From Sistotremastrum niveocremeum HHB9708 (taxonomy: Eukaryota > Basidiomycota > Agaricomycetes > Sistotremastrales > Sistotremastraceae), in assembly GCA_001630475.1 (NCBI GenBank), contig KV419409.1, positions 310,001 through 374,000 on the forward strand: DNA of 64,000 nucleotides, in the 5' to 3' direction. The notes under the pieces were generated by a model. The model searched no databases and was not told where the DNA came from. It saw only the letters and a list, made by a program, of their open reading frames with translations. Within the stretch, counting starts at the first letter, position 1. Each line of letters starts with the position of its first letter. Below are positions 1 to 64,000 of this stretch, one piece after another. Made by a program: the position numbers and the translations under genes.

Positions 1-31
1 CACACTCGTTTACTCGACGGAGGGCATGTAG

Positions 32-1203
32 GCATCAGAATTCAAAGAGGCTTTCTCGAACAACGTTCGGATTGATTTCGTTGGCGTCTTTGATACCGTT
101 GCTTCGGTCGGCATTATTCCGAAGCAGCTCCCCTTCACAGATGAAAATCGAGGTATCAGAGTGTTCAGACATGCCTTATCTCTGGATGAGCGTCGTATCC
201 GCTTCCAGCCTAACCACTTCCATAACCCACCTCGGAAGACCACCGACTCCCAAGCCAACGAATCGGGACCATCGCATAAGACAACGGGTACGCTTCATCA
301 ACGTGATGCTTTAACAGGAAAGAAGGTCGATCCTAAAGCCGAGAATACCGCATGGGATGAAACTGATCATAAAGAAGTCTGGTTCGCGGGTGGTCATGTG
401 AGCTCTTCGCAATGCAGAACTGTGATCGCTAAGATGGTTCATCGACGTAGAGTGACGTAGGAGGAGGGAATGTCAAAAATAAGGTCACCGTCAACTTGGC
501 CATGGTTCCGCTTCGCTGGTTGATACACGAAACGGTCGAGACACAAACAGGAATTCTGTTTGATCTAGCCCAGCTCTCTTTGATCGGTCTCGCCCCTCAG
601 AACATTCTTCCCAAATTGCAAGAGAATGACCCGCCTCTTGTTCCACTTGATGTGGCTCTTCCTAAAGCTCCGGAGCCCATAGAGGACGAGTTAGCGGACG
701 CTATAGAGCAAAGATTTGATCAGCTCCAGCGGAAATGGATTTGGTGGATTCTTGAACTAATTCCATCGAGAAATAGGGTGATGAACGAAAAGGGAGAGCT
801 TGTGGTTGAAAAACCGTACTGGTATGCTGTCCCTCTTTTGTGTAATCGAATTCAGGTGGTTGAATCTGATGACAGGCGATGCAACCTTGGAAAGGGACGT
901 CGTATTCCTATTTTCAAGGATCCTGATTGCCACGTTTACGTGCACAGCGCTGTCAAACACCGATACGAGAACTTCGAATATGTGGATGCATATAAGCAGG
1001 ACACAAACGGTCGAAAATGGGGCAAGTACCGACCGAAGGCCTATTGGGTTGATGACACAGGGAAAGAACATGCCCTTCGCTTTGAGACAGAGAATTTACC
1101 CCCGTCTTTCAAATGGTATGCGTTTGCTTTAATGGTGTTTATCCTAGATATGAGTGCTGATAATGGACGTGCAGGGCGGAATGATCATAGTGGTCAAACC
1201 TAG
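32..1203 (+). CDS. DUF2235 (Tle1-like) alpha/beta hydrolase, 3' part
   Basis: This is the C-terminal part of a fungal DUF2235 protein; the 5' end lies outside the window. The visible exons are 32-397 and 451-1203, split by a 53-nt intron (398-450). Splicing restores the family motif WFAGGHSDVGGGNVKN. Upstream are FDTVASVG and the RHALSLDERR..FQPN block typical of the family. The exon at 32 follows an in-frame stop and a TAG acceptor, so an earlier intron ends there. DUF2235 proteins are related to type VI lipase effectors of the Tle1 group. Fungal members are numerous, and their substrates are mostly unknown. The GHSRG-type nucleophile elbow would lie upstream and cannot be seen, so activity cannot be judged. 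The C-terminus ends in a hydrophilic tail of normal appearance. Confidence 0.85.
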
Positions 1204-1410
1204 TCGGATCATGTAAAACTATGTTCTTCTCGTGTTTGATTTGTAGCTATTGCGGCGGCCTTATTGTCAAACGGTCTCAACTATGAATGTAATGGACTGC
1301 TTCTACTATTGCTATTCACGTATGGGTTTCTGAGCGATTTGCAACGTGTATGAAAAGACATTTGCAATCCAGCAGATAGTTGTTCTCCGGAGGGGAGTTG
1401 CGCCTTGATA

Positions 1411-2367
1411 CTAGAGACACTGAGGGAGACGTGGGTCAATTACAAGCAACATTGTCGGCGCAATGAGACCGACCTGTGAATAATACGGCGCGGCCACAGC
1501 GTTGCACGTATAGCTCGGTGCACAAGCTGTTGGGCCTTCATATCCAATTCCACCTAGAATGTCTTGTGAGAGGGTATCCGAATTGAATGCCTAAATCATT
1601 ACATACCACATTGACCGTAGTGAGATTGAGTGAAGTAATCAGTTACCGTACTAGGAGAAGGAGAAGGCGTAGGAGTTGGTGGTGGTGGTGGTGAAACTGG
1701 CGTCGGGGTAGAAGAGGTCTGAGCAGTCGAGAGAGGCCATGGTCCTGGGCAGGCGTCGGTGCCTTGTACTAAAGGGTTTGTCATGGTGTAGGCTGTTGTG
1801 GTGCCAGCGGGTCCGGTCTAGCCAGATGTTGAGTGGTTCAGATATTTCCTAAGGCGGGACGGACTCACCCCGTACGTCTATAGAATACTGTGAGATCTTT
1901 GAGCGTCTCGATGTAATGATGTCGATTCTCACAGTGGACCAGGTGTAACTCTGAGGACAGGTGGTCGGGATGGAGCCGCCGCAGTGAATTGTCACTAATT
2001 TGTAGATGGTCTCGCTAAGACCCGGAGTAGGGGGCACGTCTGAAGTTCGGTCAGTCGGATTTGGCTGTTTCCCATTTGTCTTTGAGGAGACGTCAATACG
2101 AGAGGAGAAAGGTATTTGGGTAAGCTCACAATTGTGGAACATAATGTGAAGCCATTTGGGTAATATGCAGTGTATGTTTGGCAACAGAGACTCAGTGAGG
2201 GTGTGGGTGCCGTCGTTGTCGAAGATGTCGTATCAGCCTGCTAAAGTAACGACAGAAAATATCAGAATGAGAAAGAAATGAATCATCGAATTACTGACTC
2301 CATGGGCCAATCCTGTCAGCCACAAGCTTAGGGCTAGGAAAGCACGATACTGAGTAAAAGAAACCAT
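1411..2367 (-). CDS. Secreted CBM1-domain protein, paralogue 1
   Basis: Seven exons (2299-2367, 2130-2237, 1933-2079, 1869-1877, 1607-1817, 1474-1553, 1411-1419) give 210 residues. A signal peptide (about residues 1-23) leads into a Thr-rich stretch, then a cysteine segment SLCCQTY...TLC, a Pro/Thr/Ser linker and a C-terminal CBM1 cellulose-binding module. The CBM1 motifs are SHYGQCGGIGYEGPTAC, YTCN and a terminal YYSQCL. Exon 4 has only 9 nt (Thr-Tyr-Gly). The last exon also has 9 nt (Cys-Leu-stop) and supplies the final CBM1 cysteine. The same plan recurs in the gene at 12335-13201, which supports these splice choices. No catalytic domain is present. The protein is probably a wall-binding or plant-cell-wall-binding secreted protein. 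Compared with its paralogue the middle segment has lost cysteines. Confidence 0.82.
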
Positions 2368-3490
2368 TCGGACACAAGATGCAGCAGGAGAAGCAAGAGA
2401 AGGCTTTATACGGATCAATACGCTCCATTCCAGTAGTGTATTCAGCACAAGTTTGGATCAGGAAGGGCACGAAGGTTCGAAGTAGTCGCGGCCTCAGACT
2501 CCCGTTGTCGGGAAGTAGAGGCTGTTGGCAGTTCTGTCGCAAGAAGTCCGAGTTATCTGGTATGGTCATGCATCCGACCACCAATGAATATGCCACCAAG
2601 GCTCTCTCCGACTTCGGCAGATCTCTACTTCTGTAAGAGACAGGAACGGGCAGGAGAGCCCGTGCCACGGTATCGCAAGGCACGTAGAATTGAAGGTCGG
2701 CGACTGAGGTCAGGTATGGATAGCGTAGGTGACAAAGATTGAGGAATCTGTTCTCCACGTGATCGGAAGTAGATGCTGGAAGGCTCTCCATTCAAAGTGC
2801 TGGCTGAATCGCTGGTAGTCGTCCCGAGGATCCATCTTGTTCAACATCAAGGGCTGGAACGTCGTACGCAGCATGGATGAGCCTCGCACTTGCATTGAGC
2901 CATTTAATTCAGTTCCAGAAGGCAAAACATAAGGGACTGTACCATCAGTCCGTCGGTATCGACGCCAGAGGAAACACAGAGGTGGCCGCAGTGCCAATGC
3001 GTCGGCAAACGCCGACAAATTTTCGACTTCACTCGCATTTGACTGTGTGGGTTTTCTCTGCACGGGGCCCTCGTTTGTCAAGTTTTTTCTCGGTTCTTTA
3101 TATCCTAGAACCTGTTGCTTGTAACTTTCTAATTTTTCGGAAAAAGTGTCTCTGTACCCCGCTAGCTTTTTCAAGTTCTGGGACAGTATTGCGATTGGCG
3201 AGCACGGAGAGGGACGGTCAGTAGCTCCTCCAATGTGATGCATTGTACTGACGCCGTCTCGCGGAGACCCCAGATACTCTGGAATCTCAAGCGTTTCCGG
3301 GATTTTCATAAATTATGGACATACGACTGGCACTAGGAATGTTGAAGCAACGAATGTAAATTCAGACGTTGGGAGCCCACCACATGAAATACATGGAGAC
3401 CGTGATACCTATTTTCTAACTGTCTTGAACGATCCTCCAACTAAAACAACGAACGACTCACTCTCTTACAATATCCAATGCACTGTGAGC
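2368..3490 (-). other. Unassigned stretch with two minus-strand open frames
   Basis: Two overlapping minus-strand frames lie here: 199 codons at 2710-3309 and about 140 codons between 2791 and 2362 in another frame. Both read through charged sequence with few low-complexity runs. I recognise no domain, and no splice pair joins them well. They could be a decayed gene, an unrecognised small gene, or chance. The remainder (3310-3490) shows nothing. Confidence 0.25.
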
Positions 3491-4339
3491 TCAATCCCGT
3501 TTCACCCGACTGATCAGGTCGAACCGCCGCCCAGCCGCAATGAAGTTATTAGCAACTCCGAACACCCAATACAATATTACTATGAATAATAACCCTTGGG
3601 ATATAATCCACAGGGAAAGCTCCTGGGATACACTAGGTGATCGGACCACCGTATAAAACGCATGAATATAACCCAGGCCAATTCCGGCCCAGGACGCTGC
3701 ATCAATGAATTGGTATTGAGTTCTCCGAGTTGACGGCGATAGCGATGATGCTAGCTGAGGATATTGGTGGTGATAATGATGGATCAATGAAGAAATCCCT
3801 GTGAGGATCGGTCCGACAGTTAACGCGCATAGCAGTTCATTCTGCTCGAGGTATTGTAAAACCGGAGTGCCATGCGGTTGCAAAGTTAGCATTGGTAGAG
3901 GAATGAGCGTATGTAGTGACATCTATCGTTTTTATGAATTATGAAGGACGAAAAAAATCAAACTACTTACGGGTATGATTACATGTTGGTCAAAAGCGGA
4001 CACGGGACGACTGTTTGTCGATGTGAACACTGTTCCAGAGCCCCCGACCAATTTTGGATTTGTTCTTGGAAAATCATGTTCTAGAGAGTCATGGGATCCA
4101 GTCCGATAGACTGTTTTCGCTGTGAAGATAGCAGTCAGATCCGTTTAATTGTAGAGGAGATGAAATGTACAGGTGATATCTGCGACATCGTTCGATACAA
4201 GGAAAGAGCTATTAGGTTGCATTGAGTGGGACAAAGTATGTCCGTTCCTCTGAAGATAGGAGGGAGTCTCTGTCGCAGACAGCGACGATGAAGTTGGAGG
4301 GGGATTGCTTTCGCATACGAAGGTTTTGTTCTGGACCAT
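3491..4339 (-). CDS. Four-helix membrane family, member 1 (subgroup A)
   Basis: Exons 4171-4339, 3971-4119 and 3491-3922 encode 249 residues. A soluble Ser/Thr-rich N-terminus of about 105 residues contains the family motif SHDSL. It is followed by a phase-0 intron just before the first membrane helix (MSLHTLIPLPML). Three more hydrophobic segments follow: LLCALTVGPILTGISSLIHH, GIGLGYIHAFYTVV and WIISQGLLFIVILYWVFGV, then a short C-tail AAGRRFDLI. Helix 2 (GP[IL][LI]T) and helices 3-4 (GxGYIxAF, YWxxG) match the genes at 54453-55256 and 57836-58597, defining subgroup A. No enzyme motif or signal peptide is visible and the function is unknown. The start is the first ATG of the frame, and splice sites are consensus. 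Confidence 0.72.
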
Positions 4340-5536
4340 ATGTCAAGTCACTAAGCAACGTGAACAATCTGTAAGTTCTGATTTGAAGTCTGATGGTGAT
4401 GGAAGAGAGAGAGATGAGAAATGACCGTGATCCTGAACAGACGAACTTGAACTAGCTTTATCGCCCTTGCTCGACAATTGACGCCCAGTGTGTGCACTGT
4501 CCCACAGGCTGGTTTCCGCGTGCCATCAGTCATTACTTTCCGAATGGGACAAGACCCCCGAAACAATCTCAGGTTTCATCAGCTTTGAGGAATGCAGAAC
4601 GCTACGATGCACTCAGCAAAGTGGCATTACTGACTCTCTAGGATCTTTGCATTGCTTCCAAGCCTGCAGGGTCAAGAGTCGCCGATGGTATCAATCCTGA
4701 GATCTAGCACTCTGGTCCACTCTGGATGACCGAATCGACATCCAGGCTGTTCCTCGGACACAACCAGAAGGAAATGGGAGCTCAATTCCGATCTGGATCG
4801 GAAATCATAGCCTTACGAGTTCGCATCTGGCATAACTACCCCTGGATTTCATCATTCGACAGAGTTGGTCAACTGGAATGGTCAAGAATGGTTGGCGCAA
4901 CGCGGCGTTCGGAAGTTCCGGAAACCCGACAAGGGATCGGAGATAAACTGTGTAATGCCGTAACGTCATTATTCCAACACGCGAGTGGCGCCACGGTCCG
5001 TTGTCAGGAACTGCATAGCAAAGACGCCATGATGAATGCCTGTCGTAAGCGGCATAATGTGGAGCATGAAGAAAAGTGTACGACCATCGAATGGACTGTC
5101 CAATGGATCGCAAAGCGATGACTGAGTCACGAATGTAAGTGATCATTGGTCCAAATCACAACGCACCGTACGAGGAGATGCACCTGAATGAGCCACGGAA
5201 GGGCATCGCTTCAGAGCCTCTTGAAATTCGAAAATTTTCCCAGTCTGATGTCAATACTAATTTACTACTACCGTTATATTTTCCGAGTGCCATGACTGAA
5301 TAGTCCAGAAATTTGATTTCCAACGAACGTGTGGTAAGTTGCTAAGTAAGAGACGCGTTACGAGTATATAATTATCTAGAGGATCCGTTGTCAACGATGG
5401 CCAACAACAATCGCGGATGCAAACACATTTATGACATGCACGTTTATCATGTGGGCAATCATGATCGTAAAAAATTGGAACGCAAGGCAATGCCTCCGTC
5501 CTGATAACGGAGACAAGAGCATAACCTTAGGAAGGT
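4340..5536. other. Intergenic, 1.2 kb
   Basis: Short frames overlap on both strands, for example around 4726-5146, but none has recognisable domains, paralogues in the window or convincing splice context. I see no repeats or RNA genes. Confidence 0.4.
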
Positions 5537-6180
5537 TCAGTTCTCAGACGTCCGGTATTGACGCATCACAGAACGAATAGCTCCGAAAATCCAAAGCGCG
5601 CTCGACGCCAACACAATGGCGATGATAGAAATGGCAACTCTGTCGCAGGATAAAGCCAATATACGGAGTGACAAGCCAATTAGAGCTATCTCGACACCGG
5701 AACTCGCCAAAATAAATGGTAGAACGACTTTGAGCAAGAGGTATGGGATCGTCGTATGGTCTTGAGAGGCAGGCACAGACGGGGTTGGGACCGTCATAGC
5801 GTATAGGACCAATCCCACGGCTGAAATCATAGGACCGAGTGCCAGAAATTTGGTTGATCGATCGAGAACGATCATGTTGATGGCCGACGTGATAGGCCCT
5901 TGCATGCGGGGTGTGCTTAGAAAAATGGAGATGTGGACGAGGGTCTATAAGAGATATCCATTATGTGAATGAATAGCGTGGGCTCTATGATGCTGGAGAG
6001 ACTCACAAAGACCGGAACGTCATGCATCTTCAGGATGCAGTCGTGAGGAATGACTGGTCTTTTCATCGGATGACGAGGCCCTGGTGACTTGATGAGCATA
6101 CTGGGGCGATTATTCGATGCTAGTGAAGAGGTGCGCGTACCAAACGGGTACATTGCAAGATATGCAATTTGGATTGACAT
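5537..6180 (-). CDS. Four-helix membrane family, member 2 (subgroup B)
   Basis: Exons 6141-6180, 6007-6080 and 5537-5944 encode 173 residues. The short N-terminus carries the motif IPHDCILKMHDVPVF, then a phase-0 intron and TLVHISIF at the start of helix 1. Helix 2 is FLALGPMISAVGLVLYAM, helix 3 VVLPFILASSGVEIALIGLS and helix 4 about SIIAIVLASSALWIFGAI. It ends in a short basic tail. Exon boundaries, lengths and sequence parallel the neighbours at 7264-7897 and 9462-10291, so these three are recent tandem duplicates. No catalytic residues are recognisable. A small membrane-embedded accessory or sensor role is possible, but that is only inference. Confidence 0.75.
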
Positions 6181-7263
6181 AGGTGTCGTAGAGATGAATT
6201 TTTGTCGAGAACGTCTTAGGCTTCCAGTATGAGTCGACGGTGATGCGGGAGAGTTCGGCGGATGTGAGCCTTGCAATGTCCTGAGTTGTCAAGAAGTGCG
6301 GGCGGGATGGGACAGGAGGAAAGGTGGATGGTGTGTAGTCTGCATGAAGCTGCGATGTCTTCCTGTTTATAGACGAGCTGAGCAAGTGCTCGCGACGAAA
6401 TGTGACAGAGCGCTTGTTGTGGGATTGACTATTGAGGAACCGGAATCGGATGGAACGTCAAACAACATTCTAAAAAGAAATTCTGCAAGCCGGCGCCATC
6501 GGCATAGAAGGTACCAGTACTGTGCACCGTGCACAGCCTGAGCCAAGTGCAGGGACTGCCACACCTCAGGGAGTCTGTCGGACGGACTCGGCGAGGTTCA
6601 CAGAGACACTGAAAATGTCTGCATTGGTCGTCTGGTATGCTTCCTTCACCAGAGGAGTCCCTTGAATTATGACCATCCCTGAGATGATCATAGGAGACAA
6701 GATTCAGCCGATCGGCTAGCTGGTGACGGTTCTGAAGGGCCAACCCGGATATCGAAGTTAGTTCTCATGCTCATTTGCATGACGTCGACAATACCATGCT
6801 CAGTGCAGACTTGTTGAGAGATCTCGTACTTCTATTTATAGGCGGATGTCTTGCTGCATCATTCAAAAAAGTTCTTCTCCACCAAAAAAAGCTTGTGACT
6901 CAGATGAGGAATGACTGAGTACATTTGCGTGCTCGTACAAAGTGAACTTGAAAGAATATGCACCCAAGTCTTTTGACATTCGACTTTTTAACATCGGCGA
7001 AACTATAAGAGCAAGAGCACCACAGTGGAAGAAATCGGTCACTGAATTGGAGTACAGTATGTCAGGCAGACATTGGATCTTAGATCAGCAGAGTTGGAAA
7101 AGGAACATCGACGACAGTAATCAAAACAAATAAGGGGCGCGAAACAGAGGCAACAGGTAAAAGTCATAGCAAGTCGGGATCGAGAGCATGGAAATAAACG
7201 AGATTTTAATCGTGAGGAACAATCTTCATCCGACAAACCCGCGCGACGTCCATTCGAAGGCGT
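6181..7263. other. Intergenic, 1.1 kb
   Basis: This spacer upstream of member 2 holds only short overlapping frames on both strands (for example 6367-6743) without domains. I see no repeats. It presumably carries the promoter of the gene starting at 6180. Confidence 0.4.
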
Positions 7264-7897
7264 CTAGACCTGACGTACCAAAGAACGGACAGCGCCAATG
7301 ATCCAGAGCGCGGTGCCTGGCAACGAGATGACGAGGATTAAAACGGCAGCGGCGTTGTGAGACAGAGCCATGAAGCGAAGTGACAAGCCAATCAAAGCTA
7401 TCACAACGCCAGCGCTTGCCAGAATAAATGGCAGGACGATGTGAAGAAACAGCGTTGATGTTCTCGTGTAGTCGTTTGAGACAGTCCTGGACGGCGGTGG
7501 CAGGGTGAGAGCATATGCAGTCAAGCCCGCGGCCGAGGTCATTGGTCCGAGGAACAGGAATTTGGTTGACAGGTCGGGCCTAATTGCGTCGATCGTTGAC
7601 GCCGCGGTGGCTAGCATTCGCATATGAGGAGTGCTGAGGAGGATGAACAAGTGGACCAGTGTCTACGGCAAAGGGGGACTAGATCAACCAAACAGTTCAA
7701 CGCTACGACGGAGGAGTAACTCACAAGGACCAAAACGTCGTTCATCTTCAAGATGCAGTCGTGAGCAATGACTGACGGCTGGTGTACGGAGCGAGAAAGA
7801 CCTGGCAAGTAGTGTCAGCATGGACGATCATCTCGCAACATGAAACAGATATACCATATGGGTTCACGTGTCGGAGCGATAGAGTCTGCTGCGACAT
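7264..7897 (-). CDS. Four-helix membrane family, member 3 (subgroup B)
   Basis: Exons 7855-7897, 7725-7801 and 7264-7662 encode 172 residues. It is nearly collinear with member 2: MSQQTLSLRHVNPYG at the start, then AHDCILKMNDVLVL, the phase-0 intron, and TLVHLFILL opening helix 1. The later helices are FLFLGPMTSAAGLTAYALTL, IVLPFILASAGVVIALIGLS and VLILVISLPGTALWIIGAV. The introns (53, 62 nt) occupy the same places and phases as in member 2. The conserved parts are the HDCILKM box and helices 2-3, while the extramembrane loops differ, which suggests selection on the membrane core. Function unknown. Confidence 0.75.
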
Positions 7898-9461
7898 AAT
7901 TGAAGTTGGAGCAAATGCCCGTGGACGGTGAAGACGGATGCAAGAGTTCTACGGAACGTTGCAGCGTCGTCGCTGAAATGCTTTTGGTGGATGTGTAGAC
8001 CTGCTCTAGACCGACTGCAGGTCGCGAAGGTAGACTGGAGGATGTGGGGATCGGAGAAGCAGTAATGGCCCCGGACGACGATGGGCGAGGGCTTGTAGCA
8101 TGAAGGTCGGTCTATGGGGTTTTATTTGAAGTGGTGAAGAAACGCCAGTGAGGCCTAGTGAGGCATTGCCAAAATGAGATGTGGGTGTTTTTACGTAATC
8201 GAGCGGTGCATCCACCGGCGCAACGCCCGGCCCTAAACTTTTTTTTTTTGACTCGGACATTGAGCTCAGTTATGCAACTGTTCCAGTGATTCTTGCCTGA
8301 ACGAGTATACGTATATTGAGCTCTCGCTGCTGGCTTTATTCTTGCCAATCGTGATAGCAATACACACCGCTGCTACAAATCTGCCAGGTTTTCGTCTCCG
8401 CCGTGAATATACAATCAACAATTGCCTCGTGACGAGTCGAGTACCTCAGATTTCTCACCAATTCCCAGATCACATCATCGGGAGTATGATGTATATGGTG
8501 TTCTAGCGATATTCAAATCAATCACCGGTGCGGCCCTCTTCTTTTTCTTGGGATGAGGCATCAGGCTTGTCTGCTCCATTACGGCCCAGAACAACCGATC
8601 CGTATTTTTTTTGCTCTGTCGGACCGGCGTGCTTGCTTGATCCAACTTATCTTGGGTTAGATGGATGAAGGTAGGAACTGACTTGGCCTAGTCTGAATTC
8701 TGAACTCACTTCCTGAATGCGTTTCTTGGCGTTCCAGATCTCATTGTCCACGCAAAACATTCTAGCGGTACCCCGTCCTTCTCTGATAGTTGATCAAGTC
8801 TTTCGGATCAAGTACTAATTATGCCGGGCTTATTTTCTCTTTCTAGGCTTCTCGAGAACCTCGTCATCATCTGGAAGACCAGTGGAGGCGTAATTGATCT
8901 CTTAGCGTTTGATTCTTTCGGGTGCCGACTCTGAATTCGGCGCGCGCCTGCTCGCGCTGCCTCCTTTCTCATCGAGAGAGATATCGAAGGCGCAGTGGAG
9001 TGCGGCACGTCTGTCTCGGTATTAGACCCTGCTTCCCAAGTTGCCCAATCGGTATTTCCTATCAAAATTAAGTGGCTGGAAGACGGATCCGGCAACATAC
9101 ACGAAGACCCTGAGATCTTCACTCTGCAGATCTGGAACAATGAGGTCATGACATTAGATCCCGTTACTGGAAAACCCCTTCATGGATACGGAGTCTGCAG
9201 GGTCAATGCGCCGACGCATGCCGATCCCCTGGTGCCGTGAGAGGGTAAAGCCAACCAACGCTAAAAAAGGAGTGATACCAACGTCGTGAAATTGTACATA
9301 TTATGGAATACAGAGAGCAAATGACTACAAGATTATACTTCGAGATACCTAAACATGAGCAAGCCTGAGTCCTGTGCATCCCTAACAATGCTGGTCTACA
9401 CTATCCTCAACATCGAGGCCTTGCGTTCCTGCAGAACCGTCCGTGATCAAATACACCCCTC
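7898..9461. other. Intergenic, 1.6 kb, with a possible gene fragment
   Basis: Mostly featureless. On the plus strand, a frame opening after a stop near 8930 and ending at 9240 reads like real protein (EDGSGNIHEDPEIFTLQIW). It has no convincing start or exons and may be a remnant. A 10-base T run lies at about 8240. Confidence 0.3.
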
Positions 9462-10291
9462 TTACAAATATGGTTGTACTTTAGCCGCCGCCCCTAAAAT
9501 CCAGACTACGGAGCAGAGGGATGAGAGAACGAAGACAAAAGCGGCCGCGATATTATGAGACGAAACGAATAATCGGAGACTCAGGCCAATTGAGGCCACG
9601 ACGACACCTGAACTGATCAATACGAATGGTATGATGACACGCCAATACATATTGAAAGTTGTTGCACGTTGACCATTTGGCCAATGAAGCGGTCGACGGC
9701 CAAAATTGTGATAGCGAGGAGGTGTAGGAAGTGTGAAGGCGTAGGCTGCGAGACCGGCGACGGATATCAGAGGTCCGAGGGAGAGGAGGCAAGTTGAAAG
9801 CCTAAAAAGGAAGTCACTTTTGATGATCGAAGGGTACGGGGCCTTCCAGATGCAGACCATGAGGGCGAAGACCTGAGGGACATGAAGAGGTTGAGAACTT
9901 CGAACGTCACTAGAGGATATAGCGTACAATGACCGGGATATCATTGATCTTCACCAAGGAGTCATGGGGCATATTCGATTCCGAAGGTCGGAATAGGGGG
10001 ATGATTGGATCCGGGCCTTGGGTCGAACAGACGTTACTCAGTAAGTACGAGTTGGATGGGAATCATGAATAAATATCTGCTCACCATTGCTGTCGATGTT
10101 CCTCCACCCCAGATTCTGGAGCTCAAGATACTCTGAGAAGATCAACTCAATACGGCGAGACCAAACGGGAGGTGTGACCCACGAGGTGAAGGGGTTCTGC
10201 TTATTCCATCTAACGATCCCGGAATAGCTTGGAGGTGATGATGAGCCGGTTCACGGCGAGGTTCCGCAGTCTGCCTGAGGGGACCCGCCAT
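9462..10291 (-). CDS. Four-helix membrane family, member 4 (subgroup B)
   Basis: Likely exons are 10162-10291, 9928-10016 and 9462-9872, giving 209 residues. The N-terminus is longer than in members 2 and 3 but ends in the equivalent LPFG junction, then carries the box MPHDSLVKINDIPVI. A phase-0 intron precedes VFALMVCI in helix 1. The other helices are LLSLGPLISVAGLAAYAFTL, IIPFVLISSGVVVASIGLS and FVFVLSSLCSVVWILGAA. The first intron (145 nt) is longer than usual here and contains another good donor, so an extra small exon or another splice form is possible. The loop after helix 2 is longer than in its paralogues. Confidence 0.68.
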
Positions 10292-12334
10292 CGTAGATAC
10301 AGTGCGATAACGTGTACGGGAGGCAGCGGGGATGTCAGATATGGCTGATGGTGAATAGCAGACACAACATCAACTAACCTGGCTCTCCAACAGCGTCAAC
10401 GGTCGACATTATTAGAGGTTCAAGGTGGACAGTCGTAACAGGGATACGAAGGTCGATGATAAGTGTTGATGAAAGTAACGAGCAGGGAGGGGGCCGACGA
10501 GCGAGAGGATGTAGGACTAGTCGTGTTGGTGAACTCGCAAGTGGGTATTTCGAACAAAGACTTGAGTCTTATATATTAATATGTGTAAACCAGAAGAGGG
10601 TCTCATCACTAGGTACATGAGGGGGCGAAAGAAGAAGACAGCGTCTTCAAGCTTCAAAGTTGGTGCACTGGTCGCGGTCCCGGGATCAAAAACGGCGTTG
10701 GCCGACACCGCCTTCATTCGAATTGTTACCGCCGTGACATTTCCTCAGGCTCACCGCTTCCAGAGTCAGGTCAAATCAACTTTCGAGTCGCCAGAAGGTG
10801 CAACGTGTCCTAACAGTCTCAGGATCCGCAACGACGCTCCCGCACGTTCATTATATTGAGCAAGGGCCCAGTAAAAGCAATCTAGCCAACCACACTCCAA
10901 CATTTCGGGACTGGCGTCTATAAAGTACTAGCGATTCTAGCATGGCCAAACTAGGAAGGACTGTTTTTAGCATCAGACCATGGCAATATCATTGCGACTC
11001 CATCGACAACATGTTCGCTGGGTCTTTGAAGCATACCTGGACAGAACATACTAAATCCGGTCATCTGGTATAAACCGGTTATTGTCTTCAAATCCCTTGA
11101 CTGTTACAGCACAATTTCGCGCCAACGGTGATACACGTGTTGAAGGCGTGTCCTGCCAGTTCGTGCGGCCTCGGTGGCTACATGCGCACCCGCTTGGCAA
11201 CTCAGAACGTTGCTCGAGGTCAAGTATCTCAGCCTCACAGACTCGTACAACTGCCCCAATTTCTCCCTGAAAGTCAATTCTGAGGCGGAATCGGCATCTC
11301 AGCATGCGCAGCAGATCAAGCACGTTGGCCACTCCAAAGCTATGATTCAGGGCTGAGCTTGAAATGTCCATGACCCAAATAGGGTGGATATCTGACACTG
11401 GAGTCTCGAGGACTCAGGAGATGAGAGATCTGGGGACCCGCTTTGTGTTCACCTCCTACGTAGAGGACTTCACATAGGGTGAGATCTGATCGTCCCTGAA
11501 TATCGGTCCGACTTTCCCAAATATTTCATGAGGCACCTTTTCTCATCCGATCCATTCCAAAAGAGTGCTAGCACCATTCGCTTGAGGTCACTTGTGAGCG
11601 ACTTCAATTGCGGTGAGCAATGAGATCCACATTACGACAATTTTCTGTCGCCAGAATGCGTCCATCATACCTCTGGCCGGGTCCGCGCGGGAGCGTAACT
11701 CGCTGCGTAAGTGAGTCTCGCTCCGCCGCATTCCCGGGCCCTTTTCCACTGGCGCAGACCAGCGAAAATTGGGGGTGACGTGTAGCTGTAATGTAATTCA
11801 TAGACGGGATCTCAGTTCAATGAGAAGTTCGGTATTCAATAAGATCTAGTGGCTTATGTTACAACCAGACTTTGAATCAATGACTCCTTGAAGTGGTGGC
11901 TAAATTTTGGTGCCGTCGCTCTGCAAAATCGACTCCGCCTCACGCGATAAATTGAGAGTGTAGCCAGTGCACTGCTCTGCTATCTACTCGCATGACGGAC
12001 TCTTTTCGGATGAATAGATGCTGCATGTAATGATTGACAGGGCGCTCCGATCTCAACAATCAACCATACATCTGGATTCTGGAGATCTCCCTTCGAGAAG
12101 CGCGAGTGGCTGAGCCGAATGCACAGTATGGTAATCCTTCTGCTTCTGCTTAATAACCACGGGCCAGCTACCAAAGTATAAATGTATGTTTCTTGAAATG
12201 AACCCTGAGTTCGTGGATATGTGCTGATGAATCAGCAGTGGCCGCCTAAGCTACGTCTCGATGCAACGGCTTCTATCGTGTGTTCGTAAACAGCATCAAA
12301 GCGCACTCCGCATATGTTGTATCAGTGGCCCAAC
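10292..12334. other. Intergenic, 2.0 kb
   Basis: No gene can be supported. A 115-codon minus-strand frame (11051-11398) and a 92-codon plus-strand frame (10581-10859) are the longest. The first looks moderately protein-like but matches nothing I know. I see no clear repeats or RNA genes. Confidence 0.4.
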
Positions 12335-13201
12335 TCAGAGACACTTGCAAAATATCAGAATTGATGGGGAATTCCGTTGGGAGAAAACTTACTTGTGAAT
12401 AATAGGTAGGAGAAACTGCACTGCACGTGTAGGGTGCTGTGCAAGAGGCGGGACCTTTATATCCTTGTCCACCTAATGCACGTTGATTTGAATAAGAGAA
12501 GAAGACGACAGGTACATACCGCATTGACCATAATGACTCTGCCCAGGTGGCGCCCCTCCCGCTGACGAAGTCGGTGAACAGCCCCCACCAGTACCCTGAA
12601 CGTCCGGGTTGGTATACGTCGTAGCGGCGAACGTGGTAGCAGGACCAGTCTGGGAGTATCATAGTGAATATCTTGGCATTGTTCTCACATCATTCAGGGC
12701 TTACCCCGTATGTCTATTTTACGAGAGCGACAGTGAATTTGGATGAATACAGTTGATAAAATCGAAACTCACGGTGGAGGACGTGCAGGTAATGGGACAG
12801 GTTGTCGGGGTTGGAGTTCCATTGGGTTTGCCAAAACAGTGTCTGGTACAGAGATCATAGACAGTCGGACTGAAGCCGGGGGGAGGAGCGGTGGGAGAGG
12901 GTGAGCTTGTTGGCTATTCACGCACATGAGCTATACGATTGATTAATGTGGATGGGACGGACGAGAGGAGTGCAAAGGGTTATGGTATTCGGGACGAAAA
13001 CGTTGGTGAAGACATCGTATGTCTGGCAACAGAGGCTGGTCGATGCGGAGAAAGGAGAGCTCGTGGTAGTAGCTGGTGTTGCAGTCTGGAAAGAATATTT
13101 CAACAATAGTGAAAAAGAGGAGAGAAATTATAACCGACTCCGCCGATAGCTTGATACAACAAGGATGCGGCAAGGACACCTAGATAGGAAAATGCGAGCA
13201 T
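12335..13201 (-). CDS. Secreted CBM1-domain protein, paralogue 2
   Basis: Seven exons (13139-13201, 12963-13085, 12773-12913, 12705-12713, 12520-12649, 12393-12472, 12335-12343) give 184 residues. A signal peptide MLAFSYLGVLAAS... leads into a Thr/Ser-rich stretch, the segment SLCCQTY...TLC, a second cysteine segment VYDLCTRHCFGK...TTCPITC, a linker, and a CBM1 with GQSHYGQCG, YKGPASCTAPYTC and YYSQCL. Exon 4 is 9 nt (Thr-Tyr-Gly) and the last exon 9 nt (Cys-Leu-stop), exactly as in the gene at 1411-2367. Exon 6 is 80 nt in both. Two introns start GTCGGT or GTCCGT, weaker than consensus but needed for phase. It retains more cysteines than its paralogue. Confidence 0.82.
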
Positions 13202-13973
13202 TAGAAGATTGATTTTGAGAGTTGCGCCCGTAGAGCTTTATGGCCATTTTACTTGGATGCAAGGTGTATTTGAGCTGTTTGACTGAAGCACACTACCTCC
13301 GCCCATCGAGAGGAAATTCCAGAGTTGAATTGCCCCGGAAGAAATTTAATGACCCCAGACTAGTGGTTTCGCGCAGAACGGACGGTCGGAATAGCAGCAG
13401 AGCATAGCAGAGCTTGCGTTAATCCGACGGTGAAGTGTCAGCTGAGCCTCTTAGACGATTCGGGACGAAGATGGTCCGTAGAATAAATGTACTAGGGAAA
13501 CGTTACGGGCTTTCCGCCCTTTGGAAGGTGTGCAGTTTGAAGATGCGGGCATGTATGGCCGAAAGCTGTGTGGCCGTCCGGATTCTGTCCCGGAGTTGAG
13601 GCAATCGGACTAGATGAGTGCGGGTTCACAAATTCGTTCAACAAGCTTAACTTGAAGCCTGCGAGCATCTATCGGGCGATCTGCTAAAATGAGGTGTCTT
13701 GATTTCAGCCGCATTGTTATTCGAATATACCGAACGGAATAAAGAGAAGGCGTTGGTGTGGACTGACGTGTCACAATGAGCAGAGGCTGTCCTGAGTATC
13801 GAGTTCGATCGACGGGATTGAGTGAGCTCGGCAACAGCCGGATTGTCCGGAGCTCTGATTTGGAGACTCCGATGTAGAATCCCGAGACCTGCCGACTATC
13901 CGATCTCTGCCACCATCGTCCTGAAATCCTGTGGATATCATGCTGGAGACTCTCACAGTACAAAAGCCACGCA
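13202..13973. other. Intergenic, divergent promoter region
   Basis: It lies between the minus-strand CBM1 gene and the plus-strand epimerase-like gene, so it must hold both promoters. Minus-strand open frames near 13610-14029 show no domain. No motif stands out. Confidence 0.35.
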
Positions 13974-15086
13974 ATGGCTTTTGCTGCCCTCGCCGAATGC
14001 TTTTCAGCTTTTGCTCCAAGTAGCCTCAAGACCTACTCCTCACTTAGGTCGCCGGATGACGTTGAGATCTTGATCCTTGGCTCTGGATGGACAGGGACGT
14101 TCCTCATCCCACTCCTCAAAGAAAACGGCGTGTCGTTCGCTGCAACCAGTCGTTCAGGCAGCGGTGGCACCATCAAATTTGCTTTTGATTTGGACTCTGA
14201 GAGCTCCGACGCTTTTGAGGTCTTACCGAACGCGAAGACCGTAGTGATCGTCTTCCCTATCTACGAGAAGGGTGGATCAGAGAAACTGACGAAGTCTTAC
14301 CTGGAGACGCATCCCGAGTCGAGTCCGCTCTTCGTTCAGCTAGGTTCGACGGGTATATGGAATGTAAGTCATTCCCCATGTCTCTTTTCTCATCCTGAAA
14401 CACTGACCATTCGATCACTTTCAGGGCGACCGTACTTTCCAACCCGACGAGAAGAAGCGTTCGATTTGGTACGATCGACATTCTCCGTACAACCCGACCA
14501 ATAAACGCGCGTTAGCAGAGGACGAACTGCTGGCCCTGCATCCTCAGGTCAAAGCGACTGTTTTGGAGTTGTGCGGCTTATGGGGAGGATCGAGATCCAT
14601 GCGGAACTATGTTGACAGGGTGGCACCGACTAAAGAAGCTTTGAAAGCTCGGGTGAGTCTTGCTTTTGATAATGATGTCGGGTACTGACCCAAGTGTTGC
14701 AGGGAAGCATTCATCTGATCCATGGAATTGACGTAGCTCGTGCAATATTAGCTGTGCACAACGAGCCCGAGAAAGCCGTCAACAACCGATGGCTTGTGAC
14801 AGACGGGCGAGTGTACGTCTCATCTATGCTTTTATCTACAGAACCCATGACTGACTTCGTTTTTAGGTACGACTGGTGGGATTTAGCGTCGGCATGGGGG
14901 ACGGGAGGAGCAGACGGAAAAGACAAGCCACTTCGCGGCCCACAACCTGGATGGGTTCGCGAGTTGATGGACGAGGAAGGAATCCGAGCGCTTCCGAGAA
15001 CGCCCGAGCAACTTGGCAACGCTTTGGACAGTCGAGAGTTCTGGAACACCTTCAATCTATCTCCAGCAAAAGCTCGCGTGGAATGA
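13974..15086 (+). CDS. NAD(P)-binding epimerase/dehydratase-like protein
   Basis: Exons 13974-14363, 14425-14652, 14703-14812 and 14867-15086 encode 315 residues. A Rossmann start, VEILILGSGWTGTFLIPLL, gives the dinucleotide-binding GxGxxG-type loop. Later conserved blocks are FVQLGSTGIW, WYDRHSPYNPTN, LCGLWGGSRSMRNYVDRVAP, HLIHGIDVARAI and YDWWDLASAWG. This is the layout of cytosolic fungal NAD(P)-binding proteins distantly related to nucleoside-sugar epimerases. The classical YxxxK pair is not obvious, so the reaction is unknown. The start is the first ATG. The first 25 or so residues precede the Rossmann strand and could be partly intronic. The 54-nt intron 14813-14866 is a multiple of three without a stop, so an unspliced form would stay in frame. 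Confidence 0.8.
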
Positions 15087-15690
15087 ACATCGTCTATATA
15101 TCCTCCTGAATGATTCGACCCAACGATGCTCTTGCGAATGACGTCATCATTCGACGTGTACCGGTCCGAGGGCGAAGAGCACATAACGCTGCACATTTTG
15201 TCCCCGATGGCCACAAGACGCTTCTAACGCGACTTATTTGCTATGTATCGATCATGTATTATCTCCTGCGCGTCAACAACGAGAAACATTTCTTGCTATC
15301 GTGGGAGAAAACACGTCTGTTCACGGTTTAGGCACCCTACGGCGAACTTTACCGTCTGAAAGCGCTCTGCTGTCGATCAAATGGCATTCAAGCCCTCTCC
15401 GCTGTCTAGATCCTGCTGCGGAATCAACATAGACGTACAGACTTGACCTTTGAAGGAATCCGTTGCCACCCTGAGCTCCATCAACTCTGCTCGAACCTCC
15501 CCCCTAGCGCTCTCTCTTCGTGTTTTGAGCGCCAGCTATGGGGTCAGTGCTATATATGATGTAAGGAACATTTGACTGCGGATGTCATTGATAAGGCTTC
15601 TATCGCACGAGCTGTTATCAGACTCGGCTCCAGCTTTCATATTTCGCAGTCCTCGATTGGCTTTGAGTGCACTGATCACTTTCTTCTGTG
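15087..15690. other. Intergenic, P450 promoter region
   Basis: Roughly 600 bp between two plus-strand genes. I see only short frames and no repeats. Confidence 0.35.
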
Positions 15691-17960
15691 ATGTCCGATC
15701 TTCCAAATAATCTCCACCTTGCGTTATGGGTCTCGACTGCACTCATATTTGCGGTGCTTTTGATCCCGAGGATCAGTTATCGTAAGAAAGAATCGGAACA
15801 TCTTCCATACCCACCGGGACCACAAGGTCTTCCGATAATCGGGAGCATTCTACAAATGCCCCAGAAAGATCAATGGCACACTTTCGCAGAATGGGCTCGT
15901 AAATACGGTGAGTCAACAGTGGTGCTCGAGTTTGAATGATTGCCAAACTTATGGGCAGGTAACATCATACATCTGACTCTCTTGGATCGGCATGTCGTAA
16001 TCCTCACTTCGTATGAAGACGCGGACCGCCTTCTCAATGCTCGGGGTGCTATATATTCGAGTCGACCAAGGCTGACCCTTTTCCGCCAACAGTGAGCCCT
16101 ACGTCTGATTACCAGAGGACCCAATTCAATTTTGCCAGTGCAGGTTGGGACAAGTTACTCGGAATTCTGCCTTACGGAGAGTCGTTGCACACTCAGCGTC
16201 GCATGTTGAACGGCTTCTTTAACCCATCTGCGTCGCGGAAGTATCATCCATTGTTGGAGCACCATTCACGACTGCTAGCGCTTCAATTGTCCGAGGATTC
16301 ATCCAAACTCGATATACTCACCCGATTGTGTGTCATCGCTCAAATCCCACCAGCTTATTCTAATCACCATCACGACAGGCACGTGTCTGCAGTCATCTTA
16401 AGAATCACTTACGGGCACAAAGGTTCGCTAATCGTTGAGATATATGCTAAACCATTTACCTTGGGATAGCCGAAAGTGAGGACGACGAATGGATACACTC
16501 GTCGGAGGCGGCCATGAAGAGCTTTGATGCGCTGGGAGTTCCTGGGTCGCATGCGATAGACATCTTCCCCGCTCGTGAGTCATGTATTCACTGTCTGGGG
16601 TCCAAGCCATCGACGACGCGGAATTATGAGCAGTGGGTAGATTGCCATACTGGATCTGGGGGACCCGCTTTATTCAAGCACTCGAGGGCCTGCGCAAAGG
16701 TGCCTTCGATCTATCGATCAAGCCCTTCGCAACAGTGAAGGACCAATCAGTCCGTTCGAATTCAATTACTTCGTCTCAAGATTGAGACCAGACTGCAGAA
16801 ATCGGGAAATGCCGAACCTTCTATCGCAGCGAGGCTCATCGAAGAAAACGCTTCAAACTCTGGAACATGCTACGACGAACGAGACATGTCCGGCGCTTGT
16901 GGAAGCATATACGCAGGTACATCAGTCCCGTCCTTTCTGGTGTGTCTGCTTACGCGTTTGGTATGCAGCTGGCGTTGACGCTGTACGACCCTGTTTTGCT
17001 TTCGCCAAACTGCATCAATTGAATTACGCTGGCAGAATGACCTGTTGATTCATTCGTTTATCCTGGCTATGGCAGTGTACCCCGAGGTCCAGCGGAAAGC
17101 GCAGGCGGAACTGGATCATTATCTGCGAAATGAAAGGCTTCCCAATGTAGGGGATCGCAACTCATTGCCGTATCTTACTGCTGTCGCAAAAGAAGTTCTG
17201 AGGTACCGTTTCACCTTCTTCACGCAAAGCACGTCTGAGCGCCTAAGTAGATACCGGCCAATTGCGCCACTAGGTGAATTCGACGTGAGAGAAACATGGA
17301 GCGTTTGCGGTACTTACTACGATTTTGCTTGTCTAGGATTCCCTCATGCTACAGAAGTCGACGATGAATATGAAAAGATGCTGATTCCCGCAGGATCCAT
17401 GATCATCACTGATATGTGCTCAGAGCATTTCGATCTATCTTACTTTACGGCCCTGTTCATGCTCGTCTATTAGGACCATGTGTCATGATCCCCATGACTT
17501 TCCAGATCCGTTTCTTTTCAATCCAGATCGATTCTTGTATTATGAGGGAGGAGCGCCCAGCCTTCGCAAAGACGTTCGGGAACCTGAAGATATAGTATTC
17601 GGCTTTGGACGAAGGTTGGTAATAATCTGGCATTACGCCAAACCATGGGCGCATTACTTACTACTACCTTCAGAATCTGTATCGGAAGACACATTGCGAT
17701 GGCTCAATTATGGATCATCATTACCACTTTCCTGGCTACTTTTGAGATTGGCTTACCCCATGACGAAGCTGGAAAAGAAATTCGGCCCACGAAGGAACAT
17801 TTCGATCAGATTGAAAGGTACGGCTTGGAGTCGACTTTCTCCTCTTTTCACCTCGCTCAACCTGCACTGTAGGCATCCGAAACCATTTCCGTTTCAATTC
17901 GTGCCTCGATCCAAGAGTGTTATTCATGCGTTGCGAGATGCGGTCTCCAGCGCCGAGTAG
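15691..17960 (+). CDS. Cytochrome P450, tandem copy 1
   Basis: Fourteen exons assemble without a stop into 525 residues: 15691-15907, 15959-16091, 16139-16327, 16379-16422, 16470-16574, 16634-16749, 16799-16916, 16969-16982, 17036-17202, 17251-17273, 17337-17415, 17474-17614, 17674-17817 and 17873-17960. An N-terminal membrane anchor is followed by the hinge PYPPGPQGLPIIGS. The K-helix ExxR is KEVLR, then NPDRF and the heme loop FGFGRRICIGRH. It is a microsomal class II monooxygenase of unknown substrate. The I-helix reads AAGVDA, so the usual proton-relay Thr is Ala. The donor of intron 11 has shifted, removing one Trp present in the sister gene but keeping frame. Exon 8 has 14 nt. The downstream gene has the same exon plan. 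Confidence 0.85.
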
Positions 17961-18537
17961 GGAAAATAATTCTTGTGTCAATAGTCAACGCGCGCTCAGT
18001 CCGATAATTTCTCTAACACGTATGCACGAGTTGGAAGGATGAATAGCTGTATATTCATCGGGAATAATGCTAGTAACATTGGTACGATCGACGCCAGCAG
18101 GGCGCTGTGACATAAGCACAACGCGTTTCGCCTCGACTGGCTGCCACCTCGAACCTTCACGTTCACTGCTCGGCCTTTGGCTCATATAGTGGAAAGATTG
18201 TGTGCTGAGGCGGTCAATGGTACTGAGTGTACCTTGTCGCGGCCGTTGTTGGAGCCTGCCCGAGACGCTGGGATGCTGAGCGAAACTTTGGCTTCTTGGC
18301 TTCCCTTCTCGTGAGAGGCTACTATGGTCAGTCTCACGGCGGTTCATTCAGTTGATACTACGAGATATAACTAACATGTGCCTCCCAGGTGGTGACGTTG
18401 TTCCTGTACATTTATATATCGAGGGACATGGGATCATGTGGTCCCACCACTTGGACATCATCCTCGTTATCGATAATTAGGCAAATACCAGGAATCTGGT
18501 CATTACGAGGCCTTCGTCCAAGTTTCCTACCTCGAAA
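17961..18537. other. Spacer between tandem P450 genes
   Basis: 577 bp holding the presumed promoter of the second P450. A minus-strand open frame of 120 codons (17985-18347) has no recognisable content and is probably chance. Confidence 0.4.
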
Positions 18538-20821
18538 ATGACCATCGGATCAGAAGATCTTTATCCGGCATTGCTGCTCGTGTGTCTGGCTTTCTCAACA
18601 TTCGTGGTGTTGCGCAAAACTCGGTCGTTTCGATACTGGACGGGCCATGAATCACTTCCCTTTCCACCTGGCCCGAAGGGTCTCCCAGTCCTGGGCAATA
18701 TCTTTCAAATGCCTCAAAAAGACCAGTGGCACAGGTTTGGCGAATGGGCTAAACAGTATGGTTGGTCGAATAGTCCGCCTTTGGAATTCGTGCCATTAAT
18801 CACTGAATTCCTAGGCAACATCATCTACTTCTCATTATTGGGGAAGCACGTCGTTGTCCTCACCTCTTACGACGAAGCTTCCGCCCTTCTAAATGCTCGA
18901 GGCTCCATCTATTCCGACCGACCCAAATTACCTCTTATCCACGATCAGTACGTCGATCTTCACCTGTCAGATCTTTCACGAGTAATTTCTATCATCAGTG
19001 CAGGCTGGGATAATGTCTTATCTATCATTTCATGGGGAGAGTCCGTACATATGCAACGCCGAATGCTGAACGGATTTTTCAACCCTTCAGCCTCAAGAAA
19101 ATACCATTCATTCCTTGAGCAGCATTCTCGCACTCTGGCACTTCAAGTGGTGGAAAATCCGCTGAATTTTGATGCTCTTAATCGAATGTTAGTATGTTTA
19201 GTTTTCTTCGGGCGTGTAGCTAATTCGACTTTCAGGCACATGGCCGCCGTGATAATGTGGATCACATATGGCCACCAAGGTATACTTTCCATCATTTTGA
19301 TCGACGTCCTGAACCCATCTTGTCATAGTTACCGAGGCTGATGACGACTGGGTTATTGACGCCAAGACAGCTATCAATAGTTTCGATGCTCTTGGAGTCC
19401 CCGGCTCTCATCTGATCGACATCTTTCCTATATGTGAGCATTCTTGAACAGTCCTATCCACACCTCTGACACAGCTCCGATCAGTAGGACGACTGCCATA
19501 CTGGGTCTGGGGGAAGAAATTTGCGGTCGGCTTGAAGGGTACCCAAAAAGGCGCCTATGACATGATCGATAAGCCGTATACCCAAGTTAAACAGCAAGTT
19601 GTGAGCTCAAGAATAGATAGCCACGTGTGCCTATGCTGATATCCACGAAGAAAACAGGAACCGCGGAAGCATCCATCACGGCTAAACTACTTGAAGACAA
19701 TCTCGCTCTTGACGGAACTATCAATAATGAACGAGAAATCTCTGGAGCTGCAGGGATCATCTACGCAGGTGAGTTTACTACCCATGGTCAATTAGCGCGT
19801 CACTGACTTTCACTCAAGCTGGGGCTGATACGGTATTTTTCGTTTTCCCAGACCTTCACTCCTAATTACTGAACGACATCATGTGGGCAGACGAACGTGG
19901 CAGTAAACTCTTTCATCGTTGCCATGGCGATGTATCCGGAAGTCCAGATGAAAGCACGCAAGGAGCTCGACGACTTCTTACGTGGCGAAAGGCTGCCGAA
20001 TATAGCTGATATGCCTTTCTTGCCATATTTGTCGGCAGTCATGAAAGAGTCATTAAGGTAAATGATACGCTTAAATTTCGTCAGCACTGTGGACTCATTT
20101 TTGCTGTCCGCCAGAATTAGACTTGTAGCTCCACTCGGTTCTTACCTTTCCTTGAGCATCGTCGAGAGAAAGCTCATGATATGTGCGCAGGATTACCGCA
20201 TGCCACCATCGCCGATGATGTATATCAAGGAATGTTTATCCCGAAAGGAGCGATGGTCCTAACTGACATGTGGTGCGAATATTTTAGTCTGAAAATACTC
20301 TGAACCTCAACTAATGCGAACGCATAGGACTATGTGCCACGACCCCCATGACTATCCAAACCCTCACCAGTTTGATCCCGAGCGCTTTCTTGTGCGCGGT
20401 GGAGGTATGGCCAAACTTCGTTCCGACGTGCGTGATCCAGAAGATATAATATTCGGCTTCGGAAGAAGGTACTCATTCTTCGTCATAGTATGGCCTCATA
20501 CTGACCATCTGATGTTCAGAGTATGTGTTGGGAGGCATGTTGCCATAGCTCAAATCTGGATCATCATGGCGACCATTTTGTCCACTTTCGAGATCAGTCT
20601 GCCTCGCGACGAAGCTGGGAAGGAGGTTCGTCCAAGCGAAGAGCACCTCAATCAAAATGCAAGGTACGTAAATAGACACTTATGCCATGCTGCTACATCC
20701 TAGCGGCACGTTCAGGAACCCGAAACCGTTCCCCGCTGTCTTTGTCCTCCGGTCTGATAAGGTGGTCCGATTCTTGAAGGAGTCCATGCTAGAAGCTGAA
20801 GAATGGAAGTTGGAATATTAA
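18538..20821 (+). CDS. Cytochrome P450, tandem copy 2
   Basis: Fourteen exons, matching copy 1 in number, phase and mostly length, give 534 residues: 18538-18760, 18815-18947, 18999-19187, 19236-19279, 19329-19433, 19485-19600, 19651-19768, 19819-19832, 19891-20057, 20115-20137, 20191-20272, 20328-20468, 20520-20663 and 20716-20821. Landmarks are an N-terminal anchor, PFPPGPKGLPVLGN, the I-helix AAGADTT (normal acid-Thr pair), KESLR, DPERF and FGFGRRVCVGRH. All key residues of a working P450 are present. Substrate unknown. Introns 1-3 (54, 51, 48 nt) are all multiples of three with no in-frame stop, so the first 268 codons of genomic sequence stay open even unspliced. Confidence 0.88.
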
Positions 20822-20889
20822 ATGCTTTCCATGTACAACAAACTCGTTCGACCTGATAGTGACCGCACAAAAATATAAGTTGTGGCAAT

Positions 20890-22698
20890 TTAGGCAATAT
20901 ATACAGTTGAGCTATCGAGGAGCCATTCACTGCTCAAACTACACTCGAGCTCGCGAATATTTTGGGCTGGACAATTTGCATTATGAATGGTCCACAAACA
21001 GCCTCTCATCCAACGATTCATCAACACATGTTGAGCCTTCCGCGCGTCCCCGTCGAAATGCTTCTGAATATCCGCCACCAGCTTGATCCCATTCCTCGCT
21101 GCTATTAAATCAAGTCTATCTCGCCAAGTAGCTGTTTCATCAGCTGCAGCGGAGGCTTCTTTGAAAGCTCTGCATTGATATCGGATCTGAAATCGGAACA
21201 TCATCGACTTCAGTCTCAGTCGTTCCTGAGTATCGAGTCCCTGGAGCAGGTTCGTCTCAAGATCTGTATCGAGAGCGACGATCCCGTCCAGACATGGGAG
21301 AGCTCGGGACCACGGGATGCGCAGGTACACCACATTTTTTGAGCTTGGCGGCTGAGCTGCCAACCACCGAAGATGGGGAAGGACGAGCGAAGAAAATGAA
21401 GGTCGCTCATGGAGATAATCTTGGGCCCATGAACGGATTGGGGATTGCGGCGTTGCAGTCGCAGCTGCGGTTGCAGGAGGTGCAGTGGACGCTGGATTCT
21501 GGCATGTCGACAAAGCTAGAGACGAGGCAGGACACAGCATGAACACCACAATGGGATTTCCGAGAGAAGCCATGGTTGGCATGGCAGAAAAGACGCTTTT
21601 GAAATCATCTCGCTCTTCGTCGATAGCTTTCGGCATCGAAGGATAAGCCCAGGATACTATGGCTTCTGCGAGGCCGGGGCTCCAACGATTGTTCGCCTTA
21701 TAGAACGCTCCGACGAACTCGGCAGTTTCGCCACCTAGACCGGCCGCTTTCAAAGACGAAATGACCTCGAGGTAGGTATGAGTTTGGGCGGTTGCGAAGC
21801 CCAGATCGAATGAGTTGAACATTGCCGCTCGAGCTCGCTCGGATGGGATGTAATATTTCGTCCCTCTGGCCCGTGCATTGATGAGCAGCCTGTTCGAGTC
21901 GCTGGTGTCTCTGGAGTTGAAATAGTACGTCCGGCCAAAGTTCATGATATCCCTCGTCGAGACTTCTGCGATGTCCGAAGCTCCTGAGAAGACGCCATCG
22001 ACACCCCTTCCTCGCCAGCTTATCCGGAATAATGACATGAGGGTTAGGAAGGATTTCTGATCCATGGATGCCAGGGGACGTGTGGCACCCTCGGGGATAT
22101 AGTCGTAAGAGGACCTGCGTTCGGTGATTGTGAATGACACGTCGGTCAGAGTCGTGTATTGGAGTAAGTTGAGCCAAGAGCAGCGGGCTTCTGGTATAGA
22201 GCCAGTAGAGTGTAAGAACCAGGGCTTGTCCTTAGCATTGTAATACTCTCCTATTTGACTGGCAAGGGAGTATGGGATGAAACAATATTGGTGATTGTCG
22301 TCTGTGGCATCGATGATTAAATTTAAGTTCGGCGGATCGTATCCAGGAAGCGTCGAGGATGGAAGCCCATCTGGCTGGAATTTCTCTGACCGAGACTGGT
22401 CAGATGTTGGTACCAAGCCATCCGAGTATGTGTCTTCTTTCAGAACGGTGAACTTTGCTGTATAAGGAGTAGGTCGAGGTCGTAAGGTTATCCGCGGTGC
22501 AGAGAACGTGATCTCGAAGCGCACTTCACTCCATATCCACTTTCTCTTCGTATTTCTCGCCCAAGCTCCTATAGTCTTCCTTGAACATCGCCTATAGTCA
22601 TATGCAGTGGCTGCATATTGCTGAGTGACTTGAAGTATGGCGACGATGAAGGCCACAAAAGAAACAGCAAGCGCTGCTGTCCCGACCTGGTCAACCAT
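20890..22698 (-). CDS. Modin-like membrane protein, copy 1
   Basis: One intronless frame of 602 residues from the ATG at 22698. The open frame continues 39 codons upstream, but both paralogues start at this Met. One N-terminal membrane helix (about residues 6-25, AALAVSFVAFIVAILQV) is followed by QQYAATAYDYRRCS, then W-W-EVRFEI, a long cytosolic body with SYDYIPEGATRPLASMDQ and FGRTY, and a C-terminus with MNRWMRG, WTIHN and ELECSLSSEWL. The layout recalls fungal proteins annotated as modin, a name tied to modifiers of vegetative incompatibility. That label is from memory and the biochemical role is unknown. It is divergent with the copy at 23101. Its 3' end lies 68 bp from the P450 stop, tail to tail. 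Confidence 0.8.
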   Translation of the reverse strand: MVDQVGTAALAVSFVAFIVAILQVTQQYAATAYDYRRCSRKTIGAWARNTKRKWIWSEVRFEITFSAPRITLRPRPTPYTAKFTVLKEDTYSDGLVPTSDQSRSEKFQPDGLPSSTLPGYDPPNLNLIIDATDDNHQYCFIPYSLASQIGEYYNAKDKPWFLHSTGSIPEARCSWLNLLQYTTLTDVSFTITERRSSYDYIPEGATRPLASMDQKSFLTLMSLFRISWRGRGVDGVFSGASDIAEVSTRDIMNFGRTYYFNSRDTSDSNRLLINARARGTKYYIPSERARAAMFNSFDLGFATAQTHTYLEVISSLKAAGLGGETAEFVGAFYKANNRWSPGLAEAIVSWAYPSMPKAIDEERDDFKSVFSAMPTMASLGNPIVVFMLCPASSLALSTCQNPASTAPPATAAATATPQSPIRSWAQDYLHERPSFSSLVLPHLRWLAAQPPSSKNVVYLRIPWSRALPCLDGIVALDTDLETNLLQGLDTQERLRLKSMMFRFQIRYQCRAFKEASAAADETATWRDRLDLIAARNGIKLVADIQKHFDGDARKAQHVLMNRWMRGCLWTIHNANCPAQNIRELECSLSSEWLLDSSTVYIA

Positions 22699-23100
22699 CT
22701 CAAAAATTTGGCACGTTTTATGATTTGTCCGATTCGTGAATACCTTGGAAAAGGTGTGATGGAATAGATGGTAAGCAGCTCTTGAGCCAATGCATTCCAG
22801 TCTACATGCTTTCAAATTGACGCGTTGACGCTTTGGACTATTGAAACTCCGATTCAGGCAATTCTGACCCGCTATCAGATTCAGAACACTGCCTGGAATC
22901 GCTACACTGCTTCATTAATATTGGGCATCCCGCAGCAACGCTGTAACTCGCATTAGAATGACTTGCCTTCGGTTGTCAAATAGGTGTTCTCTTCCTTTTA
23001 CCACGTCTTCGCCTCGAGTCCTGCGCACCACAAAGCTCAGCTCGCTGGCATATTTGAACATATCTGGCCCTTGGATCCCCTCATATCTGGACAACAGAAG
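22699..23100. promoter_or_regulatory. Shared promoter of divergent modin-like pair
   Basis: About 400 bp between the two head-to-head starts. A CCAAT pentamer lies at 22787-22791 and an inverted one (ATTGG) at 22920-22924. I see no strong TATA box. The two genes probably share control elements; this is inference from arrangement alone. Confidence 0.45.
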
Positions 23101-24897
23101 ATGACTGACGTAGTAGGCGCAACTGCCCTTGTCGTGTCGTTCGTTGCGTTCCTGGTAGCAATCCTCCAGGTTGTACAACAATATGCTGCTACAGCTTACG
23201 ATTATCGACGATGTTCACAACACACGATTGGATCATGGGCACGGCATACTCATAGGAGATGGATTTGGAGTGAGGTCAGGTTTGAGATAATGTTTGCGAC
23301 GCCGCGAATATCTCTTTCCCCGCGAGCCAGTCCATACACTTTACCTTTTCCTTCGCTCGAAGAACATGTTCCTTCCAGAGCCAGCAGAATCGCTCTTCGG
23401 CGGGGTCACAGTGATGCATCTGCGAACAAAGCTGATTCAAAAGATGCTGTCGCGGAAAAGGAGCCTTCTCTACCCAGGGCCCCAAAACCGAGCTATAAAC
23501 AACGACAGTACGCATACGTCGGTCAGACGAAATCAGGCAAGAAGACTAGGGAGTGGTACGACGTTGATTCCAAACCCTGGTTCCTACAATCAACGGGCAC
23601 CGCTCCCGAGGCGAAGTGCTCCTGGCTCAGCCTTCTGCAATCCACCACATTCTCCGACACTTCATTCACCATAACCTCCCGACAGTCCTCCTTTGACTAC
23701 ATGCCAGACGGCGTCGCTCGTCCTCTCGCTTCAATGGAGCAACGAAATTTCCTCACTCTCATGACATTATATCGCATCAACTGGCGGAATCGTGGTGTCG
23801 ATGCAGACTTCTCAGGTGCGAGCGACATCGCAGAAGTCACCACTCGAGAAATCACGAATTTCGGCCGGACATATCGTTTCACTCTCCGTGATCGTGAAAG
23901 CGATGACACTGTTGTAGACGGTGACTCTGAGGACGAAGAAGTCGATTTCGATTCGTCACCAGCCAACATATTTGAATCTGGGATCAAATACTACATTACA
24001 TCGGAGAGGGCAAGAAGTGCCATGTTCAACCGCTTTGAGCTAGGCTTTGCGACAATATTGACGCACACCTCCGAAGAAGTTTTGAATTCTTTGAAAGCTG
24101 CTGGTGTCGATCACGATGCCGGCAATTTTGTCAAGGATCTTTACGACGCTAATGGCGGATGGGGCCCCGGCCTCGCAGAAGGTGTTCAATCTTGGGCTTA
24201 CGCGTCGATGCCGAAGTGCGTCGACGAAAGGAACGATTCATTCAAATCCATCTATTCGGCGATTTCGATTATAGCTTGCTTCGGCGAACCCCCTATTGTT
24301 GCAATGTTGTGTAATGAAGTCGATCAAGGCCTTTCCACACCACAATCACACATCTCCTCGTGGGCGCGCACCTACCTTTCGTCTCGCCCTGCTTTCCGTG
24401 AACTCACTATTCCTCATTTCAAATGGGTCTGCGAGAAATTTCGCGTTAATATCTTCCACTACGTTGTTCCATGGTCGAGAGCACGTAGCGCCCTAGCAGG
24501 AATCGTCGCCTTAGACGAAGAGCTTGAGACGGATTTATTGAAGAAACTAAGTGATGATCAGCGGCTCGCTTTCAAACTCGAAATGCTGAATGCTCAAGTC
24601 AAATATCAGTGCAGAGTCTTCCCAGAAGCATCCGCTGCTGCCGCTGCCGAGGGGAAACAATGGTGGGAGAAATTGGATCCTATCGCTGCTCAGAACGGAC
24701 AGAAGATCGTGCAGGATATAAAGGGGCATTTTGGCGGAAGTGAGGAGTGTGCGAGGAATGTGCTGATGAATCGGTGGATGAGAGGCGCGCTGTGGGCAAT
24801 TCATAACTCGAATTGCTGTCGGGATGGATTCAGAGAGCTGGAGTGCAGTTTGGCGAGCAAATGGTTGGAGGATACATCAACAGTTTACATTGCCTAG
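23101..24897 (+). CDS. Modin-like membrane protein, copy 2
   Basis: Intronless, 598 residues from the ATG at 23101. It has the same architecture as copies 1 and 3: an N-terminal helix (GATALVVSFVAFLVAILQVV), QQYAATAYDYRRCS, WIWSEVRFEIMF, SFDYMPDGVARPLASMEQ and FGRTYRF. The C-terminal blocks are YQCRVFPEASAAAA, LMNRWMRGALWAIHNSN, ELECSLASKWL and TVYIA. An acidic insert of about 20 residues near position 277 (DGDSEDEEVDFD) is specific to this copy. The central loop after about residue 90 is the most variable part. The absence of introns is unusual in this intron-rich window and fits duplication of an intronless ancestor. Function unknown beyond family resemblance. Confidence 0.8.
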   Translation: MTDVVGATALVVSFVAFLVAILQVVQQYAATAYDYRRCSQHTIGSWARHTHRRWIWSEVRFEIMFATPRISLSPRASPYTLPFPSLEEHVPSRASRIALRRGHSDASANKADSKDAVAEKEPSLPRAPKPSYKQRQYAYVGQTKSGKKTREWYDVDSKPWFLQSTGTAPEAKCSWLSLLQSTTFSDTSFTITSRQSSFDYMPDGVARPLASMEQRNFLTLMTLYRINWRNRGVDADFSGASDIAEVTTREITNFGRTYRFTLRDRESDDTVVDGDSEDEEVDFDSSPANIFESGIKYYITSERARSAMFNRFELGFATILTHTSEEVLNSLKAAGVDHDAGNFVKDLYDANGGWGPGLAEGVQSWAYASMPKCVDERNDSFKSIYSAISIIACFGEPPIVAMLCNEVDQGLSTPQSHISSWARTYLSSRPAFRELTIPHFKWVCEKFRVNIFHYVVPWSRARSALAGIVALDEELETDLLKKLSDDQRLAFKLEMLNAQVKYQCRVFPEASAAAAAEGKQWWEKLDPIAAQNGQKIVQDIKGHFGGSEECARNVLMNRWMRGALWAIHNSNCCRDGFRELECSLASKWLEDTSTVYIA

Positions 24898-27800
24898 CAT
24901 GCTACCGCCGGTTCGACTGGTCATATTTATAGACGTTCTATTGCTGTGACATGTGTCAACAGAGATCGCCCGTCTGGCCTTGATTGGAGGCCCACCATGT
25001 CAAGAGCCTGACTTGACACGAAAGCTGGATCAATGTCTTGTCTTTCGAGTTTCAACTGATCGATGTTTGCCGCGGGACAGTAGTGCAACAATACTATCCA
25101 AAGACCTGCATGGGTCTCTGTTTCCCTTCCTCCAATAGTACTGACATTCTCAACACCATCAACAGAGACACCGAACAGCTCCTTGCTGGCAACACTCTTA
25201 CACTTCGTTCCTCCGAAGTCAGCCGATTGTCGACTCTCAAATCAGCTCAAGTGTGAAAGTTCTACTGTTCGCTCCGGACCATGTCGTTGACTTGAGTGTA
25301 TCGCCGTCGGGATCGTCGTGGTTCGCGAAATCGACTTGTCCCGGCGAAGCTACGTACACAAGCGCCGGCACTTGAATATTCCCATGGACGACAGCCTGCT
25401 CCAGAACAATCATTGACCTTGTATTCGGAAACATATCCGCTTTGAGCTTCTCTTAAATATTGAGGCACACTGCATTCGTCGAATATCGGAAGACTAAACC
25501 AGCACTCCAAAAGGCGGATTTCTTGACCAATACGGATTGTATTCAATTATGCGGGTGTTTCAGTCTATGGCATTACGGAATATTTGGGTGACTTAAACTA
25601 AAGCCATCGGGTTGTCAACACGGCGACACTTATCTACATTCGGCAAGTGAGCTAAATCTCAGATCGGAAAATGTCAAACAGCCTGAGGGCGATGCCAAAG
25701 CACCATCTCCATCAGTAGCACCCTACACCGGAAGTAGACGGTAGACCAAGCGATGTCGTACATCGATGACCGCAGCGTCGATTTAGAACAAATATAGCAT
25801 TCCGATCAGAATGCAAGTACATTTTCGTAGTCATGTTTGAGTCCAAGCGGCTAAGTCGGGAAGAAGGCGTCGCTACGGAAAGCGAACCCTGAAGGGGTGG
25901 CTCGGCGACAAGGCACACGGCCTCAAAGAAGCACAACTACGTCATTCCGTTCCGAGTTTGCTTCGCTTAGCCCGGCTACGAGGATGGAGTCGGAAGGCGA
26001 GTCAATTAACGTCATTGCTTTAGCTGAACTTAGGTCGTGTTCGGAAAGTTTGTAGCGAGATCATGGAATGTGCCTTTGAAGGGTCGACGTCTGTGAGAGA
26101 GTTGCCAGCGTGGCAGGATTTTTTTGTGTTCTTGGACTTCGTTTGAGAAGTGGGCAGCTTTACGGCATCTCAGGCTCGTGTGAGTACCCATGACTTCAGA
26201 TTTATTCCCTACACTCGGAACGAACAGGCACCAGCAGTGTCCAAGGGTTTGTCCTGAAAGGCTTGATGATTGGATACTAAGCCATTCTGTGGATAGAAAT
26301 GCTTTCATGGCTGTGCTGTGAAAGTTACAAGTACGAGACTCTCGAGACCAATGCGAGGCTCAGCTGCAGTACGATGGCATCAATAGAACCCGAATTTGAA
26401 TTTGAAAGCGGATCGGGCGTCAAGATACAGGCCTGATGTCACCTCGCATCATTCTGCATCTTACCTTGTTACAATCCAGCAAACGCGGAACATGCGTCTC
26501 ACCATTACCTTCGAGATGCGGAAGATCAGAAGACCAACAAAATATTCCCAAGCTAGGATCGTCATACGAAGCACTCCACTAGCACAAATCTCCACCTCTA
26601 TCTCTCGCTTCTCACCTCCGGGCCCCTCTACGTACCTTCCCGGCTCCATACTTGAGTCAACAAAAATCCCCTTTCACGATGTTCGGCGATGGAGTTCGAG
26701 AATGAGGAGTGCGGTGACGGATCCGGCTTCACACGACCTGATTGTGACGATGGAGGCGTTGGGATGGCATCATGCTAGCAATCAAGGCACTGGCGCCTGC
26801 AGTTGGACGATGACGTCAAAGAGTTCTTGTCTGCTTTCGACATCGATTTCCTGTACCAAAAGTAGGAGAAATCCGAAAAGCAAGAAACGCCTATACAACC
26901 GAAAGAAATGCACGTACGAAGAACCATTTTCCACTTCGGTGTGTAGATCCATCTAACGCCGCTGCTCCCGGCCGTGTTGCAGAGAGTACTTGAGCAGCCG
27001 GGGTCAATACGCAGTTGCTCTAGACGCGCCCTGAAACGTTCTCGACATAGCGAGGCTTGTAGCGAGAACACCGTAAATTGTGTCGAGGCTGGTCAAGGCT
27101 AAGCGTACCGGGCCAATGCAACTAAGCGAGCTAGCAGCTATGGTCTTTCGCTCTCTTTGCGGTAACAAGACACGCGTATCCAAGGCGGCGCATTTTGCGT
27201 TTACGTTCACAAGCGAGTATCCGAGCGCCTGCGAAGCACTCTCTTACCCGGAGGACCCTTAGTCCTCAGGGACCACCTGCCTCATTCGGTCGATCTTGGA
27301 GTCCTCCTTCCTAATGTGGATAAGATTCAGGCGCCTATCGCCCGAGTCGTCCCGAGAAGCATTACCCTTTTGGGATATTTCGCCACCCAAGTACGGTCTA
27401 CATTTTTGCTTATGTTTTTCGCCTTATACATCCGCGGTCGAGCCTGATCTACCCTGGACTCTTTGAGCTACGGTTAATTTCGGTTGAGCTCTAGCCTGAA
27501 GATCGCTTCAACCGGGTTGACGAAGAATATACGGGATGTGTGTTGGGCTGGGTTGGTCTACGAGATCGTCAGCTAAATGGGCTTAAGACCAAACACATTC
27601 AATGCCACCGTGTACGGCGCACGGCGTCGAAGCATCACAGCCTGACCACCCCAAACTTGACGCGTGAAAATAACCTTAGGACATGACAAAGCGTACTCAC
27701 TTGACTCCTGAGTCTTTCAGATCCCGCCTACTTCGATCTAAGCGTCTTGATAATCGTACTCTCTTCGTGCCGGGATTGAGATGTAGTGGGAATCCTCAGC

Positions 27801-30800
27801 TTCGCAATAAAGGTATCTTTGGAGAGAGGTATCCAGTTGTTCGGTCAGATTGAGCGCGTGATCGGTACGTGCTAGTGGGATAGACGGGGTCGTAACCGAT
27901 TCAATGCACAAAGCACGCGAGAAGAGTGCACACTGGGTACTTCTTCGAGCCTTGTCCCTTGTTTCCCTTGATTTGAACGGCGAATTTCATTTCATGGGGT
28001 TGTGCTAGCGTTGCTGAGTGAGCGTTGTCCTGCTGGCCCTAGCAATGTGTTTAATGACCGCAGCTCGAATGAAATCGAGACCCTTGATCCTCGGACTCGG
28101 ACGACTATGGTTCGAGATAACCTCGAAAGGCTCGCTGCATTGTCACGCGTTTTTAATCTTCGTACATACGATGTGATTAGATTGTACGAAGAATCACGTT
28201 GGCCTACATCCTCAGACGCCGATCCTGAGCCTGAGTCGTCCTTCGAGTTCTGAGTCCGGATATCCAGCTGAGTAATGATAACGGATCTTTGGTCTCAGAA
28301 TAGTAGACAAAACAGGGCTGAGAAGCTCCAGTAGCAAACCGTCGGCACTTGAGTCAAATACAAGTTTTAAGTGTACCCTCGCTAGAACCCCTACCGGGTA
28401 GCAGAGATCGCTGAATCAGAAGCTCTGAGTCGGCTGATAAATCCGAAAGTCAGCCCGAACCTTGGAGATCACGTTTACAAGATGAAATGCTACTGAAAGT
28501 CAGATAAGCGAGAATGGGCGATGGTCGATGAGCGATATATGCCACGGAGTCCGTTGGTCTGGACATCCGATCAGTCCGAGTCCGAATAATCCGAGTCGAA
28601 GAAAATTGAGAAGGCTTAGAGGTTCATCAATAAATATGAGGTATCTAATCGATGTTTGATGAGCGGTCAGTTCGAGCCGGCGTGGTGATTGTCTTTCCTT
28701 GAAAATGAATGTGGGCACTCACTCGTGTGGCACTAAGGCGTCGAAACGGAGAAACGTTGTTCTGGGGCCTTCTTTATACTTCATATCATTTAGAGTCAAG
28801 TAGCTGTGATCTATTGCCACTATACGATATTGTCGAAGTTGCTTGTAGATAGGAGCGCATATATGGTGTCGCCAGACTCGTGACCATTATCGAGGATCCG
28901 TATGAAGCGCTGGAAATAAAACGGAAAAATGAGCGCAGTAATATCGACGTCGAGCCGGGTGTACAGAGGCTCCCATAGATTAAGCCACATCAGTTCTCGA
29001 GTGATCACCGTCCCTTCGCAATAATCTGTTATATGAACTCTTCGAGTGCTCTCATTCCTCTCCTCACTTCTACCAACACATTCCTGAGAACAGACGATCC
29101 GCACGACATGGATACATGGACAATGCCACGAAACCAGAAAGGAAGAAGGGATCATAAACGCCACGAGAGGCGCCGACCCAAGTCGAAGGAACGGACAGAG
29201 ACGGCATCTGACCTACGGCAGATCTCACAGATCTCCTCAGATGACCTTGTGAGACTTCCTACATGACCCTCAGATCTTCCCTCAGATCGATATTGATGTA
29301 TGCATGTGCATAGGAACGATCTGGTGTGAATCGAAGGGAAAGGAAGGACGGAGGGTGGGTTATGGGAGATATAGATACGAGAGAGGGGCGAGAAGTGAGA
29401 AGAGGGAGCTGTTTTGGGGATGGGTCGGGTGTTGTAGGGGTCGTAGACGCCTGAATATATTTTGGATTTGTTTATTGATTATTGGGAATTCATGGGATAT
29501 TTGGGAGTTGGAAGAGGGGACGGAGGTACGGGAGAGACTGAGTCATGTTGACTCTTGAGACTATACGTTGAAGGCTAAAACTTGGTGTGCGATTAGTCAG
29601 TGGTCTGTGGTAAGCGTCTGGTTGAAACCTGATCATTGTATAGACGACGGGATGACTACTCACCTGGGCCCTAGACATGAGCTTTCACCTCGACATTTAG
29701 GCTCCCGAGAACGCCTACTGAATACTCATCAACAAATACACCCGAGAGCAGAAGCCAGACTGATGTTCAACGAACAGCATGAGAAAGACTCATCTATCTG
29801 AGTAAACTTTGCGAGGCTGTATTCATACGAACCGGTGAATTATCTCCGCAACGAACAGCTTTACAGACGTTACTCCTCTGATTCGCGACGACCCTGAGAG
29901 GCTAAAGTATAACCAATGAATTCCCGCCGACCCTGCGTGTTCTAAATTTTCTTCCGTCAAACACTTTACACTTACACTTAACATGTTCAAAACGAACTTG
30001 AGAGGACCGAGACGCCCGAGTGGTGCCATGTTGGTTCCAGAGGGGATTTTACGATCGGTACTATAGAAATGCCGAAGAGGTGAATTTTCTTGACGTTCGA
30101 GGATTAGGATTGGACTGAGCCGGAGATTGTATGAAGACGCTGGCATTGTCGAACTTCCTAAGCATACCATAGACCTCTTCTGTAGTGAAGACGACGAAGG
30201 ACTGAATATTCGCAGTCAGAGAACATGTGCACCGCAAGCGTTTCGCCCACCGGCGATCTACGGCGAAAACATCAAACTCGAAAACTCGTCCAAAAATAAA
30301 CCGTACTTAGCCATCCAATAAGTTTCCCAATTCCCAGCACCAGTCAATTGACTTACCCTAGCATGCGAGGGACCGGGCGAGCAATGGCATCGTACCCAGC
30401 CAGCCAGCCAATCACCTTATTCGGTTGGAAGCTATGGCAGGCTTCGGGATGTCATTCTGATTCTGATTCTCGTGATCAGGGGAGTTTCAGATTCATGTTC
30501 GCGCACAAGATCTTCATCTTTGAGATCCAAGGGATGTACCTGGGCCTTTCAATTGCAATTGCAGGTGTTCCTCGTCCAGAGGAGAGGATGCCGGACCGGC
30601 GATGGATCCGCGGGAGTAGGAAATAGGGAATAAGATATAAGAACTAGGCACTAGGAACGGCGACGATCATTCAGGTACTGAGAGGATTTTTCGGAGATGG
30701 GGTTTTGTAAGCGTTAGAGGTTGTTGAGATTCAAATACCGGCGATCTCGATGAGAGAGCTTTGACGCTCGAGAATCGTTCTTTTGAGGCTTTACATTGCG

Positions 30801-32048
30801 GGTTTGGGAGGAGTCCGAGGGCGAGCGTAGAAGGGGTAGGAAGGAATTCAGCCGAAGAGAAGAGGCTTGACAGGCGTTTAGTGTGTATTCGATTCGAGGT
30901 GATAGAAAGAGAAGTGAAGCTTCGCTTAGGCTGACTGACATTACCGGACGACTCAGTATATACTCAGTTTCGGTTGAAGAGACTGATGGAGAGAACGAGA
31001 GAAAGCCATAGACGGCGCTAGAATGATTTTCGAAAGGGTCGTCCGGAGTACAAATATGGATTGTTCGGTATTGATGAAACGGAAGTATAGTACACTTATG
31101 TAGACATTGTAGAGATAGGCGTTCGATCGTGATAAGACCGGATGGAGACGATCGACATTGCGTATGTTATGATTTCAGAACTAGAGCTGGCTGGCCAGTG
31201 GCCATGGAGTCCGAGTGCCTGCACCACACGCTCCGAGTGATTGCACGTGGTGACACCAACACGACGACGTAGTAGTGACGCATGTTCAGAAAATTTTCAT
31301 TTGAATGTGCAGTCATGGAGAGCGTTTTACGGATGAAAGAGGCGCGATTCGGATTGAGTGTAGCAACTCGCAAACGTGTTCGGAGAGCAGAGCGAGGCTA
31401 ACGCGATGGCCGGAGACATGGCGACAGTGCTAAGGCCCGGACGGCGAACTCGGCTGAGATGATGGATGGGTTGTGATTGTGAAATGGCCGGCGTGGTCAA
31501 GACGAGGCAATGCGCCGGGTAACGATGGTTTGAGAGACGGGCGCTCGGGCGGCTTCTCGGCATCGGGTGATTTTGGGAAGCCATATTGGGAATAAGCCAC
31601 TGCGGAGTTTGAGAGTTGTGCCGGATAGCGTTCGGAGACGGAGTCTGATTCTGAACGTTGAGAGATTGAAACGCAGAGGATCTGCAGAAGAGTGCTGGAA
31701 GACGTGACGCAGTGGAGGAGGGGAACGGAACGGGATACGGAAACGCCCAATTTGGCGTCGGAGTACGGATGGAAGAAGGAAAGATCCGAGTGGGAAGAAG
31801 TCGGGAGAACCCGATGGGGAAGCGAAAGGCTGGCGGAGAAATACGGAAGGTATCGATTTGTGACAGATCTCGCGCTTAGCATTTATTACTTATGAACCGC
31901 ACTCTCGCCTAGAAAAGTTCCCCTCTCCTTCATATCAACGTCTCTTTTCTGTTCAACACAGACCTGAAACTAGCCCGCCCGTCGTCCCGACGCCCATCAC
32001 GTGCTAATCCCGCCCTTCCCGCCAACGTCGCCCGACAACTCCGCCACA
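24898..32048. other. Gene-poor stretch, 7 kb
   Basis: No gene could be supported here. The longest frames are 186 codons (26396-26956, plus), 150 codons (31430-31882, minus) and 83-115 codons elsewhere (28002-28253, 28820-29164, 29823-30170). None shows domains, paralogy or believable exon joins. Small features seen are repeated CTCAGATC-like words near 29217-29290, a short GATTCT run near 30458, and purine-rich plus-strand sequence at 29330-29540. No retroelement or transposase motif was recognised. It may hold decayed sequence, long non-coding transcripts, or genes with exons too short for me to assemble. Confidence 0.4.
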
Positions 32049-34463
32049 ATGTCCGCCGTTGCCGCAGCCGCGCCTCCATTTCTCCTCATCCCCTCCTCGC
32101 CCTCTTCTCGTCGTACTCCCGCAGCCTCTTCTGTCAGCTCATCGCATAGGACACCGACGCCGACTCCGAGAACGCAAGCAGCGCTGATGCCAACCTATCG
32201 CGCACCCGCCCATGCCCATGCGCATCACCTCCACTCGATCCCTCAGCGGGAAAAGAGCACCCGGTCGCTCATTGTCGACTCGATGCTGGATCAGTTGACC
32301 GAGGTAAGGCTTGGTCAGGTCAGAGCGGAGCTGGGAGCAGATGTCGTTGGAGATGCAGAGGGAGTAGAGGCGTTGAGGAGATGGGAGTTTTACACTGGCG
32401 TCGTGCGCACCGAGCACGCCGACGACGACAACCACCCGAACTGGCTTCAGATCCTCAACTATGCCCAAGTGTCTCAGTCTCAGCCCAAACGCCCCGTTCT
32501 ACGTGTGCCCAACGCCTCCCTCGCACTCACGCTCCGTGCCAGAGCCCAAGGCATCACTAATGTCGTGCATTCTATGCTTACTCAACCCCCGACTCCCGCC
32601 ATTCCGCTCCCTAATCACCTCCGCATCCGTCTCTCGCTCGCCATCCTCTATGAACTCCTATTCGCGCCGCCGACGTTACTCCCGACCAAGGCTGAGCGTG
32701 ACAAGCTCGGGCTGACTCAGAACAGCGTAACGGAGATTCCTGCCGAGCTCGCACAGCTTGTTCCGATATCGAACGTCCTGCCACCCGCTGCATCACCCGC
32801 CCCGTCGCAGTCGTTGCCATCTCTCCAATCAATCTTCCCGCTGCCATCACCAAAGACGTCGTTCCGACCTGTTCCCTCCAACTCCCCGCCCGTCTCAGCT
32901 TTCCGTTCATTTGGCGTCTCATCATCGCATCCGCCACCTTCGCCCATCTCGACAGCTCGCTCACCTGCTCCTTCATCCCACCCTACCCCCGCGCCAACAT
33001 CCGCTTCATCTAATGCATCAGCACCCCCTGTATTCAGCTGGAGTCGGCCCACAGTGCGTTCATTATTCATCTTACATTATCTTCTTTCTGACTAATCAAT
33101 TCACTCTCCTCATTCAGAATAACCGGACCACGTCCCATCAACCCACGTCTTCTATGCCAACCAGCATCGAACAGCCAAAGTGGGGTCCCCCCTCTAGCAA
33201 ATTCAAGCCATCTGCACCTCCTTCGCTAGCCACTTCATTGTTCCAGTCTTCTATCGAATCATCCTCACCGCTCTGTGCCCGCCACCTCGCATCTCTCAAC
33301 ACCCCTTCCCCTTGTCTTTCATGCTCCCTTATCCCCCGTTCAGCACGCTCAACCATCGGATCGGGTCTCCCCAACTCCCGACTCTCGAACCTCCTTTCAT
33401 TATCAGATACCGCCATGCCCTCTATCCAAGCTATCGAACGCTTCCTTCGTATCAGCGCATTGATCTGTATGGAGCTTTCCGGTACGACATCCACCCGACC
33501 TACACGCGCCTGGTACGCTCTTCTCGCATCATTACTTTCACGTGCAGTCGTGGAAGGATATGTCGGGAGAGGATGGAAAGGGATTAAGGGTGTCGAAGTA
33601 CTATGCAGCGTCGGGTCAAGGGAGAGTTATAGGACGACGACTCTTCCGCCCGTATCTGCTTCTGCTTCGGCTATTAATACTCGGGATAGGGATGGGAGAA
33701 GCCGGAGTGGGAGCATTGTTGATAGGATGGATGAAGATGATCAGGAGGATGAAGATGACGACGATGAAGAGTCGAACGCGGACGGCGCAGAGTTCGATCC
33801 CGATGGCTTCCCGACGCTCAAGACCGCATGCGAGGTATTGTTCCAGCCAACCGTAGCGCCTGGCGTCAGCGATCCATGGGCTGAATTCCGTACGGAAATG
33901 AAGAGACGGAAAGACGAGGTACGTCGTTCATCTCCCCTCTTTTAAAATTAATGAAGGAACTAATTGTCTCTCCGAATTTGTCTAATCATTTCCAGTTCTT
34001 GAGTTCGGCGTCTGATAATAATCCCACCTCCCTCGTTGGCCATTTCTCCGCTCTGCGCAACATCTACGCATTCGAGTCCACTGAACTCACTCTTCTCGCA
34101 TTTTGCGAAGCACTCAATACATGGCGTGGAGTCCCTGAGCTGCTCGAAGATCCGCCGAGATCTGGTTCAAGATCGTCCGAATCATCCCGGTCTGCCACGC
34201 CTTCCAATGCCCACCCAACACCCTCATCAACACATACCTCCACGACCAACGGCAAATCCTCCACTTCTTCCTCATATCTCTCACACTTCTTCGCTATTCC
34301 CCGCTCTCGCACTACATCACAAACCTCATCCAGTATTCCATCCAAGAGATTCCGTTCGCTCTCTATCGATTCGGAATCTGGATCTGGGGAGCATGGGAAA
34401 AGAAGTCGACGAGAAAGGAGTCCTAGGCCCGGTGCAGATTGGGTTGGACCGTATGGTGTTTGA
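32049..34463 (+). CDS. Conserved Ser/Pro-rich protein of unknown function
   Basis: Three exons (32049-33053, 33118-33918, 33996-34463) encode 757 residues. The open frame extends 16 codons upstream of the ATG used here. An N-terminal Ser/Thr/Pro-rich region precedes a better-ordered block (about residues 80-240) with VRAELGADVVGDAEGVEALR, RWEFYTGVVRTEH and NWLQILNYAQ. A Pro/Ser linker follows, then a second ordered block with IQAIERFLRISALICMEL, an acidic stretch (DEDDQEDEDDDDEE), and a basic Ser-rich tail ending RSRRERSPRPGADWVG. The acidic and basic tracts suggest a nuclear protein, but I recognise no domain. Splice sites are consensus and phase 0 throughout. The 3' flank is T-rich. Confidence 0.75.
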
Positions 34464-36694
34464 ACGCCTCCCCACCCTCACCCTCTTACTGCTATCATTA
34501 TTCTTGCCATTTTCTTGGGCTTATGGGTTCACGTCTTTCTGCGGTGATGGGTGATAGGCGATGGTGGTGATTGGATGCGCTTACGTCGGCCCCTCCTCGA
34601 TGTCGTTCCTGGCTTTTTGGCTCAGCTTCAACCCTTCTACCTCGTTGAGTTGATCCCGTCGGGTCATCCGGCTCGCTCTTCTCTTCCTTCGCACGGAGCC
34701 AGCTTGCTGGCGTGTCCTTCTCTCTTCCAACTTTGGAATCTTGGATCTGAGATCTTTCGTTGGGCCGAAGATTCAGGGGTGCTCGAGGAGTGCAATTTGC
34801 GTGGTCGACTTCGGACGAGACGCTCGTGGGATGAGTAAGATGCGATGGGGCCGTTCTTGGGATCCTCTCAAGTCCCGGATCTCCCTTGGGCGGTTGGGGA
34901 CGAGGTTGAGGTTAAGATGAGTTTTGTTAGTCACTTCACATTGGGCGGCGCTCGATGTGCTACGATGTGCGATGTACGGTTGTACGGTGTACGGTGTTAC
35001 CCCCCCTGCTTTTAGTGTTCCTTTTAGTGCTTTTTTCTGTGTACATCGTCATTGAGTTTCTTTCCAGTCTTTCTTTCATGCACTTCATTTTCGGCGTCGC
35101 GCGACCCCCAATCCGTAATACCTTCTTGTACAAACGCTTGCCTGCTGTCTTTCCCCTTACGTTCCGTTGCTTTGTCCAGTAATGTTAGCGCTCGATCGAT
35201 TCGTCCGAGTGTAGTGTTTCGTCAGATCCGGCCTAATGTGGCATCACTTCATTCCTGATTAGACCACGATACACCTGAGTTCATTTCGTAGATTCTTAGA
35301 AATAGACTAATAGAATCATATCGCCTAACCTTGCACTTAGTCTTGCTTCTTATGGAGACACTCTGGCTGCATAATTTGACTCAAATGAACGTGGGCCGGC
35401 GTCAGAATACAGTCACGGTCGGAGGAAATGAAACATAAGCATTGGCTGTCAAGCTCGAGTCTCAGTACGTTCCTCGAGCGAATCGGAGAGCACGTCAAGA
35501 TTCATGAATCTGAATAATAGCCCTACAATGTCCTTCTATACTTCCAGACTTCTACGAGTAGTAGAGCACTCACGAGCTTGAGAACGGCAGACTCGAAAGA
35601 AGAATGTCCTGAGCACATGTATCCGAAACGAACCCTTAGGCTTGAGCGAAACAGATACAGATAATTACGAAAATCTGAATGTCGGTGGTATACTCGGTCC
35701 GTTTGTAATGATCCAATTAGATATTAGCAAGAAAGCGTACAATTCAAGTTCGTGGCATAGCAGTACCGGTAGACGCTCGAATAGGCTTCTCAGTCCCGTT
35801 CCGACCCGACCCGTGCTTGTTGTGTACAGGATGCATTTGTTTATTTATCTTTGCTTGTTTGCTTGTTTTGTTTGTTAAATCTGCAGTTAGATCTGCAGTG
35901 CAGACTGCGATCAAGTCGATTGGATTCGCTCGATCATCAAGAAGACCACTGAGACTCAGACGCTGTTCCGCGGAAGCAATTATTGCCGAGGACCCAGTGC
36001 AAGAGGCATCGGAGGACGTAAAGACGGCATTACACGAGTCCAGCTCAACTCCCTCGACTCCTCGTTGGTCCGATGGATTATGATGGATAACTATGAGGCA
36101 ATTCTAGTGGTGATGATGTTCTCCGACGGTGATGATAGTACAGACGCTCTTTGTCTTTCCTCGATTTCGCAATGCGGCAGTCGCTGCGGCAGTGTCTCGA
36201 GCCGCTGACATCAGGGATGTATTGCCACTCCTGAGCAGATTCCTCGGAATTGACCAAACCCTCGGGAAAGAGCCTCTTAAACATCCAAGAGGACGACTCA
36301 GACGAGGCTTCGTTTACAAACGTGTCATATACCGAAGAGCACTGCTTGAAGATACAGTGAAGGATGCCAGAACTCGAAGGTCGAGAATTTGTACAACCAA
36401 TTTCATCTTACAAGGTTGGTCTTCAGGCTTCAGCCACAAGGTTCCTGTGGCTGATATATAAAAGGGCGGACCCTCTAGACATTGTTACGATAGGATTACC
36501 TTCTTCAGTACCGGTTACTGACCACTCAAAGAATATCTCTGAATTCGGCCTACTGAGTCGTATAACACGGATCAGGAATCCAGTTGTATCGATCATTCCA
36601 ATCGTACCTCCACCCATCCACGTATGCACCCACTTATTTATTCGGTCGAAGAAAATAAACCCTAATGTTTATAGTTTATACATATCAGTCTCCG
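34464..36694. other. Intergenic, 2.2 kb
   Basis: The first part is probably the 3' UTR of the preceding gene. A 110-codon plus frame (36129-36461) and several shorter ones show no domain. The last few hundred bases must carry the promoter of the secreted protein starting at 36695. Confidence 0.4.
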
Positions 36695-37672
36695 ATGCGT
36701 CCCAGGACTGCACCTATCTTCATTCTCTTAATTCTTTGGGGCGTTGTCGTGACAAAGCCATTGCCTCAGGATAGTTCCATATCTAGGGAATGCGACGAGC
36801 AGGTGCGTCCCGCCTCAAACCCCAGTTATTGGCGTTAATTGTACTATACCTCAACATGCAGCGCATAGCTTGCTCCGATAATGGGTTCTCAACGGTGAGA
36901 ATATTCAGCGCAATGCTCCATTGGATGTCATTGATTTCAGATTCTGTTGCAGGAGGAATGTCAAGAACAGCTTTCAGACTGTCAGGGAGACGAGTCTAAT
37001 CTCGATCTGTCTTTTGAAGTGGAATTTAAACCTCGAGGTCTTGAACTACTAGGTACAAATGCTCGCAGGAACGATGATGGACGAGCGTCAGGCCTCGTGC
37101 TTGTCCCGGGTTTGGACTTGACGCCCAACTCGAACTCGACACTCAACATCAATGCAACGGTCAACGCAAACGACACAGCGCCAGTGAACCCAAACACGAC
37201 GTTGAGCACAAACACAACCTCCGACACAAACACAACAACAGATGCATACTATCCAACGGCGGATCCCTACACAGGGCCTGACCCGGACGTCTCAATAGTA
37301 GATGCATATTACCAAACACAGTACACAACGGTGGATCCGTACACAACGACGGGGGTATATACACCGTTGAGCACGAGTACATCACCGAATATCGATCCCA
37401 CGACAACTTCAGACCCGACCGTCGAAACTGACCCGCCAGTGCTGTCTGCATATCCAAGTGAGAGCACTGCGCCCCCTCCACCCTCTCCACCACCGGTATC
37501 TGCTACGGGAGACCAGGACGGGGAAGTACATGGCAAAGAGACTTCAGAATATCGCACCCACCACGACATCGTAAGTCCAACAGTCATTTTGCACTGAAGA
37601 CCTGAACGGACGAGTGCTGATAACTTTCAGTCCTACTTGATCCCAGGCACATTTGGTAATGAAAGTGATTAA
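36695..37672 (+). CDS. Secreted four-cysteine protein, copy 1
   Basis: Four exons (36695-36802, 36862-36894, 36953-37570, 37631-37672) encode 266 residues. A signal peptide (about residues 1-20) precedes a compact module with cysteines spaced C-x6-C-x9-C-x6-C: SRECDEQRIACSDNG and EECQEQLSDC. The 33-nt exon 2 encodes the middle of the module. The rest is a long Thr/Asn/Pro-rich tail with many N-glycosylation sequons (NST, NAT, NDT, NTT), Tyr-containing repeats such as DAYYPTADPYTG and DAYYQTQYTTVDPYTT, and a Pro-rich end. It is probably secreted and heavily glycosylated, perhaps wall-associated or effector-like. The paralogue at 38666 shares exon plan and Cys spacing but has an unrelated tail. 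Confidence 0.75.
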
Positions 37673-38665
37673 CTGTTATCTGTGTGTACAACTGCCAGTG
37701 TGCCTCGGATAACCATACGAATACATGGATTTGTATATGGGAGTGCTGCATCGGAATCCGTGAATCAGAGCCTGAGTTAAGTAAACGAAATCACGACAAG
37801 AAGCCTTCCTTCACACCAGAATCCTAGTTTATGAGCAGAAAATGAAAGGACGTAGATGTCAAGGTAGATGTGAATTTTATGTGCTGGTCTCGATCCAGTG
37901 AAGAGATGAGCTTGAAGTCGTGTGGGCCTAATGGGTCAGATCATGAGTCAACGTTGTTATTGACCTGTGTTTGCTGCTCCCCAGATCGCTACCCTGGCAA
38001 CCGTGACAGCGCCCGCCAGTCAGGCAAGTGAGCAATGGGCGCTGTGAGGCTCAGGATTCTTCATCAACGACCAAATCTGTGTGAGACATATACGTCGACT
38101 ATAGTTCTTCTCTTGTGCAAACTCTCGATGCTATCTTGGTGGACACTCAGAATCAACGTTAATCAACGTCTGGGTAGTTACATGTACCTGGAGCTCTCCT
38201 CTGTCGATGCGACGTCGATCTCTTCTGGAAGCCCTTCGTTGGAAATGAGCTTGGATTGCTATACGGCACGTTATGATCGTTGAAAGACAGATTGATATCA
38301 CTTACAAAGTCTGCTGTTGACCCTTCTTACGTGGTTGGTCGTGTGGCAAGAAGGCTCTCAAAATCAGTCCAATGCACTTCCTGCAACACTCCAGAAATGC
38401 ACTGTAGTTACGGTCCTCGTTATGGCTCATTTGTTCTCAGCCCCAGACTGCCGCCCAGACTTATATAACAGATCATGGCTTGGGTAAATTTTCGCCGCCG
38501 ATCAACGTTTGCCCTATCTCGACCTATCTCAATTTGTGAGTCTTTTCTTGGCCCTTTAGTCCTGCGTGGAATACTAATACATTGAAACAGATTACCTTCG
38601 TCGCTCATTTCTGGAGCTGGATCTCCCCGTAAAAATATCACACTTGCTACCAGCGCTGCACTAGG
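37673..38665. other. Intergenic, 1.0 kb
   Basis: This separates the two tandem four-cysteine genes. Only short frames are visible (for example 38035-38283), without domains. The promoter of the second gene is presumed to lie near its right end. Confidence 0.35.
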
Positions 38666-39421
38666 ATGGTCCGAATCTATCTCGCGCGAACCTTCAGCTT
38701 GTCTATGCTCGTTCTTTCCATGATGGCCCTCGCATCGGCAGTTCCTCGCGATACGGTACTCAGCAGGGAATGCGCCGAGCAGGTATTCCTCAGCCATATC
38801 CTATTACACCGGATTTATGCTGATAACCACTTCCGTCCATCAGGAGACTGCATGCGAAGACAATGGATTTTCGCTGGTGGATCGTCTTGATTTTCATCTG
38901 ATCGTCTGATTAACATCTTACAGGACACCTGCACCGCCCAATACCAGGACTGTATCTCACCTATTGATAACAACGACAACCCTTCATCCGCCGCGGCAGT
39001 GTCACTCCTCGGTAAGATCGATACGGCTGACCCCAGCCTTGAGGATGCGGTCAATACAGTCACTGGTAGTGAGCCTGTTTCCTCCAAACGCAGCGTTCGT
39101 CCTCGTGGTCATGCTCCACATGTCAAGCCTGCAGTAGGGAAGGGTTCCAAACAGCCTGGGCACGGTGGCGCCAAGGCACCACCTCACTTTACGCCTCCGG
39201 CACCTTTCCATTTCAACGATGTTGATCGGGGTGTAGATCAGCAGGTGAGCATGTTCTGTTATGACAGAGTAGCGATCGCCCAGAAGGATTTTGCTGATAT
39301 GCAGCTCTAGAGAGCTGCCAATAATCCTGGACAACAATCTCAATCTCAAAGCCAATCTCAAGGTCAAGGTCAAGGTCAACCCCAACCTCAACCTCAACCT
39401 CAATTTCAGCCCGGATCCTGA
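38666..39421 (+). CDS. Secreted four-cysteine protein, copy 2
   Basis: Exons 38666-38782, 38844-38876, 38924-39244 and 39311-39421 encode 193 residues. A signal peptide (about residues 1-25, ending LASA) precedes the C-x6-C-x9-C-x6-C module: SRECAEQETACEDNG and DTCTAQYQDC. A His/Lys/Pro-rich middle (HAPHVKPAVGKG, PGHGGAKAPPHFTPPAP) follows, then a Gln tail of SQ, GQ and PQ pairs. The last intron has two acceptors six bases apart (AG at 39303-39304 and 39309-39310). The first gives Leu-stop at once, while the second reads the Gln tail. Retaining the intron also stays open and ends at the same early stop. I prefer the longer form because the Gln tail is a clean in-frame repeat. Confidence 0.72.
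39332..39409 (+). repeat. Hexamer-like CAATCT/CAAGGT/CAACCT tandem repeat
   Basis: About 12 degenerate 6-bp units (CAA plus TCT, GGT or CCT) lie in the last exon of the secreted four-cysteine protein and encode alternating Gln with Ser, Gly or Pro. Such runs often vary in length between strains. Confidence 0.85.
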
Positions 39422-40845
39422 GTTTTCTGAGATCCTCCTCTGCCGTGACTTTGTTCTAGGCGAGAAGGAAATAGGGCGCTCTGTCTCTGATCTGTTGTTG
39501 ACTTTTCTTGAAGGACAGGTCATGCGTAACAAACTGGATGGCGAGTAGTTAGCTGAAGACCGTCGTACGCAACATTGCCCACATGCCTGATGCCCTGCCT
39601 TAGTTACATTGTTGACGTTAGTCTGTGTAGACTTGTCTGATCCGATTGACAGGCCTTCGCATCCTCGAGGACTTTTTTTTTCTGATTTACGATCGTAATA
39701 AGAGCATTTTCGAACTGCAGTGCTTCGAGAGATGGACATATCAATGTGAGAGTATATCCAGCATGTCTGAAGCTCCTTGGTCAATATCGAGGCATATCCA
39801 ATCATCACTAAGGGGACCCTGGTGTGTTGGCCTAGAGCTTATATACGACGTCAAAGTTCTATATCCCTAGAGTAGGTGGGGCTATGTTTACTTAATTCTG
39901 GTGTTGGCTCGGGTTTTCGAAGGATTAGGGAATATTGTAGACCGGATGGCGCCTACCTGTTATTACAGAGTTATATTATCGGGATTGACACCATTTTCAA
40001 AACTGTGGAATCAATGTCCTCAGTATGAACGATTAATATTGAATCTGTCATTGATACCCTTGCAAGGAGTACTAGTAGTGCGACCTCTTCACGACCCGAC
40101 CAGGAAACCGACTCGTGCTCGAACTCATCATCTGAACGAGGTCACAGATTTCATGAAGTTCTAGAACTTGATGTCAATGATGGTTGGAATCTCTTAGTTT
40201 CAGTCTTGTCCTCCGAGTTGATCTTTTCTTGGGAATGGGTCGTGTATTAGATCGCTACGTAACCCGAGTATTGTGGGCTTGTCAACAAGATTTCAAATTT
40301 TGACACTCCGCCGACCTCAGTCACCGTCCAACTACGCACACTCGGATTACGGTCACCCTCCAAATCAAAGCAGTTGACGTTCCTAAACATGTTGCCACCT
40401 CAACCTGTTGAAAAATGTGGATTTTTAATCTCAACCCTTGAATTCTCGTCTCGAAAACGTCTTCTGAGGCTTTCAGCAAACCTCGCTCGTTCTTTTACGA
40501 AATTATGCAGTATCTGTGAAAGGAAACTGACATCAGACGAGAGCTTGCACACTCTCTCCCGTCACGACGAACTTGTGTTTCATGTGGTCCAAGAGAGAGG
40601 ATAAAAGCGGCAGAGTCTACGCCAATGCTAGAGCCATCGTTCGCTTTTAGAGAAAACGGGCTCATCTCCTACACACACTACTTCCTTCAGCGCAAGAGGC
40701 GAAATCCTGTGCATCAGTTGGAAGGACTATCGTGACCACAGTCTTTGCAACTACTCGAAAGAAACTACACAAAATATAATAATGAGTACAGGTTACTGTT
40801 ATTATATATCATAGTCCTATTGGATGTCCGATGTCATCGAGAAGA
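39422..40845. other. Intergenic, 1.4 kb, between convergent genes
   Basis: It contains a few AT-rich patches and short frames only. I looked on the minus strand for a TPR-like continuation of the STAND gene and saw none. A long minus-strand open frame (39002-39808) is an antisense shadow of the repeat-bearing exon. Confidence 0.4.
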
Positions 40846-42786
40846 TTAACAATTGTCCAGAGGGAAATACATTTTAACATGTTCGCGTATGGGTGATAAC
40901 ACCCGTAATCGGACCCGTAATCGGTCAGAAGAATCGTACTGTATCAAAGCCACCTGAAGAAGGGCCGAAACAGCGGCATGGATATTCGTTGATGGACTCA
41001 TAGCAGACTCCAACTCCTTTCGAGAAGCCCCGTCAGGAAATTGCGACAGGGTTTGCAGTGCCGAAAAGGCTTGCGGGGCCCCTTTTAATCGCTCACTGGA
41101 CAGCGAGACTTGGATCGAGATATCCAGATTGGATAAACGATCTTCCAGACCACGAGTGAGCATCGTCGTTTTTTCTTCGCCCCATCGAGCGAGAAGTGCA
41201 GCACAACTGCTGTACTGAGCGAGATTTGCCATCAAGGTGACAGCTAATGGGACGTGGTCTAGGGCTTCCAATAAAGTAGGGAGATCGTCATCGTCCTCTG
41301 ATGTCCCAGAAATGGCGGTGAAAGCCTCTTTGGAGGACTGAGGATCGAGGCAAGGGAGTTGTGGGAGGAAAGGACGAGACCAGACGACGCTGGAAGGGCG
41401 TTCCGCTCCTCGCATCGTTATCAAAAGTGATATTCCAGGAATGTCAGAAAGCGTCTCAAGTACGTATTCGACTTCTTGTCGATTAGCTGGGGATTCCCAC
41501 GGCGTTTCCAGATTATCCAATACCAGAAGGGTCCGCGAAGTCTGACGAGAGAGAAATGATACGAGGGTTTCGAAATCGCTAGGGGTAGTGATGTCGAAAC
41601 TCTCGAGAAGTGATGAGATCAAGCATGATGCATCAGATACGCTTTCGCACGCGATGAAATGTCGGCGGGATTGGTAAATGGATACGACCCGTGAGTCATG
41701 TATGGCTGCGAGTGCAACGCTTGTCTTGCCCATGCCGCCAGCCCCAAGGATGGCAACTCGTGACTGAGCATCTCTTGTCACTTGTTCCACAACCCGGTCG
41801 ACATAAGAAGTTCGACCGAAGAACACCTGAGGTGGTGGCGGTAGAACTTGCTTCGAGGCACTAATCTGGTAGTCAGACTGGGAATAACAACCACCAACAG
41901 CAATAGGGGGTAACGTACCTGACGATTTTTGGGGAGATGTCCTAAGTTTGAAGAAATAAGAAAAAGGGAAAGGACGACGAGGTGCTACACGAACCTTGAG
42001 GGGAAGGGGTGAGTTTGTGAACATTTCTTTCTTCTCTTGGCGGCTCGCCTCCAATAGGGATTCAACCTGGCCATCAAGGTCATCCTCAGTCCCCATCAAT
42101 CGCTTAGATAAATTTATGTTGGCCAAGCGAGTTTGGAACTGATTGGTGTGGACTGATCAGGGAAGGAGGCGCTTCACAAATCCAACACAACGTACTTGGA
42201 ATAGCGAGATCGATCTTTCTAGATCTTCCTCCAATAGCCTCACATCTCCGGAGTTTTTTGTGATTCTTAAAAATCGGGTTGTGATACATCGACTAGATTG
42301 CCGACGTATACGATTCGCTATACCCTCCAGAGCTCTGAATAACAGACGCGTTTGTTAAACTGATGAGATGGCGCCGAAAAATACTAACCGAAGCAATTGT
42401 CCCACACTCCTCGCCAAATCGCCGCTTGGACTCGTACCGGCGTCCGCGAGGGAGCTCGATAAGGTCCAGGCTACCTCCATGACCCTCGTAGAGAGACGCT
42501 CAGCATCCAACTTGTTAGCGTTAGATTCCTGAGATCAAACACGAGTTAGTGGGCGCCAAGCAAATCCTGGATCGAGATGACGTACCCTGAGGGCCTGAGG
42601 ACACGATAGACGACCTGTCAATTTTCACCTCACAACTTGTGAAGGAAAACCACGCACCTCATATATGATCAAAGCAACGCTTGCAATACTTTTGGGATAG
42701 GAGAAGGGTGAGAGATCTGAGATTGACCTCAAAGCACGTAGGATGGTCGACGTGGATGATCTTGAAGGTCCATCGAATGCTGACAT
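40846..42786 (-). CDS. STAND P-loop ATPase with helical N-terminus (NLR-like)
   Basis: Exons 42728-42786, 42658-42688, 42586-42594, 42389-42528, 42196-42334, 41995-42138, 41919-41941 and 40846-41860 encode 519 residues. The N-terminal 120 residues (ESNANKLDAERLSTRV, LLRALEGIANRIRRQ, LEEDLERSISLFQ) form an amphipathic helical domain like the MLKL-type N-termini of fungal NLR-like proteins. The NB-ARC-type ATPase follows: linker PPPPQVFFGR, Walker A LGAGGMGKTS, Walker B TLLVLDNLE, LLITMR, and a winged-helix part ending SPIREHVKMYFPL. The protein stops there, without the TPR or other repeats usual after this domain. Such proteins act in fungal non-self recognition and cell death. The 39-nt first intron and the 9-nt third exon are the least certain parts; the total keeps frame only with that microexon. 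Confidence 0.72.
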
Positions 42787-43779
42787 CTAGCGTCCACAGC
42801 GAGGCGGAGCGGAAGGGAATCGACGACTTATATGTGCTCCAGGCGCCGAAAGACGAGAAAAGAAGGAGAGCTTCGATCTGTACATACAACGAAGGCCACT
42901 GGTAACAAGCAGCCGCGGAGCGCTGGATCGGAACCGTACCGAGCCCAATTAGGAAGCGAAAGCTTCGTGGCCTCGAGGACGGTGTGAGTAAGAGATCGCT
43001 GGTATTTATCCACTTTATGAGTTGGAAGTCGACTCAAGAGGATCTGCTGCGTAGAATGCTCGGGCTATATCTCATCACTCGCGCGCGACGTGGCTCGTTT
43101 TTGACCGTTCATCCAGCCTCCTCTTCATGGCTCCGCGATTATACCAGGCACTGATCTTTGATGGGATAAAGATCGGCGAGCGCCCGTGCCGCATTTGCTC
43201 GCTAACTACACCTTCTGTGCTCGAAGAGTAGGTGACGGCTGATAAGGACCACGTGCAGTCATGTGCATGCTGTAATACGAGTCACACTCTCGAAAGGCAT
43301 TTGTTTGACCGCATTCTTCCATAAAAGATTTTGAATATTTCTTGATGAGAAATCCGGTGCCATAGGCTGCCAGAATAGACCGGAAGACGGAAAGAGCACC
43401 GTATAAAGTCGGAAAGCTTTCTCCATGGGCCCTAACGCTCTTAATCTAGCGCCGATCGAAGCCGAATGACTTTCGCCTAGGTGAGAAAATTTGATTACTA
43501 AGCATGCCAGCCCTCTGCTCAGGAGATAAAACTGGAATTTCTGGCTCACGGTGCAATTAAGACGTTGAGGAGTTTTGATCGATTGTGATCCTCCATGTGG
43601 TATGCGCTCGTATGACTACCTCACGCCTGCTAATGGGAAATCCTCGCGATGTAGAAACTTGATAAACAGACCAATAGTCTCGCCAGTCCCTTTCCGTTCA
43701 GTTCACTTTTGACTGCGCCAAGATGCGAGATTGTGAACCGATGAGGGATAGTGTGGGGGATACACCACCGTTCCTGCCG
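42787..43779. other. Intergenic, 1.0 kb
   Basis: It lies upstream of the STAND gene and presumably holds its promoter. Only short overlapping frames are present, none recognisable. Confidence 0.35.
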
Positions 43780-43967
43780 GATATCGGATTGATATCCCGC
43801 GCGCGACTCTCCGAGCATTCCGCTCCGGATACCGCCTGATATCAGGCCGAGACCTTTTGATGCCAGATCATAAAATCAGGCGATATCGTTTCGAGGCGAT
43901 ATCACACGAGACCCTCCGCCTGGTCTCCTCTGATATCAGCTCTCAGCTGAGAGTCCTCCCGGATATC
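43780..43967. repeat. Cluster of seven GATATC palindromes
   Basis: GATATC occurs at 43780, 43791, 43838, 43882, 43898, 43932 and 43962, seven times in 188 bp. Two are embedded in longer perfect palindromes (14 bp at 43834-43847, 10 bp at 43930-43939). Another 14-bp palindrome, CTCTCAGCTGAGAG, lies at 43940-43953. Confidence 0.8.
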
Positions 43968-44149
43968 CCTCAGTATCCTCATGAGATGCCTTTAGATCAT
44001 AGAATTTTTATTTTATTTTCATTTTCAGAATGGACAGCGCACGAAATAAATGATAAATAGGCAATTATATTCAGGTTTGCTACGAAAGTCTACAATACAA
44101 TTAATGGTTGGCGAGGATACAAAACCTCGTCTGCTGTATAACTCTACAC

Positions 44150-44640
44150 TTATCCCACTGTCTCCACCAGAACTGCTCTCTGCGACATCACTCTCACTCG
44201 AATCGACTCGACATGGGCATCCGCGAGGTCAAACCGAGTCTCTGCTGTGAGTGTGCGTAAGTGTTGAGAAAAGTCATTGAAGAGATCAAGTTGCGCACCT
44301 GAGATATCAGCCCATGCTAGCCAATGTTCAAGAAAAGGAATCTGTAAAGTGGCTGTCAGTACAAGCCTTCGCCACGGTGGAAGCCAGAGAGACATTACCT
44401 TTGGTGGCTCGCCAGACGAGCAGGCTAATTGTTGTCAACGGGATATAGTCAGAAACGGGTCTCATTAGGAATCAAAACAGAGAGCGCACCAAGGGAGACG
44501 ATAGAAGACTTCTTGTCGATCTTGCGGAGGGAAGAACGGGCACAAAGGCGAAGTCGTCGTTGAAGTGATGATGGAGAGTGTTCAGGCGGAGTTGGGAATT
44601 GCGTAACAAGACGTGCGCGGAAAGTTCAACATCACGTGAT
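44150..44640 (-). CDS. Small protein, 3' exons clear, 5' end unresolved
   Basis: The last exon (44150-44341) encodes 63 residues starting IPFLEHWLAWADIS and ending RVRVMSQRAVLVETVG. A 26-nt exon (44399-44424) and a further exon ending at 44490 precede it, with good splice sites and introns of 57 and 65 nt. The phases make CSSGEPPK join to the last exon. The first exon reads either RKIDKKSSIVSL (phase fits, but no ATG) or another frame with better-looking protein (phase does not fit), so the start is not settled. The C-terminal part is helical and charged. I do not recognise the family. The gene lies between two groups of GATATC palindromes. Confidence 0.45.
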
Positions 44641-46443
44641 GTTTAGGGCAGGCTCGGATGACTTGCGCACCGCTGCGTATTTGCCGCTGAGCTGTTCCGC
44701 ACGACGAACAGGCCCAAATTGAGGGCGGGTCGACGAAATCACACTGAGGGAGACCCAAGTAAGCTAATTCATTGAGTTTGATAAGTCGTGGTACATCAGC
44801 TATGTTATGGTAGTGGTAAGCAAGGACTAGCTTTTGATATGTATCTGGCGATATTGGGAGATATCACAGGGATGTCGAGGGATATCCACGGGCATCTCGA
44901 AAGGTATCCCGAGTGCCGAGATCCGGCTGGTATCATTTTGGTCTCAGCCGATATGCGAGATTTGATATCGTGGGAGGATTCGGCTCTGATATTTCTGGGC
45001 CCTCGGGCGGGATCGGTGGTGATAGTGTGGGGGGCCATCAATCATCAGCGACGGAAAAAGCAAGACTGATGAACGTATAACGGATGTTGATCGGACCCGC
45101 ATTTAACGAACAAAAACAGGGTCTACCCCTCACTTTCGCTTCGAAGGAGGAATAGCTGATCCGGATCGCCATTCCGAGAGTTATGAGAAGCCTTCACTTG
45201 CGCAAGCTTGCAACCATACATGGTCTATCTCTCAGAGCAGAGCGTCTATAGCTGACTTGCTGGTTCGGAGTCATTTAGTTGGCTTGGCGGAACACACGAA
45301 GAACCATATGCAGTCCTGCGCAATTTTCGCACCTAGGCTACAACGGGAGATACATGAGCTTGATAAACTCGAAACTGGGATGACGCATACACTCACTCCT
45401 AGCGCTCGCTTTCTTCGAGAAGTTCGTATAGTCCAGCTCATTCCGACAAACCAATCGCAATGGGTATGACAGCGTCAGTCTTGACAGCGTGTCTCGGTTG
45501 AGGTGGGCCGAGTCGACGATCAAATAACATTCCGTCCCGTATTCCATGACGCTGAGTGATACAAGCTCAAACGCTTGTTTAAAGGAGCATGCAACGCGTC
45601 GTGTTTCATCCATCCTGGCCAGTCATGGGAGGAGGAATATCGGACACCCAAGTTCTTCTTGAATTTGACGCGAACGGATCCCGTTATTATAAGACTATCG
45701 ACTAAGAGGAACGAGGCAGTGAGTTCGTCGTTCGCGTCGTCATCTGAAAGGTATCGCGCACCAGAGGGAAATAAAGGACAGCAAAGACAGCCAAAGGGTC
45801 GGCGGGGTCATTTTTTCCAGTCGCGTCTCCAGCGCTGTAAATTCTTTCCAAAACGCGCCATTTTCTGGAGCGGTTCGATATCAAGGTTTCCAAGCATGGA
45901 ATTAACTGGTTCCGGCGCGTTGATTCATGAAATTGGGAAGTTGGAACGAAGTGGTTCAAGACGAAGATTCGGAACCTGCCGGAACATCCCCTAGCGCCCA
46001 AGAGGAAAAGACGGAAAATATTCATAGAACTCACGGAGCGCTTCATGACTGTAGATCACTAAGATTCATGGATAACGGTACATGACGCAGTTCTATTATG
46101 ATCGGAAGAGCAGTGGAAGGAACTTTAAAGTGCTACAAGACCTGAGATATCTGGGCTCGTATGAATTACATGTAGAAGTGACAACTTGGAAGGGTGATGA
46201 TACGATGGGTAGTAACACAGAAGAAGATGGGAGACGTGCAGATTATGAAACGATGATCGCGATCCTGCCATCGATGCGGTGGCAGAGACGCGTATAGCAA
46301 GAGTGAATAAGAATAGTAACCCATGTCAATGACATTGGGATGAAAAAGCCCTTCTTCCGAGGACGCGAGAACCATGAAGGAAAGGGCTAGATATTGAAAG
46401 AGAAAGATGCAAAGATGAGGGCCTGAATGTCGCCAGAAAGACT
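44641..46443. other. Intergenic, 1.8 kb
   Basis: No gene can be supported. The frames at 45575-46046 overlap on both strands and have no domains. The left part holds the second GATATC group (44860-44969). Confidence 0.4.
44860..44969. repeat. Second, looser group of GATATC palindromes
   Basis: GATATC lies at 44860, 44881 and 44964, with many one-base variants between and around (GATATT, GATATG, GGTATC). It resembles the tighter cluster at 43780-43967 in word content, but I could not align the two as one direct or inverted repeat. Confidence 0.6.
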
Positions 46444-49400
46444 TCAATTAGGAGGGTATATCGGTGCATACTGCCCGAAGTTGACACCGCTCCCCCTCAG
46501 CCTGATTCGATCACAAGCAGCTGCAGTCATCTTCGCGAACCGCTCTGTCATCTCCTTCTCCACCTTTTCCGGATTTCGCTGATCGAGCTCGTGAAGTAAT
46601 TTCTTCAGCTCTTCGGGAGTAGGCCTCGAGTAGGCTATGACGAAGATGGAGTCGGAGAGGTCAGGATTGGTAGGTTGAATGTCGAAGACGTTAGGTCCGG
46701 GGAAGACGGATTCTGTCATGTCGGTGGTGATTCTGTTCTGTATACTTCTCAGTACGCAGAATATGTTTAGAAGGAGCGCGAGACTTACGAAGCCGACCCA
46801 TGTTCGGGGTCTGTGCCATTGTGGGTTGTGAACGACGGGGACATTGGCAGCGAACCAGTTCCGAGAAGGTATATAACCTTGGGTGGCCGAAGGCAAACTA
46901 TCGAGGGTCAGCCCACCCTCCGACCATTTCTTCCAAACTGCAGGCGTCATCTGATGATACCGAAATACGATACACTCTTTTGTAGGACTAATCGCGATAA
47001 CGTGTCAGTAAAGCCGGCTCATTCGGCACGGAGGAAGGAAGTAAGGACTGACTCGAAGTGTACGTAGCGATTTGCCCATCTTCGAGCGCACACGTATATC
47101 TCGTCATCGACTTCATATTCGACCGCCTTCAACTTCTTCCCTTCAGCCTGCAACACAGCGCATACTTTCACCACAACAGGAGGAGTCGTGGGTTCTTCAG
47201 CTCTGTGAGGCTCTTCCTGCCTCGATCGATCGAATGATGCAGCCTCATTCGAATGGTGATGGGAAAGGTATGCACAACCGTTGTTGTTGTTGGAGGTATC
47301 CTCTGGAGGTATGACTGGAAGAGGAGCAGAGATCTCGGTAGGAGAATCCACCATCAGATCGAAATCTTCGTCATGCCACATATCAGCAGATCGTTTCAGA
47401 GTAAATGGTCGCGGCGAAGAAATAGGTTCGATCGCTCTTCGGTCAGACTTGGTCTCCGGGCTAATCTCTTCGGTTGTTGAAGGACGTGATGGAGAGCGTA
47501 AAGGTCTGGGGGAAGCTTCACGAGAAGATACGAGCGTGCTGTCCGTCGAATGTGATGAGATGTCAGTCTGGACAAGTGGAAGTGTTGCCAGATCCTTAAG
47601 CGACTCAGGTGGATTATATACTGGCATATCCTGTTTCGTGCCACTCAAGTCGGTTATCGATGAGGTGGCAGTTGCGATCGTCGCGTCTTCATCTTCACCA
47701 CTCGGTTGAGCAACAATAGTGGTTTTCTTGATCGCTTCTATCGGTGTCGCTGGCGCGCGTGCAGGTGGCTCCAGTGGCTGAGACACCTCGCGGACTGGGC
47801 TAGATTCCTTCGGTTCCTGGTCCTTATGCCTTTCGTCGATCAAGAGAGCTAAGAGATTTTCAGCCTTGTCTTGTGAGCCGTCTGATTCCAAAGTCTGCGT
47901 CGTCGGAGTATCAATTTCCATTACATCATCGTTCTCAGGCCTAGGCCCGGAGCTTTGGTGGCGTTCCGGGTGCGCCTCCGACTCCGGTTCCGGAGATGTG
48001 GCTGTGCTCGAGGGCAGGGTAAGGGCGGGAAGGGAATTGGGGCTTGGTGCAAGAGGCGAAGGCTGTCTGGAAACAGGTGGAGATGAAGAAATAGTCATTG
48101 TTGGGCGAGGATCAGGTGCTCCGGATTCGACAGCATTTTCGGAGACAGATTGGTCGTGTGGAGTTACTTCATCGACCTTCATACTGTGATCTTCATCTTC
48201 CAGGCGTAATTTTGCTTTTTGAACCGTGTGCTCTCCGAATTGGATCGTTTCGATTGATGTGGACGGCGATACAATGGCGGTGTCGGAGTCTTCGGCCAGA
48301 GTTGATTGGGTAGGTGGAAACAGCGTCGTCGATGAAGCGTCAAGAATTGAAAGCTCGTCATCAATAGGTGAACGAGATCGAGATCGAGATGGTTGGGAAA
48401 CTATCAAGGACTTCGGGAGCGATGTTTTGGGTGCGGCGGGTGATAGCAGTTTATGTCTTCCTGGAGATGGAGATACGGGGGTGGAACGTCGGGATGGGGT
48501 GGAAGAAGGTATTGTGTAAGGCGAGGGATGCGACACTGGCGACATGCGCTGAAACAACGGTTCAGGACGACAAATCGAGTAGCATATATTGGGCACGCAC
48601 CGATGACAGTGTACCCTGAACCGAAGATCCATCATCAATACCTGCTTTTCTCTTCCCCGTCCTGAGTGGGCCAACTCTTTTTACCAGAGGGACCGAGGAA
48701 TGACTAGGTGACGACTTGGCACTTGTACTCTTCGTCCTTCCTGAAACTCCAGTATCTCCCCTTCGCCTCGGAGCCTCGATACGAGCCGAAAGAGGCAGAT
48801 GTCTAGGTGACCGGCGTTTGGGCGGTGTAGATGGTGTTCCATACCCATCGTCTTGTGAATCAGCAAGGTCGATAGGATCGTCTAATGTCCCTAATGGACG
48901 ACGACTGGTCCCGAGTAAGATCTCTTCCACGTCGTCCTCTGATCCCGACGAAGACGTTGCAGAACTGAGACGAGATGAACGCCCGCCCTTGCTCCTTGGT
49001 GATGATGTGCGGGTCAAGTCGATAGTGATGTTGTCGCCGATGCGCGATGCGAGTGATTTTGTCCGGTTGGCTCTGGGGGTAGGACTTGAGGCTGCGGAAG
49101 CTGATTTCCTCAGTCGCTCCTGCAGGGACCCGATTAGCTTCTAAGGGAGATCGAGCTCAAGATATGCTCACAGAAGACCGGACAGGCTGCTGAACGAACA
49201 TCGTTTTCTGAGTCTTCGTCCTCATCGAATCGGGCGTGGATGGAGATGAAGGTAGTGGGGATGAGTAAGGAGCAGGAGAAGCAGGAGCCATTCGCTGGCT
49301 TAACTTGAGCGGAGGCCGGACTTCGCCCAGTCGATCAAAGATGGTGAGACGCTCGGGTTCTATGACATTGTTCTCATTGCGGTTAAGGCCCTTCCCACCA

Positions 49401-49507
49401 TTTTCCGAGCCCGAGGGAGCACCTGGGAAATGCACCCAATGCGGGTTCAAGACTGGTCGCTGGCCTGGACTAACAGCAGGTGAAGCATGGCTGCTTCGAG
49501 CTGCCAT
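46444..49507 (-). CDS. Large Ser/Pro-rich protein with ordered C-terminus
   Basis: Exons 49172-49507, 48601-49119, 47053-48548, 46789-46987 and 46444-46737 encode 947 residues. The first 750 or so residues are disordered, rich in Ser, Pro and Thr, with many SP/TP sites. The last 200 residues are compact and aromatic: VEYEVDDEIYVCARRWANRY, ECIVFRYHQMTPAVWKKW, RNWFAANVPVVHNPQWHRP, PGPNVFDIQPTNPDLSDSI and a helical tail. This pattern, a kinase-target-like disordered arm plus a conserved end domain, suggests a nuclear or cell-cycle regulated protein. I do not recognise the domain. The start is the first ATG of the exon; the frame is open further upstream without one. Intron 46738-46788 (51 nt) is stop-free and in frame. 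Confidence 0.75.
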
Positions 49508-49790
49508 GAGGTCTTGTAGTTGCCCAGTTGAGTGACCGATGGTCGTTCGGGTACGTGATGGATGCAACGGACGACGGCGGCGAGGTACCAGAAACGACGC
49601 AGTTACACGTTAGCCGACGGTCGGCATCTCGGCATTGCTAAGCGATAGCCACCGAACTCCGAATCCGACGGTTGTACTCCGGAACCGGTGTTCTGAATGA
49701 AACTAAACAAGCTTTCTCCGCATACATTTCGCATATCATTCTGTCACTGTCAACCCCTGACAAAATAGAGTGCCTTGTCTGCTATATCCG

Positions 49791-51140
49791 TTACGTCTCT
49801 TTGACAAAAGAGTCGCGGAGATAGAATAATGATCCACACGACTCTCGACCACCCTTATCTCCTAACCCGACGATTAATTCAGGGTTGTCGGACAAGTGTG
49901 GCGCTATATTAGCCAAGAAGTCATCAGTCCATCGCCACACCGAAAAGCTTTTCCAGGCGTTAGTGGCGGTCTTCTGAGACTTATCAATTCGTCCATCATG
50001 ATCAAGAGCCACGTTCTCGATCTGCGAAGGTCGTTGAACATCGAGTAGCTGTAGAGGCGGCTCTGGTGGCGCAGGGAACGGCACGCGAATAGATGAAGGT
50101 AGTTGAGGTGTTGGCGCAAAGACAAACGTCAAAGATTTCGGGTGGATAGACTCGAGCACAAAATCCCATGTGACCACAACGGTGCGATTCCTGAACGTTC
50201 GTCGATATGACAGTATATCGCCTTCCCGAAGCACGCCCTTCTTCGCTAGGACTGCTAGTGTGATTTTCTCGGATGCTTCCGCACTCGATGGTGTCATACT
50301 AAAAATAAGGTTGAGTCATGAGGTGTCAATGTGCCCATGGTGCAATGATTTCAACATACGAGTGCAATGGCCCCAGTTCGCTTGTCGGTGGGTTCGGCTC
50401 ATCTGGATGAGTCTCTAACCATACATCGTCCTTCCATGGGACATGTGCCGTGCCATTTTTCAATGCCGTATGAAACTTTTCCGATTTCTTAACATGCGCT
50501 TCAGCATAATATCCTGCGGCTAAATGATCCTGTTCAATGCGTCTCGTGAATTAACAACCGAGTTCAACGGCGAAGTGAATACGCACCTGGAACGTTCGAG
50601 CAGCAGATTGAAAAGCAGGGTCCTTTAGAAATTTAATCTGTTTCTCAAACTCTTCCATCCCGCTTGTTTCTCGCGTGTGCTCGTTTATGCCATCTCTTTG
50701 AAGGGCGGCATCATTGGATTTGATCACTCGCAACATAGAAGGATGCCACCCCTGTCCATCCTCCGCTCGACAAGACCCAAAATCGACATCATTCGGAAGC
50801 AGAGCACAAAGTCTCATTCTCGCTTCCACCGAAAGACAGCACCAAGTATCTTCATTGATCAAATGCTATCCTCGACGAAAAGCAGGCCCTTCTGAACTCA
50901 TTAACTCATCTGCAGCAAGGAGGAGAGACTCACCGACAGACCGTTTGTGGCAATCTTGCTTTTCGAATTCGTAAGGAGGTGTTCCACTAGTTCGTCGCCT
51001 TGCAGTGCGTGCGCTTTTCGCTTGCGGGGGTTTGGCTTTGGTGTAGATGTCGATGTGCTTGCGCTGGCTAGGATGGATGATTCGGAGATTGGATCGTAGC
51101 GAGAAGGTGCTGCGACCGATCTTCTTGGTCTTGAAGACAT
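49791..51140 (-). CDS. DEUBAD (ASXH) domain protein
   Basis: Exons 50934-51140, 50587-50865, 50360-50529 and 49791-50298 encode 387 residues. A basic Ser-rich N-terminus (SSRPRRSVAAPSRYDP, PNPRKRKAH) precedes a DEUBAD/ASXH domain: LLTNSKSKIATNGLS, then INEDTWCCLSVEARMRLCAL LP with a following FQSAARTFQ. This is the module of Asx and INO80G proteins that regulates BAP1/UCH37-class deubiquitinases. The C-terminal part (LAVLAKKGVLREGDILSYRR...VTWDFVLESIHP) resembles a RAMA-like winged domain, a weaker call. It is probably a nuclear chromatin cofactor. All introns are 57-68 nt with consensus sites. Confidence 0.78.
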
Positions 51141-52453
51141 TGTTGAGTGGAATTGGGACGAGAAAGTGTGATAATTTGCTCGTCGGATTTTATTCGAAAT
51201 CCAAGAGTCTGAAGCTCAAATGAACGGCGAGAACTGAAGCAGGAACGCGTTGTGACGGCTGTGACCAATGCCCTTCTCCCGCTCATCTGTTTTTCTCTTC
51301 GTTGAACTCTGGGAACGGCTGTGACCATCGAGCTCATTCGCGGTTCTGGGCAGACCTCGGGCGAAATAATATGAGAATATTCATTCCCATGTGTCAAGAC
51401 TTCCAACGGCTACATAGCCCCCCATGTCTTGTTGCATAGAAGTTGGTGGTCTCGAACCGGACACGCTCGCGAGAAATGTGGTTCAAAATATCTCTTCGAC
51501 ACGGCCCCACAGACTTATGAAGATGCAGATAGTGTACGTGAGTAACAGGCGATGTGGCATTACCAAATTCCCACTGACTAAGTATATCGCTATCTAGCCA
51601 CTAGTAGCCAGTCAAACATGGCTGTTGACGATCACTACTTCTCGAGGGTTTTTTTAGAAGAGTATGGGATCAGGATGAGCTCCTCTAAGACGTACGTCTG
51701 TATTGTCTACGATATACATGTCGATTGGACTTATGTTTCATGATGTAGATCTCGCCCAATTTCTGGAACGAAATTAAATTGACGTATATGTATCGGAAAA
51801 TTGAACACAGGACGTTCAAACCCGGATATTTCGTTTTGTGAAGAGCAACGATATAACATCGTAGAACCGAATCTTGGTGGTCCTTGCATTGGCATCAGTC
51901 AAAATGACAACAATTACCGAACGGAGATCTCTCCTACTTTTTCCTCCGCAACCTGGTCGACGAGCTCCAACGGTCTGCGCCCGGGTTCCATCGCCAGGGT
52001 ATGTGTATACACGCCAATCGCGCTCACAAACTTACATCACGAAGCAGCGCAAATTTTACTTCCGGAGCCGTCCTTCCTAAAATGGAAATATATCGAGACC
52101 CTTGTCGCCCTAAAATCGCCGATGTAGTACTCGTCTTAAGTCGTTTTGTTTGGAAAATCCTGGCTATGGTGTCTTCCTAACCTGCCTCGATGCAATCTCT
52201 CATTGCGGCGTATCACGGCGCAAAATATCGCGCGAAACACGCCCAGACCAGGAGGAAGGTTGAGCATATCCGATTGCCGAACGGAATACCCTTAGACCCA
52301 AAGCCTCCTATCAACCGCATCAGAAACGCCCGGGGCCAAGTCATGGTGTTTCGCTTGTTATATGAATCGTGAGCCTCCCTCGATACCTTTTCCCTCCTAC
52401 TCCCATTAACTCCCTCACTCCACGCCAGCGTTCTACACGGCAAGCTCACTGTC
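51141..52453. other. Intergenic, divergent, 1.3 kb
   Basis: It lies between the divergent DEUBAD and modin-like genes and must hold both promoters. A tRNA-like TTCGA context near 51450 was checked and does not fold into a full cloverleaf by eye. No gene is supported. Confidence 0.4.
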
Positions 52454-54220
52454 ATGGTTGACGCAGTGAGCGCGACAGCGCTAGTCGTCTCATTCATCGC
52501 ATTCCTTGTGGCTATTATGCAAGTCACGCAGCAGTACGCTGCTACTGCTTATGACTACCGAAAATGTTCGAAGAAAACGATCGGAGCTTGGGCGAAACAT
52601 ACGCATAGGAAGTGGATATGGAGCGAGGTCAGATTCGAGATTACCTTTTCGACGCCACGGATATCACTCGCTCCTCGACCGAGCCCTTACACCTCCCCCT
52701 TTCCCTCCCTCGACGAAGACCGTTACTCTGATCACGAAAAACATCTGTTATCTCGAGCACTGAGCGAGAAACCTGATTCGACCGCTTCCACACCCCAACA
52801 CGAAGTCCCTCAGCTGATAAACATCGAGCAGAGCTACCAGAAGCGACAGTACTGTTATGTACACCAGGATACGTCGCGTAGAAAGGATAAAGAATGGTAT
52901 GACCTTGGCGCGAGACCTTGGTTCTTGCGGGCAACCGGCACTATCCCAGAAGCAAAATGCTCATGGGTCAGCTTGTTGCAAGCCACTGCTCTCTCCGATC
53001 TTTCCTTCACCCTCTCCTCCCGAGCCTCCTCCTACGACTACGTACCTGACGGCATCAGCCGTCCTCTCGCATCCATGGACCAACGATCTTTCCTCACTCT
53101 CATGTCACTGTATCGGATAAATTGGCGCGATCGTGGATCCGATGCTATCTTCGCCGGTGCGAGCGACCTCGCAGAAGTCACTACACGTGAAATCACGAAT
53201 TTCGGACGCACCTATCACTTCAATCCACGTGAAACCGATCATTCCGAATTCATACTGAACGACACGGATCCCCAGGAAGCAGGCGTCAAGTACTACATCA
53301 CGTCAGAGAGGGCCAGAGCAGCGATGTTCAATTGCTTCCAACTTGGGTTTGCAACCTTGTTGACACATACGAGCGATGAAGTGGCCTCGTCGTTGAAAGA
53401 TGCCAATGTGGATGACGATGCAGCTGAGTATGTCGGTGGATGTTATAGTGCGAACGGAGGCTGGAGTCCTGGTCTCGCCGAAGCCGTTGCGTCGTGGGGA
53501 TACGCATCGATGCCCAAATGCATAGACGAGAAAAACGACACGTTCAAGAGCATCTTCTCCGCTATACCCACTGTTGCGTCCTTCGGCGATCCTCCAATCA
53601 TCGCGATGCTATGCAATGACAATATCGGGGACATTGGGACACCGTCGTCAGACCCATCCAATTTACCCATATGGGAAATATCGACTTGGGCTCGCAAGTA
53701 CTTCTCTTCGCGCCCCAACATCCGAGATCTCGTTCTCCCACAGCTTCGGTGGGCGTCTCAATTGGGGAGTGCAAACGTCTGTCATCTTACCGTACCGTGG
53801 CACAAAGCTCTCGACGCTTTACCAGGCATCGTTGCGCTCGACGAAGAGCTCGACAAGCACTTATTACAACACCTAGATCATGATGGGTGTCGGCAATTCA
53901 AACTTGACATGCTGGATGCCCAAGTCAAGTACCAATGTCGAATCTTCCCTGATGCTTCAGCTGCCGCAGGAGAAGGAAGACATTGGATGGAAAAAATCGA
54001 TTTGATTGCCGCACAAAATGGCCACAAGATCGTTGGTGATATCAAGGGATACTTCGAGAATAGCGAGCAGCGGGCTCGAGAAGTGTTGATGAATCGGTGG
54101 ATGAGAGGCGTTCTTTGGGTCATTCATAATGGAAACCCTCCAGAGAAAGGGATTAGGGAGCTGGAGTGTAGTCTCTCCAGTCGGTGGCTGTATGATACGA
54201 CTACCATCTACGTTGCGTGA
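52454..54220 (+). CDS. Modin-like membrane protein, copy 3
   Basis: Intronless, 588 residues. It is clearly homologous along its full length to the pair at 20890-24897: N-terminal helix SATALVVSFIAFLVAIMQV, QQYAATAYDYRKCS, WIWSEVRFEITF, SYDYVPDGISRPLASMDQ, FGRTYHF, YYITSERARAAMFN, YQCRIFPDASAA, MNRWMRGVLWVIHNGN and ELECSLSSRWLYD. The acidic insert of copy 2 is missing. By eye it is closest to copy 2. It lies 28 kb away from the pair and ends 232 bp from the tail of the membrane-family gene at 54453. The three copies agree in start position, which fixes the ATG. Confidence 0.82.
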   Translation: MVDAVSATALVVSFIAFLVAIMQVTQQYAATAYDYRKCSKKTIGAWAKHTHRKWIWSEVRFEITFSTPRISLAPRPSPYTSPFPSLDEDRYSDHEKHLLSRALSEKPDSTASTPQHEVPQLINIEQSYQKRQYCYVHQDTSRRKDKEWYDLGARPWFLRATGTIPEAKCSWVSLLQATALSDLSFTLSSRASSYDYVPDGISRPLASMDQRSFLTLMSLYRINWRDRGSDAIFAGASDLAEVTTREITNFGRTYHFNPRETDHSEFILNDTDPQEAGVKYYITSERARAAMFNCFQLGFATLLTHTSDEVASSLKDANVDDDAAEYVGGCYSANGGWSPGLAEAVASWGYASMPKCIDEKNDTFKSIFSAIPTVASFGDPPIIAMLCNDNIGDIGTPSSDPSNLPIWEISTWARKYFSSRPNIRDLVLPQLRWASQLGSANVCHLTVPWHKALDALPGIVALDEELDKHLLQHLDHDGCRQFKLDMLDAQVKYQCRIFPDASAAAGEGRHWMEKIDLIAAQNGHKIVGDIKGYFENSEQRAREVLMNRWMRGVLWVIHNGNPPEKGIRELECSLSSRWLYDTTTIYVA

Positions 54221-54452
54221 TGAACACTTCTCTCTCTCGGATTTCTTCTTTCACATCTCAATCACTGTAGTCTATCACTTTGCAATTAACATGTGCCTCT
54301 CTATAATACATGTCATCCACCACAGCTAGAAAAGCGACGCAAATACTGCTAGTCTAGGTTTGCTCACAATTCGCAGGTTTCGAGCGACAGATTAAAGACA
54401 CTTTGATCCCAAAAATGTATTCGCCCTATCTTAGACTGTAGCTACTCATAAA

Positions 54453-55256
54453 TTAAGCTTCAGAAGACGGGCCAACATTGTCGTAGACAGTCATGCATCC
54501 ATGTACCCAATACAATGATATAACGCTCAAAAGTATTATGCCAACCACACACACCTCCGGCTGTCCGACTGCCAATGCGACTCCACACATGCCTGCGAAT
54601 GCGATAAGGAACCCAAATCCTTTTATTGCCCAGGTGAGCGTGACGAGGAACCTCAAGCTACTTGGATCCACGACTCCGTCGTCTTCTGCTTCTCCAAGAG
54701 CTCTAATGAAGTATTCGTGGCTTGCGGCTCCTACCCCAGTGAGTATCGGTCCTGCACTCGTCACTTGAATAGAAAGATGTTCCAATCCCTCATTGAGCAG
54801 TTTATTCGGAGACTGTTCGAGAATGCCCAGAGGAAGCACAATCAGCAGATGACAAGCCACCTGTTGTTGTGGATACGATCAAGGTGATCTCTGGTCTTTT
54901 TAGTCAAACTTACTGCTACGAAGATTGCCAACGTTGATTCAGATATAGAGCCTCGTCGCCGAAAGCGACGTCTGCCCAAAGAAGGAGAATTTATTTCAAC
55001 TCGATCACGATTTTCGTGGACGAGTCTTTCTAATGCGAGATTCGTCGTCGCGATTGAACGTCGCTCCCATTTTTCGTCTTCGCCTATCGTTATTTATATG
55101 AGCTCTCGTTCTGTTTGGGAAAATCTCTGCCTAACTCTGGTCTGAACCTGCATCTTCATCGTGCACCGTCCGATATCCAAACGCTTCTGTGTGTCTGATC
55201 AAATAACCTCCATGGGTCCGCAGTGAGTTGTTTGAGTCGAGGACAACTTGGGGCAT
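54453..55256 (-). CDS. Four-helix membrane family, member 5 (subgroup A)
   Basis: Exons 55148-55256, 54914-55083 and 54453-54860 encode 228 residues. The hydrophilic, Arg-rich N-terminus includes VHDEDAG and GRRRFRRRGS. A phase-0 intron falls inside the first hydrophobic stretch, between STLAIFVA and VACHLLIVLPLG, keeping the family His. Helix 2 is QVTSAGPILTGVGAASHEYF, followed by AIKGFGFLIAFAGMCGVAL and VVGIILLSVISLYWVHG. The GPILTG, GFG..IAF and YWVHG words match members 1 and 7. The N-terminal ATG frame is supported by phase agreement across the 64-nt first intron; another frame overlaps it but ends in a stop. Function unknown. Confidence 0.7.
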
Positions 55257-56137
55257 TCGAAAGAGTGCCCAATTGTAGCATGTTCATCAGCGGCTTTATA
55301 TCGTTGGTATCCCGAACGCCCAGGACATCTGGTGCACGCACTAGCCTAGTGAATCAGAGAGGCGCGATAGGAACAGATTTCTAAAGAGAAGACACATAAC
55401 CCTCTTTCGGAGAGCCTATGATTCATGCAGCAGTGGAAAAATCGGAGCTGGGTTGGAAAAATGTAATCGTCGCACATAGCGGCAACTCAGCGAGGCGTCG
55501 GACGACTTTGAATACTAATGCGCCGGAGACTGAGCCAATGAACAAACTCAGTTGAAGCCAGAAGCAGAAGTGTTGGGATTTGAGCGATGGCTTCTAGTAA
55601 TTACGTAATTCTACTTCAAACTTAGCTGGAAGCGTAAAGTTGTTGCACTGGGCGCTCTCATGAAATCAGGAAATATCAGGGGTCCTCGGTCGTTTCAGAT
55701 CCACGAAGCCCTTGAGGCGGTCCATCCCTTGAGAAAAGAGCGCGTCAGTTTGCCTGCACATTGCGGAGCTTTCAGTATCGGACGAATCAGAGATTGTAAG
55801 GCTGTGTCTTCACGCGAATACCCATTGGGATACAATACGTGGGGTTGACGCAACCGCTGCCTTGAAATCACACCAAGGAAGTGTAGGGATCGACCCAGGT
55901 GCATTCGCCTTCCGTCGTGACGATCTACAATAAAGCGTGAAAATATACAAGACAAGGAATCAAGAAAGTCAAGACGTATGTTAACAGAGCAACGTCAGCA
56001 GAGAACGTAATGTACGAGACGCCTAACACGTGTCATAGTTGTTACACCTTGATGTCCCAACGCGGTATCAGCTCAAACTGAGGGAACACGGTCAGTCCAT
56101 GTGAGTGTCTACCGTTGAAATTTAACCAAGCGCCTAC
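55257..56137. other. Intergenic, 0.9 kb
   Basis: Short frames on both strands (55660-55955) overlap and have no domains. I see nothing else. Confidence 0.35.
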
Positions 56138-57430
56138 CTATCTCGATTTCTTGAGCCAGTCATCGATCTCTTTGGCAGCACTTTGCCATTTGTTGTGAAT
56201 TCCGAGCGCACAACAAAGCATATAGAGAATGCAGAATAAGAGCAACCAACCGAGCAACACTACAGACCATAGGTTCCAATAGAATAGCATGGCGCCAGAT
56301 AAAGCAAGAAGGTGTCCGAAGTATTGAAGAGTGCAAGGGATCGTAGCAATGACCTGGTAAAGGACCTTGCGTCCTGTCGGGATACGATGCTTATCCGTGA
56401 AGCCTAGGTATCTTGGCTCGATGCCACAAACTTCCATCATGAATAGGGCGAGGGCGGTGAGCATTAAGCCGATGATCGTCAATGCATTAGCGTGCTCATG
56501 AGGTGGGGCGGCCTTTGGATCGTTCACAGCGGCAAAATGGGGTGGGTATCGCGCGAATGCGTGAATGATGAACTGAGATCCAAGGTAAGCCCGTGCGAGT
56601 GGAATGCTGTTAAAGACTTACTGATGTGATGTAACTCATGTACTTAGAATTATGGTTGTTGTTCGATTTCGCTGCACGGTTTGCCGCAGCCGACTTATGC
56701 TGCATTTTAGTGAGAAAAGCTCTGATTTCCTTCGCATCCGGAATCCCTAGATCTGAGAGTGCAGAGAAGGAATCTGTTCTAGGGCATAAGGAAATATTGG
56801 GGAATGTGCTAAGACAAAACTCACCAATGCTGTGGGTACTTTCAGCATCTGAGCCGTCGGGTTCATTGAGAGGTAAAAGAGAGGGTGCTGGTGAAGGGGG
56901 GACCTTGAGATCTGAAGTGATGCGTCAGTCATCGTCGTACAGTCGACGTAGCCAACACTTACCAACAAGATGGTAATCGATGACTTCATGAAAGTATTTG
57001 ATCTTCTCGTTTCCGAATTTCACTGCACTCGGCGGCACTGAGAATCTGATTAGTCGGGAGCACAACACCAGCGTATATGACCTCGCCACTATAGCATTAC
57101 TTACCGATTGTGACTGCGATCTGGTCATCTCCCGACCCAAACGAAATGTTGGGTGCGTTCTGAGGGCTAGTCTCGCCATATGCGGTTGAAGAGTCCAGCA
57201 ATGGGTCGCGAGACTGAGTGCTTCCCGCGTCCTGCGACAAAGTAGCGTCAGACACCAGAAAGCATGCTCATAAGGGTATTTTCGGCTAGATTTACCTCGA
57301 CAGAGATAGCGGGATCATCTCGGGTATCAAGGTCTATCGCATGCTGTGTGATGCCCTCATGCTGGGGTGCAGGACCGTCTGCAGCGCTGGCAGTAGAGCT
57401 CTTTTGGGTCTGTGTTCTCTTCTTTCCCAT
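56138..57430 (-). CDS. Four-helix membrane family, member 6 (divergent, long N-terminus)
   Basis: Six exons (57296-57430, 57105-57231, 56963-57037, 56825-56911, 56622-56752, 56138-56572) encode 329 residues. A basic start MGKKRTQTQKSS leads to an acidic, disordered N-terminus and a moderately ordered block (PPSAVKFGNEKIKYFHEVID). A Lys/Asn-rich run then leads to MSYITS, a phase-0 intron and FIIHAFARY, the family position for the intron and the following His. Helices follow: ANALTIIGLMLTALALFMME, TLQYFGHLLALSGAMLFYW and VVLLGWLLLFCILYMLCCAL. Membership rests on topology, the intron and the genomic array more than on residue identity. The N-terminal half has no counterpart in the other members. 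Confidence 0.72.
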
Positions 57431-57835
57431 AGATGCTGATAGTATAGAATAGTGTGTGCGTGCGTCCAGAGAGTGACGAACGATGAATGAGCTCAAGCCA
57501 CAGCATTTTGCTTTGGGTCGCCCGCAGCCTGAGCGTTGATTACGTCAGGCGATGAAGTTGGCTCAACTATAGCTGTTGAGTCAACCGTTATACTACCCAA
57601 ATGCGAGTTGTAGAACCTGGGATGGATAACACTTGAAGTAATAGTCTTCCTCGTACTAGCAAATGCCCTCCGTCATGTAATGTTCGCAAGTCGATACCCA
57701 ATATTAATAAATGCCAAATGACTTGAAAACCAAGACTAGTACTACATAAATGTATATACAGAGACCACGAGAACTAGAAAATGTGCCCTTCATAGTGTGT
57801 ACGTGTCAGTAACACAAAGACAAATTTGAAGGAGA
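57431..57835. other. Intergenic, 0.4 kb
   Basis: This spacer upstream of member 6 is AT-rich at 57690-57780, probably UTR and promoter. Nothing else is seen. Confidence 0.35.
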
Positions 57836-58597
57836 CTAGTCTGTCCCTCCACAGATGTCATCAAATCTTTGGCCTTCGAAGCTGTAAGTCCCTGTAATGC
57901 CCATCATCCAATAAAACATGAGGACTGGAAGAAGGGTATAGGCAATGGCAGATAGCGCCCAGTGAGCGGAGAAAAAGGAGGACTGTGCCACAGCGGCGAA
58001 GGCATAGATATAGCCAAACCCCATCAGTGCTCGAGAGAGAGTTGTCGATAATTGATGTCGCGTCCGAGCGTCCGTTTGAGGTCTACCGGTACCGCCTTTC
58101 ATGGATGTCGTACACAGAAAATGCATGAAAGACGCGGCGGCAGTGATCAAAGGACCTATCAAGACAGAGCAGGGAAATAGTCGGCTCTCTGAGAAGAACG
58201 ATGGATTTGAGTGTTGTGGATTTAATGCCCATAGAGGTGCAAGGATGAGAATGTGGCACATTGCCTAGAAAATCTCGATCAGGAAACATTCGGACGGCCG
58301 TGTTAGACATACGGGCTGAAAGAAGTGCTCTCGAAACGCAGATGTAGGCTCCCCGACGCAGTCATGGAGTTCATCCAGATCAACATCTACGTTGCGTGTG
58401 TCTGTTTCCGTGCGTTAGCTCTGGAATCTCTCAGTAGCGGATAACTAACCTCTTTGGACCTTTTGGTTCCGGGGACGAAGTCTTTTGCTCGACTTACTTT
58501 CATGCATTGTTCTGACAGGATTTGACGGAGATGATAAAGGCGTCCACGTTTTGCCAGGTGCAATCTCGGCATCACGATAATGTTTAGAAGACGTCAT
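57836..58597 (-). CDS. Four-helix membrane family, member 7 (subgroup A)
   Basis: Exons 58450-58597, 58313-58401 and 57836-58264 encode 221 residues. A Met 19 codons upstream (58654) is an alternative start in the same frame. The N-terminus is basic (KSSKRLRPRNQKVQR) and carries DLDELHDCVGEP. A phase-0 intron precedes AMCHILILAPLWAL. The next segments are PCSVLIGPLITAAASFMHFL, RALMGFGYIYAFAAVAQ and IAYTLLPVLMFYWMMGITG, ending EGQRFDDI. This parallels member 1 closely (GPILTGISSLIHHY, GLGYIHAFYTVV, YWVFGV, AGRRFDLI), although the two lie 54 kb apart in different arrays. Function unknown. Confidence 0.72.
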
Positions 58598-59440
58598 GTC
58601 AACGGTGATGGAGATCAGATAGGGATGGCAGACAGGACTACGGGCAAATGGCAATCAGGAGCGGGAGTTGGAGAAATGGATCGTAATTGAATGACAGTGT
58701 TAAATGCGCAGAGTGCTCCTAAGAGTCAAAACACTGTGCCGGTAGTTTGTACGACCTGATCACAGCATGGGCAGATGAATGAGTCAACTGACGGTGCATT
58801 CCTCGATTGACCCAGAGTAGTTGCAGTAAAGCATATCAAGCAATCGAGTGAGCAGCATCAGTCATGGCTTATCCTTGCTATATCACTGAGACCATGAAGG
58901 CATAGGAGGCATAAGTCCAAGCTGGTGAGCCACAAAGCAACATAGGTACAACGAATTGGAGGCGACGTCGTCAAGTTGGTCAATTTTTGTTGGGGAGTGT
59001 TGACGCTTGTTATTGCGCATCATGGAGTGGCTATGCCAACTTCGATGGTACGAGTAACTGGTCGTGCGACGCAAGGTGGAAAGAATCAGTTGAGACTTCA
59101 GTTGGTTTTTCAAATAAAACTGAGTAGGGGTCACTAACCAAGCAGAGTAAACTATGTACGGGAATAAACTGAACTGATGAAATGTATGTACACGAATGAC
59201 CATGAAGAGAAGAGAAGAGAAGATAAGAAAAATGGACAAGTTGAAAAGTAGGAGTGATCGACAGTATCAAACTGCTAGTATAACTGCTAGTATATGGGTG
59301 AGGCATAGAGAAGAACTAAATGAAGTCCGTGCCCAGACTTCACAGAGCCCCCACGAAGTCAGGTAAGTGAATGCCTTATCACCGACATTCGTGGAAGCTG
59401 TGGTTTGGGATTAAAGACACCCAGAGTCAACCCAGGGGAT
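58598..59440. other. Intergenic, 0.8 kb
   Basis: It holds AT-rich minus-strand frames (58883-59306) that look like UTR or chance. A GAAGAGAAGA purine run lies near 59204-59230. No gene is supported. Confidence 0.4.
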
Positions 59441-60471
59441 CTAGTGATCCAACCCAACGGCGATGACATGATAATCATCTCTCAGTAGCTGCGTCATCTT
59501 TCTCGCCGCACCAATGACCTTGACAACGAGGCATATGGTCAACATTGCGCCCAACAGAGACGTCGAGGTGGAATATTCGGGGCCCATCTTCAGCATCACC
59601 AGGCCTCTGGCACTTAGTACGAGCCCGAAAACAAATAATAGGGTCGGACAAGTGACGTGGGCGTGAAACCCGACCTGGTTGAACTGGGGTGCGGCCACAG
59701 GCCTTCGGGTTCTTCGGATTGTGAGGGCTCTGGGGGCATCTCTGTGGACGGTAGGCGAGTGTGGGATAGGAGAGAGTTGAAGCGCTCGAATGAAAGCACC
59801 GGCGGTGGAGAACATAAGCCCTGCAATCATGGAGCTCTGGGAATGGTTCAACTCCGAAACATAACGACCGCGCGTAGTGGCTAGGACTGCAGAGCATATC
59901 ATGAGATGAATGAGCGTCTGAGGAACGATGAGCCTCTATCACATCGAATCCAGACCTCGAAAGCACGAACGCAGAGAAATAGTTCCAATAATACGCAGTC
60001 AACTGAACTGTCGTGGATGGCACCTTCGAGAAACAGTAAAGACAGGGTGCTATAAGCAGGCGTGGGCTGCGCTAGGAAGGCGAACAGGAGAACGCGGCGT
60101 AGTATTTCTTGCCAGATGGTTGCTGAAGAGGGCGGGATGCGTCAAACTGAATGATGATATGCATGAAAGCTCACGAGTGGGTGGTCTATGGGCTCCCGCA
60201 CCTGGAGTATTTTCAGTAGGGCCTTTCAATGTGTTCAGCATCGGTAATATAGGCAGAGTGGGGCTCAACCTACTAGTGTCTGGGGCATCAGCTCCTGCGT
60301 GACTCGGCGGTGAGACCATGGTACTTGAACGGCGGAGTTCAGATACGGCGGCCTCGGGGGTTGATGAACTGTTACGACCTGCGAGTTGAAGTCAAAGTGA
60401 GCATACTGCCGACCACAGCGAATTCATAATTACCTGATGTAGGAGTACTCTCCGTAGACATATCGGACATT
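59441..60471 (-). CDS. Four-helix membrane family, member 8 (subgroup B-like)
   Basis: Exons 60435-60471, 60175-60378, 59971-60122 and 59441-59917 encode 289 residues. The Ser/Thr/Pro-rich N-terminus (MSDMSTESTPTSG, SSSTPEAAVSELRR) is the longest of the subgroup B-like members. A hydrophobic stretch and the box AIHDSSVDC come before a phase-0 intron, then TLIHLMICSAVLA, matching TLVHISIF and TLVHLFIL of members 2 and 3. Later helices are SMIAGLMFSTAGAFIRAL, TCPTLLFVFGLVLSARGLVM and STSLLGAMLTICLVVKVIGA. Two donors (GTTCGT and GTGCTT) are possible at the end of exon 3; the first keeps both the HD box and the helix-1 frame. Function unknown. Confidence 0.66.
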
Positions 60472-62033
60472 GGCTTTCTAGGTGAAATTTTCGATGAGGT
60501 AGGCGAAAGAGTGGGAATGTGTCGGTGGTCGTGATAGGGCGGATCAGAGATCTGATTGAGTTGGCAGACAGAGGTGAACGGAGGGCGGCGACGGGTGTTC
60601 TAGCAGTCGGGAGTCCAAGAGCTGGATGTCAATACTCGCAAGAAAAGAGGTTCTAATGAGGGGCGCCAAGCTATAAATTATAATCATCCTTATAATGTAA
60701 ACTCGATCTCCCACGAGCCGTGTCCGAAACACGAGGCTCAGTGGGCCGGAAAGCACCCGAAAAGCCGTCTGAGTGATCGCATGCATTTCGAGGTACGCAC
60801 TTAGAATTACTCTTCTTTATGCACCAACTCTGTGCCCACCTCGGAATCAAATCTGGGGCTGTCCCGCTCCCGGCCACGTCGGAGATGAAACCCCCCTCTG
60901 ATAGCCTGAGTCTCAGATCGGTGCTCAAATCCATCTATGGGCAGACTCGGCGCCAGAACCGTGTCCCGCCTGATCATCATTTCATCAGCGGTAGCAGCTA
61001 AAAAGCCTCAGGAATTTGGCAGCTGCTGGAGTCAATCAGTGCTAGGAGGGCCTTCGACCGATCAGGAGTGCGGTATCAGTTATCTTCGATTTAACAAACA
61101 ACAAAGTTAAGAGAGCCCAAATGGGAGTGGCAGCAACGCTTTCAGCAAAGTGGTTATTAGTTGAGAGAAGACTTGGCGTACGCGTCAGCGCAGAACGATG
61201 GCTGGATTCTATTCGCTCATATATTTGGCGGTGCGATGTCTGCATCAGAGAATCGTTGGGTGCCTGGTGAATCAACTTCCTCTTTGGGAAGGATTGTGTC
61301 GAAGCCTCTGGAGTTAGGCGTGGAAAGGGCGTGTGTAATCCGGCATCTCAGGGGTGAAATATCTGGTTGCTGTAAGGTGTAGGGATTAAATGTCATCCGC
61401 AGTAAGGTAAACCAGCCTAGAAGCTGATGATTGCGTGATTTCTTAAAAAATAAAAAATCCTATGGCCCGTGAGCGAATCTGATGACCTGACGGTTGGCCT
61501 GATGTCGGATGGACCGCATGCCGCTCTAAGCTTCTCCCCTTGATCCTGGTCCAAATTAGTAGCACTTCCTTTCGATCCCGTGTGGCACAGCAGAGTTCAA
61601 ACCTGATTAGGCTCTGGATTAGCTTCCGAGGCCAAGCGGATTATCCTTCAGGGAAATTACGCCGAAGTATGTGAGATCTGGTCACAGACCAAAACTCCAA
61701 TCAAGAATTGACTGTGTGAGGACATTGATCCTTGCTCAGAAAGATTCGCCGCTTTATTTGGGAAATCAACCTTCAGATCCAGATCTGAAGGGTTTCTCAA
61801 ATCACAACGTATCAATGTATGATCCTGAATCCCTTGCATATATCAGCAAAAATTACGGAAGACGCACTCTGGCGTATTTTTCTTTGAGACGATTTCACGC
61901 CCGGGTTGATCACTGTTGGTCCACCAGTGGACCGATTAGGATGAGCAAGTCATCCGAGTTCCGATCCGAACGACATCCCGCAGGCCGGTCTCCTCAAACC
62001 TGAACAAGGTCAGGTTCAATCGAACGCACCATC
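60472..62033. other. Intergenic, divergent, 1.6 kb
   Basis: It separates the membrane-family array from the TFIIF-beta gene. Several frames under 90 codons are present, none recognisable. No repeats or RNA genes were recognised. Confidence 0.4.
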
Positions 62034-63304
62034 ATGGACGATGAGATCCAAAACGAGGAACGCAAGCCGTTCGAAGATGAGGGTGGAATGGAGGTCGATG
62101 AACCTGATCCGGATGAGATTCTCGAGCTCGCTGGGGGTGATGGCAGGATATGGTGCGTGAAGGTGGGTCGATGTCGTCTGCCTCATCTTTCCTTTCATCT
62201 GACCGTCGTCTACCGACATCTCTGCAACTTCCATCGCGTCATTTTCTCGTCTAGATCCCAAAATTTCTGATGGAGCGGTGGCAATCCGTCCAGCGCGCGA
62301 ATGTTCATCTGGCGACGATGCGAGTCTATAATGCAACCAACAACGGAAAGACTCGAATAACACTCTTACTTCCACACGCTGAGAGATTGGGCGAGAACAA
62401 GGCTGAGACTGTAGGATATGACACGGATGGATTGACTCAGGAGTACGACTTGACTATCGTCAACCAAGCTGTCGAGAATCAGCTGGTTGTCTCAGAGAAG
62501 GAAATGGATCCGCCAAAGGGGCGAGCACGTACGTCCAATTCGCTTATGATTCGTTGGGTAACGGGGCTTAATCAAGGATATACGTATAGGACATATGCAT
62601 TTACTCGGACACATACAACACGAATGCCATATCAGGCCGCCTCTCAACGCAGAATATCGAAGCACAGTCAAGTCACGGCATGTGGCGGCAAATACTCCAC
62701 AAAGGTCAATCATACGACTCGAAAAGGATGGTATGGCCGGTGGTCAAGGAGCCCTCAACAAACTCGCGAGTGGAACCGTCCAGAATCGGTCGTTCGACAA
62801 TATCGTCGTAAGCCTCATATTCCGCCTTGCGCATACACATAGATCTGATCCTTATATTCCCCAGAAAACCCAAAAGAAAGGCAAAGAGTTCGAACGTTTC
62901 GCCCGGATGCCACGCGACAAACTACTCGATTTGCTATTCACCCTGTTCGAAGAGAAATCGAGTTGGGCCTTCAAAGATATGCGTGCTCGTACAGAACAGC
63001 CTGCAGATTATCTTAAAGAGGTTCTGGGAGGCGTGGCTGTGTTGCATAGGAGTGGGGAGTTGAACGGGCAGTACACACTTTTGGAGAACTTTCAGAATCG
63101 CGAGAGTCAGAACAATGCAGTGAGTCGCTCTCTCAATATTAATCGCAATGAAGCCTTTTTTAATGTCTTTTGCAGATCAAAGAAGAGGGAAGTTCGTCGA
63201 TGCCATCATACCCACCTCCTGGTCAGGGCACCGGCGATGGAGCGGATGATGATGAGGACGAGGATGAGGAGGATGAGGACGACGATATGGAGGAGGTCCA
63301 GTAG
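62034..63304 (+). CDS. TFG2: TFIIF beta subunit (RAP30/Tfg2)
   Basis: Exons 62034-62162, 62255-62528, 62590-62807, 62865-63119 and 63176-63304 encode 334 residues. TFIIF binds RNA polymerase II and helps promoter escape and start-site selection. The dimerisation half shows IWCVKV followed by IPKFLMERWQSV, and HIQHECHIRPPLNAEYRS. The C-terminal winged helix shows FERFARMPRDKLLDLLFTLF, WAFKDMRARTEQPADYLKEV and LGGVAVLHRSGELNGQYTL. An acidic tail (DDDEDEDEEDEDDD) ends the protein. Length and order fit fungal Tfg2. The 57-nt intron 62808-62864 is a multiple of three and stop-free. The gene is single-copy housekeeping type, unlike the accessory genes to its left, and is tail to tail with cytochrome c. 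Confidence 0.93.
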
Positions 63305-63530
63305 CATGACGATAGAGCATCTCATGCCTTTACTCTCAAGTATTTATATCCAACGACGGTGTAAAAATTATAATAACCATTGCCCCATTATTTATTGAAC
63401 AAGGGAATTGGATGACTATGTTGTTGTACGAGGAATGCTGAGCGGGGAGGAGGGACTTCTAATATGTACGGATGGATGGGACATAAATACAATGGTCCAG
63501 AAGATTATTTCTAGCTTGGTGGAAAGAAGA

Positions 63531-64000
63531 TTATTTGGTCTGAAAAAGGATACGGGGGTGACGTCAGGAGCCATTCAGAGGAGATCAAACAGAGAGAGAC
63601 GTACGGCCTCCTTCAAGTGGGTGATAAGGTCATTGCGGTCCTTCTCCTTCTTCAGGCCAGCAAAGGCCATCTTAGTGCCAGGAATGTACTGCATATAGGG
63701 GTCCCTTGTCAGCGACTCGCATAGCAGGGTAGTCGGGGGTACGCACCTTTTTGGGGTTCTCTACGTGTCGTCGGGCGCGTCTATCAGTACCCAGGTCTTT
63801 CAGTCATAAACGAGACATACCAAGATATTCGAACAGGGTTTCTTCACCCCAGACGACGCCCTTGTTCACGTTGGCGGCGGTGTAAGAGAAGCCTTCGACC
63901 TGGCCAGTCTTACGGCCGAACAACCTAGCTCGTCATCAGCAAAATGGTCCAAGGTCTTCACGAAGGTGATACTGAAGATGTGGGACTTACCCGTGCAGGT
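63531..64000 (-). CDS. CYC1: Cytochrome c, 3' part
   Basis: The visible exons are 63991-64000 (partial), 63821-63924, 63748-63761, 63605-63688 and 63531-63539; the 5' end lies beyond the window. The protein is the mobile electron carrier between complexes III and IV in the mitochondrial intermembrane space. Spliced sequence reads [11 protein letters not shown], then [37 protein letters not shown] (with the axial heme-ligand Met) and [18 protein letters not shown]-stop. One exon has only 14 nt and the last coding exon 9 nt (Thr-Lys-stop). The CxxCH heme-binding motif should lie just outside the window. Everything visible matches fungal cytochrome c. Confidence 0.95.

What the first reader, a model, noticed from the sequence alone, without database searches (positions are those of the whole stretch)
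3491..10291. First array of an undescribed four-helix membrane protein family
Four genes in a row on one strand (3491-4339, 5537-6180, 7264-7897, 9462-10291) encode proteins of 172-249 residues with four predicted helices and no enzyme motif. Three are close tandem duplicates and one belongs to a second subgroup found again 50 kb away. I know of no characterised family with this signature. Their repeated duplication and variable soluble parts suggest an adaptive role, such as sensing or incompatibility, but that is inference.
Basis: partly seen in the sequence, partly recalled or inferred. Interest (0 to 1): 0.8.

Follow-up and report, generated by a model that had tools for sequence, protein, structure and literature searches.

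The report
Fungal four-helix membrane protein family
One stretch of a fungal chromosome carries at least fifteen related genes for small four-helix membrane proteins that match no family in the libraries searched; they look real and old, but what they do is unknown.

Summary
Three of the four gene models reproduce exactly (249, 193, 172 aa). The genome holds at least 16 members, 15 within 216 kb of one contig. Subgroups A and B are one family: profile-profile probability 94-97%, shuffled controls at most 1.7%. An intron ends three codons before the helix-1 His in 13 of 13 members that have it (base rate 2.1%). AlphaFold gives four helices, the first at low confidence. g2-g3 dN/dS is 0.28. New here: three arrays each have A upstream of B, and two arrays share lineages older than the arrays. 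No significant match in Pfam, NCBIfam, PADLOC or PDB. NLR and Tle1-like lipase genes are over-represented nearby, but that is a single locus. My best guess, inferred only: a mixed A/B membrane assembly with variable cytosolic heads serving recognition or stress responses.

The parts
3491..4339 (-). g1, subgroup B member, three exons, 249 aa
   Evidence: spliced model; B relatives
5537..6180 (-). g2, subgroup A member, two exons, 193 aa
   Evidence: spliced model; 58% core identity to g3
7264..7897 (-). g3, subgroup A member, three exons, 172 aa
   Evidence: spliced model; AlphaFold model of the membrane exon
9462..10291 (-). g4, subgroup A member; membrane exon 9465-9872 clear, 5' exons up to 10291 not resolved here
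54456..54860 (-). B54, membrane exon of a subgroup B (B') member; 5' exons not resolved
   Evidence: pairs with B411 in the tree 86/94
56141..56572 (-). C56, membrane exon of a subgroup C member; 5' exons not resolved
   Evidence: weakest link to A and B by profile-profile (12.7% and 2.0%)
57839..58264 (-). B57, membrane exon of a subgroup B member; 5' exons not resolved
   Evidence: AlphaFold model
59444..59917 (-). A59, membrane exon of a subgroup A member; no convincing splice donor found
   Evidence: found by the four-member A profile, E 8.7e-8; single-protein search found only itself

Best explanation
Shown by sequence: one family of small four-helix membrane proteins, at least 15 genes in 216 kb and one distant copy elsewhere; lineages A, B, B' and C that are older than the arrays; A upstream of B on the same strand in three of three arrays; purifying selection for the one pair where it can be measured. 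Suggested by charge: N and C ends and the 2-3 loop in the cytosol, the 1-2 and 3-4 loops outside. Inferred: A and B products form a mixed oligomer in the membrane, packed through the conserved glycines of helices 2-4; variable cytosolic N-terminal heads couple it to partners; the set serves recognition of, or response to, non-self or stress in a region also rich in NLR and Tle1-like lipase genes. I hold the family itself at about 0.95; the confidence given is for the inferred mechanism.
For: Fifteen C16 members and one on C17. A against B profile probability 93.7% and 96.6%, 29 column shuffles each at most 0.9% and 1.73%, reversed 0.37% and 0.25%. CAG or TAG three codons before the His in 13 of 13 against 55 of 2573 His codons. 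Four helices in two models. Loop charges summed over 15 members: 1-2 loop -7, 2-3 loop +25, 3-4 loop -1, C-tail +18; Gly 15/15, 15/15 and 14/15 in helices 2, 3, 4. g2-g3 dN/dS 0.28. A on one side of a branch 91/94, B54+B411 86/94, C56+C17 copy+B412 82/78. A-before-B order in three arrays, 1/80 by label permutation. Tle1-like loci 4 of 14 and NLR matches 3 of 33 in 0.73% of the genome.
Against: No partner, ligand, localisation or expression is known. The association with NLR and lipase genes is one region; both families cluster in general, and contigs C18 and C58 hold both without a detected member of this family. Merging neighbouring lipase loci weakens p from 3e-6 to 0.003. P450, UstYa, TauD and transporter genes lie in the region too. 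Array genes are tandem copies, so shared order is partly expected; A59-A407 and B57-B409 are not resolved as pairs in the tree. B244 and A459 stand alone, without a detected partner. Only 2 of 13 inner branches have full support.
Confidence: 0.3

Rival explanations
1. Small transport, sorting or cell-surface proteins of ordinary metabolism or development, expanded by tandem duplication; the NLR and lipase neighbours are chance company in a region prone to duplication.
For: Several unrelated families are duplicated in the same stretch: P450, Tle1-like lipases, and a family with 3 of its 5 loci in the window. UstYa, TauD, sugar transporter and Na/H exchanger genes lie in the region.
Against: No match to any transporter or surface family. 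Nothing here tests it directly.
Confidence: 0.35
2. A divergent branch of a known four-helix superfamily such as Orai channels, claudin-like proteins or tetraspanins, beyond the reach of these searches.
For: Orai appears among the weak fold matches of both models (E 2.1, probability 0.63, TM 0.52 for B; E 2.0, probability 0.16, TM 0.29 for A). Claudin-family chains lead the B fold list (E 1.2) and Claudin-3 the second PDB profile search (E 0.02).
Against: None is significant: 0 fold matches at E 0.001 or better for either model. The 1-2 loop has 12-20 residues in the aligned cores, short for claudins, and no member shows the claudin loop motif with its two Cys (read by eye; motif recalled; A407 has a WPLW without the Cys pair).
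Confidence: 0.15
3. Decaying or neutral copies without a selected function.
For: High divergence: 9-37% core identity for every pair but g2-g3 (58%). No convincing splice donor in my scan for A59, B411, B413 and A459.
Against: Fifteen of 15 membrane exons are open frames; g2-g3 dN/dS 0.28; splice acceptor kept in 13 of 13.
Confidence: 0.07

Closest known systems
SNB1 (Snowball) family of Agaricomycetes (PMC10949477, passages read)
   Same: A fungus-specific membrane protein family of unknown mechanism.
   Different: Seven predicted helices and few copies per genome in that paper's passages; here four helices and at least 15 clustered copies. No sequence comparison was made.
Orai (CRAC) channels
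   Same: Four helices; weak fold similarity in both models.
   Different: No significant fold or sequence match.
Claudin superfamily
   Same: Four helices of similar size; weak matches.
   Different: Short first loop and no claudin loop motif (motif recalled).
Fungal NLR-linked cell-death systems (HeLo-type effectors, gasdermins, patatin-like lipases; PMC10197012, passages read)
   Same: NLR-type and lipase genes lie in the same 254 kb; the paper offers defence-island-like regions in fungi as a hypothesis.
   Different: The membrane executors named there are other proteins; none of the 14 members scanned matches a Pfam model of them.

Membership tests
Orai channels | sequence or fold match to Orai | tested here: not met
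   fold E 2.1 and 2.0, no sequence-profile match up to E 10
Orai channels | acidic pore residue in helix 1 (recalled) | tested here: inconclusive
   no Asp or Glu in the 12 aligned residues of helix 1 in 15 members (0 in 177 residues), but helix 1 may begin in the previous exon, which was not checked
Claudin superfamily | long first extracellular loop with a Trp/Leu-Trp motif and two Cys (recalled) | tested here: not met
   aligned 1-2 loops of 12-20 residues; motif not seen by eye in the 15 cores
SLATT_fungal (PF18142) | match over Pfam's curated cut-off | tested here: not met
   E 1.1 in 1 of 11 members scanned
SNB1 family | seven transmembrane helices | tested here: not met
   four helices in two models; seven per PMC10949477 passages
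fungal incompatibility (het) genes | allelic polymorphism and cell death on fusion of unlike strains | not testable with these tools
   one assembly only; no second strain or phenotype data
NLR-controlled membrane effectors | genes consistently adjacent to an NLR gene, or fused to NLR-type domains | tested here: inconclusive
   three NLR-like frames in the 254 kb (C16 238, 351, 390 kb), none within an array; a single locus

The most novel reading that the evidence does not exclude
The cassettes encode paired A/B membrane executors or channels of a fungal defence island: NLR-type sensors and Tle1-like lipases encoded around them act on, or through, a mixed four-helix pore whose cytosolic heads diversify for recognition, a membrane effector class outside the HeLo-type and gasdermin classes.
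Probability: 0.08. Interest if true: 0.85.

Novelty: new variant of a known kind. Interest (0 to 1): 0.45.

Why it matters
Tandemly expanded, lineage-bound membrane protein families are common in fungi and mostly unnamed (general knowledge). This one has a clear signature, a shared splice position and a repeated A-B order, so it can be defined, counted across species and tested. If it is tied to the neighbouring NLR and lipase genes it would point to a new membrane arm of fungal self/non-self responses.

Tried and rejected
Rejected: chance open frames. Membership in a family of the libraries searched. Viral or prokaryotic relatives: searched only with B57 and g3, 2 of 15 members, in IMG/VR and GTDB genomes; pattern matches (3, 18, 97 and 44 stretches) were found but none encoded a relative. 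Orai, claudin and SLATT leads are not significant. Literature: nine searches, of which I saw listings and abstract starts; no listed paper describes such a family, but most listed papers are off topic and only open-licence papers are held, so this says little.

Limits and own errors. My first alignments cut g4 inside its intron, so the 'invariant His' they show is wrong: g4 has Leu there. A407 probably keeps an unspliced intron in my core, seen as a 41-residue helix-3 segment. Of the 13 His positions, 11 were aligned in uncut frames before I looked at splice sites; those of A407 and B412 were picked by eye with the AG in view, as were the exon edges of g4, B413 and the C17 copy, which have no such His and are not counted. 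The donor scan assumed phase 0 and did not try other phases. The signature counts use cores cut at the shared splice site, which helps the His column line up. B413 and the C17 copy were not scanned with Pfam.
Full report
What is there. The window is positions 310001-374000 of contig C16 (717,637 bases) in a 34.7-Mb, 111-contig assembly. Its gene content (fungal cellulose-binding domain, NLR-type NTPases, P450s, and UstYa nearby) and short introns are fungal. Genes 1-3 of the finding reproduce exactly when spliced (249, 193 and 172 aa). Gene 4's membrane exon is clear; its 5' end is not resolved.

Extent. Single-protein searches of the whole genome and profile searches of 254 kb around the window give 15 members on C16, at 243.9, 313.5 (g1), 315.5 (g2), 317.3 (g3), 319.5 (g4), 364.5 (B54), 366.1 (C56), 367.8 (B57), 369.4 (A59), 407.7, 409.5, 411.5, 412.1, 413.8 and 459.4 kb. 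One further copy, related to C56, lies on C17 at 134.5 kb (28-29% identity, E 6e-8 and 1e-8). Fifteen of the 16 found lie in 0.62% of the genome. These are lower bounds by the tool's own statement.

One family. A and B cores share 9-21% identity, but profile-profile comparison gives 93.7% (96.6% with two more B members), against at most 0.9% and 1.73% in 29 column shuffles each and 0.37% and 0.25% for the reversed profile. On reversed open frames the best profile E-value is 0.43. With all 16 cores in one profile the 15 C16 members score E 1e-22 or better and the next frame 0.41, but that profile contains them. Subgroup C is the weakest link: profile-profile 12.7% with A and 2.0% with B; it is kept for the B-profile hit, the His and the splice position.

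A shared splice position. In the 13 C16 members with a His at the start of helix 1, a CAG or TAG lies nine bases before the His codon in 13 of 13. In the region 55 of 2573 His codons in long frames have this (2.1%; the count includes the family). Eleven of the 13 His were aligned in uncut frames beforehand; two were picked by eye with the AG in view. Good donors (5 or 6 of 6 consensus bases) occur for g1, g2, g3, B54, C56, B57, B244 and the 407.7-kb member, fair ones (4 of 6) for g4 and the 409.5- and 412.1-kb members; for A59 and the 411.5-, 413.8- and 459.4-kb members the best is 3 of 6 (which assumed phase 0). Exon ends resemble each other within subgroups: HDCILKMHDVPVF, HDCILKMNDVLVL, HDSLVKINDIPVI in three A members; a final Pro in 4 of 6 B members (-IIP, -FQP, -ITP, -YTP; B54 and the 411.5-kb member lack it).

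Structure. AlphaFold models of the membrane exons of B57 (pLDDT 79.0, pTM 0.67) and g3 (76.6, 0.62), each from eight window sequences, show four helices; helices 2-4 are confident, helix 1 is not (block pLDDT about 51-62) and is cut short by the exon edge. Over 15 aligned cores: His 13, helix-2 Gly 15 and Pro 12, helix-3 Gly 15, helix-4 Trp 12 and Gly 14. Net charges, with loop edges carried over from g3, are -7 (1-2 loop), +25 (2-3 loop), -1 (3-4 loop) and +18 (C-tail), which favours N and C ends inside.

Selection and history. For g2-g3, dN 0.33, dS 1.18, ratio 0.28, third positions differing most; every B pair tried is saturated and the other A pairs have dS 1.8-2.2. In the tree 2 of 13 inner branches have full support and 5 are open. 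A is one side of a branch (91/94), B54 pairs with the 411.5-kb member (86/94), and the 412.1-kb member falls with C56 and the C17 copy (82/78). So array 2 (A59, B57, C56, B54) and array 3 (407.7 A, 409.5 B, 411.5 B', 412.1 C-like, 413.8 B) have corresponding contents, although A59-A407 and B57-B409 are not resolved as pairs. In three of three arrays A precedes B on the array's strand (1/80 by label permutation; tandem copies are not independent); 12 of 13 array genes lie on their array's strand, the 412.1-kb member being reversed. I read this as an old A-B-(B'-C) cassette copied along the chromosome. The members at 243.9 (B) and 459.4 kb (A) stand alone.

Surroundings. Tle1-like lipase domains: 37 exon matches in 14 loci genome-wide, 4 of them in this 254 kb (p 3e-6; 0.003 if neighbours are merged). 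NLR-like matches: 3 of 33 (p 0.002). These p-values ignore the general clustering of both families, and contigs C18 and C58 hold both without a detected member of this family. A third, unnamed family has 3 of its 5 loci in the window. P450 genes and, outside the window, UstYa, TauD, sugar transporter and Na/H exchanger genes are there too (which shows 25 of 31 families).

What it may do. Shown: a real, multi-copy family, constrained in the one pair that can be measured. Predicted: four helices, ends inside. Inferred: a mixed A/B membrane assembly with cytosolic heads. The recognition role rests on expansion, divergence and neighbourhood only; I put it slightly below an ordinary transport or surface role.

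Known or new. Best matches: Pfam E 0.06 in 14 of 15 C16 members; NCBIfam E 0.049 and PADLOC none in the 8 window members (prokaryotic libraries, so of little weight); PDB profile E 0.07 (WzzE) and 0.02 (Claudin-3); PDB fold E 1.2 and 2.0, with Orai in both lists. The nearest printed relative in kind that I saw is SNB1 (PMC10949477, passages), with seven helices. That fungi may have defence-island-like regions is a hypothesis in PMC10197012 (passages); PMC9815663 (passages) on fungal NLR effectors holds neither 'transmembrane' nor 'lipase'.

Noticed in passing
window 20893-22911 (-), 22984-24894 (+), 52373-54217 (+): Three long frames (55-64% identical) of one family with an N-terminal hydrophobic stretch and no Pfam match in the three; 3 of 5 loci in the genome lie in this window.
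   Followed up: partly
window 40849-42156 (-): NLR-type NTPase frame (nSTAND1 E 1.5e-9) of 436 aa, shorter than most of its relatives in the genome, whose frames are mostly 700-1000 aa; possibly truncated or continued in another exon.
   Followed up: no
window 3-457 (+), gene starting before the window at C16 309.4 kb: Tle1-like lipase domain gene, one of four such loci in C16 247-310 kb and 14 in the genome.
   Followed up: partly
window 16017-20700 (+): Four frames with cytochrome P450 matches, read by me as neighbouring P450 genes.
   Followed up: no
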